Positions 1-64,000 of a DNA stretch of 64,000 bases are shown here, in pieces. The notes beneath the pieces were generated by a model. That model was not told where the DNA came from. It saw only the letters and a program-made list of their open reading frames with translations, and did not search any database. A program made the translations under genes and the position numbers. The stretch comes from Paratinospora sagittata (Eukaryota; Streptophyta; Magnoliopsida; Ranunculales; Menispermaceae): positions 24,558,519 to 24,622,518 of the forward strand of contig CM069608.1 in NCBI GenBank assembly GCA_035771175.1, written 5' to 3'. Numbering within the stretch: the stretch's first letter is position 1; the number at the start of each line of letters is the position of its first letter.

Positions 1-532
1 GTGTCGAGCAGGATGCTCAAGCAGTGACCAGTTCACTTAAATCATGCCTACACAGCAGGACACTCCTATCTCTACAGGACACTCAAGATTTCTAGGAAGT
101 CTTGGAGCATATTCAGTTGGACGCTCATGCTCAGTAGCGCCCTCTTGAAATTCCCTAATCACATTTCATCTCTCGGGATGACCATCGTTCAAGACGTTAT
201 TGTTGCAATAAGACGCTCACATCAAATTGAACCTTTTGGGTTTCAACATTTTAGGATGCTCCTAGAGCAATAGGACGCTTGTGCTAAATGTAAGAAAAAA
301 GCTATCTCTTCTGTGCAAACTGTTATTTTCGTGTAAATGTTGTTTTGCCAGAACATCTTAACGTCTTTGTTAATTCCAGTTTGGTGAAAGAACTTATCCG
401 TTGCATTGAAATTCCAAACGAAGCGATTATGGTTTTTGGGAGATTGAAATCCTGAAACTCACTCTTATATATTTGCAACTTAAAGTCGTTGAAACATATA
501 CGATTTGTGTGCTCAAAACTATTTGAAGTTTA
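1..532 (+). repeat. Tandem-array monomer 0, left part
   Basis: Matches the region of the 1,335-bp monomer that begins at GTGTCGAGCAGG (compare 24113, 25440, 29016, 30351, 31684). It contains several GGACGCT motifs, the GTTATTGTTGCAATAAGACG segment and a TATA-like stretch CTCTTATATATTTGC near 462. It stops at GTTTA (528-532), where LARD1 inserted, and resumes at 12790. No gene is seen. Confidence 0.85.
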
Positions 533-892
533 TGTTATCTCAACGAACCCTATGATATGAATGTTTTGATGATTCCAAATATCTCCAGTTTGTCTATTTA
601 ATGATCTTGTCAAGTGTTTCGGATTTATCAAGAATCAAGATCAAGGAACTGTGCTCACAAGCCTATTGAACATCACAAGTAAAGTTTCGTGTCTGTCAAT
701 ACTTAGAATGTAAAGTCTATCGATCAACTTACTCTCAATAAGATTTAATCGTTTGCATATTTTGATCGTAACATTCTAAATGTACCTTATGATTTCTAAA
801 GTATTTGATTTGATTAGAAAAATATAATGATGTTAATCATGTTTTAGCAAGCTTTAATCGAGAAATCAAAAATTGTTTTTATAGAGTCTTTT

Positions 893-1435
893 AGGACGCT
901 AATGTTTTAGCAGCGCCCTCCTAGACTTGATGAGTTAGGACACTGATAAAATATTAGAACGCTTAAGGTTGAATTGAACTTCATAAGGACGCTTACATAT
1001 AAGTCGCGGCCTCCCTTTAAGTCAACCTTTGATCGCGTCAGGATGCTGACTCAGGTTTAGCTCGCTGGAAGATCTCTTAGTTGTTAATTGATTTCCATCT
1101 TTAAGGACGCTGATAGTTATAAGTTGAATAAACTATCAGGACGCTACTTGTATAGGGGCGCCCTTATCCTTAGAATCAACTTAATAACTTTCTAGATGCT
1201 TACTGTCCCTCAGTGGACTTAATAGTATTTTTGAATTGTTTAAAGATTTCAGGACGCTTACTTATGAGTAACGCCCTCATGCCTTTAATATTTTAAAACA
1301 AAGCAAGATGCTAATTTTCTAGTAGCGCCCTCATGTTTTAAGTCGTTTCATTGTCAAAGTAATTCAGGACGCTTACGATTCAGTAGCGCCCTTACTACAT
1401 TGTTCAGTAGGACGTTGATACTCTATGAGTGCCCT
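893..1435 (+). promoter_or_regulatory. U3 array of AGGACGCT / AGCGCCCT stem pairs
   Basis: At least six pairs in which AGGACGCT (or a one-base variant) is followed 8-20 bases later by AGCGCCCT or a close variant: 893/912, 986/1002, 1138/1157, 1251/1270, 1366/1384 and 1409/1428, plus a weaker one ending at 1324. The halves are complementary except for one A opposite C; on the other strand that position becomes a G-U wobble, so a minus-strand transcript would pair fully. Some spacers pair further, for example GCTAA with TTAGC inside the first pair. The array lies 290 bases upstream of the TATA box. Function unknown; an enhancer array or a structured antisense RNA are both possible. Confidence 0.6.
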
Positions 1436-1724
1436 CAATGAACAAAACGACAAAAATAATATTTTTGTTTTCTAACACGTCCATCTTTCTAGCCACCTTT
1501 TCGGAAAAAACTTTTCATACAAAAATCAACGTTTTGTATTAGTAAGAGATATTATCTGATTCATGAACCACGTCTCTTAAACTTTCCTTATTCGTGAATC
1601 TGGAGAAAATCAGAACATTCATGAAATGTGCAGTTGCCATTTTCGTGATACATTCTAGTTGTTGTGAGTAAACATTTATATTTGAAATTCAAATTCAAAT
1701 AAACAACAACTTCATCTCTTCAAG

Positions 1725-1736
1725 TCTATATATACC
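1725..1736 (+). promoter_or_regulatory. LARD1 5' LTR TATA box
   Basis: TCTATATATACC fits the plant TATA consensus and is kept at 11975-11986 in the 3' LTR. Its place between the U3 array and the stem-loop array fits an LTR promoter, with transcription starting about 30 bases downstream. Confidence 0.7.
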
Positions 1737-2112
1737 AACACTTACCAATCTATTCAGGCTACCGAAAATTCTCTGAGCCAAAATACTTTTTGAAAGTTAG
1801 TCGAATTTTCATTTGAATCAAAACGCTTAAGTCATTTTGGTTTCAAAGCGTTTTCTTTGAAACTCTACTTATTCAAAAATTTTTAATACTGAGCAAAAAC
1901 TTCAATCTTTATCTGAAAATCTATTTGAAAGCTTGAACTGTTTTCACTCAAATTTTCAGCATTGTTTTAACTTATATCATTCTTGCTGAAAGAGAAATTT
2001 GAGAGATAGTTCATAGGATACTGTTGTATTTAATTTCATATTCTGTATACTGTATCAAGGTTGTAACAGTAGTTAGATGAACTACTGAGTCGATATTCAA
2101 CAAGGTTAGGTC

Positions 2113-2329
2113 TTCTCACACTCGTAAGTTGAGAAACGGTCTTCTCACAACCGTAAGCTGAGAAACGGTAATTCTCACACCCGCAAGTTGAGAAAGCTTA
2201 GGTTTGTCTCATACACGTAAGTTGGGATAGGTTGGTCTCACGCCTGTAAGCTGAGCAGTGTAACGGTTGTTCTCACACCCGCAAGTTAAGAAAAGGTGTA
2301 ACGGTTTGATTCTCACCCGTAAGAGAATC
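2113..2329 (+). other. Stem-loop array with constant loop, LARD1 5' LTR
   Basis: Seven successive hairpins. Stems: TTCTCA/TGAGAA at 2113/2130, 2142/2159 and 2172/2189; TCTCA/TGGGA at 2207/2223 (one G-U pair); CTCA/TGAG at 2237/2252; TTCTCA/TAAGAA at 2270/2287 (one mismatch); GATTCTC/GAGAATC at 2308/2323. The first six loops are 11 nt and nearly the same (CACTCGTAAGT, CAACCGTAAGC, CACCCGCAAGT, TACACGTAAGT, CGCCTGTAAGC); the last is ACCCGTAA. Units are 29-35 bases long and several are followed by ACGGT. The array lies in the transcribed leader. Confidence 0.75.
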
Positions 2330-2515
2330 CCTTAGTGATAAGGTTAAAATCCTAACTGAAGAGGTTAGGTAGTGGATGTAGGCAAGTAGCTGAACCACTA
2401 TAAATTGACTATGTATATTTATTTTTATTCCGCACTTTAACATTATCATTGCATTCAATTTTAAATTGTCTAAGTATCCAATTCACCCCCTCTTGGACAT
2501 ATCTGGGCCAACAAT

Positions 2516-2527
2516 TGGTATCAGAGC
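2516..2527 (+). other. LARD1 primer binding site (initiator Met tRNA)
   Basis: TGGTATCAGAGC, complementary to the 3' end of plant initiator Met tRNA, two bases after the LTR end. This is where minus-strand DNA synthesis would be primed. Confidence 0.9.
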
Positions 2528-2569
2528 AGCGTTGCTTTTCGAAGAAACTTCACAATTTCTTTGATATAA

Positions 2570-3208
2570 ATGGCAATGACCAGAGGCAAAGTTATAGAAG
2601 TAGGTCAACCTTTAGATAGACCACCTCTGTTCAATAGAGACTGGTTTGAAGATTGGATGATAAGGATGAAATCCTTTCTACGATCTAAGGATATCAGTTT
2701 ATGGGAAATGGTTGTAAACATTTACACCATGCCCAACAAGCCTATTGAGCTATGGACAGACAAGGAAAGACTAAATGATAAGCGTAACGCTCAAGCTGTC
2801 TATGCCTTGTACTACTTTCAACTCGAGGAAGAAGTAAAACGGGTAGTTCATCTCGAGAGTGCCAAAGATATTTGAGAAACACTCAAATCATTTCACTATG
2901 AAAAGATTAACAATCAAGATGAAAAGCTCAAAGAGACTGATAGACTATTTGATACCTTTGAGATTTCAAAGAATGAATCTCTCGATACGACATGCAACAT
3001 ATATCAATCCATTCTTGCTAGAATGCAAGAACTAAATCAGGAAATACCTGCAGAAATATCTCGAGTATATTTCTGTGATAAGCTTCCAAAGAAATGGAAT
3101 AATAAGCTAACTATGTTAGCTGAATCTGTTGAACCATGGGAAATGAGTTTAAAAGAGTTTTGTGATCTCTTGCAAACTATGGAAGGAAGGGATGAGACTA
3201 AAGACTGA
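2570..3208 (+). pseudogene. gag: Copia-type Gag (UBN2-like), one internal stop
   Basis: Starts at the first ATG after the primer site. The N-terminus has the copia Gag pattern: RPPLFNRDWFEDWMIRMKSF followed by an LW-x-V motif. The second half carries the PKKWNNKLTML segment seen in UBN2-type Gag, where the capsid-like helical domain lies. A TGA at 2873-2875 falls where the family usually has Trp (KDI-W-ETLKSF), so it is probably a TGG to TGA change; the frame stays open to the TGA at 3206-3208. No CCHC zinc knuckle follows. In a live element this protein would form the cytoplasmic virus-like particle. Gag is the only recognisable copia protein here, so the element may supply capsid but not enzymes. 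Decayed; not expected to make full-length protein. Confidence 0.8.
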
Positions 3209-3241
3209 GTTAAAATGTTAGAATAGTCACTTATCCACTTT

Positions 3242-3706
3242 AGAGTTTTAGATAGTGAATCAGTTCATGATAACATTCAACGATTTAGACGTTTAGTAAA
3301 TGAACTTGAAAACTTTGAAAAAACCATCTATCATTTTACTTTAGTGCAATATTTTCTTAACAGTTTTCCTGAAATCTAGAAATATAAAGTAGATTTTATA
3401 AACGAGGTTTCAAATCCAGTTGAAATCAGTTTTTGAAAAATTGATTATATTTTGAGTGGGTTAGAAACTTCATCTGAGAGAGAAGACATTCTTGCTAATG
3501 CACCAAGCAGGAACGGAAGTGAAGTTGCTGATGATTCAAACACAATGAGTCAACAATCCTCAGCAAGCATGTCCAAGACGCTCAATGAAAGATGTCCTGA
3601 TAGAATGTTGAGAAAGAAGTTAGCATGGAGAACGAAGATAACGAATTATCTCAGCTGCTTCAAAAAGGGACAGAGTGCACAAGTTGAGGACTTTGTTGTA
3701 CCTTGA
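3242..3706 (+). pseudogene. Second, degenerate Gag-like module
   Basis: Same reading frame as the gag before it, after a few stops. Residues from 3251 on (DSESVHDNIQRFRRLVNEL, then VQYFLNSFP) match the pattern of the middle of copia Gag, where a helix ending in NEL is followed by a helix and LP-x-x-W or FP, so this looks like a second capsid-type segment. Two stops interrupt it (about 3377 and 3434). From 3452 it becomes Ser/Asn-rich and then basic, ending at TGA 3704-3706. It could be a partial duplication of gag within the element, or gag-like sequence from a different copia element. Confidence in the gag link is moderate; no function can be assigned to the C-terminal third. Confidence 0.5.
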
Positions 3707-3708
3707 GG

Positions 3709-4357
3709 TAAAAGTCAAAAATATGCAAAGGTATAAAAGTCACTTTCTTATCTACTATCATTACTAGAATATATCAATCAGTGATTATTTGAAATAAATG
3801 ATTATCTTTAGTCATGCGTTGCTTAGAATGCTTAAAATTCTTTTTCGCTCATGATTAAATTACTCAAAATTGGTTGATAAAATATAATTTGCGATATTAT
3901 TTATTCAACCATACTATACTTGAGTTTAATTGGTTAAATATGCTAAATATTTGGGTTTAGGTATCAATGAGGATGCTGACAGTGTTTGAGGATGCTAATG
4001 TACCGATGCCATTAGTTGTTTAAAAACCACTCGTCATAAGGAGGACGCTATTCGGTCGTAAACATTAGATGAATTACACAGCCTCTAGCTACTAGGTTAC
4101 GACACGTGTGAGTGTGTGTCAGGAGCAAGCTTATCGCTTTAGCATCATAAAATCAACCCTTCAGTGACCTAGAAGTCATTTTCCCTTTTGATGCCCAAGG
4201 ACGCTTCTACAAAAAGTTACTAGGAATCGTTTCAGGATTTACTGTTGAATCTTCATCTTTAACCTTTGGTAAATCTTGATCTCTGCTCATTTTCGAATCC
4301 TTTGATTCCTATTCTACCTTGTTGCCTCAACTTTTTATCTCTTTTGTCTGATTCTTA
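3709..4357 (+). other. LARD1 internal spacer without a gene
   Basis: AT-rich, no coding potential. Contains GGATGCT/GGACGCT motifs like those in the LTR (about 3970, 3991, 4043 and 4199). Ends with a pyrimidine-rich run just before the ATG at 4358. Confidence 0.6.
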
Positions 4358-6247
4358 ATGGCACCCAAACCTAAAATACTTCGCCCCTTTTCTGTCAGAA
4401 AACGAGTTGTTTCACCTATATCACCTCCGGATAGGAGTGTGAGACCAAGAACCGAACCAACTCAGGCCGAACTGGCTGAGGAACCCATACCATCTATACC
4501 CACACCTCCGACTGAAACCACGGCTAGACCTTCTCACTCATCTTCTTCTACCCAGATAAAAAGAAAGGAAGATAAAACAGAGAAGCTCATCGACCGAGCT
4601 GTAATTGATGAGTGTTTTGTAGACTTTTAGCTTTTCACAAACTTCCATCTAGACATTCTATCGCTGTTTGATTTTCAGGGTTGGACCAATCTTATTTCTT
4701 TTAGATCAATATGGTTTCCCAACCTTGTTAGCCAGTTTTATTTAGACTTCGTTGATAAACCCGGTTCTGGACTTGTAAAACAATCCAAGGTAAAAGGAAA
4801 ATCTGTTGAGATTTCTCCCAGATTCTTCTCTGACTCCTTTTCTCTGCCTAGTTATGAAAGTGCCCACATACTTTCTGTCACTAAGGGAAAAGTCCAATAT
4901 CCCGGCTACAACAACCTTTTTGCTTTGAGCCTTGTTTCAAAGAAAAAGGATCATATGAGTGTTGACAAGAAACTAACAAATCAGTCTTTTGAACTAATCC
5001 CCAGAATTCTCAATAACATCATTACCCACATCATTCAACCCAAAACTGGTATCAGGGGCAATGTAAGTGATCTAGACTTGTTTTTAGTTTGGCGCATTTT
5101 GGAAAAGAAGAAAGTAAATCTCGCCCACATCCTCATGCATGTGATGAATACAGTGGTCAGTAGAGGAGGAGGTCTGCCATTTGGTATGTACCTCACCACT
5201 CTGTACGAGATGTGTGGTATTAAGTTCAGTAGAGAAAGCTTCAAGGAGACAAGCAGATACCACTGTATTGGTCAAACCACTGTGAAATTGATGAGATATA
5301 CTTATGTGCCTGCATTGGAAAGATGGTTTCCAATGTCAGAAGTCCCACTAGAAGGACAATCCAGTGGAAAAGATGATTCAAAAGAAGAAGATGTCTCAAC
5401 AATGGAGAAAGAAGCTGCCCAAGGTTCGACCACTCTAGAAGAACATGATTTGCAAGAGCAAGCTGTTCCCACAGCTGACATTGAACATATTTCAATTGAC
5501 GATGTAGAAATTGAATATGCAGAGCAAGCTGTTCATGCTAAAGAACATCTCATCGAAGAGGTGACCCAGATTGCTCAGGCTGTTGTTGAAGAACATCTAA
5601 ATGAGGCAGAAAATGCTGATGCAGTCTTGGAGGAAATCACCAGAGAAAGAGTCAGTGAAGACTCAGATAATACCATCTTCGGATCACCATCTTCATTTGA
5701 TATCCCTGTATCAATGGAATCCCAAGACTAAAAAAAGACTGAGTCTGATGGTGAAAAATGTTAAAATACAGAGGGTGATGATCTTGCTATCATACCCTAT
5801 CAGGGAGATGACATGAATGAAAAGGCTGATGAAGAAGATCATATTGAAGATTTTCATGAGGCAAATGCTGAATTCCATGTAGAAGATGAAATGGAAAATA
5901 TTCATGATGAAAGCTCATTTGATCATGAGCTGCCTTCTTATCCTTCTACCAGCGAGCCAATTGATCAATTCTTCAGAGCGGAATATTTCCTGAGAAGAGT
6001 GAGAGAAGATCATATTTTTGTCATGTCTCAGCTAATGACTCATCTTGAACAGCATCAAGCTCAGTTGAAAAATGAGATATTGTTAGAGGTCCGAGACTCT
6101 CTGAAATCTCAGGAGAGAGTTGAGATAAATGAGATGAAAGTATTTAACTCTCACATGATCCAGGCAACTGAATTGCTAGAGAAAGTGACAACAAATGGAC
6201 CAATAGTTAAGTGTCATGAGATTTTTGCCTGCTTCATTGATAAATAA
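4358..6247 (+). pseudogene. Putative plant transposon protein-domain ORF plus acidic/helical region
   Basis: One frame from ATG 4358 with stops at 4628-4630 (TAG), 5729-5731 (TAA) and about 5762. Residues 1-90 are Pro/Ser/Thr-rich and basic (RPFSVRKRVVSP). Then comes the layout of the 'putative plant transposon protein' domain (PF20167-like, by memory of the family): a Trp start (GWTNLISFRSIWFP), an FYLDFVD helix, a VKGKSVEIS strand, later LIPRILNNIITHII, DLDLFLVWRILEKKKVNL, and LPFGMYLTTLYEMCGI. After this the chain is very acidic (many Glu/Asp, 5340-5920) and ends in a Gln/Glu-rich stretch likely to form a coiled coil (about 6000-6190). The biochemical role of the domain is unknown; it is seen in proteins linked to plant transposons. 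The position fits a gene carried by the non-autonomous element in place of pol. Confidence 0.65.
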
Positions 6248-6411
6248 TGATCTAGTTAAGGATATTCAAGATAACATGCAGCAGATGCAACCATTCATGA
6301 AAGCCTTCGCTTAATCAGTTATTCAAAGATCATCAAGCTCTCAACCTCCTCAAGCCAGACCTCAAGCATCACAGAGTTACTCAGCCCAAGCTACATCAAG
6401 CCATACTTTGA

Positions 6412-7269
6412 ATGTTGTGGCTGCAAAAGCTTTACAGAAGATTTTTGATGAACTTCAAAAGCTTAAGAAGTAACATGGTTGAATCCTCTCAAGATAAGTC
6501 CATTTCTAACTCTTTGCAATCAATTTTGGATGCTATCTTGGATCAAATGACTAGCAAGACAACGCTTGATGCAATGCTACAGGCCATGTCTAGTCTGAAA
6601 GAGAATTTAGATACTGCAAGACTAGCACCAACAGAGGATGACAGACTAACCAAGATTCTCTACTTGATTACTCGTGCTTTTGAAAAGCTTCATAGCTTGG
6701 AGAACAAGATGCCTTTCCTTGCCACAACAATAATGCATCTGTCATACACTGTTACTACTGTGGCAGACCATGTGAAAGGAGTAGTACGTTTCTTTGAAGA
6801 CCTCTTCAAGGCAATGAGCAGTAGAATGCATTCTACTGTTTAGTATATTTCCTCAAGCATGAAATGTTTTGCTATGCTCTTTCATCTGTTGGAGAAGAAA
6901 GGTGTAAAGGTTCCACCTGCACCGAGAGCTTCAGCCTTCACACGTCTCCAAGGACCTAAGGAGTCTGACAGACTTATTGGAATTTTAGAATGTGGAGATG
7001 AAGAAGCATCCGATGAAGAGCATGTACATCGAATCAACAGAAGAATGTCTCCACCCCCAGATCCCTCATTAGAGAATTTCCCAAATCCTAAACGCAAATG
7101 ACCAATAAGACTAGAATTCAAATATCACAAACTTTCTTCTGAGTTTGCTCAAGGTCTTGCGGAGAGGAAAGCTAAAGGCTTCAAACCTGGTCCGCCTCTT
7201 GATCGATTTGAATTTGGTGTTTCCAAGTCTGCCCACGAAAAATTTATTGAAAAATCTAAGCAGACTGTT
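6412..7269 (+). pseudogene. C-terminal helical part of the second LARD1 ORF, cut by an LTR insertion
   Basis: Frame shifted by one relative to the part before it (break between 6247 and 6412, a region with several stops). Codes for mostly helical sequence rich in Met, Leu and Lys (6480-6840), a stop at 6841-6843, then in the same frame a Pro-rich acidic tail (7000-7100) with a stop at 7099-7101. The frame runs on to GTT 7267-7269, where the 3,053-bp LTR at 7270 interrupts it; it resumes at 10323 after the target duplication. No recognised domain. Best read as the end of the ORF starting at 4358, so a protein that would have been over 800 residues before decay. Confidence 0.5.
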
Positions 7270-7360
7270 TGTGGCGACCCCGCACCCCGGACCACCAACC
7301 CCGCAAGGAATGGTGTACGGAATGTCGGGGCGGGACGCCCGACATAGGCATCTCCAACCA

Positions 7361-7832
7361 CTTCTCAACCTCTGTGAGGTGGTTGAGACCCTACGAGCCT
7401 TATCCCAAACAACGACATAATATAAAAAGATACTAAACAAAGCTACCAACCGTATTAATCATCCCTACAGTCCATCAAGACTGACATACACATAAAGTCC
7501 AAAACAATGGGTACAGAAAAAAACCTCATATGCCCACATGGTCTATCTAACAAGTCTCAACTCACCCATACTTCTCAACCTCTGTGAGGTGGTTGAGACC
7601 CTACGAGCCTTATCCCAAACAACGACATAATATAAAAAGATACTAAACAAAGCTACCAACCGTATTAATCATCCAAGACAAGAGATACTCCATAAAACTT
7701 TCTCATAAATAAAACCGTGATAATCCCTACAGTCCATCAAGACTGACATACACATAAAGTCCAAAACAATGGGTACAGAAAAAAACCTCATATGCCCACA
7801 TGGTCTATCTAACAAGTCTCAACTCACCCATA
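7361..7832 (-). repeat. Two-copy tandem duplication (210 bp and 262 bp) in LTR Y
   Basis: CTTCTCAACCTCTGTGAGG starts at 7361 and again at 7571; the two copies are almost identical. The second holds about 52 extra bases (AAGACAAGAGATACTCC onward, near 7675) that the first lacks. The related LTR at 49442 has one copy including the extra bases, so the duplication arose in this copy and the first repeat then lost the segment. Confidence 0.85.
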
Positions 7833-8200
7833 CTACAATGTGGTAAGTGTTATAATTATATAGTCCAAAATATAATACATCATAATTTCAAACACAATTC
7901 AATCAAAATGCCTCTCAACTCACATCGAGGCCTTGGATTCTCTCGCAGGCAAGGCCCTCAAGATATGACTACTTCTTTGCCCTTATTCGGGACAGAAGGA
8001 CCTGAAAGAAGAAAATGAGGGTGAGCCAACGGTGCCCAGTGAATAGAATTCAAATATGCTATCAATACTCATCAATAAATATCATGTATGCATGTCAATG
8101 TGTAGCATGATTAAAAGCTCATAACATATAGATATCAAGCATTTATAATAAGTTCGATGCAAGTAAAAGCTTATCAATTTGGATCCACATTCCACATGCA

Positions 8201-8312
8201 TTGGGGTTACTAGTGCACGTCTATTTCACCGTACGATTGACCCCAATCATGTTTATTTGGGGTTACTAGTGCACATCTATTTCACCGTACCGTTCTCATC
8301 CCCAAATATTTC
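8201..8312 (-). repeat. 56-bp repeat, two copies
   Basis: Units start at TTGGGG 8201 and 8257 and contain TTACTAGTGCAC. The sister LTR has three units (50161-50328). Each unit is bracketed by GGGGT and ACCCC, which can pair. Confidence 0.8.
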
Positions 8313-9770
8313 CTTTTTAAAACCCTCCTATGACAAGGTTAAGCCCCCTATTAGCTAGATAGATGGGCCAAACCAAAGTCATAAGGTTTTCTCAAATCAA
8401 TGCATTATTCAAAACATTAGAACACATTCATGCTTTCAACGTACAATATATATAAGTGATATGATGACATAAAAGATATAATCATAAATGAAGTCTACTC
8501 ACAACCAAGCCTCGCGAGAGTATCTAACCACACACGGACACCAAACCGAATCAATCCAATCAAGGTCCTGAAACATTCATCAATATCCAACCATACATCA
8601 ATTTCTATGCTCAATCACATAGACATTACACATCAACCCTAAATCAGCCCACATATAGACAATAGGCCTAAATCCCATCTAATCCCACCATTCAACTAAA
8701 ATCACATGACTTAGGCCTCTAATGCATAGTTCTCATTCATAAACCATTCTATTAATCAAAAATACTGATTTTCAATTCCTTAGGCATAAACATGCTCAAA
8801 TTGGGTCATTTGATCACAAGTAGGCATAACCCATAATATGGTCACAACCACCAAATCAGTAGCATAATCAACTCTAATCATGCTTAATTAAACATAAGTT
8901 GCATCAATTCAATTATTCTAGGCCAAAAGCATCAAAAGCCCTAAAATATGAAATTTTCCATACTTAGGCCATATTGTCGATTTACACTAGGTCACCATGG
9001 TCAGCCATGTATATCACTGATTTTGCATCATGGGTTCATCAACAATGGCAACTAGGTCAACATAGTTGACATGCACGCTATTTGGAAAGGTTTAAGTCCA
9101 TATTCTAAATTTAGGTCTAATACAAACAACCCTACCAATTCTTCATTTAATATTTTGTTTAGATGTATCAATCTACCAACAAAAATATTCAATCACAAAG
9201 TCAACCGTACAGATTGAAGTATGTTAAGAACTAAAGCTTCTGCCCAAATATCAGCTCAATCCAACGGTGGATCGAAACGATAAGCACTTTGATGAACAAG
9301 TCTCTAATCAGATAATTTCTCCTTTCCTGCTGCAAATACTCAAAGTCAGATGACTATATCACACAACATACTTAATTCATAAACATCGTCACCGTTCATA
9401 ATGTAGAAAGATCAGTTTTAAACCACATACCAAAATATCATATCCATCCAACGGTCGATTTAGGAGATCCATTAGTTTGATCGAAACTGCGCTAGAAATC
9501 TAGACTTTCCGATCAGCTTTGTTTGAGAGGTTATATCTCTTCGACGAAAACTCTAATCAAGATCTCCACTGACCAGAATGAATAAGCATAAGCTAGCGGA
9601 ACTTGCTGACAAATTTTGAGCTCAATCGGACCATATATCCGCAAGATCAAGCTCTTTGATGAAAACGTTGCAGAGATTTTCCTCAAAACAACTCCCTCTT
9701 TCTTTCTCTTCTTCTTTCCTTTCTCTTCTTTTTTCCTTTCTCTCTACTCATCTCACCCTCTAAGACTTCC

Positions 9771-9954
9771 TTGGGGAAGAGAAGTAGGGCATGGGACACT
9801 TGTCCACTCTCATGCACCAACCTTGACATGTGTTGGAGAGGAGAAATGGGGCATGGGACACTTGTCCATTTTCATGCACAACTTGACATGTATTGGAGAA
9901 GAGAAATGGGGCATGGGACACTTGTCCATTCTCATGCACCAACTTGACATGTGT
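9771..9954 (-). repeat. 61-bp tandem repeat, three copies
   Basis: Units start at TTGG 9771, 9832 and 9893, each holding GGGCATGGGACACTTGTCC and CTTGACATGT. Open frames across it on both strands are products of the repeat, not genes. Confidence 0.85.
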
Positions 9955-10322
9955 TGGTCTCATACTACCCATACCAACCACATACTTTAACCAATCTCAT
10001 GCTCCCATGTATTTTAAATGTCCAATCCATTTAATACACCAAATTTTCATTTTCATTTATCCTTTTATTCAATCAATCCTAACACATATCAATTCATGGT
10101 TTAATGGGCCCATGCATAAATAATAACATATGCATTATACTTTAATTTAACATGACCCATATACAATTTATGATGCACATATTTATATACATTATAAAAC
10201 ATCAAATATACAAACATTAAACAACCATCAAACAAACACCAAACATATCAAGGCAAAACATAGAGTTTGGGCAAAATGCAATTGCGTTATGGGCTAGATG
10301 AAATAATTTTCGGGGCGTCACA

Positions 10323-10478
10323 CTGTTGTAATTGAAAAATTTGTCAAAAGTGTGAGTGGCTCCTCAAAACCACAAGCGCCAAGGAAACCCAAGGATTCCA
10401 TACCTAGTTCTAGTAGATCCAAGAAGGATGAGGAGGCCGAAAGAAAAAGGAAAGGGAAGGGTCCAAGTACGAGCTAAA
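10323..10478 (+). pseudogene. End of the second LARD1 ORF after the LTR insertion
   Basis: Resumes the frame broken at 7269. The stretch is Ser/Pro/Lys-rich (VSGSSKPQAPRKPKD), then strongly charged with Lys/Arg/Glu (SKKDEEAERKRKGKG), and stops at TAA 10476-10478. The charged tail resembles a nuclear localisation signal or nucleic-acid-binding tail. Its continuity with 6412-7269 supports both the insertion boundaries and the reality of the ORF. Confidence 0.55.
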
Positions 10479-10555
10479 CCTGCCCACTTTTTGATATTTT
10501 CAAAAGGGGGAGAAGAGATTGCAGATATTAAGGTTAAGTTAGCTCAAGAGGGAAG

Positions 10556-10592
10556 CTACATGTAAGGGGAAGTCTACATGTAAGGGGGAGTT
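10556..10592 (+). other. Paired internal polypurine blocks
   Basis: Two copies of CATGTAAGGGG(G)A-AGT about 20 bases apart, upstream of the main polypurine tract. The same block occurs on the minus strand of LARD2 near 53985. They could act as extra plus-strand primers. Confidence 0.5.
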
Positions 10593-10767
10593 CTCGCGAA
10601 GTTATTGTATTCATTCTTATATATTGTACTGTTTGCAACCTATCTTGTAATTTTTATGATTGAAATCAGATAGAATTGACATGTCTGCAGAAACTATTCT
10701 AAATTCGTTGTATGTTTGAATACATGAATATAATTATCTGCATAGTCTCTGAGTATTTGAAATCAAC

Positions 10768-10781
10768 AAAAAGGGGGATAT
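10768..10781 (+). other. LARD1 polypurine tract
   Basis: AAAAAGGGGGATAT directly before the 3' LTR, as expected for the plus-strand primer. Confidence 0.85.
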
Positions 10782-11142
10782 TGTTATCTTATTAAACCCC
10801 ATGATATGAATGTTTTGATGATTCCAAATATCTCCAGTTTGTCTATCTAATGATCTTGTCAAGTGTTTTAGATTTATCAAGAATCAAGATCAAGGAACTG
10901 TGCTCACAAGCCTATTGAACATCACAAGTAAAGTTTTGTGTCTGTCAGTACTTAGAATGTAAAATCTATTGATCAACTTACTCTCGGCAAAGATTTAATC
11001 GTTTGCATATTTTGATCGTAACATTCTAAACGTACCTTATGACTTCTAAAGTATTTGATTTGATTAGAAAAACATAATGATGTTAATCATGTTTTATCAA
11101 GCTTTAATCGAGAAATGAAAATTTATTTTTATAGAGTCTTTC

Positions 11143-11690
11143 AGGACACTAATGTTTTAGCAGCACCCTCCTGAACTTGATGAGTCAGGACGCTGATAAA
11201 ATATTAGAACGCTCAAGGTTGAATTGAACTTCATTAGGACGCTTATATATAAGTAGCGACCTCCTTTTAAGTCAACCTTTGATCGCGTTAGGACGCTGAC
11301 TCAGTTTAAACTCGCTAGAAAATGTCTTAGTTTTTAATTGATTTTCATCTTTAAGGAAGCTGATAGTTATTAGTTGAATAAACTATCAGGACGCTACTTG
11401 TATAAGAACGCCCTTATCCTTAGAATCAACTTAATAACTTTCAGGACGTTTACTGTCTGTCAGCCAACTTAATAGTATTTTTAAATTGTTTAACGATTTT
11501 AGAACGCTTACTTATGAGTAGCACCCTCGTGCCTTTAAATATTTTAAAATAAAGCAGGATGCTAACTGTCTAGTAGCGCCCTCATATTTTAAGTCGTTTC
11601 ATTGTCAAAGTAAGTCAGGACACTTACGATTCAGTAGCGCCCTCATTTCATTGTTCAGTAGGACGCTGATACTCTATGAGCGCCCTCAAA
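11143..11690 (+). promoter_or_regulatory. U3 stem-pair array, LARD1 3' LTR
   Basis: Same series as in the 5' LTR, with its own substitutions: pairs near 11143, 11234, 11388, 11501, 11556, 11617 and 11659. Some pairs decayed in one LTR are intact in the other; the last is AGGACGCT/GAGCGCCCT here but AGGACGTT/GAGTGCCCT at 1409. Confidence 0.6.
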
Positions 11691-12354
11691 GGAACAGAAG
11701 AACAAAAATAATATTTTTGCTGTTCTGACACGTACATCTTTCTAGCCACCTTTTCAAAACAACTTTTCGCAAAAATCAACTTTCTGTATTAGTAAGAGAT
11801 ATTATCTGATTTATGAACCACATCTCTTAAACTTTCCTTATTCGTGAATCTAGAGAAAATCCAAATGTTCATGAAATGTGCAGTTGCCATTTTCGTGATA
11901 CATTCTAGCTGTTGTGAGTAAAGGTTCATATTTGAAACTCAAATTCAAATGAACAACAACTTCATCTCTTCTAGTCTATATATACCAGCACTTAACAATC
12001 TGTTAAGGCTACCGAAAATTCTCTCCGCCAAAACACTTTTTGAATGTTAGTCGAATTTTCATTTGAATAAAAAAGCTTAAGTCATTCTGGTTTCAAAGCG
12101 TTTTCTTTGAAACTCTACTTATTCAAAAGATTTTCATACTGAGCAAAAATTTCAATCTTTATCTGAAAATCTATTTGAAGGCTTGAACTGTTTTCACTCA
12201 AATTTTGAGCACTGTAATAACTTATATCATTCTTGCTGAAAGAGAAATTTGAGAGATAGTTCATAGGATACAGTTGTATTTATCTTCATATTTTGCATAT
12301 TGTATCAAGGTTGTAACAGTAGTTAGATGAACTACTGATATTCAACATGGTTAG

Positions 12355-12605
12355 GTCTTCTCACACTCGTAATTTGATAAACAGTCTTCTCACACTCGTA
12401 AGTTGAGAAACAGTCTTCTCACACCCGTAAGCTGAGAAACGGTAGTTCTCACACTCGTAAGTTGAGAAAGCTTAGGTTAGTCTCATAGCCGTAAGTTGGG
12501 ATAGGTTGGTCTCACGCCTGTAAGCTGAGCAATGTAACTGTTGTTCTCACACCTGCAAGTTAAGAAAAGGTATAACGGTTTGATTCTCACCCTGCAAGAG
12601 AATCC
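12355..12605 (+). other. Stem-loop array with constant loop, LARD1 3' LTR
   Basis: Eight units with stems TTCTCA/TGAGAA (first one decayed), TCTCA/TGGGA, CTCA/TGAG, TTCTCA/TAAGAA and GATTCTC/GAGAATC. Loops again carry CGTAAG or CGCAAG/TGCAAG. Confidence 0.75.
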
Positions 12606-12789
12606 CTTAGTGGTAAGGTTAAAATCCTAACTGAGGAGGTTAGGTAGTGGACGTAGGCAAGTAACTGAACCACTATAAATAGACTGTACATATTTATTTT
12701 TATTCCGCACTTTAACATTGTCATTGCATTCAATTTTAAATTGTCTAAGTGTCCAATTCACCCCCCTCTTCGACATATCTGGGCCAACA

Positions 12790-13028
12790 GTTTAGTCGTT
12801 TTTCTCTTTGAAATAGATCAAAATCTTTGATTTGTTTATCTGAACTGAATGAGGCTTTCAAATTTACTGCTCTTGATTTCATATTCATCTGAAAATTTAA
12901 TTCCATTGCTGAACAATTTCTGTGTGAGCTTCAATGTGCTCTGTAAGTTGTGCTTTTCATATTGATTTTTGGTAAGAGAATCAAATCTATAAACCTATAA
13001 CTTCTGTTCTAAAGTGAAGGTGAGTCAC
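12790..13028 (+). repeat. Tandem-array monomer 0, right part
   Basis: Continues the monomer interrupted at 532: GTTTAGTCGTTTTTCTC through to GGTGAGTCAC, then the Athila 5' LTR starts at once. In intact monomers the next base is also the start of TGATAAG. Confidence 0.85.
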
Positions 13029-14505
13029 TGATAAGTTGAGTTTTAGTAATTAGTTTGCATGTTAATTTGTTAGATTTTTAGGTTCATTTAGTTCGTTTTT
13101 AGGTGTTTTTGCACGATTAGTATAATTAGTTGTTTTAGATGCATTTAGGTTTTATCTTAGGTTTTAATCAATTTTTATCATGAATAAATGACTTTTTGAT
13201 ACATATGAATATCATAGAAGTCATATGTTTTGAGTACATTTCATTATAGTTAATACTTTTATTAATTGCATAGAATTTACAATTGTTTATACTTTGTTTT
13301 GTAGGTAAATAAAGAGCTTAAAAGTGGGTTGAAACAAGGTTCAAATGGTTTTCAAAAGAAGTCAAGAACATGTGCAAGAAATGTGCAAAAAGTGGAGAAA
13401 ATCGGCTAAGTCCACAAACCACCACCACCCAACACCTGAGGCTGGGCGCCGCGACGCTAGTAACCTAGAATTACGGGATTGCATTTTTTTGGCGAGTTTG
13501 GAAGCCCTTTTTTGTCTTTTCACTCATGGATGTATGTAGCTCGTTTTAGGGTTTGTTTAGAGGATATCTTTCATTCTAGTAGAATTAGATAGCAACTAAT
13601 TAAGGTTAGGGTTAAGAAAAGGAGGCAAGAGAAGAATACAAGGATGGAAGAGTTGCAAGTTCAAGCTTGAAGAAGAAGGGGGTTTTCTATACTTTTATTT
13701 CTATTAGAACTTGTGTTTTATGATTTCTTCTTTTAATATCTCTCTTGTACTCATGTATTTGAATATGAGCTAAACATTTGATCTAGAGGTTTAATTGATC
13801 TATGTTGATTTTATGGTTTGATTATTATTTGTATGTTCTTGATTGATAATGTGGGTTTATTTGCAATTTCCAACTCTTAATGCTTTCCACATTTTGGATG
13901 ACCTTAGATTTGATATCTATCACTTGGAAAAGGGGATATTGAATTGGATTGGGAAAATTGCAACCTAGGGTTATTGTATCGTGTTGGAAAACCTACAATG
14001 CCCTTGGAAATCATTCAAAAATAAGTCCCAAATCTTAATGCATGTTTAATTCATTAGTTTATCACTTGAGAAAGGGAATTAATCTGTTGAGCATAGATAA
14101 TTGAACTATCACTTGGAATAGGGGTTTAATTGAATTAGATCTATGATTTATAAATCTATGAATTAATCGTTTACATGACATTTTGAAAACCATAAGTGAA
14201 GACATAGTGATATTAATCCTCTAGAGTTTTTAATCATTGATTTTCTCTATTTTCTATCCAAATTACATCGTTTAGTTTTAATTGTTGCTTATTTTACTTT
14301 TAGTACTCAATTCATCAAATATTGCTTATTTTATTTTTAGTACTCAATTCATCAAATATTGATCATCTAGATAAAACTTAGAGTTAGCATAATTTCAGGT
14401 ATTAAAACATAGTTTTGCTAATCCTTGAGGACGATAACGCGGTATTCACTGGTATATATTATAACTTGATATTCGTACACTTGCGAATTTAAATTTATTG
14501 CATCA
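13029..14505 (+). repeat. Athila 5' LTR (1,477 bp)
   Basis: Starts TGATAAGTTGAG and ends TTATTGCATCA, both usual for Athila LTRs. The first ~270 bases (to about 13298) match the head of every array monomer. Holds a short internal duplication around 14290-14360 (TTATTTTACTTTTAGTACTC twice). No gene. Confidence 0.85.
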
Positions 14506-14511
14506 AGTTTT

Positions 14512-14530
14512 TGGTGTAGTTGCCAGGGAT
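14512..14530 (+). other. Degenerate Athila primer binding site
   Basis: TGGTGTAGTTGCCAGGGAT, the Athila site TGGCGCCGTTGCCGGGGAT with C/T and G/A changes, which fits decay of methylated cytosines. Confidence 0.75.
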
Positions 14531-14651
14531 TGGCTTAATTCTATCATTTTAGTACCGATACCAAGTAACTCTAGTCTTAATCTAGAATATTTACCTTTAT
14601 TTGTTATTTTCTGATTTTTATTCTCTTTTCTTGTTAGAGTGTGATTGGTTG

Positions 14652-16400
14652 ATGCGAAGGACTCAAAGTGTTAAACTTGTGCCTCTTGACCCCGAAATTG
14701 AAAGAACTATTGGTAGGTTGAGAATATACCAAAGAGTTGAAGAGCCAGCCATGGCAAAAGGGAATGATCAATTGCCATTGAGAGATTATTTCAAGCCCAT
14801 GGTGAACAACAATTTCTCTGGCATTACAAGACTACCCATAAATGCCAACAATTTTGAATTAAAGCCTTCCTTGATCACAATGGTACAACAACACCAGTTT
14901 GGTGAAGTACCTCAAGAAGATCCAATGGTCCACATCAACACTTTTTTAGAGATGTGTGACACAGTGAAAATAAACAGGGTCCTGGAAAAGCAAATAAGAC
15001 TGAGATTGTTCTTATTTTCATTAAGGGAAAAAACAAGATCATGGCACAAATCTCTACTACCTGGGAACATTACTACATGGGAGGAGATGCTCCAAAAGTT
15101 TCTTCAGAAATTCTTCACACCTACAAGGATATCACAGCTGAGAGCAGAGATCAGTCAATTCAGACAATTGGAGCCTGAATTGTTTTATGAGGCTTGGAAA
15201 AGATTTAAAGACCTACTGAGAATATGTCCTCAACATGGGTACCAAGAGTGGTTGTAGATTCAGATGTTTTACAATGCCATGACCTTATCTACAAGGTCAT
15301 TAATTGATGTTGCAACAGGAGGAAGACTATTGGGGAAGACAACGAATGAAGCCTTGATGTTGATTGAAAAGATGGCTTCCAATACATATGAGCATGCAGT
15401 GAGAGGGTACTAATCAAGAAAGTGGCTGGTTTACATGAGGTTGATCAAATGATCTCATTATTTTCACAAATGGCTAGTATGTTGCATCGCATGGCAGCTT
15501 TATCTGAGAAGGTTTCCACTCTACAAGGAAGCTATTCATCTTACGTAACATCCATTGCAGTAGCAAGTTCAATTCCTCAAGGTTTTGGTGGTCAAAAAGA
15601 GCAAGTAAAGTTTGAGAACAACAGATTGTACAACTGTAGAAGCAACCAAGACAACTACAGAGGGAACCAAGGCGGCACTCAAGTGCCAAATCTGTACCAT
15701 CCGGGGGTTAACAATCATGAAAATTTTTCCTACTCTAATAATAGAAATGTGTTGCAACCACCGGTGTTCAATTCACAAGTACCAGAGAAGAAGTCTCCAC
15801 TTGAAGACATTTTGGCCAAGTTCATTGGAGAGACATCCAACAAGTTTGAGAAGATTGAGTCTAGGATTAACGAGAGACATCCAACAAGTTTGAGAAGACT
15901 GAGTCTAGGATTAACAACATTGAGACTTATATGGGCAACATGTCTGCTTCAATCAAGAACTTGGAAGTACAAATTGGGCAGATTGCGTTCTCAATCAATG
16001 GCCAACAAAGAAGCTCCTTCCTAAGCAACACAAAGGTGAACCCAAAGGAACAGCGTAAGGCTATCAAATTGAGAAGTGGAAAAGAAGTAGAAAGTGATCC
16101 TTTACCAACAAATGTAAAGCCTACCACTTCTTCATCATCCAGTCCATCACCATCCTCACATACCCAAGAAGAAGTTGAAGACGAAATTCTACAGAAAGGC
16201 AAAGGAGTTGCTAATGAGAAGGAAAAAGAAGAGAAGAAAGATGACTATGTACCGGGTCGTATCACATTTTCAGACAATTCGCCTATTCCTAAGAACCCAA
16301 TTCAATATCCTCAACGTTTTGCAAAGAAAAAGCTTGATGAATAGTTTGCAAAAATTTTGGATATTTTTAAGAAGATTCACATCAACACTTCTTTTGCAGA
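14652..16400 (+). pseudogene. gag: Athila Gag, broken
   Basis: The likely start is ATG 14652 (MRRTQSVKL). An Arg/Pro-rich N-terminus is followed by the Athila capsid region: FELKPSLITMVQQHQFGEV, then ISQLRAEISQFRQLEPE and ATGGRLLGKTTNEA. The C-terminal part is Asn/Gln-rich and later Ser/Lys/Glu-rich (16120-16250). Breaks: TAG at 15255-15257; frame change near 15405; a 44-bp tandem duplication at about 15830-15915 that shifts the frame; TAG at 16342-16344; another frame change near 16395. The 44-bp duplication by itself accounts for the frame difference between the two halves. Gag would form the particle in the cytoplasm; this copy cannot. Confidence 0.8.
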
Positions 16401-16401
16401 T

Positions 16402-17029
16402 GCCCAACTATGCCAAGTTCATAAAGGACGTGATGTCTAAGAAAATGAAGCTAGAGGAGTTTGAAACTGTCAAATTCACTGAGGAGTGCAGTGCCATTTT
16501 GCAGAAGAAGTTGCCCTAGAAGCTCAAAGATCCAGAGAGTTTTACTATTCCTTGTGTAATTGGTACTTCTTCTTTTGATAAAGTTTTGGGTGATCTTGGT
16601 GCTAGCATTAACTTAATGCCCTTGTCTGTTTTTGGGAAGATTGGGTTGGGGGAAGTAAAGCCTACCACAATATTATTGCAATTGTCAGATCGATTTATCA
16701 CATATCCAAGAGGCATTATTGAAGATGTATTGGTGAAAATGGACAAGTTTATCTTTCTCGTTGATTTTGTAGTACTGGATATGGAGGAAGATGATGAGAT
16801 TTCACTCATTCTTGGAAGACCTTTCCTTGCTACTGGTCGGGCCTTAATTGATGTGCATAAGGGAGAACTCACTTTGAGAGTTAATGATGAAGAGGTTGTC
16901 TTCAATATATACAAATCTTTGCGATTTCCAGCAGAAAAGAGCTCATGTTATAGAGTGGACATTGTTGAGAGATGTATTCAAAAGGTAAGAATGGAGACAT
17001 CACTAGTGAATGCACCAAGCCAGAGTTAA
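16402..17029 (+). pseudogene. Athila aspartic protease
   Basis: Begins with the conserved linker (MPNYAKFIKDVMSKKMKLEE), has a TAG at 16517-16519, then the retropepsin fold: the active site DLGASINLMP near 16590, a DFVVLDME strand, and ILGRPFLATGRALIDV near 16810-16850. The Asp of the D-L-G-A motif is present. In a live element it would cut the Gag-Pol polyprotein as a dimer. Open from 16520 to TAA 17027-17029; inactive in practice because the upstream frame is broken. Confidence 0.8.
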
Positions 17030-17084
17030 AGCCTCTTCCAGATCATCTCAGATATGCTTTTCTGGGCAAGAATGATGCATTTCA

Positions 17085-18330
17085 GTGATCATTTCATCCA
17101 TCTTGTCTAATGTTCAAGAGGAAAAGTTGCTGAGGATCCTAAGGGAGCACAAATCCGCTATTTGGGGGACAATTGTAGACATAAAGAGCATCAGTCCATC
17201 TATTTGCATGCACAAGATGCTCATGGACGGCTCATACAAGCCCACAGTGGAACATCAGAGGAGGTTGAATCCTGCAATGAAAGAAGTGGTCAAGGCTGAG
17301 ATACTGAAATGGCTCAAGGCAGGCATCATTTATGTCATATCTTATTCATTATGGGTAAGCCCTATACATGTTGTACCTAAAAAATGAGGTATCACATTGA
17401 TCAAGAATGAAAAAGATGAAATGATCTCCTCACGTATAGTTACTGGTTGGAGGGTGTGCATCGATTATAGAAAGTTAAATAAGGCCACCAGAAAAGATCA
17501 TTTTCCATTGCCCTTCATTGATTTAATGTTGGACCGTTTGATAGGGTTTGAGTACTATTGTTTCCTTGATGGATATTCTGGGTATAATCAGATTGTCATT
17601 GCTTCAGAGGACCAGAAGAAGACTACATTCACATGTCCCTATGACACTTTTGCCTTTAGGAGGATGTCCTTTGGGTTGTGCAATGCTCCAGCCACTTTTC
17701 AGAGATGCATGATGGCCATATTTGCTGACTTTATTGAGGAAGTGATGGAGGTCTTCACGGATGATTTCTCTATTTTTGGGTCTTCTTTTGATCATTGTTG
17801 GAAGAATCTTTCACTTGTGTTACAAAGATGTGAGGAGAAGAACCTTGTTCTCAATTGGGAGAAGTGTCATTTTATGGTACAAGAAGGAATAGTTTTGGGA
17901 CATCGAGTTTCTTCCAAAGAGTTGGAGGTCGACAAAGCTAAGATTGTGGCAATTGAGAAACTTATGGATCCAACCAATGTCAAGGGTATAAGAAGCTTTC
18001 TTGGACATGCTGGATTTTACAGACGGTTTATTAAGGACTTCTCCAAGATTACTAAGCCTTTTTGTAATCTCTTGGAGAAGAATGTGCAATTTATCTTTGA
18101 TGAAGCATGTATACGAGCTTTTGATAACTTGAAGAAAACACTAATTTCAGCTCCCATCATGATAGTGCCCAATTGGACAGAGCCATTCGAGTTAATGTGT
18201 GATGCCGGTGATTATGCAATTGGAGTTGTGTTGAATCAGAGGAGAGATAAGATCTTCACAGCCATATACTATGCCAGTAGAACTTTGGATAGGGCCCAAA
18301 GAAATTACACCACCACAAAAAAAAAAAGAA
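17085..18330 (+). pseudogene. Athila reverse transcriptase
   Basis: One frame with a TGA at 17385-17387. Fingers/palm motifs: [65 protein letters not shown], then the catalytic box VFTDDFSIFG near 17750 with both Asp. Next come VLGHRVS and the connection [18 protein letters not shown]. RNase H begins at 18180 (FELMCDAGDYAIG). The frame is lost in a run of A at about 18318-18328, a typical slippage site. Function in a live copy: copying of element RNA into DNA in the particle. Confidence 0.85.
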
Positions 18331-18783
18331 TTATTGGCAGTGGTCTTTTCTTGTGATAAGTTCAGGCCTTATCTTGTTGGTTCTAAGGTCATTATGTACA
18401 CAAATCATGCGGCCATTCGTTATCTTTTTGCTAAGAAGGATGCCAAGCCCAGGTTGATTAGATGGATTCTCTTCTTTCAAGAGTTTGATCTTGATATCAA
18501 GGTTAAGAAAGGAAGTGAGAATGTGGTAGTTGATCACCTTGCTAGGGTACAAACACAAGCAAAAGATGATGTGGGGCTTATTCAAGAAGCATTTCCAGAT
18601 GAAAAGTTGTATGCCTTGAGTGAGAAGCTTCCTTGGTACGCAGATTTGGTCAATTTTGTGGCTAGTGGCATTTTACTACCAGACATCTCCTCAGCTCAGA
18701 AGAAAAAGTTCCTCCATAATGCTAGATTTTATATGTGGGATGAGCCATTCTTATACAAGAGGTGCAATGATCAAATAATCTGA
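18316..18783 (+). pseudogene. Athila RNase H end and linker
   Basis: Continues RNase H in another frame after the A-run: ELLAVVFSCDKFRPYLVGSK (the Glu of the RNase H triad is in ELLAVV), YTNHAAIRYLFAKK (with Asn where the third Asp is usual), VKKGSENVVVDHLAR. The linker to integrase follows, with a TGA at 18781-18783. The Asp to Asn change would itself weaken RNase H. The frame continues into integrase. Confidence 0.8.
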
Positions 18784-18786
18784 AGA

Positions 18787-19992
18787 TGGGTGCCAGAAAG
18801 TGAAGTTCAAGCCATCCTCAGAGATTGTCACTCTTCCTTGTATGGTAGTCATTTTGGTCACCAAAGAACTGCTTACAAAGTCTTTCAAAGTGGGTGTTAT
18901 TTGCCAACCTTGTTCAAGGATAGTTATGTGATTGTGAAGTCATGTGATAGGAGCCAAAGAAAAGGGAATATTTCCAAACGTGATGAGATGCCCATGAAGA
19001 CTTTTGTTGAGGTTGAATTATTTGATGTGTGGGGCATTGATTTCATTAGACCATTCCCATCCTCCAATGGAAAGCTATATATTTTGTTGGAGGTTGATTA
19101 TGTGTCAAAATGGGTTGAATTCATTGTTACTACCACAAATGATGCTCGGGTTGTGTTGAAATTCCATCGGAAGAATATTTTCACAAGATTTGGTACTCCA
19201 AGAGCCATCATAAGTGATGAAGGCTCCCACTTTTGCAACAAGCTTTTTAAGGCTCTACTTTCCAAGTATGGAGTGAAGCATAAAGTCTCTTTGGCCTATC
19301 ATCTACATTCTAATGGGCAAGCCGAGGTCTCCAACCTGGAAGTGAAAAGAATTTTGGAGAAGATTGTGAGCACTAATAGGAAAGATTGGGCATTGAAGCT
19401 TGATGATGCTTTATGGGTTTACCGCACCGCCTACAAAACATCTATTGGAATGTCTCCGTATAAACTTATCTTTGGCAAGTCTTGTCATTTACCATGTGAG
19501 TTGGAGCATCGAGCTTATTGGGCAATAAGGAAATTGAATTTTGATAAGAAGGCTTGTGGAGAGCAAAGGATGCTTCAACTCAATGAAATGGAAGAGTTTA
19601 GACAAGATGCCTTTGAGAATGCTAAAATCTACAAGGAGAGAACCAAGGGTTGGCATGACAAGCATATCTTGAAGATCTACAAGGAGAGAACCAAGGGTTG
19701 ACATGACAAGCATTTGTTGAAGAAAAAGTTTCTTTTGTGGCAACAAGTCCTCCTCTACAATTCAAGACTAAGACTCTTTCTAGGAATGTTTAAGTCTAGG
19801 CGGTTCAGGCCAGTTCTTGTCACAAAATTTTTCCCCTATGGAGCGGTAGAGTTACAACGCCAAGAAGGTAGAAGTTTGTTTCAAGTGAACGGGCAAATGG
19901 TGAAGCACTACCATGGAGCATTTGATCCAAGCAAGGAAAAAGCTACCTCCTTCATCAACCATCTTGAGCAAGAAAAGAGAAAGACTAGGTAA
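18787..19992 (+). pseudogene. Athila integrase
   Basis: The N-terminal zinc-binding region has [15 protein letters not shown] and ends CDRSQRKGN, where the second Cys of the CxxC pair is Ser. The catalytic D-D-35-E triad is present: Asp 19039, Asp 19216, Glu 19324, with 35 residues between the last two. The core ends with [17 protein letters not shown] 48-bp tandem duplication (IYKERTKG twice, about 19630-19710) follows and a TGA lies at 19699-19701. The C-terminal domain resumes from 19714 with LYNSRLRLF, PYGAVEL and VNGQMVKHYHG, ending at TAG 19990-19992. It would insert element DNA in the nucleus; this copy is inactive. Confidence 0.85.
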
Positions 19993-20244
19993 AGACTATA
20001 AAGAAGTGCTTGTTGGAAGGCAACCCAACCGAATTTTAGTTTTTATGTTTTATTTTCATTTTAGTCATTGTAGTATAGATTTTGACTTTTTACTTTCCAC
20101 TAATGACATTCTTTTTTGTCCCTTTCACGTTTTGATTCAAGTTTGGGGGTCCTTGGTGTTACTAAGAAAAAGAGAAGAATTTTAGAGCCTTCTACCCTCG
20201 TGGGTTAGGGAGTATCGTTACCCTTCTCTTTATGTGAATATTTT

Positions 20245-20283
20245 TGCATTGAGGACAATGCCAACTTTAAGTTTGGGGGGGAG
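20245..20283 (+). other. Athila post-pol G-tract motif
   Basis: GAGGACAATGCC then TTTAAGTTTGGGGGGG. This pair of motifs follows pol in many Athila elements; it may be an internal polypurine tract. Confidence 0.6.
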
Positions 20284-21273
20284 TTTGAATTCTTGGTGTC
20301 TTTAGTGTAAATTTTTAAAATTTTTGTGAAAAGTTTTGTTTTCCATGCATTTTGATCAATGAATAATTCCATATTCCATTATGAGTTTGATTTGATTTGA
20401 TCATGTATGGATGATCTAGGATAGGATTTGAACTCATTTTTTAGTATAACCCTTGGAAAACTAGATTGTACTCTTTAGTTTGTATTGTTGATCTACTTTG
20501 CCATGTTTATTGAACATTCTCGTTGACTTTTGAGCATTAAATTAGGATCATGAGTTCCACTTGTTTGCTTAAATCAAGATTATGCAAGTTAAGTACCTTT
20601 AGATCTCATTTTTAAACTGAACTCTAGAACTTGTTTGATCACTTCATGAGGAAAGATCCTAGAAATCACACTATGAGAGATATGATTTAGGCCATTTTTT
20701 TGATAGATTGAGCCATAAAGCACCTAGCTATTATATTACCCCTAGTCATCCTATTTTAAGCCATTTACCCTATTTATTGTCACCAAAATTGATTAGCCAA
20801 GGCCTTTGATTGAATTTTCCTTGTTTTTACCTAAGCACTCTAAACTCTTTGAAAAATGTGAGTTGTGTTTGTTTTGGGTATTTTTGCATGGGAAAGTATG
20901 TGAATATGGGCGTGGAATGAAAATGTATAAGAAGGTGATGAGAAAAGGTTCAAAATGCGTGTTTCATGCGGAAAAGAAAAAGAAAAAGATGAAGAATGAA
21001 AAGAAAAGAAAGAAAAGAAAAATCGTGTTTCTTCATCTATGTATGGAAGTGACATAAGTTGGCAGTGTATATGTGGGTAATGTGAATAAAAAATGTGAAA
21101 AATCTTGGTTGGGTAATGTTTGGTTTTGGTTCATGTGTAAGGTATGGGATGTGTGCAAAAATTGTTGATGTAACAACGATGTCTTGGGTGTATTAAGCTT
21201 CATTTTATCCACTTTGACATACCCTTAGCCCTAGCCTTACATTACAAGCTATTTAAAGACCTATTGATCTTGA
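20284..21273 (+). other. Athila 3' interior, no gene seen
   Basis: AT-rich with a purine-rich patch (20970-21020, AAAAG runs). Short frames on both strands match no known family. In other Athila elements an env-like ORF can lie here; I find none. Confidence 0.6.
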
Positions 21274-21500
21274 TGTTGGCCCAAATATGTCCAAAAGGAA
21301 GGGGGGTGAATTGGACACTTAGTAGATTTTAACCTTTCTTTAAATTGTGCGGAATAATGAAAGCAGATTAAAGAACGTATGGCAATGAGATACAGTAAAT
21401 GTAAATGGGACAAAGCAAGCAGGATTTATAGTGGTTCGGCCGCTCCTACATCCACTACCTAACCTCCTCAGTTAGGATTTGTTCAAACTCCACTATGGAC

Positions 21501-21660
21501 CTTCTAACGGGTGAAGATCAAACCAGAACACTTTCTCTACTTACAGGTGAGAGAGAACCTATTCTTAACTTACTTGTGTGAGAAGACCGCTTATAACTTT
21601 GAGCAACACTTGTTCTGACTCAGTGACTTACCCGTCACTACAATATGATTACAAAATGAG
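21501..21660 (-). other. Stem-loop array, solo LTR
   Basis: Stems on the plus strand: CTTC/GAAG at 21501/21513 with loop TAACGGGT; TTCTCT/AGAGAA at 21533/21552 with loop containing TTACAGG; TTCTTA/TGAGAA at 21562/21579 with an 11-nt loop containing CTTAC. Reverse-complemented, the loops read ACCCGTTA, CCTGTAAG and AAGTAAG, so they belong to the same class as LARD1. Confidence 0.65.
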
Positions 21661-21997
21661 ATATGATTCCCTTTACTCAGAATCAAAGTAATACTTACAA
21701 CGCTTTGGATTGAACCTTCTATTACCACAGATTCAGCGAAATATGTATGATGAAGTTTATTTTAAAAACAAGTGCAAATAGCTTTTGTCTTCATTAATGG
21801 GTTTTTGAAATAATGAAGAAGAGGATCGATCAACCCAGAAGACTTGAAGTTTTTCTTTCAAAAGATCATAAGATTAAACACAGTGAAAGAAGACTAACTT
21901 TCAAAAAGTGTTTTGGCGTAAACGAAAACTGTCAATACGTTTTGAATGAATATTAGTTTCGTATTTCATTTGGTCATTTTTCTGCTCTGAGGCAGCA

Positions 21998-22008
21998 CGT
22001 ATATATAG
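21998..22008 (-). promoter_or_regulatory. Solo LTR TATA box
   Basis: GTATATATAGG on the plus strand, CCTATATATAC in sense, between the U3 array and the stem-loop array, as in LARD1. Confidence 0.6.
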
Positions 22009-22318
22009 GAATAACATAGGCGCAATGGACTTGGTAATTTTGGCACTCTAAGTTATTTCAAATATAACGTTAACATTCTTTCCAGAAATGGATTGATTCA
22101 GCTTAATGCATATTACGGCGATAGCACCTGAATCATCTGATCCTTCCATGAAAGAAGAATGTTCTGACAAAGTCTTAGAACATTTTAAAAAGTTCTGAAA
22201 AGTTGTTGTACGATTCTGAAAAGTTCTGAAAAGTATTCGTACGTTTCTGAAAAGGGTTAACAGAAATGGCAGTAATGTCAGAACAACAAAAATATTTTTT
22301 CTGTCGTTTTGTTCCTTT

Positions 22319-22855
22319 GAGGGCGCTCATAGAACATCAGCGTCCTACGAAACAATGAAGTGAGGGCGCTACCAAGTAGTAAGCGTCCTGACTTGCTTTG
22401 ACAATTAAAAAACTTAAAGCATGAGGTCGCTACTTCGCAGTAAGTGTCCTACTTTCTTTTAAAATGTAAAACATATGAGGGCGCTACTCAAGAGTAAGCG
22501 TCCTGATCTATTAAAAGCAGTTTTAAATCAATGTTTAAGCGCGCTGACGAACGGTGAGTGTCCTGAAAGTTATTTAAGTTGATTCTAAAGATGAGAGCGC
22601 TCCTACACAAGTAGCGTCCTGATAATTCATTCAACTTATAACTTATCAGCGTCCATAAAGATAGAAATCACTTAAAGATAAAAGAAAATTTTTCAGCGAG
22701 CTGAAATTAAGTCAGCGTCCCGACATTCTCAAAGGTTGATAAGCGAAAGGTCACTACTAACAAGTAAGCGTCCTTAATAATCAGATCAATTCAACCTTGA
22801 GCGTCCTAACATTTTATCAGCATCCTGAGGGCGCTACTAAAAATTAGCGTCTTGA
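22319..22855 (-). promoter_or_regulatory. U3 stem-pair array, solo LTR
   Basis: Written on the plus strand the halves are GAGGGCGCT and AGCGTCCT: near 22319/22339, 22363/22381, 22405/22431, 22479/22496, 22530/22556, 22592/22612 and a last one ending 22852. The G-U wobble version pairs fully in this direction. In the pair near 22479 the spacer also pairs (ACTC with GAGT). Confidence 0.65.
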
Positions 22856-23227
22856 AAGACTTTATAAAAGTAATTTTTGATTTCTCGATTAAAACACAAT
22901 AAAACATAAAGTAACCAGATTAATACATGCAACCAATCGATTAAAACATGCAAGCATGCATATTGCTAAATCACATGGCATAGAAGGTCCTACAACCTAT
23001 CATAATCTAATCATACAAATAAACATCTTCAAACGATCATGGTCTTTAAGAAGATCTTTTAATACGTTCGCCATGCGTCATTGAATCTTTGATACCTTCA
23101 AGTAAGATTAGATATGCCATATGTACAGTAATATCATGAACAAAATGTAGTTTTGTAATCATCAAAATCTTTCATAATAGGGACATATTCTCGTAAGGGA
23201 CATGAGGATAATTGGTTCAACACTTGA

Positions 23228-23613
23228 TTGGTATGAAACCTACACTAGTGGCGAGAAGTGCGAAAAGCAAGCATAAGAAGTTCATGATTTGTTTTATGAG
23301 ATCATATTTCTATCTTGCTTGGATTGATCTATATGATTGATGAGTGGTCATGTGAATGATTTTTTTATGCTTGGTTTTCAATGAGGACTGAAAAGAAGAC
23401 ATGGTCTTGTAGGTTGAAATTCTAGACGACAAATTTAAACTTTCGAAGTTGTCCTTGTGTTATGCCTATAAAATTTGTGCTGTCTTCGAGAGCAATTGAA
23501 TCAATTTTTGAAAATCAAACCCTTGTTCATCTTGGAATATGTGAGGAGTTTCTTTGATCAACTTTCATTTTTCTCTTTGCTCGGGCCGATCAAAATCTAA
23601 GCTTGGAGGAATT
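23228..23613 (+). other. Athila 3' end and polypurine tract
   Basis: Remainder of the Athila interior after the solo LTR. It ends in AAGCTTGGAGGAATT (23599-23613) directly before TGATAAG, the expected polypurine tract and LTR start. No gene. Confidence 0.75.
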
Positions 23614-24949
23614 TGATAAGTTGAGCTTTAGTAGTTAGTTTGCATGTTAATTTGTTAGATTTTTATGTTCATTTAGTTAGTTTTTAGGTGTTTTTGATTG
23701 ATTAGTATACTTAGTTGTTTTAGACACATTTAGGTTTTATCTTAGGTTTTAATCGGTTTTTATCATGAATAAATGACTTTTTGATACATGTGAATATCAT
23801 AGAAGTCATATGTTTTGATTAAATTTAATTATAATTAATACTTTGATTAATTTCATAGAATTTACAATTGTTTATAATTTGTTCAAAAACTCCATCTTAC
23901 TCCTTGAGCCTTTTGAAATGAATTTTCAGGAATTTCAAAGTGTTTGAATCTTTGATGAAAATGAATTTTATTGATCGGTTCAAATGGTTTCGAATAAATT
24001 TGAAATTATAAATGATTTATATTTATTTGTTTTCATCCAAAGGGCACAAAGATTGATTTAATTCATCGAATTTCAAAATGGAAAAACAGTTGAAATTATG
24101 TCAAGTGTCGAGCAGGACGCTCAAGCAGTGACCAGTTCACTTAAATCAGGCCTACACGATAGGACGCTCCTATCGTTGTAGGACGCTCGAGATTTCTGAA
24201 AAATCTTGGAGCACAGTCCAGAAGGACGCCACTATCTCTACAGGACGCTCAAGATTTTTAGGAAGTCTTGGCGCACATTTAGTTGGACGCTCATGATCAG
24301 TAGCGCCCTCTTGAAAATCCCTGATCACAATTCGTCTCTCGGGATGAACATCGTTCAAGACGTTATTGTTGCAATAAGACGCTCACATCAAATTGAACCT
24401 TTTGGGTTTCAACATTTTAGGATGCTCCTAGAGCAATAGGACGCTTGTGCTAACTGTCAAAAAAAATTTGTCTCTTTTGTGCAAAGTGTCATCTCTCTAA
24501 GACTATTATTTTTGTGTAAATTTTGTTTTGCCATAATTTCTTAACGTCTTTGTTAACTTCAGTTTGGTGAAAAAACTTATTCGTTGCACTTGAATTCCAA
24601 ACAAAGCGATTAAGGTTTTTGGGAGATTGAAATCCTAAAACTCACTCTTATATATTTGCAATTTAAAGTCATAGAAACATATACGATTTGTGTGCACAAA
24701 ACTATTTGAAGTTTAGTCATTTTTCTCTTTGAAAAAGATTGAAATCTTTCATTCGTTTATCTGAACTGAAAGAGGCTTTTGGATTTACTGCTCTTGATTT
24801 AATATTCATCTAAAAATTTAATTCCATTGCTGAATAATTTCTAAGTGAGGTTCAATACGCTTTGTAAGTTGTGCTTTTCATATTGATTTTTTGTAAGAGA
24901 ATCAAATCTATAAACCTGGAACTTCTATTGTAAAGTAACGGTGAGTCAC
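23614..24949 (+). repeat. Array monomer 1 (its head is the Athila 3' LTR start)
   Basis: The first 270 bases follow the Athila polypurine tract and are therefore the Athila 3' LTR; the rest is standard part B. 1,336 bp. Confidence 0.85.
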
Positions 24950-26284
24950 TGATAAGTTGAGTTTTAGTAGTTAGTTTGCGTGTTAATTTGTTAGATTTTT
25001 AGGTTCATTTAGTTAGTTTTGAGGTGTTTTTGCATGATTAGTATACTTAGTTGTTTTAGACATATTTAGGTTTTATCTTAGGTTTTAATCGATTTTTATC
25101 ATGAATAAATGACTTTTTGATACATGTGAATATCATAGAAGTCATATTTTTGATTACATTTAATTATAATTAATACTTTGATTAATTTCATAGAATTTAC
25201 AATTGTTTATAATTTGTTCAAAAACTCCATCTTACTCCTTGAACTTTTTGAAATGAATTTTCAGGAATTTCAAAGTGTTTGAATCTTTGATGAAAATGAA
25301 TTTTATTGATCGATTCAAATGGTTTCGAATAAATTTGAAATTATAAATGATTTATATTTATTTGTTTTCATCCAAAGGGCACAAAGATTGATTTAATTCA
25401 TCGAATTTCAAAATGGAAAAACAGTTGAAATTATGTCAAGTGTCGAGCAGGACGCTCAAGCAGTGACCAGTTCACTTAAATCAGGCCTACACTATAGGAC
25501 GCTCCTATCGTTGTAGGATGCTCGAGATTTCTGAAAAATCTTCGAGCACAGCCCAGAAGGACGCCACTATCTCTACAGGACGCTCAAGATTTTTAGGAAG
25601 TCTTGGAGCACATTTAGTTGGACGCTCATGATCAGTAGCGCCCTCTTGAAAATCCCTGATCACAATTCGTCTCTCGGGATGAACATCGTTCAAGACGTTA
25701 TTGTTGCAATAAGACACTCACATCAAATTGAACCTTCTGGGTTTCAACATTTTAGGATGCTCCTAGAGCAATAGGACGCTTATGCTAACTGTCAAAAAAA
25801 ATTTGTCTCTTATGTGCAAAGTGTCATCTCTCTAAGACTATTATTTTTGTGTAAATTTTGTTTTGCCATAATTTCTTAACGTCTTTGGTAACTTCAGTTT
25901 GGTGAAAAAACTTATTCGTTGCACTTGAATTCCAAACGAAGTGATTAAGGTTTTTGGGATATTGAAATCCTAAAACTCACTCTTATATATTTGCAATTTA
26001 AAGTCGTAGAAACATATACGATTTGTGTGCACAAAACTATTTGAAGTTTAGTCGTTTTTCTCTTTGAAAAAGATTGAAATCTTTCATTCGTTTATCTGAA
26101 CTGAAAGGGGCTTTTGCATTTACTGCTCTTGATTTAATATTCATCTAAAAATTTAATTCCATTGCTGAATAATTTCTAAGTGAGGTTCAATACGCTCTGT
26201 AAGTTGTGCTTTTCATATTGATTTTTTGTAAGAGAATCAAATCTATAAACCTGGAACTTCTGTTGTAAAGTAACTGTGAGTCAC
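24950..26284 (+). repeat. Array monomer 2
   Basis: Complete, 1,335 bp, very similar to monomer 1 throughout part B. Confidence 0.88.
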
Positions 26285-26768
26285 TGATAAGTTGAGTTTT
26301 AGTAGTTAGTTTGCGTGTTAATTTGTTAGATTTTTAGGTTCATTTAGTTAGTTTTTAGGTGTTTTTGCATGATTAGTATACTTAGTTGTTTTAGACATAT
26401 TTAGGTTTTATCTTAGGTTTTAATCGATTTTTATCATGAATAAATGACTTTTTGATACATGTGAATATCATAGAAGTCATGTGTTTTGAGTACATTTCAT
26501 TATAGTTAATACTTTGATTAATTGTATAGAATTTACAATTGTTTATAATTTGTTCGGAAACTCCATCTTACTCCTTGAAGTTTTTGAAATGAATTTTTGC
26601 GAATTTCAAAGTGTTTGAATCTTGAGGAAAATGAATTTGATTGATCGATTCAAATGGTTTCAATTGAATTTCAAATTATAAATGATTTCTATTCATTTGC
26701 ATTGATCCGAAGTGCACAAAGATTGATTTAATTCATCGGATTTCAAAATGGAAAAATGGTTGAAAATA

Positions 26769-28272
26769 TGTCACACCCCACCCGGATGAGTCTAAACCGG
26801 CGGAACACTCATTGGTGGGGCGCGAATGCATTATAACAATAACTAAGTACGTAGGTACATAATTGAGTACAAATTTGATTTCATTAATTTAAGAATGTAT
26901 TTTTGTATAAAATATGATTGAGGGAACATCCTCCCAAAATCTCCCTATAATTAATAAGGGTTACAAAATGTGGGCCGAAAAACCTCCACCCAGTCCACCC
27001 TAAACTCCCATGAAAAATTGGATAACAACGGGGCGAGCTATTGCCCAATGGGTAAAATAGTTCGTGAATATGACAATTAATAAAGGAAACTTCATAATCA
27101 AATATCACATATACACAACATAGCATCATAATTAGGACATGTATGTATATATGACACCGTCTCGTAATGGTTCCATGATTGTACGTCGCCCTAAGTTCAC
27201 ATACAGATGTCCATCCCCAGGTAAACCCGGGTTCTCATTGTACGTCTCTCCCCAAGGTCATCGACCTAGATGCACGTACAGATGTCCATCCCCAAGTAAT
27301 CCCAGGTTCTCATTGTACGTCCCTCTCCAGGGAAATATCAAGAATAGTGAGCATTGCTTCTAACTATTTTGTGGATCATGAACCACTTACGTCCTAGGTG
27401 GTGGTTATGTATGATGCCAATGCATGAGCAGGATCGGTCTTTACTAACATGAGACAGGATTTGGCAGCATTTGGTGATTCTTATCAGGTCAATATCACCA
27501 CATGTAAAGTTAGGATGTTTAGTATCACTTGTACAAGCTGATAGCTTTCAAATAAGACTAACCAGATCAATCTCTAGTTGAGAGGTGGGACACGAGGTCC
27601 ACTTAAATACTAATCATCTAGAGCAGCACGCTGCCTCCCGTTCACTATTTAAAGTTATTGAGGACAAGACTAAGTCTGGTTGAGTCAGTTTGACCACTAA
27701 TCCGGCATAGTAACAGTGTAATACATGAACTCCAAATATACATGCATAAGTATGATAGGTACGAACATTATACGCAATAATGCAGTGTAAATGAATAGTA
27801 GACATAATGATAAATGAATGTAAACTTTAATAAAATTCATAAGACACGCAAACCTATGTTTCGTTCCCCACCTTCAGATAATCACCTTCTGCAACTGGCG
27901 CTTTCTCCATAGTAGAACCGTGTAGCACCGCGAAGAGAGTCTCAAAAAGAGAAGAGAGAAATCACAAAGAGAGCAAGAGAGAGAAAGAGAGAAGAGAGGA
28001 TTGGTGTGAGAAATGAGAGGGAGGGCATCCTTGTATAAGAAAAGGAACGCCCGAAACTTCAAATGTTTTCTTTTTTTTGTCTAAACAGGGGGTATTATAC
28101 TCTACCCACTTAAAATGATTTCGCTCTCGAAATTCAGTCCATGTACTAATGATTGCTATCTGTGTGGGATTAACCGTCGTCGTCATCATTGACAAGATCA
28201 GGGTAATGCCGGTAAGGTCCCTGAATAACACTGTGGCCGGTGGAATCCTCAACATCATCAAACAATGGTGAC
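26769..28272 (-). mobile_element. Chromovirus LTR and 3' interior fragment
   Basis: LTR 26769-28099: begins TGTCACACCCCACCCGG and ends GGGTATTATA, the reverse complement of the LTR at 32274. Then 28100-28272 matches the 3' interior and polypurine region (reverse complement of about 41580-41744). The rest is absent and there is no target duplication, so it was reduced by recombination. The open frames at 27139-27397 come from a tandem repeat inside the LTR. Confidence 0.85.
27190..27345 (-). repeat. Tandem pair inside the chromovirus LTR
   Basis: Two copies of CAGATGTCCATCCCCA...TTCTCATTGTACGTC. The same pair occurs at 33075-33215 and 42535-42680 and in reduced form at 45056-45170. Confidence 0.75.
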
Positions 28273-28525
28273 CAAAACTATTTGAATTTTAGTCGTTTTT
28301 CTCTTTGAAAAAGATTAAAATCTTTCATTCGTTTATCTGAATTGAAAGAGGCTTTCGGATTTACCGCTCTTGATTTCATTTTCATCTGAAAATTTAATTC
28401 CATTGCTGAATAATTTCTAAGTGAGGTTCAATACGCTCTGTAAGTTGTGCTTTTCATATTGATTTTTTGTAAGAGAATCAAATCTATAAACCTAGAACTT
28501 CTGTTGTAAAGTGACGGTGAGTCAC

Positions 28526-29861
28526 TAATAAGTTTAGTTTTAGTAGTTAGTTTGTATGTTAATTTGGTAGATTTTTAGGTTCATTTAGTTAGTTTTTAGG
28601 TATTTTTCCAGGATTAGTACACTTAGTTGTTTTAGAAGTATTTAAGTTTTATCTTAGGTTTTAATCTATTTTGTTCATTAATAAATGACTTTTTGATACA
28701 TGTGAATATCATAAATGTCATATGTTTTGATTACATTTCATTATAATTAATACTTTGATTAATTGCATAGAATTTACAATTATTTATAATTTGTTCAGAA
28801 ACTCCATCTTACTCCTTGAACTTTTTTAAATGAATTTTCAGGAATTTCAAAGTGTTTGAATCTTTGATGAAAATGAATTTTATTGATCGATTCAAATGGT
28901 TTCGAATAAATTTGAAATTATAAATGATTTATATTTATTTGTTTTCATCCAAAGGGCACAAAGATTGATTTAATTCATCGAATTTCAAAATGGAAAAACA
29001 GTTGAAATTATGTCAAGTGTCGAGCAGGATGCTCAAGCAGTGACCAGTTCACTTAAATCAGGCCTACACTATAGGACGCTCCTATCGTTGTAGGATGCTC
29101 GAGATTTCTGAAAAATCTTGGAGCACAGCCCAGAAGGACGCCACTATCTCTACAGGACGCTCTCGATTTCTAGGAAGTCTTGGAGCACATTTAGTTGGAC
29201 TCTCATGCTCAGTAGCGTCCTCTTGAAAATCCCCGATGACAATTGATCTCTCGGGATGACCATCGATCAGGACATTATTGTTGCAACAAGACGCTCACAT
29301 CAAATCGAACCTTCTGGGTTTCAACATTTCAGGATGCTCCTAGAGCAATAGGACGCCTGTGCTAACTGTAAAAAAAAGTTGTCTCTTCTGTGAAAATTGT
29401 CATCTTTCTGAGACTTTTTTATTTTCGTGTAAATGTTGTTTTGGAAGAATTTCTTAACGTCTGTGTTAACTCCAGCTTGGTGAAATAAATTGTCCATTGC
29501 ATTTGAAATCCAAATGAACCGATTAAGATTTTTTGGAGATTGAAATCCTGAAACTCGCTCTTATATATTAGCAACTTAAAGTCGTTGAAACATATACGAT
29601 TTGTTTGCTCAAAACTATTTGAAGTTTACTCATTTTTCTCTTTGTGAAAGATCAAAATATTTCATTCGTTTATCTGAACTGAGAGAGGCTTACGGATTTA
29701 CTGCTCCTTATTTTATATTCATCTGAAAATTTAATTCCATTATGAACAATTTCTAAGTGAAGTTCAATACGCTTTGTAAGTTGGGCTTTTCATATTGATT
29801 TTTGGTAAGAGAATCAAATCTATAAACCTAGAACTTCTGTTATGAAGTGACGGTGAGTTGA
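28526..29861 (+). repeat. Array monomer 4
   Basis: Complete, 1,336 bp; start mutated to TAATAAG. Confidence 0.88.
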
Positions 29862-31195
29862 TGATAAGTTGATTTTTAGTAGTTAGTTTGCATGTTAATT
29901 TGTTAGATTTTTATTTTCATTTAGTTAGTTTTTAGGTGTTTTTGGATGATTAGTATACTTAGTTGTTTTAGACGCATTTAGGTTTCATCATAGGTTTTAA
30001 TTTGTTTTTATCATGAATAAATGACTTTTTGATACATGTGAATATCATAGAAGTCATATGTTTTTATTACATTTCATTATAATTAATACTTTGATTAATT
30101 GCATAGAATTTACAATTGTTTATAATTTGTTCAGAAACTTCATCTTACTCCTTGACGTTTTTGAAATGAATTTTCACGAATTTCAAAGTGTTTGAATCTT
30201 GATGAAAATGAATTTGATGGATCGATTCAAATTGTTTCAAATGAATTTCAAATCATAAATGATTTCTATTCATTTGTTTTGATCCGAAAGGCACAAAGAT
30301 TGATTTAATTCATCAAATTTCAAAATGGAAAAACAGTTCAAATTATGTCAAGTGTCGAGCTGGACGCTCAAGCAGTGACCAGTTCACCTAAATTAGGCCT
30401 ACACTATAAGACGCTCCTATCCCAATAGGTCACTCAAGATTTATGGAAAATCTTGGAGCACAGTCTAAAAGGATGCTCCTATCTACACAGGACGCTCAAG
30501 AGTTCAAGGAAGTCTTGGAGCACTTTCAGTTGGATGCTCATGCTCAGTAGCACCCTCTTGAAAATCCCTGAGCACAATTCATCTCTCGGGATGACCATCG
30601 TTTAGGACATTATTGTTGCAACAAGACGCTCACATCAAATCGAACCTTCTGGGTTTCAAAATTTTAGGACGCTCCTAGAGCAATAGGACATTTTGCTAAC
30701 AGTCGAAAAAAAGTTCTCTACAGTGCAAACTATCATAGTTCTGAGGCTTTGTTATTTTCGTATAAATGTTGATTTACCAGAATTTCTTAACGTCTTTGTT
30801 AACTCCAGTTTGGTGAAAGAACTTATCCGTTGCATTTGAATTCCAAACAACGCGATTAACGTTTTTAGGAGATTGAAATCCTGAAACTCACTCTTATATA
30901 TTTGTAACTTAAAGTCATAGAAACATATATGATTTGTGTGCCCAAAACTATTTAAATTTTAGTCATTTTTCTAGTTGAAAAAGATTAAAATCTTTCATTC
31001 GTTTATCTGAATTGAAAGAGGCTTTCGGATTTACCGCTCTTGATTTCATTTTCATCTGAAAATTTAATTCCATTGTTGAACAATTTCTATGTGAGGTTCA
31101 ATACACTCTGTAAGTTGTGCTTTTAATATTTATTTTTGGTAACAGAATCAAATCTATAAACCTAGAACTTCTGTTGTAAAGTTACGGTGAGTCGC
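29862..31195 (+). repeat. Array monomer 5
   Basis: Complete, 1,334 bp; more like monomer 6 than like monomers 1 and 2 (both have GAGCTGGACGCTC). Confidence 0.88.
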
Positions 31196-32273
31196 TGATA
31201 AGTTGAGTTTTACTAGTTAGTTTGCATGTTAATTTGGTAGATTTTTAGGTTCATTTAGTTAGTTTTTAGGTGTTTTTGCATGATTAGTATACTTAGTTGT
31301 TTTAGACGCATTTAGGTTTCATCATAGGTTTTAATTTATTTTTGTCATGAATAAATGACTTTTTGGTACATGTGAATATCATAGAAGTCATATGTTTTTA
31401 TTACATTTCATTATAATTAATACTTTGATTAATTGCATAGAATTTACAATTGTTTATAATTTGTTCAGAAACTTCATCTTACTCCTTGACGTTTTTGAAA
31501 TGAATTTTCACGAATTTCAAAGTGTTTGAATCTTGATGAAAATGAATTTGATTGATTGATTCAAATTGTTTCAATTGAATTTCAAATTATAAATGATTTC
31601 TATTCATTTGTTTTGATCTGAAAGGCACAAAGATTGATTTAATTCATCAAATTTCAAAATGGAAAAACAGTTCAAATTTTGTCAAGTGTCGAGCTGGACG
31701 CTCAAGCAGTGACCAGTTCACTTAAATTAGGCCTACACTATAGGACGCTTCTATCGCGATAGGACGCTCAAGATTTCTGGAAAATCTTGGAGCACAGTCT
31801 AAAAGGACGCTCCTATCTCCACAGGACGCTCAAGATTTCTTGGAAGTCGTGGAGCACTTTCAGTTGGACGCTCATGCTCAGTAGCGCCCTCTTGAAAATC
31901 CCCGATCACAATTCATCTCTCGGGATGACCATCGTTTAGGACGTTATTGTTGCAACAAGACGCTCACACCAAATCGAACCTTCTGGGCTTCAAAATTTCA
32001 ACATGCTCCTAGAGCAATAGGACATTTTTCTAGCTGTCGAAAAAAAGTTGTCTCTACTGTGCAAACTATCATCGTTTTGAGCCTTTGTTATTTTTCGTAT
32101 AAATGTTGTTTTACCAGAATTTCTTAACGTCTTTGTTAACTCCAATTTCGTGAAAGAACTTATCAGCTCCATTTGAATTCCAAACAAAGCGGTTAACGTT
32201 TTTAGGAGATTGAAATCCTGAAACTCACTCTTATATAGTTGTAACTTAAAATCGTAGAAACATATATGATTTG

Positions 32274-33650
32274 TGTAATACCCAAGGTTTGCACCAAGAA
32301 AAAAAATTTGGTTTGGGCGGACCTACCCGAACGTTCAGACGCATTTTCCCTATTGAAAGAACCCCTCCCCCTCCTCATTTTTCACACCAAAATCACTCAT
32401 CCATGTGATTTTCATTCTCTTTTTCACTCATTTTGAGTTTTTGTCTTCTCTTTTGATACTCTCTTTCCGAGACTCTAGGTGCGGTGCAACGCGGTTCTGC
32501 CCGGGGGAAGGCGCCCGTTTTCAAAGGAGTTTTATCTGAAGGTGGGGAACGAAACATAGTTTTGAGTGTCTTATAACTATTATTAAAGTTTACATTCATT
32601 TATCATTATGTCTACTATTTATTTACACTACATTATTGCGTATAATGTTCATATTGTCATACTTATGCCTGTGTATTTGGAGTTCATGTATTACACTGTT
32701 GTTATGTCGAATTAGTGGTCAATCTGGCTCAACCAGACTCAGTCTTGTCCTCAGTAACTTTAAATAGTGAACCGATGGCAGGGTTATGCTCTAGACGATT
32801 GGTATTTAAGTAGACCTCGTGTCTCACCTCTCAATTGGAAACTGATCTGAATGGTCTTATTTGAAAGCTATCAGCTTATACAAGTAATACTGAATGTCCT
32901 AACCTTGCACGTAGTGATACCGACCCTGATAAGCATCACCAGACGTTGTCAAATCCTGTTTAAATATTAACTAAAACCGAACCAGTTCATGCATTGGCAT
33001 CATACATAGAACCACCTAGGGACGTATGTGGTTTATGATTCATATAATAGTTAGAAGCAATGCTCGCTAATCATTATATTTCTTTGGAGAGGGACGTACA
33101 ATAAGAACCTGGCTAGTCCTGGGGAGGGACATCTGTACGTGAATCCAAAGCGTCTTTCCTCAGGAGGGACGTACAATGAGAACCCGGCTACTCCTGGGGA
33201 GGGACAATTGTTCGTGAACTCAGGCGATGTACAGTCATCAAACCAATACGAGATGGTGTCATGCATACATGCATATTGAATCGATTATGATGCTCAGATG
33301 TGTTTTTAAGATATTTGATTATGAAGTTTGCTTTATTAACTGTGATATTCACGAACTATTTTTCCCACTGAGCGTGTAGCTTGCCCCGTTGTTATCCAAT
33401 TTTTCACAGGAGATTAGCGTGGACTGGGTGCAGCTTTTGGGCCCACATTTTATACCCTTTGTATTATTCATTGGGAATTTTTGGGAGAATGTTCCCTTAA
33501 CTATTTCATGTACAAATATATTCTGAAATTACTGAAATCAGACTTGTACTTAACTATGCTTCTGCGCACTCTGTTATTATCGTTATAATGCATTCGGTCC
33601 CCGTCCGTGAGTGTCCCGTCGGTTTAGGCGCGTCCAGGCGGGGTGTGACA
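32274..33650 (+). repeat. Chromovirus 5' LTR (1,377 bp)
   Basis: TGTAATACCC to GGGGTGTGACA. Collinear with 41745-43061, 44222-45605 and, reversed, 26769-28099. Short frames inside it are not genes. Confidence 0.9.
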
Positions 33651-33655
33651 TTTAA

Positions 33656-33667
33656 TGGTATCAGAGC
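33656..33667 (+). other. Chromovirus primer binding site
   Basis: TGGTATCAGAGC, initiator-Met-tRNA type, five bases (TTTAA) after the LTR. Confidence 0.9.
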
Positions 33668-33714
33668 GTAAGGTCCACGGCCCGCCCAAGTCCACCAAAT
33701 TAGGAGAAGAAAAT

Positions 33715-33739
33715 TTTTATTAGATATATATATCTTTAG

Positions 33740-33778
<39 letters not shown>

Positions 33779-33895
33779 TTATATATAGTTTAGATTCAAA
33801 TATATATATATAGTTATGATTTATGAAAACTATATATATATAGTTATGATTAAATATATATATCTATATATCTATGTATATATGAGATATATATA
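33715..33895 (+). repeat. AT-rich (TA)n leader block, single unit
   Basis: TATATA runs with CTATATATCTATGTATA. One unit of the minisatellite that is expanded in the sister element at 45670. Confidence 0.8.
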
Positions 33896-34024
33896 TCATA
33901 TTGCTAGTGGAAAATTTGGATTAAGTGATGGCATAAACATTAAGAGAAAAATATAAAATACTGTCCAACGAGCAAGGCATAAATCTTTAAAATATTAGGA
34001 ATATATTTTGTGTCTTTCACAAGT

Positions 34025-34039
34025 TTATTTTCCTTTCAG
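34025..34039 (+). promoter_or_regulatory. Possible 3' splice site before the extra ORF
   Basis: TATTTTCCTTTCAG ends 8 bases before ATG 34047; conserved in the sister element (46878-46892). A comparable pyrimidine-rich AG (36398-36413) precedes the gag ATG. Confidence 0.35.
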
Positions 34040-34046
34040 CAAGATA

Positions 34047-35626
34047 ATGGCCTCAAGTGAAGGAACGACTTCCAGTAGTCGGGAACCAATTCCCACCAGA
34101 CTCAAGGAATTGTCCAAAAGGGAGGTTATGACTATGAGGAGTATCGACAATAGAGATCTCCGCCTCCGTTCGATCCTTCACGAAAAACTCACAACACTAG
34201 TGTGGTTGAACATAACAAAAGTTGAGGGTCACGTCTCTTACAACTTGATGAAATCCTTCTACAAAGCCATGAATTGCGCAAGACTTCAAGAAGATGGGAT
34301 CAGCCCTCTTTTGGAGACAACGGTCAGGCGAACGAAGACTTCTATCAACGTCGAAGTTATTGCACGACTTATGGAGATTTCGATTGAAGATAGAATCATT
34401 GATCCACACGAACCCCAGACAGCTGCGGAGATCGCGGAGTCCAACGAACAGTTCTTCAATTCCCTCGCCAAAAACTCGTACACCCAATCGAGGTACGCCC
34501 TTCTCCCAAACAATCTCCTTAAACCACCTCTTGCCGGCCTTGGAAAGATCCTATTTGGCAACATCTTGCAGGAAAATGTGACTAGAGGTGCTATGTCAAG
34601 GGCTCAACTTCTTGTGCTATACTGCATAGAGAAGAAAATTAAAGTCTCACTACCTCACATCATCATCCAACAAATGTTGCGGGTGATTCAAAACCGTTTA
34701 AGAAAGGAACTCTTCGGCTACAGAGTCTTGATCATCAGAATGCTATATGAGGCAAACATCAACACTTTTGATGAGTCTTCGAAGCAGATCACTTAGGCGG
34801 TTACAACAGCCTCTATCTTCAAGACATTTTTTACAAGTGGAAGGGTAATTGACGAGGAAGTATTCGGCGCAACTTTAGGAGGAACTGGCAAAAGAATTAG
34901 AGACAAAAGTGGACGTTGTTACCGAAAAAATCGACCCAAGATTTCTGTTAGGGAGGTACCAAATAACGAGCCAAACCATAACCCTACTTCAAACCCAGCC
35001 TCGAAAAATGATCCAACCGAGCACCTGTTCTCTGAGGAAGATTTATTTGTCAACCTAAATCAACCTCAACCAAATCAGGATAGACAAGAAGTTCCAGCAA
35101 ATCCACCTTCCTGGAACATGCCAACTCAAGGCAATACTACATACCAAAGGTTTCAAACTCCTGAAGTACCGTATCGGCCAGTTCCACAAGTTCCTGTGAA
35201 CCAACAACAACAAAATTTTGCGGCACCGAATCTTGGAAGACAGGACGTCCCAATGAGCCCATGGTTTCATGACTTTTCAAACCAAGCATATCCAAATGTC
35301 CAAGGGGTTCCAGTTAGGGAATCCCCGTACAGTCAAACAACTACCCCACACCTATGAGTCAACCGTACGGCCAATACTTTCCACCAATGCCTACAGCCTA
35401 CCCTCCACCTATGGGACAGTCAAACCATCAACCATTGATGGGGAAATTGCATAACCCACTCGAGCAGTTAAATGTGATAGTAGCTAGTATTGCTCGGATA
35501 GAGGACACTCAAAATGTTTTGTTAACACATATGCAAAATGTCGAAGAACAACGAGCAAATTCTCAACCTTCTTCTAGTAGTCCTTTTGTACCTAGCAAGA
35601 GGTCTAGAAGGAGCAGTAGCAGTTAG
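34047..35626 (+). pseudogene. Extra chromovirus ORF, putative plant transposon protein-like
   Basis: ATG 34047 (MASSEGTTSSSREPIPTRL) is shared with the copy at 46899. The frame runs to TAG 34794-34796, stays open after it to about 35355, then shifts by one and ends at TAG 35624-35626; about 525 residues in all. Residues 60-240 look like the putative plant transposon protein domain: a SFYKAMN helix, SINVEVIARLME, LLKPPLAGLGKILFGNILQ, MSRAQLLVLYCIEKKIKVSL and LPHIIIQQML. The rest is Asn/Pro/Gln-rich and ends in a basic Ser-rich tail (SKRSRRSSSS). No Gag, zinc-knuckle or enzyme motif. Lying between primer site and gag, it recalls the extra ORF1 of Ogre elements by position, though those belong to a different gypsy lineage. 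The 3' half could be a separate exon-like segment. Role unknown. Confidence 0.65.
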
Positions 35627-36420
35627 GAAAATCATGAATGATCACTGGGATTGTAAAAATTTATTTTATATATGAATGAAAATGTTTTGTTTAAGACTAT
35701 ATTTAGTGGGCCGACTTACAACCATTCTTTCTTTTGTATCACTAACTTTGGAGTGGTATGGGACACAACAAAATTGGAGGATACTAAATAAAATGTGGAA
35801 GTAAGAAAACCCACAACCTTGTGTGAAAAGAAACATTTGGAGAAAGTTGCATTACTAACATTATCACTAAGTTTACACGGTATGGGACGAGTAAACTTGG
35901 ACGATACTATTAGTGAACTACTATTCAACCGATGTTTTATAGAGACCGTGTTCATACAACTTAACTTGGTTGACACCCTTATTACCAAATTCATGTGGTA
36001 TGGGACACACGAATTTGGATGATAATCGAAAAGACTAAGCGATAGAGTTTGAATACATAAGATTGCGATACAACGTTAGATCAGGATATTTACAGAGGCA
36101 AATCTTAGAATTTTTATGACTCGTATGGATTTTCAATGAAATATATATGTATGTTCACAAAAACCAGAACCAAAGCATTTGAAATACTTGCAAAGTTTTA
36201 TACTTATTATATAAACATTCTAACCTTGTTTCACACCATGGCCAAACATACGAGGCACATAAGATTCTTTGATTCCTCAACAAAAACCATACACTATACT
36301 TAGAAAGATAGGTGATTTTTATATTACAGTACTCTCGAATTTGTTGCTGAGAATATCATAACATTATACTTTGCTACAGTTCCTAAATCATGGTTTTATT
36401 TTCTCCTTACCAGTGAGAAA
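35627..36420 (+). other. Spacer between extra ORF and gag
   Basis: No gene. Three segments with GGTATGGGAC (35754, 35879, 35997) form an imperfect repeat. The last part, 35938-36348, is also kept in the sister element (47464-47864). Ends in TTTTATTTTCTCCTTACCAG before the gag ATG. Confidence 0.6.
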
Positions 36421-37683
36421 ATGCAAACCAGGAAGAGAGGAAGGCCACGTACTGTCCGTCCAGCAGAGGAGGCACCTCCTGAGATACTGAACCAGGAACC
36501 GCCACCTCCGACGATAGCACAGGCCACACCCGACACTGCCACTACGTCTGGGCAGGCAGTGCCACCCCAACCCACACCCTATGCCATGCCTTCGAGTATG
36601 GAAGTTTTTTTCGCCGGATTTATCGAGGCAATAAGTAACTTTTCATACGGCCATTCGTGAGACCGCGGCCAATCAGGTTGTCACTGTTTAGGTACCTGCG
36701 AGATCTGGGTCGGAGACTCAAACCGATCAGATTACAAAGTACAAGAGGCTACAACCTCTTACTTTTGCTAGCACCATTGATGCTGAAGAGGTGCAGAAAT
36801 GGCTGGATGAGTCAAAGAAGGATCTCGATGCAATGGGAGTCGATGAGACTCGAAAGACTCTACTTGCGACCTACCAACTTATTGGTGGAGCAAATACATG
36901 GTAGAGAACAGTAAAGGAGGACCCAAGGGTCAACACTATGGACACGACTGGGAAATAGTTCGAGTCACTGTTTATTGATGAGTACTTCCCCGACGCTATG
37001 AAGAGGCAGAAGCGCAAGGCAGCATGACAGTCAGGGAGTACGCTGGCAAGTTTAAAGAATTATCGGTCTACTCTCTTTCCACAATCTTAACAGAGCAAGA
37101 TAAGACCGAGAAATTCTACAATGGCCTTCGTCCTGTCATTTGACAAGCCTTGTCGATCTTGGATCTCAAGATTTACAGGAAGGTCGTTGACAAGGCCATG
37201 AGCTTTGAGCAGGAGAAGATTGTGCAGGAGCAGAGACTGAATAGGGGAGAACGGCCTGCAACGTTTTTCAAACAGGGCTCGCAACAGGGCAACAAGAAGA
37301 AGCCCTACTATAATCAAAACCCAGCCCTCCCAGCCCCTGTTAAGAAGAATGAGGCCACGACACCTGCGGGTGAACCATCTAACCCTGGCCATCACGGCTT
37401 TCGCAATCATGGCCGCGGAGGCCGTAACGGCAAGGGTGGTCGTCGAAAGGGCAATAGCAGAGGTAGTGGTCAACACCACAATCAGCATGGCCAACAGAAC
37501 CATTAGCAGCAGAGGCTGACGTGTTACAACTGCGGCCAGCAGGGTCATATAAGAAATGTCTGTTCGCACCTTCAGCAACTTGTTCCTATCGTTCCAGTCC
37601 AACATAAACCACCTGGTGCTAATGCCCAACTTAGGCCGAACCAGCAGAATCAGGGGCAACGGAATCAGGGCAGAGCATTTGCT
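36421..37683 (+). pseudogene. gag: Chromovirus Gag with CCHC zinc knuckle
   Basis: ATG 36421 (MQTRKRGRPRTVRP), Pro/Thr-rich to the stop at 36658-36660. A frame change follows at once; the capsid region then reads on (KYKRLQPLTF, EEVQKWLDESKKD, LLATYQLIGGANTW) with several stops (about 36901, 36955, 37025 and TGA 37141-37143). From 37150 the frame is that of pol: FEQEKIVQEQRLNRGER, a Gly/Asn/Arg-rich segment, TAG 37504-37506, then the zinc knuckle [14 protein letters not shown] (37522-37563), C-x2-C-x4-H-x4-C. Gag would package element RNA; this copy is broken in the capsid region. Confidence 0.82.
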
Positions 37684-39717
37684 ATCGCTCAACAACCCCT
37701 CCCATACAACAATATAGTCAAAGGTACATTTCCCTTGTTCAATACAATGGTGCATGTCTTGTTCGATTCAGGTGCTACGCATTCTTTTATATCGTCTACA
37801 TTGGTAAGACATTTAGGATTGCATCCTGAACCCACAGAAATCACACTCCATGTCACATTACCCTTAGGATCAAGTACTGACGTAAAATTACAGTGTTCTC
37901 AATGTGAACTTCGAATGGCAGAACAAATAATATATGCAGATCTTTTTGTGATGGACATTGATGACTTCGACATCATCCTCGGTATGGATTGGCTCACACC
38001 ACTGAATGCAAAGATCGAATGTATAAAAAAGCAAGTTCAGTTAACCTTGCCTACGAGGGAGTTTGTCAAGATTCAGGGAACAAGAAAATGGATGCACAAC
38101 TCCACTGCTGCACTTCTCAAGGCACAACTTCGAGCTCTATCCCTTGGTGATGAAAATGAATCACCAGCATTGTACCCTCTCGAAGTACACGATGTCCCGG
38201 TAATATCTGAATTCCCAACAGTTGTTCTAAATGACCTTCCAGGTCTACCTCCGATTAGGGAATTTGATTTTGAAATCAATCTCATACCTGGGACTGGGCC
38301 TATCTCAATTCCACCATACAGAATGTCAAATGTCGAGCTAGTCGAATTGGACAAACAACTGAAGGAATTAGAGAGTAATGGTTTCATCAGAAAAAGTTCA
38401 TCATCTTGGGGCGCTCCAGTTCTGTTTGTTTGCAAAAAGGATGGTTCGTTACGACTTTGCATCGACTATCGCAAGCTGAATAACGTCATCATTAAGAACA
38501 GATACCCGTTGCCCTGGATCGATGACTTGTTCAACAAACTTAGAGATGCCAAATACTTCTCTAAGATTGATCTACGATCCGATTATCATCAACTCCGGAT
38601 TCGAGAGTCGGACATTACCAAGACGGCATTCAGAACTCGATACGGGCACTACGAGTTCTTGGTCATGTCGTTTAATCTAACAAATGCACCTGCTGCATTC
38701 ATGGATTTGATGAACCGCATCTTCAGGTTATACTTATACCGATTTGTGGTGGTTTTTGTGGACGATATCTTGATATATTCCTCAACCGAAGAAGACCATA
38801 AGATACATATGAAGATAGTCCTCCAGACCTTGAGAAGCTACCAATTGTATGCAAAGTTGAGTAAGTGCAAATTTTGGGCGAAGCGAGTTCAATTCCTAGG
38901 TCATGTGGTTTCAGGCAATGGCATTGAGGTGGATCCTTCTAAGGTTGAAGCAGTTTTAAACTGGAAGCAGCCTACCACTGTTACTCATATTAGGAGTTTT
39001 CTTGGTTTGGCTGGCTATTACAGACGCTTCATCAAGGACTTCTCAAAGATTGTTGAACCTATGACCAAGCTCACTCGGAAAGACGTGTTATTCATCTGGA
39101 ATCCTGCTTGTGAATCATCATTTCAGGAATTGAAGAAGCGCCTCACGACGGCACCAGTGCTAATCACTCCACGTAATGCACTTGGATTTTTACTATACAT
39201 CGACGCCTCTCTCCAAGGCTTAGGTGCCGTACTAATGCAAGATTGCCAAGTTGTTGCATATGCCTCAAGGCAACTAAAGATTCATAAAGGTAATTACCCA
39301 ACACATGACTTGGAACTTGCAGCTGTCGTATTTGCACTGAACTTATGGCGTCATTACCTATACGGTGAACGGTTTGAGGTCTTCTCGGATCACAAGAATC
39401 TTAAGTACATCTACACCCAGAGAGACCTAAACCTCCGCCAAAGGCGATGGTTAGAATTCTTGAAAGATTATGACTTTCAACTCCAGTACCATCCCGGTAA
39501 GGCCAATGTTGTGGCCGATGCCCTGAGTAGAAAATCTTATGTTGCTTGCACTCTTAACTTTGAAATGGGAAAGTTGGCTACAGAGATGGAGAATTTTTAC
39601 CTACAACTGATTGAGGAGGGAACAAGATCACAACTCTCTCAATTATCAGCCAACTCTGAGCTGGTTCGAAAGATTTCAGCAGCTCAAGCCAACGACCCTA
39701 TGTTAATAGAGAAATAA
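37684..39717 (+). pseudogene. pol: Chromovirus protease, RT and RNase H
   Basis: Same frame as the zinc knuckle. Protease active site [12 protein letters not shown] near 37755; DIILGMDWL near 37970. [63 protein letters not shown] near 38755 with both catalytic Asp, [25 protein letters not shown]. RNase [55 protein letters not shown]; the Asp and Glu residues are present. Ends at TAA 39715-39717, which lies inside the linker to integrase, so it is a nonsense mutation. The open stretch of over 650 codons with intact catalytic residues makes this the best preserved coding region in the window. Confidence 0.9.
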
Positions 39718-40797
39718 GAACTTCTACTCGGCGGACAGGACCTTCCTTACTGGTCGGTCTCTGAAGACGGGGCCATTTTCTATAAAAAACGTCTCTGTCT
39801 ACCAAACGATCTTGAGGTTCGGAAAGAAGATCTCACTGAGATGCATTGTTCGACGTTCGCTATGCATTCTAGGGGTGACAAGATGTACAAGGATGTTAAG
39901 CGACAATTTTGATTTTCTGGAATGAAGAAGGTGATTGCACACTTCGTTGCTCGATGTCACATTTGCCCGCAAGTTAAGGCAGAACGAAAACTTCCCTCTG
40001 GACTTCTGCAGCCGTTACCTATTAGAGAATGGAAGTGGGAGAACATCGCAATGGATTTTGTTACGGCCTTGCCTCGAAATAATAAAGGGCAAGATGTTAT
40101 CTGGGTTATCATTGACAGACTTACAAAGTCTGCACAGTTCTTACCAATAAAGTTTACGGATAACCTCGCCAAGCTTGCCGAACTATATGAAAGAGATATC
40201 ATACGCCTCCATGGCATTCCACTCACGATCGTCTCTGATCGAGGCCCTCGATTCACATCAAAGTTTTGGCAAAGCTTCCAAAGTAGAATGAGCTCTAAGA
40301 TCACCATGAGAACAGCCTTTCACCCTCAGACTGATGGGCAGTCAGAGCGTCTTATCCAAATCTTAGAAGACATGTTACGGTGTTGCATTTTGGACTTTAA
40401 TGACGGATGGGCAAAGTACTTACATTTAGCTAAGTTTGTATACAACAACCGCTACCAAACTAGTATCGGCATGGCACCGTACGAGGCTCTCTATGGTCGC
40501 CCTTGCAGATCTCTGGTATGCTGGTTAGACATGGCAGATCGACCGCAGTTGGGGCCTGAACTAGTTCAAGAGACTTCTGGGAAGATCACACTAGTAAAGG
40601 AGCGACATCGTGTTGCACAAAGTCAACAGATGAGCTATGCTGACAAGCGGAGGAAGCCTCTAGAATTTGATAAGGGGGACTTGGTTTTTCTAAAAGTTCA
40701 GCCCATAAGAGGTGTCAAGCGCTTTGGGATCAAAGGAAAGCTCTCTCCTTGGTATATCGGTCCATTTCAGATCATTGAACGATTGGAAAACTTGTTT
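39718..40797 (+). pseudogene. Chromovirus integrase
   Basis: In frame with RT after the TAA at 39715. A TGA at 39910-39912 falls where relatives have Trp (RQF-W-x-SGMKK). The zinc region keeps CHICPQVKAE, with one Cys to be judged by alignment. The catalytic triad is complete: Asp 40054 (MDFVTALP), Asp 40236 (VSDRGPRF), Glu 40344 (GQSERLIQ), 35 residues between the last two. C-terminal GDLVFLKVQPIRGVKRFG and KLSPWYIGPFQII match the GPY/F module of gypsy integrases. The frame is lost near 40795. Confidence 0.88.
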
Positions 40798-41080
40798 ATC
40801 GTCTGTCCCTTCCATCGTCCATGTCTAAGGTTCATGACGTTTTTCACGTATCCATGCTTCGAAAGTATCACCCTGATCTTTTGCATATCATCCCTCTAGT
40901 CGAGGTTTGGGTTGAGGAAGGAAATAGGTATCAGGAGAGAGCTATACAGATTTTGGATAGAAAAAAACTCAAGAACTAAGGTGACGTAGCATACCACTTG
41001 TGAAGGTGCTCTGGGATCACCACGGAGTAGAGGAAGCAACATGGGAACTAGAAGCAACAATTAACCAGAAATACCCATAA
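40798..41080 (+). pseudogene. Integrase end and chromodomain
   Basis: In another frame the sequence continues with VHDVFHVSMLRKYHPDL, then the chromodomain-like part: AIQILDRKKLKN, a TAA, and after a frame change VLWDHHGVEEATWELE and NQKYP, ending at TAA 41078-41080. WELE and the Tyr/Pro end fit the group II chromodomain of Tekay-type elements, thought to steer integration to heterochromatin. Two disruptions in under 300 bases. Confidence 0.75.
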
Positions 41081-41744
41081 TTGTTTTCTAGTAATGACTT
41101 ATGATGCGATACATTATACTATTTCACTTATCAAAAAAATGATGAAACTTTTGTTACAAATATCTTAATATATCGTTTCACTCGACTAACTATACAGATG
41201 TCTGAAAATAATATCGATGGATATAGTGACGCACACACGTAATGGCCTCCTTCGCCACCTGTGGCGACTCCTCCAGGATCTGAGTCTGGTCACAACTACT
41301 ATGCATCACCAACTCCATCACCACACAGACAGTGATCCTTATCGCCAGAGCACGCATGGCTTTTTCGTAACAATTTTTCCCAAAACAATCTCGTGCTCTC
41401 ATCTTGGCAGGATCTTCTACCAAAATTGCCAGGCGGCCAGATTCGAGCAACAACACAAAAAAGCATCCCACCGCTCAACCTACCTCCCCTTAAATGATGC
41501 GACCAGCGCCTTATACCACCATCTGTTAAGCAAATGTTGGAATCTTTTGAGAACGAATCCGACTCCATTTGCTCTTCATGGTTTCATGATGTTGAGGATT
41601 CCACCGAACACAGTGCCATTCAGGGACCATACAGGCATTACCATGAACTAGCAAACGATGACGACGGCAGTGAATCTCACGCAGATAACTATCATGACTA
41701 CTTGGACTGATTTCGAGGGCGAAATCCTTTTAAGGGGGGTAGAG
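41081..41744 (+). other. Chromovirus 3' untranslated region and polypurine tract
   Basis: No gene supported; frames here (41217-41651) have no family resemblance. AAGGGGGGTAGAG (41732-41744) is the polypurine tract just before the 3' LTR. Confidence 0.7.
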
Positions 41745-43061
41745 TGTAATACCCTAAGTTTGCTCAAAAATAAATAAATAAATAAATAATTTGATTCGGG
41801 CAGACGTGCCCGAACGTTCGGGCGCATTTTTCCTATTTGAAGAACCCCTCCCCATCCTCATTTCTCACACCAAAATCAATCACTCCTTGTGATTTTCCTT
41901 CTCTTTTTCACTCATTTTGAGTTTTTGTCTTCTCTTTTGAGACTCTCTTTCCGAGACTCTCGGTGCGGTGCAACGCGGTTCTGCCCGGGGGAAGGCCCCA
42001 GTTTTTAGAGTTTTTAATCTGAAGGTGGGGAACGAAACATAGGTTTGCGTGTCTTATGTCTGCTATTCATTTACACTGCATTATTGCGTATAATGTTTAT
42101 ACTGTCATACTTATGCCTGTATGTTTGGAGTTCATGTATTACACTGTTGTTATGCCAGAATAGTGGTCAATCTGGCTCAACCAAACTCAATCTTGTCCTT
42201 AGTAACTTTAACTAGTTAACGGGAGGCAGCGAGCTGCTCTAGACGATTGGTATTTAAGTAGACCTCGTGTCTCACCTCTCAACTAGAGACTGATCTGGTT
42301 GGTCTTATTTGAAAGCTATCAGCTTATACAAGTAATAATGAATGTCCTAACCTTGCACGTCATGATACCGGCCCTAATAAGGATCACCAGACGTTGCCAA
42401 ATCCTGTCTAAATATTAAGTAAAGACCGAACCAGTTCATGCATTGGCATCATACAAAGCGCCACCTAGAGATGTATGTGGTTTATGATTCATAGAATAGT
42501 TAGAAGCAATGCTCGTTATTCATTATATTTCTTTGGAGAGGGACGTACAATGAGAACCTGGCTAGTCCTAGGGAGGGACATCTGTACGTGAATCCAGAGC
42601 GTCGTTCCTGAGGAGGGACGTATAATGAGAAGCCGGCTAATCCTGGGGAGGGACATTTGTACGTGAACTCAGGCGATGTACAGTCATCAAACCAATACGA
42701 GACGATGTCATGCATACATACATATTGATTATGAAGTTTGCTTTATTAACTGTTATATTCACGAAATATTTTACCCACTAAGCTTGTAGCTCACCCCGTT
42801 GTTATCTAATTTTTCACAAGAAATTAGGGTAAACTCGATGCAGGTTTTTAGGCCCACATTTTGTACCCTTTGTATTATTCATTGGGGATTTTTGGGAGAA
42901 TGTTCCCTTAACTATTTCATGTACAAATATATTCTGAAATTAATGAAATCAGACTTGTACTTAACTATGCTTCCACACACTCTATTATTATCGTTATAAT
43001 GCATTCACGCCCCGTCCGTGAGTGTCCCGCCAGTTTAGGCGTGTCCGGGTGGAGTGTGACA
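41745..43061 (+). repeat. Chromovirus 3' LTR (1,317 bp)
   Basis: TGTAATACCC to GAGTGTGACA. Lacks some blocks present in the 5' LTR (for example near 42050 and 42725), hence shorter. Confidence 0.9.
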
Positions 43062-43168
43062 TTTAATTTTTATCACACCACGCGGATGTGATGAGTACCC
43101 CCAGGGCATACTCCAGTCATTATGGATCCATAATATTGTAACATCTAGTCGATTTCGCGACCCCAACT
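43062..43168 (+). other. Unassigned 107-bp insert
   Basis: Between the chromovirus LTR and the tRNA-like segment. Starts TTTAAT, as after the 5' LTR, then ATCACACCACGCGGATGTGATG, which can fold on itself (CACATC against GATGTG-like halves). Not part of the array monomer. Confidence 0.4.
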
Positions 43169-43249
43169 GGGCCGACGGCTCAGTGGCTACTCGGATTGCG
43201 AAATCAAACCTTATAAGGTTGTGAGTTCGAATCCGGGGGAGGCCCTGCA
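43169..43249 (+). other. tRNA-derived sequence with Pol III A and B boxes
   Basis: 81 bases: starts GGGCC and ends GGCCC-TGCA, giving a 5-bp acceptor stem. GGCTCAGTGGCTA resembles an A box and GAGTTCGAATCC a B box at about the usual spacing. AACCTTATAAGGTT forms a long variable-arm hairpin as in Ser or Leu tRNAs. The D and T stems do not pair well. Could be a tRNA pseudogene or the head of a SINE; no A-rich tail or body follows before array sequence returns. Confidence 0.5.
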
Positions 43250-43454
43250 TTGTTCATTCGTTGATCTGAATTGAAAGAGGCTTTCGGATTTACCGCTCTT
43301 GATTTCATATTCATCTGAAAATTTAATTTCATTGTTGAACAATTTCTAAGTGAGGTTCAATACACTCTATAAGTTGTGCCTTTCATATTGATTTTTGGTA
43401 AGAGAATCAAATCTATAAACCTGGAACTTCTGTTGTAAAGTGACGGCGAGTCGC

Positions 43455-44221
43455 TGATAAGTTGAGTTTTAGTAGTTAGTTTGCATGTTAATTTGCTAGA
43501 TTTTTAGGTTCATTTAGTTAGTTTTTAGGTGTTTTCGCATGATTAGTATACTTAGTTGTTTTAGACACATTTTGGTTTTATCATAGGTTTTAATCTGTTT
43601 TTATCATGAATAAATGACTTTTTGATACATGTGAATATCATAGAAGTCATATGTTTTTATTACATTTCATTATAATTAATACTTTGATTAATTGCATAGA
43701 ATTTACAATTGTTTATAATTTGTTCAGAAACTCCATCTTACTCCTTGACATTTTTGAAATGAATTTTCACGAATTTCAAAGTGTTTGAATCTTGATGAAA
43801 ATGAATTTGATTGATCGATTCAAATTGTTTCAAATGAATTTAGAATTATAAGTCATTTCTATTCATTTGTTTTGATCCGAAAGGCACAAAGATTGATTTA
43901 ATTCATCAAATTTCAAAATGGAAAAAATAGTTGAAATAATGTCAAGTGTCGAGCTGGACACTCAAGTAGTGAACAATTCACTTAAATTAGGCCTACACTA
44001 TTGGACGCTCCTATCGCGATAGGACACTCAAGATTTCTGAAAAAACTTGGAGCACAGTCTAAAAGGACGCTCCTATCTCCACAGGACGCTCAAGATTTCT
44101 AGGAAGTCTTGGAGCACTTTCGGTTGGACGCTCCTACTCAGTAGCGCCCTCTTGAAAATCCCCGATCACAAATTATCTCTCGCGATGACCATCGTTTAGG
44201 ACGTTATTGTTGCAACAAGAG
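43455..44221 (+). repeat. Array monomer 7, cut off
   Basis: Runs from TGATAAG to GCAACAAGAG, where the second chromovirus LTR begins. The remainder of the monomer is not found downstream, so the far flank has been lost. Confidence 0.82.
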
Positions 44222-45605
44222 TGTAATACCCTAGGATTTCACAAAAAGAAAATAAAAAAAAATGTATTGTTCGAGCAGACAACTCGAACGTTCGGGCGTC
44301 AATACCTCTACATAAACACCCTCCCCCCTCCTCATTTCTCACACCAAATTCACTCCAAATTGTGATTTTCTTCTCCTTTCCACTCATTCTGAGTTTTTAG
44401 TCTTTTTAGACTCTTTTTCGAGACTCTCTTTGCGGCGCAACGCAGTTCTGTCCGGAGGAAGGTGTCAAATTTGAAAGAAGAAGTTTTTATCTGAAGGTGG
44501 GGAACGAAACATAGGTTTGCGTGTTTTATAACTTTTATTAAAGTTTACATTCCTTTATTATTATGTCTACCATTCATTTACACAACATTATTTCGTATAA
44601 TGTTTATATTGTCGCACTTATGCCTGTATAATTGGAATTCATGTATTACACAGTTATAATGTCGGATATGTAGTCAATTTGGCTCGACCAGACTCGGTCT
44701 TGTCCCCAGTAACTTTAAATAGTAAACGGGAGGCAGCGAGCTGCTCTAGGCGATTGGTATTTAAGCAGACCTCATGTCTCACCTCTCAACTGGAGACTGA
44801 TCTGGTTGGTCTTATTGAAAGCTATCAGCTTATACAAGTAATACTGAATGTCCTAACCTTGCACGTCGTGATACCGACCCTGATAAGGATCACCAGACGT
44901 TGCCAAAGTCAGTCTAAATGTTAAATAAAGACCAGACCAGTAGACTAGACCAGTTCATGCATTGACATCATACATATCACCACCTAGGGACGTATGTGGT
45001 TTATGATTCATAGAATAGTTAGGAGCAATGCTCGCTATTCATCATATTTCTCTGGAGAGGGATGTACAATGAGAACCTAGCTACTGCTAGGGAGGGACAT
45101 CTGTACGTGAATCCAGAGCGTCGTTCCTGACTATTCCCGAGGAGGGACATATGTACGTAAACTCAGGTGATCTACAGTCATTAAACCATTACGAGACGGT
45201 GTCATGCATACATACATATTGATTGATTATGATGCTCACATGTGTATTTAAGATATTTGATTAAGAAGTGTGCTTTATTAATTGTTATATTCACGAACCT
45301 TTTTACCCACTGAGCGCGTTAAGCTCACTCTATTATTATCTAATTTTTCACAGAAAATTAGGGTGGACTGGGTGCAGGTTTATGGGGCCCACATTTTGTA
45401 CCCTTTGTATTATTCATTGGGGATTTTTGGGAGAATGTTCCCTTAATCATTTCATCTACAAAAATATTCTGAATTTAATGAAATCAGACTTGTACTGTAT
45501 TGTATTTCCGTTGCGTACTCTGTTATTACCATTGTTATTATTCCAAATGCGCACCCCGCTCGTGAGTGTACCGCCGGTTTATGTGTTTCCGGACGGGGTA
45601 TGACA
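44222..45605 (+). repeat. Sister chromovirus 5' LTR (1,384 bp)
   Basis: TGTAATACCC to GGGGTATGACA. Followed by TTTAA and TTGTATCAGAAAG (45611-45623), a primer site with several mismatches. Confidence 0.88.
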
Positions 45606-45669
45606 TTTAATTGTATCAGAAAGAATGGTCCACGGCCCGCCCAATTCCACCAAATTAGGGGAAGAAAAA

Positions 45670-46750
45670 TTCTATTAGATATATATATATCTCTAGAACT
45701 ATATATATATAAATTGTATATAGTTGAGATTTTTATTAAATATATATCTAGAAAAACTATATAGTTTAGATTTAAATATATATAGTTATGATTTATGAAA
45801 AACTATATATATAATTATGATTAAATATATATATATCTATATATCTATGTATATATGAGATATATATATACCATATTACTAATGAAAAAAAAAATTTGAA
45901 TGAAAAAATTTTACTAGATATGTATAACTTTAAAACTATATATATATATGAATTATATATAATTGAGATTTATATTAAATATATATCTAGAGAACTATAT
46001 AGTTTTATATAGTTTAGATTTAAATATATATAGTTAAGATTGATAAAAACTATATATATGGTTATGATTAAATATATATATATGTATATCTATATATCTA
46101 TGTATATATGAGATATATATATACCATGTTGCTAATGGAAAATTTTGGATGAAAAATTCTATTAGATATATATATCTGTAGAACTATATATATATATGAA
46201 TTGTATATAGTTGAGATTTTTATTAAATATATATCTAGAAAAACTATATAGCTTTATATAGTTTAGATTTAAATATATATAGTTATGATTTATGAAACTA
46301 TATATATGGTTATGATTATATATATATATATATATATATATCTATATATCTATGTATATAGGAGATATATATATATACCATGTGGCTAATGGAAAATTTT
46401 GGAAAAAAAAATATTAAATATATATATATATATATATATCAATTATATATAGTTGAGATTTATATTAAATATATATCTAGAAAACTATATAAATTTTATA
46501 TAGTTTAGATTCATATATATATAGTTATGATTTATGAAAACTATATATATCTGGTTATGATTATATATCTTTAGGACTATATATATATGAATTATATATA
46601 GTTGAGATTTATATTAAACTATATAGTTTATATTTAGTTTAGATTTAAATATATATATATAGTTATGATTTATGAAAACTATATATATATGATTATGATT
46701 GAATGTATATATCTATATATCTGCGCATATATGAGATATATATATCATAT
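45670..46750 (+). repeat. Expanded AT-rich minisatellite (~250-bp unit, 4-5 copies)
   Basis: The landmark TATATCTATGTATATA recurs near 45840, 46095 and 46345, with a variant near 46715, so the first units are 251-255 bp apart. Units share GTTGAGATT, TAGTTTAGATT, GTTATGATT and CTAATGGAAAATTTTGG. The sister element at 33715 has one unit. Confidence 0.85.
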
Positions 46751-46898
46751 TGCCGATAGAAAATTTTGAATTAAATGATGGCATAAACATTGAGAAAAAA
46801 ATAATAGAGAATATTATCCAACCGACAAAGCATAAAACTTAAAAATGTTATGAATATATTTTGTGTCTTTCACAAATTTATTTTCCTTTCAGCAAAGA

Positions 46899-47489
46899 AT
46901 GGCCTCAAGTGAAGGAGCGACTTCAGGTAGTAGGGAACCAATTCTCACTAGACTCAGAGAATTGTCCAAAAGGGAGGTTATGACTATGAGGAGTATCGAC
47001 AATAGAGATCTCTGCCTCCGGCCCATCCTTCACTAAAAACTTGCAACACTGGGGTGGTTGAACATAACAAAAGTTGAGAGTCACGTCTCCTACAACTAGA
47101 TGAAATCCTTCTAGGGAGCCATGAATTGCGTGAGACTCCAAGAAGATGAGATCAACCCTGTTTTGGAGACAACAGTCAAGGGAACAAAGGTTTCTATCAA
47201 TGTCGAAATCATTGCACGACTAATGGAGATTCCAATTGAAGATAGAATCATTGATCCACACGAACCCCAAACAGTTGTAGAGATCGCAGAGTCCAACGAA
47301 CAATTGTTCAATTCCCTCACCAAAGAGTTGTACACACTGTCAACGTACACCAAACTTTCAAACAATCTCTTTAAACCATCTCTTGCCGAACTTGGAAAGA
47401 TCGTATTCGGCAACATCTTGCCAGAAAGGGGGACTAGAGGCACTATGTCAAGGGCTCAACTTTACAGAGACCGTGATCATACAACTTAA
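46899..47489 (+). pseudogene. Broken copy of the extra chromovirus ORF
   Basis: Starts MASSEGATSGSREPI, like 34047. Stops at about 47034, 47097 and 47112, then an open stretch (47121-47460) with INVEIIARLMEIPIEDRIID, LFKPSLAELGKIVFG and MSRAQL. At about 47463 an internal deletion joins it to downstream spacer and the frame ends at 47487-47489. Independent support that this ORF was part of the element family, because ATG, frame and upstream AG site are all shared. Confidence 0.75.
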
Positions 47490-47865
47490 CTTGGTTAACA
47501 CCCTTATTACGATAGTCATGTGGTATGGGACACACGAACTTGGATTATAATCAAAAAGACTAAGAGTGAGAGTTTGAATGCATAAGATTGCGATAGAACA
47601 TTAGATCAGGATATTTACCGAGGCAAATCTTAGAATTCTAATAACTCGTATGTATTTTCAATAAAATATATAAGTATGTTCACAAAAACAAGAACCAAAT
47701 CATTTGAAATACTTGCAAAGTTTTATACTTATTATATAAACATTCTAACCTTGTTTTTACACCATGGCCAAACATACGAGGCACATAAAATTCTTTGATT
47801 CCTCAACAAAAACCTTACACTATACTTAGAAAAATAGGTGATCTTTTATATTGCAGTACTCTCGA
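47466..47865 (+). other. Sister chromovirus spacer remnant
   Basis: Matches 35938-36348 (ATAGAGACCGTG to AGTACTCTCGA). No gene. Confidence 0.75.
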
Positions 47866-49007
47866 TGTCACGACCCACTATATGTGACGTCATGACCGCA
47901 CGAAAACCTCCGAGAATACCCTCTGTTAGTACACCCAGGCGTCCCGTCAGCCTATGACACATATACAAATCCTGAAAATCAAATACAGTACAATCCTAAA
48001 AACATCCATCTAACATGATCATAAATGAAATAAAATATTACTTCTTCAAATTTTTACAAGTATAAAATTCCAGAGTCTTCAAAATGATACAAAACCCAAC
48101 ACATCTCAACTATGTGTTAAATATACAATTACTAGGTGTTATCATGTACATAATTATCAAAATACAAAACTAAATGTACAACACCTACATGAAACAAAAA
48201 CAAGGGACGCTACGCAGTTAAGCCTTCCCTTTCCCTTTTCTATCAAATCTTGAAAGAATAAGGTGAGGTGTGAGCTACAACCCGCTCAGTGAATGTCATT
48301 TACAAGTGGCATATACGTGCATTTAATAAAAACATGATAAGATCATAAATCATTGAAATATCATGATGAAGAAATAGATTACATACATGCTAACATAATG
48401 GATCAAGTCATACATAAGACGATGCATAACATTTGTAATCATACTCATGCAATCCTAACACCTCCTGAGTACGGGGTTCAGGGCTGGTGCGCTACACATA
48501 GTACCTGAACACACACACAATACTCGTATCCTAATAGGATTTATGGGGTTGTGCAGCACGCAGGATTAGCCTAAACTAACCTACCCATACACAAGCCATA
48601 AAACCCTATGCCAGGTACACAACTGGGATCACCGCTAGACTTACGAGAATTCTCAAAAAGAGAAAATTCTAACTATGAGCCTCAACCCAAATTGTCATCC
48701 CAATGAATTATGCTCAAATGTATTTCATGGAATATTAAACACATGCACACCATTATACATAAGCATTTAAAACATTTCTATACTACAATGCCACATATAA
48801 ATAATCCAAAAGTAAAAGAACACTCACTCTTGATTTGCTAAGTCTAGCCAATCCAATCGCAAAAACTCTCTAATTGACTAAACGGGTTCAAGATCAATCA
48901 AAAGGCCTGGAAATAACATGGTTCGCACAACTGAAAATCAGTCATAAAGTGTGTCAAAACCCCATGTTCAAACCCAATCTAAAGTCAATTAGATTCTAAA
49001 TTGATTA
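47866..49007 (-). repeat. Gypsy-type LTR fragment, family X
   Basis: TGTCACGACCCACTATATG start, reverse complement of an LTR end. Related to 62085-64000 (shared GACGTCATGACC, GGCGTCCCGTCAGCCT, GTGAGCTACAAC, CACTCACT..TTGATT). Holds the palindrome ATCCTAATAGGAT near 48527. Runs about 180 bases past the CACTCACT landmark, then is replaced by family Y sequence near 49008. Confidence 0.75.
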
Positions 49008-49207
49008 CCACTAGTGCCCGCCTCCTGAGGTATTGTTTGAGGTGACTGTCGAGCAATAGCCTGAACCTGCTGCACTAACGCCTGTATCTGTGAAGTCTGG
49101 GCTGCCATCAAGCGGCCCTGTGCCTGAATGATCTCCTCCATCCTCCCCATCCGGTCATCATCGGATGGCCCTGTGTGTGGCTGTCCCAATCTCTCGCTCC
49201 TCCTCAT
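49008..49207 (-). pseudogene. gag: Gypsy Gag N-terminus, family Y, truncated
   Basis: Reads on the minus strand from ATG 49207-49205: MRRSERLGQPHTGPSDDDRM, then a Gln/Ala-rich helix (AAQTSQIQALVQQVQAIA) likely to form a coiled coil, then PQTIPQEAGTSG. Cut at about 49008, where family X LTR sequence begins; the few residues after that are not Gag. This start pattern fits gypsy Gag proteins and lies about 220 bases after the primer site. The capsid domain and everything after it are missing. Confidence 0.6.
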
Positions 49208-49426
49208 GACACTGAGAAGTAGAAATACGAGCAACCATCACACATTAAAGAATTTAAAACATTAACAAAGCCTCATAACTACCTATATCATATAATACAC
49301 ACAGAAAAGATGATAGTAAGGCTTTTAAGTTAGTTCCTTTAAGCTTTTTAATCACCTAAATTTCTCACCCAATTCCTAGGTCAAAGTCATCTAAGTCCAA
49401 TACATAGACCAAACCTAGTAAAATCA

Positions 49427-49439
49427 GGCTCTGATACCA
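49427..49439 (-). other. Primer binding site, family Y
   Basis: GGCTCTGATACCA on the plus strand, i.e. TGGTATCAGAGCC in sense, two bases from the LTR end. This fixes the orientation of family Y LTRs. Confidence 0.88.
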
Positions 49440-49441
49440 AC

Positions 49442-51533
49442 TGTGGCGACCCCGCACCCCAGACCACCAACCCCACAGGGAATGGCGTGCGGAATGCCGG
49501 GGCGGGACGCCCGGCGTAGGCATCTCCGACCACTCCTCAACTCCCGTGAGGTGGTTGAGACCCTACAAGCCTTATCTCAAAGAACGACATAATATCAAAA
49601 GGTACTAAACAAAACTACCAACCGTATTAATCATCCAAGACAAGAGATGATCCATAAAAATGAACCATAAATAAAATCATAATCCCTACAGTCCATTAAA
49701 ATTGACATACACATAAAGTCCAAAATTGTGGGTACAAATAAAAACCGTCATATGCCCACATGGTTTATCTAACAAGTCCCAACTCACCCATACTACAATG
49801 TGGTAAGTGTTATAATTACATAATCCAAAATATAATACTTCATAATTTAAAACACAATTCAATCAAAATGCCTCTCAACTCACATCGAGGCCTTGGATTC
49901 TCTCGCAGGCAAGGCCCTCAAGATATGACTACTCCTTTGCCCTTATTCGGGACAGAAGGACCTGCAAGAGGAAAATGAGGGTGAGCCAACGGTGCCCAGT
50001 GAATAGAATTCAAATATGCTATCAATACTCATCAATAAACATCATGTATGCATGTCAATGTGTAGCATGATTAAAAGCTCATAACATATAGATATCAAGC
50101 ATTTATAATAAGTTCGATGCAAGTAAAAGCTTATCAATTTGGATCCACATTCTACATGCATTAGGGTTACTAGTGCACATCCATTTCACCGTACCGTTGA
50201 CCCCAATCATGTTTATTTGGGGTTACTAGTGCACGTCTATTTCACCGTACCGTTGACCCCAATCATGTTTATTTGGGGTTACTAGTGCACGTCTATTTCA
50301 CCGTACCGTTGACCCCAATCATTTCCTTTTTAAAACCCTTCTATAACAAGGTTAAGTCCCCCTATTAGCCAGATAGATGGGCCCAACCAAAGTCATAAGG
50401 TTTTGTCAAATCAATGCATCATTTAAAACATTATTAGAACACATTCATGCTTTCAACATACAATATATATAAGTGATATGATGACATAAAAGATATAATC
50501 ATAAATGAAGTCTACTCACAACCAAGCCTCGCGAGAGTATTTAACCACACACGACCACCAAACCGAATCAACCCAATCAAGATCCTGAAATATTCATCAA
50601 TATCCTACCATACATCAATTTCTATGCTCAATCACATAGACATTACACATCAACCCTAAATCAGCCCACATATAGACAATAGGCCTAAATCCCATCTAAT
50701 CCCATCATTCAACTCAAATCACATGACTTAGGCCTCTAATGCATAGTTCTCATTCATAAACCATTCTATTAATCAAAAATACTGATTTTCAATTCCTTAT
50801 GCATAAACATGCCCAAATTGGGTCACTTGATCACAAGTAGGCCTAACCCATGATATGGTCACAACCACCAAATCAGTAGCATAATCAACCCTAATCATGC
50901 TTAATTAAACATAAGTTGCATCAATTCAATGATTCTAGGCCAAAAACATCAAAAACCCTAAAATATGAAATTTTCCATACTTAGGCCATATTGCCGATTT
51001 ACACTAGGTCACCATGTTCAGCCATGTATATCACTGATTTTGCATCATGGGTTCATCAACAATGACAACTAGGTCAACATAGTTGATATGCAAGCTATTT
51101 GGAAAGGTCTAAGTTCATATTCTAAACTTAAGTCTAATACAAGCAACCCTACCAATTCTTCATTTAATATTTATGTTCAGATGTATCAATCTACCAACAA
51201 AAATATGGAATCATAAAATCAACCGTACAGATTGAATTATGTGAAGAAACAAACCTTCTGTCCAAATATCAGCCCAATCCAACGGTGGACCGAAAAGTTA
51301 AGTATCTTTGATGAACAAGTCTCTAATCAGACAATTTCTACTTTCCTGCTGCAAATACTCGAACTCAGATGACTATATCGCACAACATACTTAACCCATA
51401 AACATCTCTACCGTTCAGAAGGCAGAAATATCAGTTGTAAACTACATACCCAAATTTGATATCCATCCAACGGTAGATTGAGGAGAGCTAGAAGTTTGAG
51501 CGAAACGGCGCTAGAAATCCAGACTTTCCAATC
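49442..51533 (-). repeat. Family Y 5' LTR, truncated
   Basis: Collinear with 7270-9510 (TGTGGCGACCCCG start). The last ~800 bases of the full LTR are missing; sequence changes to LARD2 at AATCATTAAGTG with a short shared ATCA at the join. Confidence 0.85.
50161..50328 (-). repeat. 56-bp repeat, three copies
   Basis: Units start 50161, 50217 and 50273, each with TTACTAGTGCAC and TTCACCGTACCGTTGACC. The sister LTR has two. Confidence 0.85.
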
Positions 51534-53781
51534 ATTAAGTGAACTTCATTCACTTGTCCTGGTTGTTTCAGTCCAAAAACACACCTGCATTACAACACTA
51601 AGATGTTGGTTGGTTCTAACGTAGTATAACACTTTACAATTAGGCTCAGTACATAGCATTACAAAGATATGAAATATGAATACGTAATGCTAAGTTGAAA
51701 TACACCTTTAGTCCTTTACCTTTTAATGTTCGGTATTCCTCAAGTGCAGTTTCGAAAAGCATGAATGATATGATATGAAGATCAATGCTTCTTCGAAAAT
51801 AAAATATACCAAATAAACATTGACGTATAAAACAAAGGACTGGTCTAAATCAAAGACACGAACAATTTTCAAAATAAATATAAAGTATAAGTATGACAAC
51901 TTCTGGTTCAGTGATCAGTAGTTAACGCAACTACTGATATAGTTCAATACAATACTTAAGATATGAAATCAAGTACAACTGTATATCTTGAACTATTTCT
52001 CAAATTCTATCTCCAGCAAGAATGATACCAAATATGAATCAGTGCCGAGAATTTGAGTTGATAACAGATCAAATAGATTTTCAAAGATAGAATGAAAATA
52101 AGCTCAGTATGAAAATCATTTGAATATGTAAGGTATCAGTGAAAAATACTTTGAAAGTTTAAATAATGAAAATCATTTTGACACAGACTAACTTTCAAAA
52201 AGTATTGGCACAATACAAACAGATTGGCATGTTGTTTGATCCTAAGTGCTAGTATTTATAGACTTAGTGGGACATAGCCGTTAGACATTTGAAGTTTAAA
52301 TAATATGAACGTTTACACACAACGGCTAGAATGTCATATGAAAATGGAAACTGCAATTTTCACTAACATTCTGGTTCTTTTCAGAATTCATGAAAAAAGA
52401 AAGTTTTAGAAAAACTTATTCCATGTATCAGAGACGATCTCTGATAGGTTTGAACAGGACTCTGCGCAAAGGTCTATTCTAAAAAAGTAAACTTATATAG
52501 TGTACTTGTTCGAAAAATGGCAGTTGTTCAATTAGAGTCCTGATTCTGTAATCTATGTCCTAACGCATAATATCAACTTTGTCGTTTTGTTCCTTGAGGG
52601 AGCTAATTACATATAAGCGTCCTGCTGAATAATTAAGTGAGGGCGCTACAAGTTTGCCATTGTCTTGACTTTCTTTGATATTTGAATGACTTAACCTTGA
52701 GGGCACTAATGCACATTTAGCATCCTTCTATGTTTTAAAACAGTTAAGTACATGAGAGTGCTACTATCCGAGTAAGCGTCCTGCCAGTTTAAAACATAAA
52801 ACGAAACATGTGGGCGCTACAACTATATAAGCGTCCTACCAGTTAAAAACATTTTCTACAAAGACACAAGCACGCTAAAGGACAATCAGCGTCCTGAAAG
52901 TTACTAAGTTGATTCCTAAAGGTAAGGGCATTCCTATTCAGATAGCGTCTTGATAGATTGTTCAACTTATAACTATCAGCGTCCTCAAAGATACATTCTT
53001 TGAAGAACTTAAGACATCATTCTATGAGCTGATGCTGAGTCAGCTTCCTAACAACTTCAAAATATGACTAATAAAGGAGGTCGCTACTATACAAGTAAGC
53101 ATCCTGATAAATCAGTTCAATTCAACCTTAAACGTTATCAGCGTCCTGACTTATCAAGTTCAGGAGAGCGCTAGTATTTCATTAGTGTCCTGAAAGACTC
53201 TTTAAAAATAATTTTGACTCGTGATTAAATATTCGATAAATGCGAATAAAAACTGGGTATATTTCAAGTTAAATATATAAAATGAAATCATTTGAAATAC
53301 CGTAAAACATATGATCAAAACATGCAGATGATTTATGCATGATTTTGAAGAACATTTTTGAGGAATAACAATTAGAGAAAGATATACCTTAAATACTTTG
53401 TGTATTTCTCATTTCTCATGACCATTAAATCCAACTCTTCATTGTGAGATCTTCAATAAGAGCTTTGTGTTGAGTTGAATAACTTGAACGTTGATCGAGA
53501 AATGTAGACTTGAAGCTTGATTGAGTCGTTCGAGTGAAGTGATCTTGAAATCATGATGTGATCGTTGAAGTCCTTTTGATTGAAACGAACTTGGCCGTTG
53601 AATGTGATCTTTGAGTTCCTTGATCGAGTCATTCCTTGGCTTTTTGCTTTCCTTAGGTGCTTTGATGAAATCTTGATACACGCACGTTTAGCACCGAAAA
53701 GTACTTTGTTTGTGATCATAAAAATATACTTTATCACAATATATTTAGGGACGAGCTAAGTGATTAACTGCATAGGTTAAC
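51534..53781 (-). repeat. LARD2 3' LTR, truncated
   Basis: Collinear with 57095-59369. TATA box at 52252-52261, U3 stem-pair array at 52595-53192. The stem-loop (U5) end is missing. A 94-codon minus frame (53453-53737) is repeated in the other LTR only because LTRs are duplicates. Confidence 0.85.
52595..53192 (-). promoter_or_regulatory. U3 stem-pair array, LARD2 3' LTR
   Basis: Plus-strand halves such as GAGGGCGCT, GAGAGTGCT or GTGGGCGCT followed by AGCGTCCTG or AGCATCC. About eight pairs, matching one for one those at 58163-58772. Lies upstream (in sense) of the TATA box at 52252. Confidence 0.6.
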
Positions 53782-53795
53782 ATTTCCCCCTTTTT
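53782..53795 (-). other. LARD2 polypurine tract
   Basis: TTTCCCCCTTTTTG on the plus strand, AAAAAGGGGGAAA in sense, directly before the 3' LTR. Confidence 0.8.
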
Positions 53796-53849
53796 GATGA
53801 TGGCAAACAAATTGAAAAATTGAACGCTTAAGCAAAAAGATTAACGTTA

Positions 53850-54015
53850 ATTTCTTTTCCCCCATCAATTCCTCTTATTTTTCTTTTATCTCTTATTTTT
53901 CTTCTCCCCCTTTCATATCATCAAAAAGTGAAGAAAAGAGACTAAGATCTCCCTTTATGACTTAGTAAAGCAGCGAGCTCCCCCTTACATGGAGACTCCC
54001 CCTTACTTTGTGCAT
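53850..54015 (-). other. Further internal polypurine blocks
   Basis: Runs of CCCCC near 53860, 53905, 53981 and 53999. Two of them (CTCCCCCTTACATGGAG, then CTCCCCCTTACTTTG) correspond to the TGTAAGGGGGAG blocks at 10556-10592 in LARD1. Confidence 0.55.
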
Positions 54016-55369
54016 TCACCTCAAGATGATTTATGACAACGTGCCATAATTAGGTACGTGAGAATGCATAAGGTCTACTATAGTGGTAGTCACGAGAGAG
54101 CAGATCTTATTTTTAAGCACATAGAGAAATAATTTGACTAATTCATAGGCTAAAATATTTGAAATAATAGCGTACCTGAGAATCCTAGTCAGAGGGAGTG
54201 AGAAACAATTGTCGAAAGATGAATTCATAGAGAATTTTTAATCGTGGGCAATTATTCTCCTTAGTGTTTGGCATAAATATAAATTTGATAATTAAACCTG
54301 AACAAACACAGAGTATGCTTTAAGACATGTAAATAAACAAGCATAGGCAAAATGATTTGTGATTACGCACAACCTAGCTATTATGATTCTAATAAGATGC
54401 AAAGTATATAGTTGAAGTTCATGGCGTCTATTAGACATCATAAATCACAGTCGATTGATATATAAAATATAATATTAAAGAGCAACATCAATGGCATGTG
54501 AAATAGAAAATAATAAACTTTCCATAGTTTAGATATGTGAAGATATACAATAAGTATCAAAGTCTAAACATACTGAATATATGCTAAGTTTCATAGATAT
54601 CATTCAGACAACAGCTACATTCATTTTCCTATTCTAGGCATAGAATTTCAATTGAAGCATGGCCTAGAATGATTAATACACTGATTCTAATGAGAGAGCA
54701 TTTTGAAGAGTATGTGGTTATTAGAAATCAGATATCCATGAGTTTGATGCTAACATGTTATTGTATGAAGCAGATGCATCAAAGTAAGGAAAACATAGAA
54801 AAGATAATGCCAATAGATATTAATCATAAGTGTAGGCAAAAATATTTTCAAGATATAGGCGTATGATATGAAATTGTATACATGGCCTATATTCATCTGC
54901 AGAAACATGAATCATGCAGATAATATTTTCTAAGATCAGAGCAAGCATGAACATAATATGAACAAGCATAGGCAAAAATATGTTGTTAAAGCACAACCTA
55001 GCTATTGTGTACCTGATCGTCAGATAATTAGATAACACATAAGTTCAAGATAAATTAATCATGATGTTATATAAGATGCCAGATAAGTATAATCATGATA
55101 TTTATCAAACAGTCACAGATATGCATATCAGATAGTCAAGATAGATGTGACTAGACAAGAAATATGCCGCAAGTATACTGAACACAATAATAAAGATTTC
55201 AAGCAGAACTTCAAGCATAAATATGTATCGGAGTCAGTTAAAGATAAGATTACGATCATATAAGCAGGCATTCAAGAGCATGAAACAAACAACTAACAGA
55301 CGGAGACAAGTGTGTGCAGCATATGAATATGAAATATAGCATTCACACAAATTTAACCAGATCAGTCAT
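54016..55369 (-). other. LARD2 interior without a gene
   Basis: AT-rich, with repeated GCATAGGCAAAA(T/A)AT and CACAACCTAGCTATT segments near 54340 and 54970, i.e. an old ~620-bp internal duplication. No supported ORF. Confidence 0.55.
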
Positions 55370-56122
55370 TCAAATATAACATAAAGCATCAAAATATGAA
55401 TGAGAGATGGAAAGACAGCTAAGCATATGCAAGCAAGCATCACAGTAGTGAGATGTGCAGAACTCATTGTGTGAGTAAAGCAAGGGAATTAAACAAAGTA
55501 TACACATAAAAGATAAATTGCAAGATGAATTATGCTTAAACATTGAAAATAAGTATTGTAAGAGAGTTTTAACCAAAAATGCAAAAGATTTTTTAAACAA
55601 GATTTGACGAATTTGGCATAGATGACTAGGGCTGGCAAAGAGGTTTCTAGATTTTCCAAGAAGATTCTTCTCGAGGCAAGGACAAGGACATCCACGAAGG
55701 TTATTGGTTCTGCGAGCCGTGAGAGCGGCGATACTCACATGGACAACCTTTTCAATTAACGCTCGGGATTCTTCATTTTCCTTAAATAGTGCCATCACCA
55801 GATCTCTCTGATGTTTTGCCTTGGCTTTAAGCTCTTTTAGGCGGTTCTCATGCTTGTTTAGCATGACTAGAACAACTTGAACGGTGGAGGATAGAGAATC
55901 ACTAAGCTTGGCAAACTATTCCTCAAGAGACGCTGCAGCAGGAAACGGTGGCAGAGGTTCTTCTGCATGAAGTGAAGACGCATGGTTTTTCCTGGGAGCA
56001 ATTTTCCAAGAGGATTCTTCATCAGATCCATCTGATAAAGAAGACGATAAAGAAAATTCGCTAGAGGTGGAATATGATTCCATTCTACCCTTTTTCCTAG
56101 ACTCAGGAGCTTTGGACGCCAT
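55370..56122 (-). pseudogene. LARD2 internal ORF (Ser/Glu-rich, helical), one stop
   Basis: Minus-strand ATG 56122-56120 (MASKAPESRKKGRMESYS), a Ser-rich acidic stretch, TAG at 55918-55916, then the same frame continues with a Lys/Glu-rich helical part (MLNKHENRLKELKAKAKHQR, then KENEESRALIEKVVHVSIAAL), probably a coiled coil, followed by a Cys-rich CPCPC segment. After about 55600 the sequence is hydrophobic and less convincing. No Gag, zinc-knuckle or enzyme motif. A small non-enzymatic protein is typical of non-autonomous copia derivatives; I do not recognise the family. The earlier in-frame ATGs upstream of 56122 code for an unlikely hydrophobic lead and were not used. Confidence 0.5.
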
Positions 56123-56451
56123 TAGAGAGATGAAGATGGAGACGGAACGAAGAAGATGAATGCAGAACAATTTCGCGCTGGGAATTGAATTGAGAGGGAA
56201 ATGTATGAAGCATGCTAATGGGCATCGAAAACAAAGTCTACAATTAATGCAGAAATGACATAGAGTTATGCGCCAAAGAGTACGATTAAACAGGGAATAA
56301 AACATAATCATACTTGAGAGGTTACAGCTAGGTGGCATAGAGTTCTAGGATATATATCCTAGGACGTGAAATGCAAAGACACCTAAGACAAACCCTAAAT
56401 TGACCAATGGATCTAGACTCTAGGTTTTTTGACCAAACATTCGGAGAATCC

Positions 56452-56463
56452 GCTCTGATACCG
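56452..56463 (-). other. LARD2 primer binding site
   Basis: GCTCTGATACCG on the plus strand, CGGTATCAGAGC in sense, two bases from the 5' LTR end. Confidence 0.8.
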
Positions 56464-56680
56464 ATTGTTGGTCCACCCAAGAGGGGGGTGAATTGGGTGC
56501 AATGGTCAATTTTAAAAATATCTTCCAATAACTTAGTGATTTACATGAGTGTATTGGAATTGGATGCAAAATAGAACACAGACTAAATTGCAAACGTGAG
56601 ACACATAGATTTATAGTGGTTCGGTCGAGCCTACGTCTATTACGTAATCTCCTGATTATGATTTTCTCAATCCACTAACT

Positions 56681-57066
56681 GATTCTCTTACGGGTGAGAA
56701 TCAAACCTTTACAACTGCCCTTTTACAGGTTAAAGGAAAACCTATCCTTTTACAGGCTAAGGATGAACCGTATTTCTTTTTTCTTGGATGAGGAAAAACC
56801 CATGTTCGTTTTACAGGATAAGGAAGAACCGTGAACCTTTTACGGGATAAGGAACAACTATTTTTCTTTTACAGGTTGAAAGAAAACCTATCCTTTTACA
56901 GGTTAAGAGATAACGAATTAGGATGAACCGTTTTCCTACTTGCAGGTGAGGATAAACCTTTTTCTCTTTTACAGGTTAAGAGATAACGAATCATTTTTCA
57001 GGTTAAGGACACACTTATCCTTTTACGGGATGAGGATGAACCGTTTCTCTTTTATAGGTTCAGAGA
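56681..57066 (-). other. Stem-loop array with constant loop and changing stems, LARD2
   Basis: Plus-strand stems and positions: GATTCTC/GAGAATC 56681/56696; CCTTT/AAAGG 56719/56732; ATCCTT/AAGGAT 56744/56759; CCTT/AAGG 56836/56849; TTTTCTTT/AAAGAAAA 56862/56879; TCTCTT/AAGAGA 56963/56978; ATCCT/AGGAT 57017/57033; TCTCT/AGAGA 57046/57062. All loops contain TTAC(A/G)GG or TTATAGG, which is CC(C/T)GTAA in sense. Stems differ from one another but each is complementary. Confidence 0.78.
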
Positions 57067-57820
57067 TAACCTTACATGATTTAAATCCTTAAATCATTTA
57101 GTGAACTTCATTCACTTGTCCTGGTTGTTTCAGTCCAGAAACACACCAGCATTGCAACACTAAGATGTTGGTTGGTTCTAACATAGTAGAACCAACCAAC
57201 ACTAAGATTAGGCCCAGTACATAGAATTACAAAGATATGAAATATGAATACGTAATGCTAAGTTGAAATACACCTCAGTCCTTTACCTTTCAATGTTCGA
57301 TATTGCTCAAGTGTAGTTTCGAAAAGCATGAATGATATGATATGAAGATCAGTGCTTCTTCGAAAATAAAATACACCAAATAAACATTGACGTATAAAAC
57401 GAAGGATTGGTGTAAATCAAAGACATAGACAATTTTCAAAATAGATGTAAAATATAAGTATGAAAACTTTTGGCTTAGTGATCAGTAGTTAACGCAACTA
57501 CTGATATAGTTCAATACAATACTTAAGATATGAGATCAAGTACAACTGTATATCTTGAACTATTTCTCAAATTCTATCTCCAGCAAGAATGATACCAAAT
57601 ATGAATCAGTGCTGAGATTTTGAGTTGATACCAGATCAAATAGATTTTCAAAGATAGAATGAAAATAAGCTCAGTATGAAAATCATTTGAATATGTAAGG
57701 TATCAGTGAAAAATACTTTGAAAGTTTAGATAATAAAAATTATTTTGACACAGACTAACTTTCAAAAATGTATTAGCACAATACAAACAGATTAGCAAGT
57801 TGTTTGATCCTAAGTGCTGA

Positions 57821-57829
57821 TATTTATAG
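57821..57829 (-). promoter_or_regulatory. LARD2 TATA box
   Basis: TATTTATAG on the plus strand, CTATAAATA in sense; conserved in the other LTR at 52252-52261. Confidence 0.65.
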
Positions 57830-58162
57830 ACTTAGTGGGACATAGCCGTTAGACATTTGAAGTTCAAATAATATGAACGTTTACAAACAACGACTAGAAT
57901 GTCATATGAAAATGACAACTGCAATTTTCACTAACATTCTGATTCTTTCCAGATTTCATGAAAAAGAAAAGCTTTAGAAAAACTTATTTCATGTATCAGA
58001 GAGGATATCTGATAGGTCTGAAAAGGACTCTGGGCAATGGTCTGTTCTGAAAAAGTAAACTTATGTAGTATACTTGTTCGAACAGTGACAGTTATTGAAT
58101 TAGCGTCCTGATTCCGTAATCAGTATCTTAATGCATAATATCAACTTTGTCGTTTTGTTCCT

Positions 58163-58772
58163 TGAGCGCGCTCATTACGTATAAGCGTCCTGTTGAACAA
58201 TTAAGTGAGGGCACTACAAGCTTGTAAGCGTCCTGACTTTCTTTGATATTTAAACGACTTAACCTTGAGGGGCACTAATGCACATTTAGCGTCCTGCTAT
58301 GTTTTAAAACAGTTAAGTACATGAGGACGCTACTATCCGAGTAAGCATCTTGCTAGTTTAAAACATAAAACAAAACATGAGGGTGCTACAACTATGTAAG
58401 TGTCTTATCCGCTAAAAACATTTTAAACAAAGACACTAGCACACTGAAGGACAATTAGCGTCCTGAAAGTTACTAAGTTGAATCCTCAAGGGGAGGGCGC
58501 TCCTATCCAGATATCGTCCTGACAGATTGTTCAACTTATAACTATCACTGTCCTCAAAGATACATTCTTTAAAGAACTTAAGACATCTTTCAGTGAGCTG
58601 ATGCTGAGTCAGCTTCCTAACAACTTCAAAAATTGACTAATAAAGGAGGTCGCTACTATACAAGTAAGCGTCCTTATAAATCAATTCAATTCAACCTTAA
58701 ATGTTATCAGCGTCCTGACTCATCAAATTCAGGAGAGCGCCGCTATTTCATTAGCGTCTTGAAAGACTCTTT
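58163..58772 (-). promoter_or_regulatory. U3 stem-pair array, LARD2 5' LTR
   Basis: Pairs such as GAGCGCGCT/AAGCGTCCTG at 58163, GAGGGCACT/AAGCGTCCTG, GAGGACGCT/AAGCATCTTG, GAGGGCGCT/ATCGTCCTG and GAGAGCGCC/AGCGTCTTG at the end. Confidence 0.6.
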
Positions 58773-59372
58773 AAAAATAGTTTTGACTCGCGATTAAATA
58801 TTCGATAAATGCGAATAAAAACTCGGTATATTTCAAATTAAATATATAAACTGAAATCATTTGAAATACCGTAAAATGTATGATCAAAACATGCTGATTT
58901 GAAAAACATAGCAGATGATTTATGCATGGTTTTGAAGAACATTTTTGAGCAATAACGATTAGAGAAAGATATACCTTAAGTACTTTATGTATTTCTCATT
59001 TCTCATAACCGTTAAATCCAACTCTTCATTACGAGATCTTCAATAAGAGCTTTGTGCTGAGTTGAATAACTTGAACGTTGATCGAGAGATGTAGAGTTGA
59101 AGCTTGATTGAATCGTTCGAGTGACGTGATCTTGAAATCATGATGTGATCATTGAAGTCCTTTTGATTGAAACGAACTGGACCGTTGGATGTGATCTTTG
59201 AGTTCCTTGATCGAGTCGTTCCTTGGCTTTTTGTTTTGCTTAGGTGCTTTGATGAAATCTTGATACACACATGTTTAGCACCGAAAAGTACTTTGTTTGT
59301 GATCATAAAAATATACTTTATCATAGTATATTTAGGGACGAGCTAAGTGATGAACCGTATACGTTAACATCA

Positions 59373-60186
59373 TGTTGTTTGATTAACATCGATTATTGTG
59401 CTTAATACATATATTGTTTGAATCAATTATTTTGATCATAACTTGTGCACATTGATTCACATGCTTGAATATTGATAATTTTTAATCAATAAGTTTTGAT
59501 CAATAACTTGTATGTTGATTCTTGTGCTTCACCTATCATACTTAGAATCAATATTTGGAAATACATGTATGCATACTATTCTTGAACTTGCACAAAAATA
59601 TTTTGAATCGGTTGCATGTATTTTTGAGAAACTATTTCAACATTGCACTTCATTTAGAGTCATAGTGGTTGGAATAGTGATTGTTGACTCCAGATTGTAA
59701 GTTTAAATTGTTGAGAGTGTTGTCATTCACTTCTCTATATCTTTGTAGTCTTGATGTATTGTTGACTTGGTTATGTCAACTGGGGTATTACCTTACTCTG
59801 GACGACCGTAACCATGCCCGTAAGTTGGTTGCAAGTTGTGGCTTACTAGCCAAGCCCTGGTGTAGGCTAGACTGTGTAGGTTAGCGTTGTAGTGGCTTTC
59901 TAACTAACCCCTGGTGTTGGTTAGTGTAAACGGCTTCTAATCCGCCCGTAAGTGATTAGCCAATAGTGGATTGGGAAATCCTGATCGGTGTGATTGGGTA
60001 GTGGATGTAGGTTTAAGGGGAAACGAACCACTCTAAATTCTTTATGTTCATTTATTTTCCCGCATTTGTTATTTGGATTGTTATCGACTCCGCACATTAT
60101 TTTTTTAATTAAAATATTAGAAAGGTAATGCAAAAATTTGCAAAGTCCGATTCACCCCCCTCTTGGACTATAATACTGGGCCAACA
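59373..60186 (+). repeat. Further copia-type LTR (end certain, start uncertain)
   Basis: Ends TTCACCCCCCTCTTGG...GGGCCAACA at 60186, with GTAGTGGATGTAGG and GAACCACTCTAAA upstream (60000-60037) as in other copia LTRs. A start at TGTTGTTTG 59373 is a guess. No target duplication or primer site was found beside it, so it may be a truncated LTR. Contains the stem-loop array at 59810-59959. Confidence 0.6.
59810..59959 (+). other. Stem-loop array, fourth LTR family
   Basis: AACCA/TGGTT 59810/59826 with loop TGCCCGTAAGT; CTAGCC/GGCTAG 59846/59865 with loop containing CCCTGGTGT; ACTAACC/GGTTAGT 59903/59919 with loop CCTGGTGTT; CTAATC/GATTAG 59937/59954 with loop CGCCCGTAAGT. Two loops are nearly the same as in LARD1 while the stems are wholly different. 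Confidence 0.75.
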
Positions 60187-62084
60187 AACTATTTCAATAA
60201 GCTGGAACTCGTTTTGGGCAAATTTTGACAATTCTACCTAAAAAAACGACATGGTTCCGATAGAGGAAATGCATTTCTAGCAGATTTTACCATTCTGCCC
60301 AAAAGCGGAAATGTGTTTCTGGTTATGAATGAGAAATTTGTTCATTCTGCACAAAAACACGAAAACGCGGTTCTAATGCACAAAGTTATGAAAATTTGTT
60401 TTCTTAGAAAATTCTAAGTTCAAAACATTATTTCCTAAAATCTTAAACTTAAATACATTTGAAATGGACCAAATTGAGAAGAATTGAAGTTTAAAGATGT
60501 ACTAAAACATTTTTAGACTTTGAGTCAAAGTTTTGACTTTTTTTAGAAAACATTTTGACATAGTGAAACATGAATGCATGCATTGAATGATTAGAAAATA
60601 TATTAATAATATGGAATCAAGAAAGATTACAACCTAATTGTAACACCACGTACCTATTAATCAAACTTGTACGTTAACTTATACGTATTGTCAGGCAAAT
60701 TTATACGCGTATACGAATGTACATGGCCTTAGAATAGGGTGCATGTGTTTTTATTAGGGTGGTAGATGTACCAGGACCCTAAACATAACATTTAGAACCC
60801 AACACTTAGTAAACTTTTTTTCACCTGGAGCTTTGAGAAGCGCGCTCTAGTGGTGAAAACCCAAGAGCTGTGTTCTCTAGAAATTTCAAAGAAGTGTGCT
60901 TTTGGTAAGGGAGAAGCGCACTCCTCACAGGATTCTAACAAAATTTGGTTTTCTGGGCAGCAAGAAGGGTGCTTCACTGTGGGCCTGACAATTTTTTTAA
61001 ATGGCCAGTGTGCCAGTTTGCATGTGTTTTAACGCCAGTTCTTGACCTTTCTAGCTCATTTTCACATGTAAGAGCTGGAGAAAACCATAGCAATGAAGGA
61101 GAAAGAAGAGGAACGAGTTAGGAAAACTAAAATCCAAGGTAAGGGTTGGTTATTTTTTGCCAAAATTCATAGATTTGAATTCCTCTCTTCAAGTTGTTCC
61201 ACATAAGTAAAAATTAGATGATTTCCATGGTTAGATTGAGAGCTTGGAAATGAGGGTTTGAGCTGGACACTTTATGATTTGCTGGAGGAAACCTTAGGTA
61301 AATGATTCCATGTTGAATTATGATTAGATTAATGGTAAAATTGCTATGTTTCCATGGTTAAATTGGTCATTCTCCATCCCAGTGCTGATGAATCAGCTGT
61401 GGGTTTGGAGGTGTGTTTAATGTTGGATTAAGTTGTGTTTAGTTGTGATTTTGATTGTAAATTGATTGTGGATAATTTGTATTGTAAAATGGCAGAGATT
61501 TGTGGATGGAATTCTTGATTTGAGAATTGGACAGCAAGAACAAGTGAGGTGCTTGTGTTGTAGAAAATGGGTATTTGAACAATTTGGGCTAAGTGTAGAG
61601 AAAGAGTATTGGACTTAGGAAAATTGTTGTACATTCTGAGTATTCCTATCTTTGGTTTATGTGTGGCATTGCATTATAAACCCTGTTTTATGAATTGATA
61701 TCATGATTGGTTGCATTATTTCTTGAATGCATTAAACTTTATTTTGAACATCGAACATACTAAGGTTTATTTGAGAAAGAAAAGTATATGGTCAATTCCA
61801 TTGGAGTAAGTCTGTTGATGAGGCTTTGGAATGATCGAAATGGATGGGTAGATGTGCTGGGTCTCCTTATGTATGCATAATAAGGATACATACTCATTCA
61901 TATACCTGACTGTGAGAGTGGATGGTTAGATAAGATGGGTTCTCCCTATGTATGCATCGTAGGGATACAGACTCACTTACTACTTGATAGTGAGGTTTTG
62001 TTGTTTACGTTATGCATTGTATGATATGTATAGAGTGGTGCAAAATGTATTTTAATCATGTATTGTTATTTACATGTGAGTTGT
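60187..62084 (+). other. Unassigned region, no gene supported
   Basis: AT-rich. TGTAACACCACGTACC at 60639 looks like the start of a gypsy LTR, and a pair of related hairpins lies at 61865-61885 and 61944-61964. Short frames (60850-61032 and others) have no family features. Possibly one gypsy LTR from 60639 interrupted by the family X LTR at 62085. Confidence 0.4.
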
Positions 62085-64000
62085 TGTCACGACCCAAGAC
62101 TAGCAACGTCATGACCGGCAAGGAACCCTCAGATATATCCACCCTCGATAAAACCGGCGTCCCGTCAGCCTCATCTAAACAACCTAATAAACACATAATC
62201 CCAAACTAGCATCCATCTAAACATAAAGATAGACATAATTAAACATAAATATAATTACATTCTCCAAAAAGGGGCAAATCTAAAATTCTAAAGTCCAAAG
62301 TATAAAACCATACCTAACCACAAATTAATGTGTTAAGTATAATACATTAGGAGTTATTTTGTACATAATACCAAAATTCAAAAATGTACAAAACACCTAC
62401 ATAACAAAAACTTGGGAAGCTCTACGCAGCTAGGCTTTTCCCTTCCCCTTCCCCTTGTTATCAGAACCCGAAATGATAAGAATGAGGGGTGAGCTACAAC
62501 AAGCTCAGTGAATATTTTTTACAAGTGGAAATATACACACATTTATATAAAACATGGTAAAAGCTCATCAAAGCGATTTCAATAACATGGTGATATACAA
62601 GATCATATACAAGCTAAACATAATGCATCATGTGAATATTCAAGACAATGCATTTCATTTTTCAAACATGTTATATGCAATCTTAGACACCTCCTGAGTA
62701 AGAAGCAATACAAGAGCCTGAGTGCGCGACACCCATTGCCCGATTGAACTTCCTTACCCGTATTCTATTAGGATTCTTGGGATTGTATGAACCATAGGAT
62801 CAACCCACCAAGATAAGTACCCTACCTAGGCGATCATAACATACACAATCCATAAAAATCCTCTACAAGGTCGACAACTAGGGATCACCATCCAACCCAA
62901 TGGAATTACCCAAAACTCCATACTAGGAGATCCACCCAATTGCTAACCCAACTAAACTATGCTTAAATTCATTTCATGAATCATTAAATCATGCAGAACA
63001 CATATATATATCAATTCAAAACATTTTATATAATACAATGCCACATATAGAAACCAAATGTAAAGAAACACTCACTATTGATTGGCTAGACTTAGCCAAT
63101 CCAAATCCAACCAATACTAGGCACTTCAACCCTTAATTGGCACAATTGGGGACAATTTGATCAATCACAAACCCTACACATAACATAGGTTCATTCATCA
63201 TTAAAATCAGTCCAATTACATGCCTATTAACCATGATTAAGCCCCAATTCACTAGCCAACATAGACTCTAATATGGTTGCACTAATGAGCTAACCCATAT
63301 AGCTCAATCAAACCATTATACACCTAATTAGATCTCATACAACCCAAAGGAATGTCTAAGGTTGATTCCCATGATCCAACCACAAATAATATAATGCATT
63401 CAAAAATAAATTGGGTCAATTTAGACTAATCTCGTGTCAATTTAATTAATTGACTTAGTTTAGGCCAAAAGCCCCAAATTTAGGCAAAGTCCCAAATCAT
63501 GGCCTTAGCCAAATTTGCACTACACCTAGGATTTTCAACATGCAAAATCAGTATTTTAAACCATCATTCATCCACAATGACCCACTTAATCAACATAGTT
63601 GACATGCAAATCAATTGGAAAACCCTAAGTCCATAAGCCAGATTTAGATCAAATACAAACAACCCCACCAATTTCTTGCTAGAAATTGGGGGTTTCACCA
63701 TTAATGGGTTTCAAACAACATCCAAACACACATATCTAACATGCAAGGTCTATCTCCAACATGTGTTCTTCCACCACCCCTTCAAATATGAGATTTGAAT
63801 GTGGAAAACACTTCATGGATGTTGTTCTAGGTCAAGAGAAGCCATTTCTACCATTAACAAGCTCAAAAGAGCATATACGACCAAACCCTAGTCTGAAACA
63901 CTTCCAAACCATGGCTCATACCATTACTTAGATAAAAAATGAAGCTCAAATGCATAAGCTAAAGAGATTTTTAGGAAGAAGAATGGTAAAGCATGCTTAC
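62085..64000 (-). repeat. Gypsy-type LTR, family X, runs off the window
   Basis: Starts TGTCACGACCCAAGAC. Related to 47866-49007 and, in its later part, to family Y (TCAACATAGTTGACATGCA near 63592 and 9060, then ACAAACAACCC). At least 1,916 bp with no coding region seen. The right end lies outside the window. Confidence 0.7.

Follow-up and report, generated by a model that had tools for sequence, protein, structure and literature searches.

A hairpin array with a near-constant loop and unit-specific stems in long terminal repeats of Paratinospora sagittata

We identified an array of 13 loop-anchored hairpin units (56681..57066, minus strand) in the 5' long terminal repeat (LTR) of LARD2, a retrotransposon located in a 64,000-nucleotide stretch of the Paratinospora sagittata genome (hereafter, the window). 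The unit-specific complementarity of the arms is real within LARD2, and stronger evidence for it comes from comparison between the four LTR families of the window, which carry different stems around the same loop, CCYGYAA. Because this complementarity survives sequence change, both within LARD2 and across the four families, the array is best read as a conserved single-strand fold. We further propose, with a probability of roughly 0.4, that these CCYGYAA stem-loops with covarying stems would be transcribed as part of the RNA leader and likely represent a multi-copy Gag-binding mark for packaging.

The window is rich in nested LTR retrotransposons. LARD2 lies on the minus strand, with a 2.9 kb 5' LTR (56466..59369; ends TGTTAAC ... 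ACCAACA), an internal domain of ~2.7 kb between the primer site and the polypurine tract, and a 3' LTR (51530..53782) that is preceded by the polypurine tract AAAAAGGGGGAA. The 3' LTR is cut at 51530 and, owing to this truncation, lacks the hairpin array. Over 2.28 kb (57092-59370 versus the partial 3' LTR), the LTRs share 91% identity, and the insertion is thus old. The inner edge of the 5' LTR is marked by the LTR/primer-binding-site junction ATCGG-TATCAGAGC (56452..56465, minus), with the C-rich signal CAATTCACCCCCCTCTTGG (56477..56495, minus) close to the LTR end, and a TATA box, TATAAATA (57821..57828, minus), is present about 760-1150 nt upstream of the array. Given this location, 0.76-1.15 kb downstream of the TATA box and within the 3' portion of a Sirevirus-like LTR, the array is probably transcribed. 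Upstream of the TATA box, there is a separate set of dyad repeats, GAGGGCGCT...AGCGTCCTGA in the plus-strand reading (58093..58763, minus), which occupy the same position as the published Sirevirus repeated motifs and lack their CGG-CCG core; these dyads are possibly a Sirevirus-type regulatory repeat without that core. The LARD2 3' LTR is abutted and truncated by what is probably an LTR of another retrotransposon (49442-51534), to which the primer-site-like sequence TGGTATCAGAGCC at 49439 (minus) belongs.

As the sense strand of the element is the minus strand, the plus-strand loop TTAC(A/G)GG reads CC(C/T)GTAA in the RNA sense. In this orientation, a LARD2 unit consists of a linker (often ACGGTT or AGGTT), a pyrimidine 5' arm, 1-3 bases, the loop CCYGYAA and a purine 3' arm, with the first loop bases at 57058, 57029, 57002, 56975, 56946, 56902, 56875, 56846, 56817, 56790, 56756, 56729 and 56694. 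A previous sequence-only reading of this region listed eight stems and claimed at least eight hairpins; all eight stems are present (at 56694, 56729, 56756, 56846, 56875, 56975, 57029 and 57058), and 10 of the 13 units that we counted close the loop with a Watson-Crick run of 4 bp or more. The loop, described there as constant, is exactly CC(C/T)G(T/C)AA in 10/13 units, with one mismatch each in units 57058 (CCTATAA) and 57002 (CCTGAAA) and two in unit 56790. The assertion that the stems differ completely does not hold: the LARD2 arms are related pyrimidine and purine tracts, mostly variations on TCTCTT, CCTT and TTTCTTT, such that swapped partners still pair partly, and the terminal GATTCTC/GAGAATC is the one unrelated stem.

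The comparison with shuffled units suggested by the same reading was carried out by swapping the 3' arms among the LARD2 units, which yielded fewer and weaker stems. The outcome that this reading had named as a refutation, equally many complementary stems after shuffling, was thus not observed. Loop-closing runs of at least 4 bp dropped from 10 units to a mean of 5.3 (p 0.005), runs of at least 5 bp from 7 to 3.0 (p 0.005), and runs of at least 6 bp from 5 to 1.4 (p 0.004); the hairpin energy was -41.4 compared to -20.7 +/- 5.3 kcal/mol with swapped arms (p 0.0004) and the pair score was 162 compared to 135 +/- 8.7 (p 0.0026). With the terminal stem dropped, the p values are 0.006 for the energy and 0.03 for the score. 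Pairing of each stem with its own partner, as originally claimed, thus holds for the array but not for every unit, given that 3 of the 13 (57002, 56902 and 56817) have runs of just 2-3 bp. In a column alignment of 11 of the 13 units (56790 and the terminal unit left out), the column-wise covariation within LARD2 is modest (0.391 vs 0.257 +/- 0.051, with 7 of 500 shuffles reaching as high a value), and three pairs are changed on both sides, as many as in the mean of the shuffles. An alternative LARD2 fold, in which the 3' arm pairs with the 5' arm of the next unit, was rejected because its overall energy is weaker (-23.0 over 12 gaps vs -41.4 over 13 units).

The same loop is found in three other LTR families of the window. 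E1, a single insertion flanked by the target-site duplication GTTTA, carries an array of seven units in its 5' LTR (2109..2329, plus; LTR 533-2513) and one of eight units in its 3' LTR (12354..12604, plus; LTR 10782-12789); family C has three units (21498..21588, minus) and family D four (59808..59961, plus). In E1, C and D, the CCYGYAA loop lies on the sense strand and is combined with other stems: TTCTCA/TGAGAA, GTCTCA/TGGGAT, TTCTCT/AGAGAA, AACCA/TGGTT and CTAATC/GATTAG. In the E1 5' LTR, the stems are mostly TTCTCA/TGAGAA, with GTCTCA/TGGGAT and the terminal GATTCTC/GAGAATC in addition. Two of the D units have CCYGYAA loops, with the stems AACCA/TGGTT and CTAATC/GATTAG, and the other two, which were read by eye and entered no test, have a CCCTGGTG-type loop and the stems CTAGCC/GGCTAG and ACTAACC/GGTTAGT. 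Across the window, exact CCYGYAA occurs 30 times, 21 times within the five arrays, with both LTRs of E1 included, and nine times outside. All 21 array copies are on the LTR sense strand, and 18 of them are spanned by a stem, compared to three of the nine copies outside the arrays. In E1, C and LARD2, the array is preceded at ~0.38-1.15 kb by a TATA box, and in E1 and LARD2 it is followed by a primer site.

We aligned 14 units from the four families (6/7 from the E1 5' LTR, 3/8 from the E1 3' LTR, 2/3 from C, 1/13 from LARD2 and 2/4 from D), in which 89.3% of the cells are paired vs 68.6, and all six pairs are changed on both sides (6/6). The covariation in this alignment is 0.582 vs 0.169 +/- 0.045, with none of 500 shuffles as high and slid registers reaching at most 0.183; the register was picked by eye, which favours this result. 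The column-shuffle control leaves shared ancestry in, and the swap and slide controls agree with it. For a pool of 25 units, from which the E1 3' LTR copy and the pair of D units with the other loop were excluded, the energy of the units' own pairing is -98.5 compared to -41.5 +/- 7.7 under unrestricted arm swapping (p 5e-6, the lowest value attainable with 200,000 shuffles) and to -58.2 +/- 9.6 when arms are swapped within families only (p 2e-5). Outside LARD2, tests on single families gave little or no signal: p 0.01-0.07 for E1, 0.16-0.33 for C (three units) and 0.5 for D (two units). Between the two E1 LTRs, six paired units (2113-2293 vs 12387-12567) differ at 0/72 stem positions and 6/66 loop positions (Fisher p 0.011). 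The terminal unit was excluded from this count, as was the additional unit of the 3' LTR, the stem of which is broken; some of the loop differences may be due to CpG decay.

The sequence-only reading took the covarying stems as evidence of a conserved RNA fold. This interpretation is supported in part, inasmuch as complementarity survives sequence change, but this evidence alone does not specify RNA. The position downstream of the TATA box, the strand polarity and the conservation across families are the basis for proposing sense RNA as the folded form. If sense RNA were the selected form, G-U pairs should exceed A-C mismatches, and there is no clear excess in the array stems: in fixed registers, we counted 11 G-U vs 8 A-C (column expectation 14.6 and 14.8, respectively, both above the observed values), and under neutral scoring the counts varied with the penalty (6 vs 5, 3 vs 3 or 3 vs 0). 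A G-U excess obtained with a G-U-favouring score was false and disappeared under neutral scoring and fixed registers. For LARD2, the antisense strand has energies similar to or better than those of the sense strand: it folds better over the whole array (-99.0 vs -85.8), and the sums over units are alike (-46.5 vs -41.4). Taken singly, most units form hairpins of low stability (0 to -6 kcal/mol), and in context they compete with each other. With the span limited to 35 nt, 4 or more spanning pairs are expected for 5/13 LARD2 units; in the unrestricted partition function, unit 56694 (8.4 expected spanning pairs) is fully formed, unit 56875 (4.7) partly, and no other LARD2 unit is. The LARD2 loops are predicted to be more unpaired than positions elsewhere (0.68 vs 0.46 with the 35-nt span and 0.63 vs 0.39 unrestricted). 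A kissing partner of the loop, TT(A/G)C(A/G)GG, is absent from the sense strand of 55400-59400 and 533-12800.

The scarcity of wobble pairs bears on the most serious rival of the packaging mark, namely, mutational self-matching, which predicts matching stems with few wobbles. Here, template switching at short quasi-palindromes during replication or reverse transcription would copy one arm onto the other, tandem duplication would spread the resulting units, and no function would be involved. We consider this origin unlikely. Consistent with it, the stems are nearly all Watson-Crick (185/201 positions over 33 units, under the mildest neutral penalty), units differ by several pairs at once (for example, TCTCTT/AAGAGA vs ATCCTT/AAGGAT), and the number of units varies, with the two E1 LTR arrays differing by one 29-bp unit. 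It leaves unexplained, however, why the loop is kept in four families while the stems change, and why the arrays have a fixed polarity and place.

Two stem-loops, one ending the LARD2 array and one following it, were compared between families. The last LARD2 unit (56694) is a terminal hairpin, GATTCTC-ACCCGTAA-GAGAATC (56681..56702, minus), the stem of which is identical in both E1 LTRs and altered yet still paired in C and D. Downstream of the array, there is another stem-loop with the consensus GTAGTGG-AYGTA-GG..CC-GAA-CCACTAT, which in LARD2 reads GTAATAG-ACGTA-GG..CC-GAA-CCACTAT (56613..56643, minus) and also occurs at 2369-2401, 12644-12676 and 59998-60034 (all plus) and at 851-884 of L002, the IMG/VR contig IMGVR_UViG_3300011977_000147. 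Its AYGTAGG and GAACCAC segments are kept in 6/6 sequences, L002 included, whereas the outer helix has two A-C mismatches in LARD2 and zero both-side changes among the six sequences. RNAalifold returned both stem-loops from these six sequences with an unfavourable covariation term for the two together (+2.2), and their covariation is not above the slid control (0.146 vs 0.171 at +1). The conservation of the post-array stem-loop, as seen in this alignment, is thus of sequence. Its GUA/GAA internal loop (AYGTA/GAA), which is invariably retained, may resemble the bulged-G (sarcin-ricin-like) RNA motif. No Rfam family matched the window at gathering scores.

Large retrotransposon derivatives (LARDs) consist of LTRs, a primer site and a polypurine tract around a gene-less internal domain. 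LARD2 contains two LTRs (the 3' one truncated), a primer site and a polypurine tract, with no retrotransposon genes recognised, and resembles LARDs in being non-autonomous and without recognisable Gag or Pol; it differs in the array inside the LTR and in the LTR length of 2.9 kb. Among the LARD2-internal frames of at least 70 aa (n = 8; two from ATG only), none had a Pfam match past the cut-off (best E 0.079). E1 retains a remnant of a copia gag (2876-3208; PF14223, E 3.6e-4, below the curated cut-off). Another E1 frame (4631-5731, plus) matches PF20167, a putative plant transposon protein (E 9e-12). By eye, no frame of at least 180 aa in the window resembles an autonomous Sirevirus polyprotein.

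Sireviruses are marked by a CA/ATTGG + TATCAGAGC junction and a C-rich signal ~21 bp from the LTR 3' end, according to PMC2829016. The junction is exact in E1 (CA-ATTGG-TATCAGAGC) and has one change in LARD2 (CA-ATCGG-TATCAGAGC); we saw no CA/ATTGG-type primer junction after the LTR end in C and D. The C-rich signal CAATTCACCCCCCTCTTGG or its variants, a Sirevirus character, is found in both E1 LTRs, C, LARD2 and D. In LARD2, the element examined for this feature, CGG-CCG-core repeats upstream of the TATA box were not found. Gag and Pol of the Sirevirus clade of copia elements were not detected in LARD2, and only the weak gag remnant was detected in E1, so that both elements would be at most non-autonomous Sirevirus derivatives.

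We envisage the packaging mark as follows. From the position of the TATA box, the array is predicted to form part of the transcript's leader. For Sire LTRs, an R region of ~10 bp is reported (PMC3601003), and if this length is valid here, the array would lie in U5 and hence in the 5' leader rather than at the 3' end of the RNA. The leader array would fold as RNA and display one loop to a binder many times over. The stems can vary provided that pairing is kept, and the loop and, more loosely, the linker are constant, which points to a structure presenting the loop to a binder; the shared loop might thus be read by a protein. With no recognisable Gag or Pol in LARD2 and only a damaged gag in E1, both elements would need the proteins of a partner, and the Gag of a Sirevirus-like partner is the most economical candidate for the binder. 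Recognition of the array by this Gag would be the putative step that marks the RNA for packaging; the roughly dozen repeats suggest avidity, and a mark common to several families could lead to their packaging by the same partner. A more general proposal, which we put forward only tentatively and regard as rather doubtful, is that Sirevirus-like plant elements employ a multi-copy RNA recognition code, free in its stems, in which the CCYGYAA loop is read by the Gag of one partner and diverged gag-less families share its particles. The choice of plant retrotransposon RNAs for packaging and the spread of gene-less elements are poorly known, and direct evidence is lacking on points of the packaging step, as stated in PMC12786077. 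The loop-constant, stem-variable arrays of the four LTR families provide a concrete candidate for this recognition signal and a handle on which autonomous element drives which parasites.

The array could instead act at the DNA level, as a series of dyad-symmetric transcription-factor or enhancer sites, a role that has been suggested for the palindromic repeats in LTRs of Sireviruses; this appears improbable to us. In three families (E1, C and LARD2), the array is followed by TATAAAT, which could be a second TATA box and would then place the array upstream of the transcription start; BARE is described as using two TATA boxes (PMC3735527), and repeated palindromes upstream of the promoter typify Sirevirus LTRs (PMC2829016). 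A double-stranded site, however, needs constant arms, and the arrays show the opposite, a constant centre between variable arms. Furthermore, the published repeats are located upstream of the TATA box, where LARD2 has separate repeats, and ACTATAAAT reads ACTCTAAAT in D and ACGGGAAAA in L002.

Also of low probability, in our estimate, is a leader structure that controls translation, RNA stability or polyadenylation, through a GUAAG-like U1 site, a UGUA-like motif or ribosome-steering hairpins. The loop often contains GTAAG, which is splice-donor-like (a U1 site), or TGTAA, UGUA-like sequences being processing motifs, and the sole match below E 0.01 outside the arrays in the covariance model search described below (36397-36422) reads CTGGTAAG. 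Variation at Y (CCCGCAA, CCCGTAA), however, breaks one or both motifs, and GTAAG and TGTAA require neither the conserved leading CC nor a stem. Least probable is that the array is mainly a by-product recognised by the host, with palindromic LTR clusters attracting small RNAs and silencing, because host recognition would select against retention of the stems, and, at 4-8 bp, the stems are short substrates for Dicer-like enzymes. This possibility draws on the enrichment of maize small RNAs in structured LTR regions of Copia/Sirevirus elements, as reported in PMC10760457.

Clusters of palindromes in LTRs are already known; in the sources within reach, we found no description of a loop-constant hairpin array or of its placement downstream of the TATA box, and subscription coverage was partial, so this absence is unproven. 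The closest counterparts are the repeated motifs (RMs) of Sirevirus LTRs, which, in the available text of Bousios et al. (2010; PMC2829016), are placed before the TATA box and are mostly built around a CGG-CCG core, with copies mostly >85% alike; palindromic RMs with this core are reported for 13 elements and are not universal. Like the LARD2 array, RMs form clusters of many dyad-symmetric copies in the LTR, with element-specific sequence; unlike RMs, the LARD2 array is downstream of the TATA box, with variable arms and a constant loop, and a CCYGYAA-like sequence is absent from the 13 RM consensus sequences tabulated in that paper. A precedent comes from the packaging and dimerization signals of BARE1/BARE2 in barley: BARE2 RNA occurs in particles despite the inability of this element to make Gag, consistent with conserved packaging signals (PMC3735527). 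The BARE1/BARE2 pair thus resembles the case proposed for LARD2, a Gag-less element packaged via RNA signals; BARE2 differs in keeping a possibly translatable pol, which LARD2 does not show, and the accessible text of that paper describes no hairpin array. In maize Copia LTRs, as in LARD2, secondary structure is concentrated in the LTR, and the accessible text of PMC10760457 describes the respective regions as palindromic and cis-regulatory, with no description of a constant-loop array.

Scans of viral contigs yielded two candidate relatives (L001 and L002), and scans of genome contigs three more (L003-L005). L003 and L004 are titled as bacteria, and the context of L001 and L005 looks like phage and bacterial DNA; these four were taken as chance matches, and the phage and plasmid collections contained no match. 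L002 is the only plant-like relative found. Its positions 1-about 1070 are a plant Sirevirus-like LTR end (CGGTCCCACCGA repeats, a TATA box and a GTGGATGTAGG stem-loop) joined to phage-like frames, and the contig is a probable chimeric assembly. Its upstream repeats resemble the Barbara motif as tabulated in PMC2829016 (TCGGTCYCACCGA). Short UUCGU-centred repeats downstream of the L002 TATA box show no unit-specific pairing (6 units, loop-constrained, p 0.41), and the loop-constant array is thus shown only for the families of the window.

A covariance model built from the 14 aligned rows (R1) gave 18 matches up to E 4.3e-05, all of them array units (the 14 model rows and four near-copies in the E1 3' LTR), followed by two terminal hairpins (E 0.003 and 0.005); the remaining LARD2 units score E 1.4 or worse, and no new array was found in the window. 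The match at 36397-36422 (E 0.008) reads like a splice donor and was taken as chance. Apart from the LTR elements, the window contains several head-to-tail units of ~1.3 kb with about 89-96% identity (23614-32276 and 43253-44220), parts of which also match 1-532 and 12789-13298.
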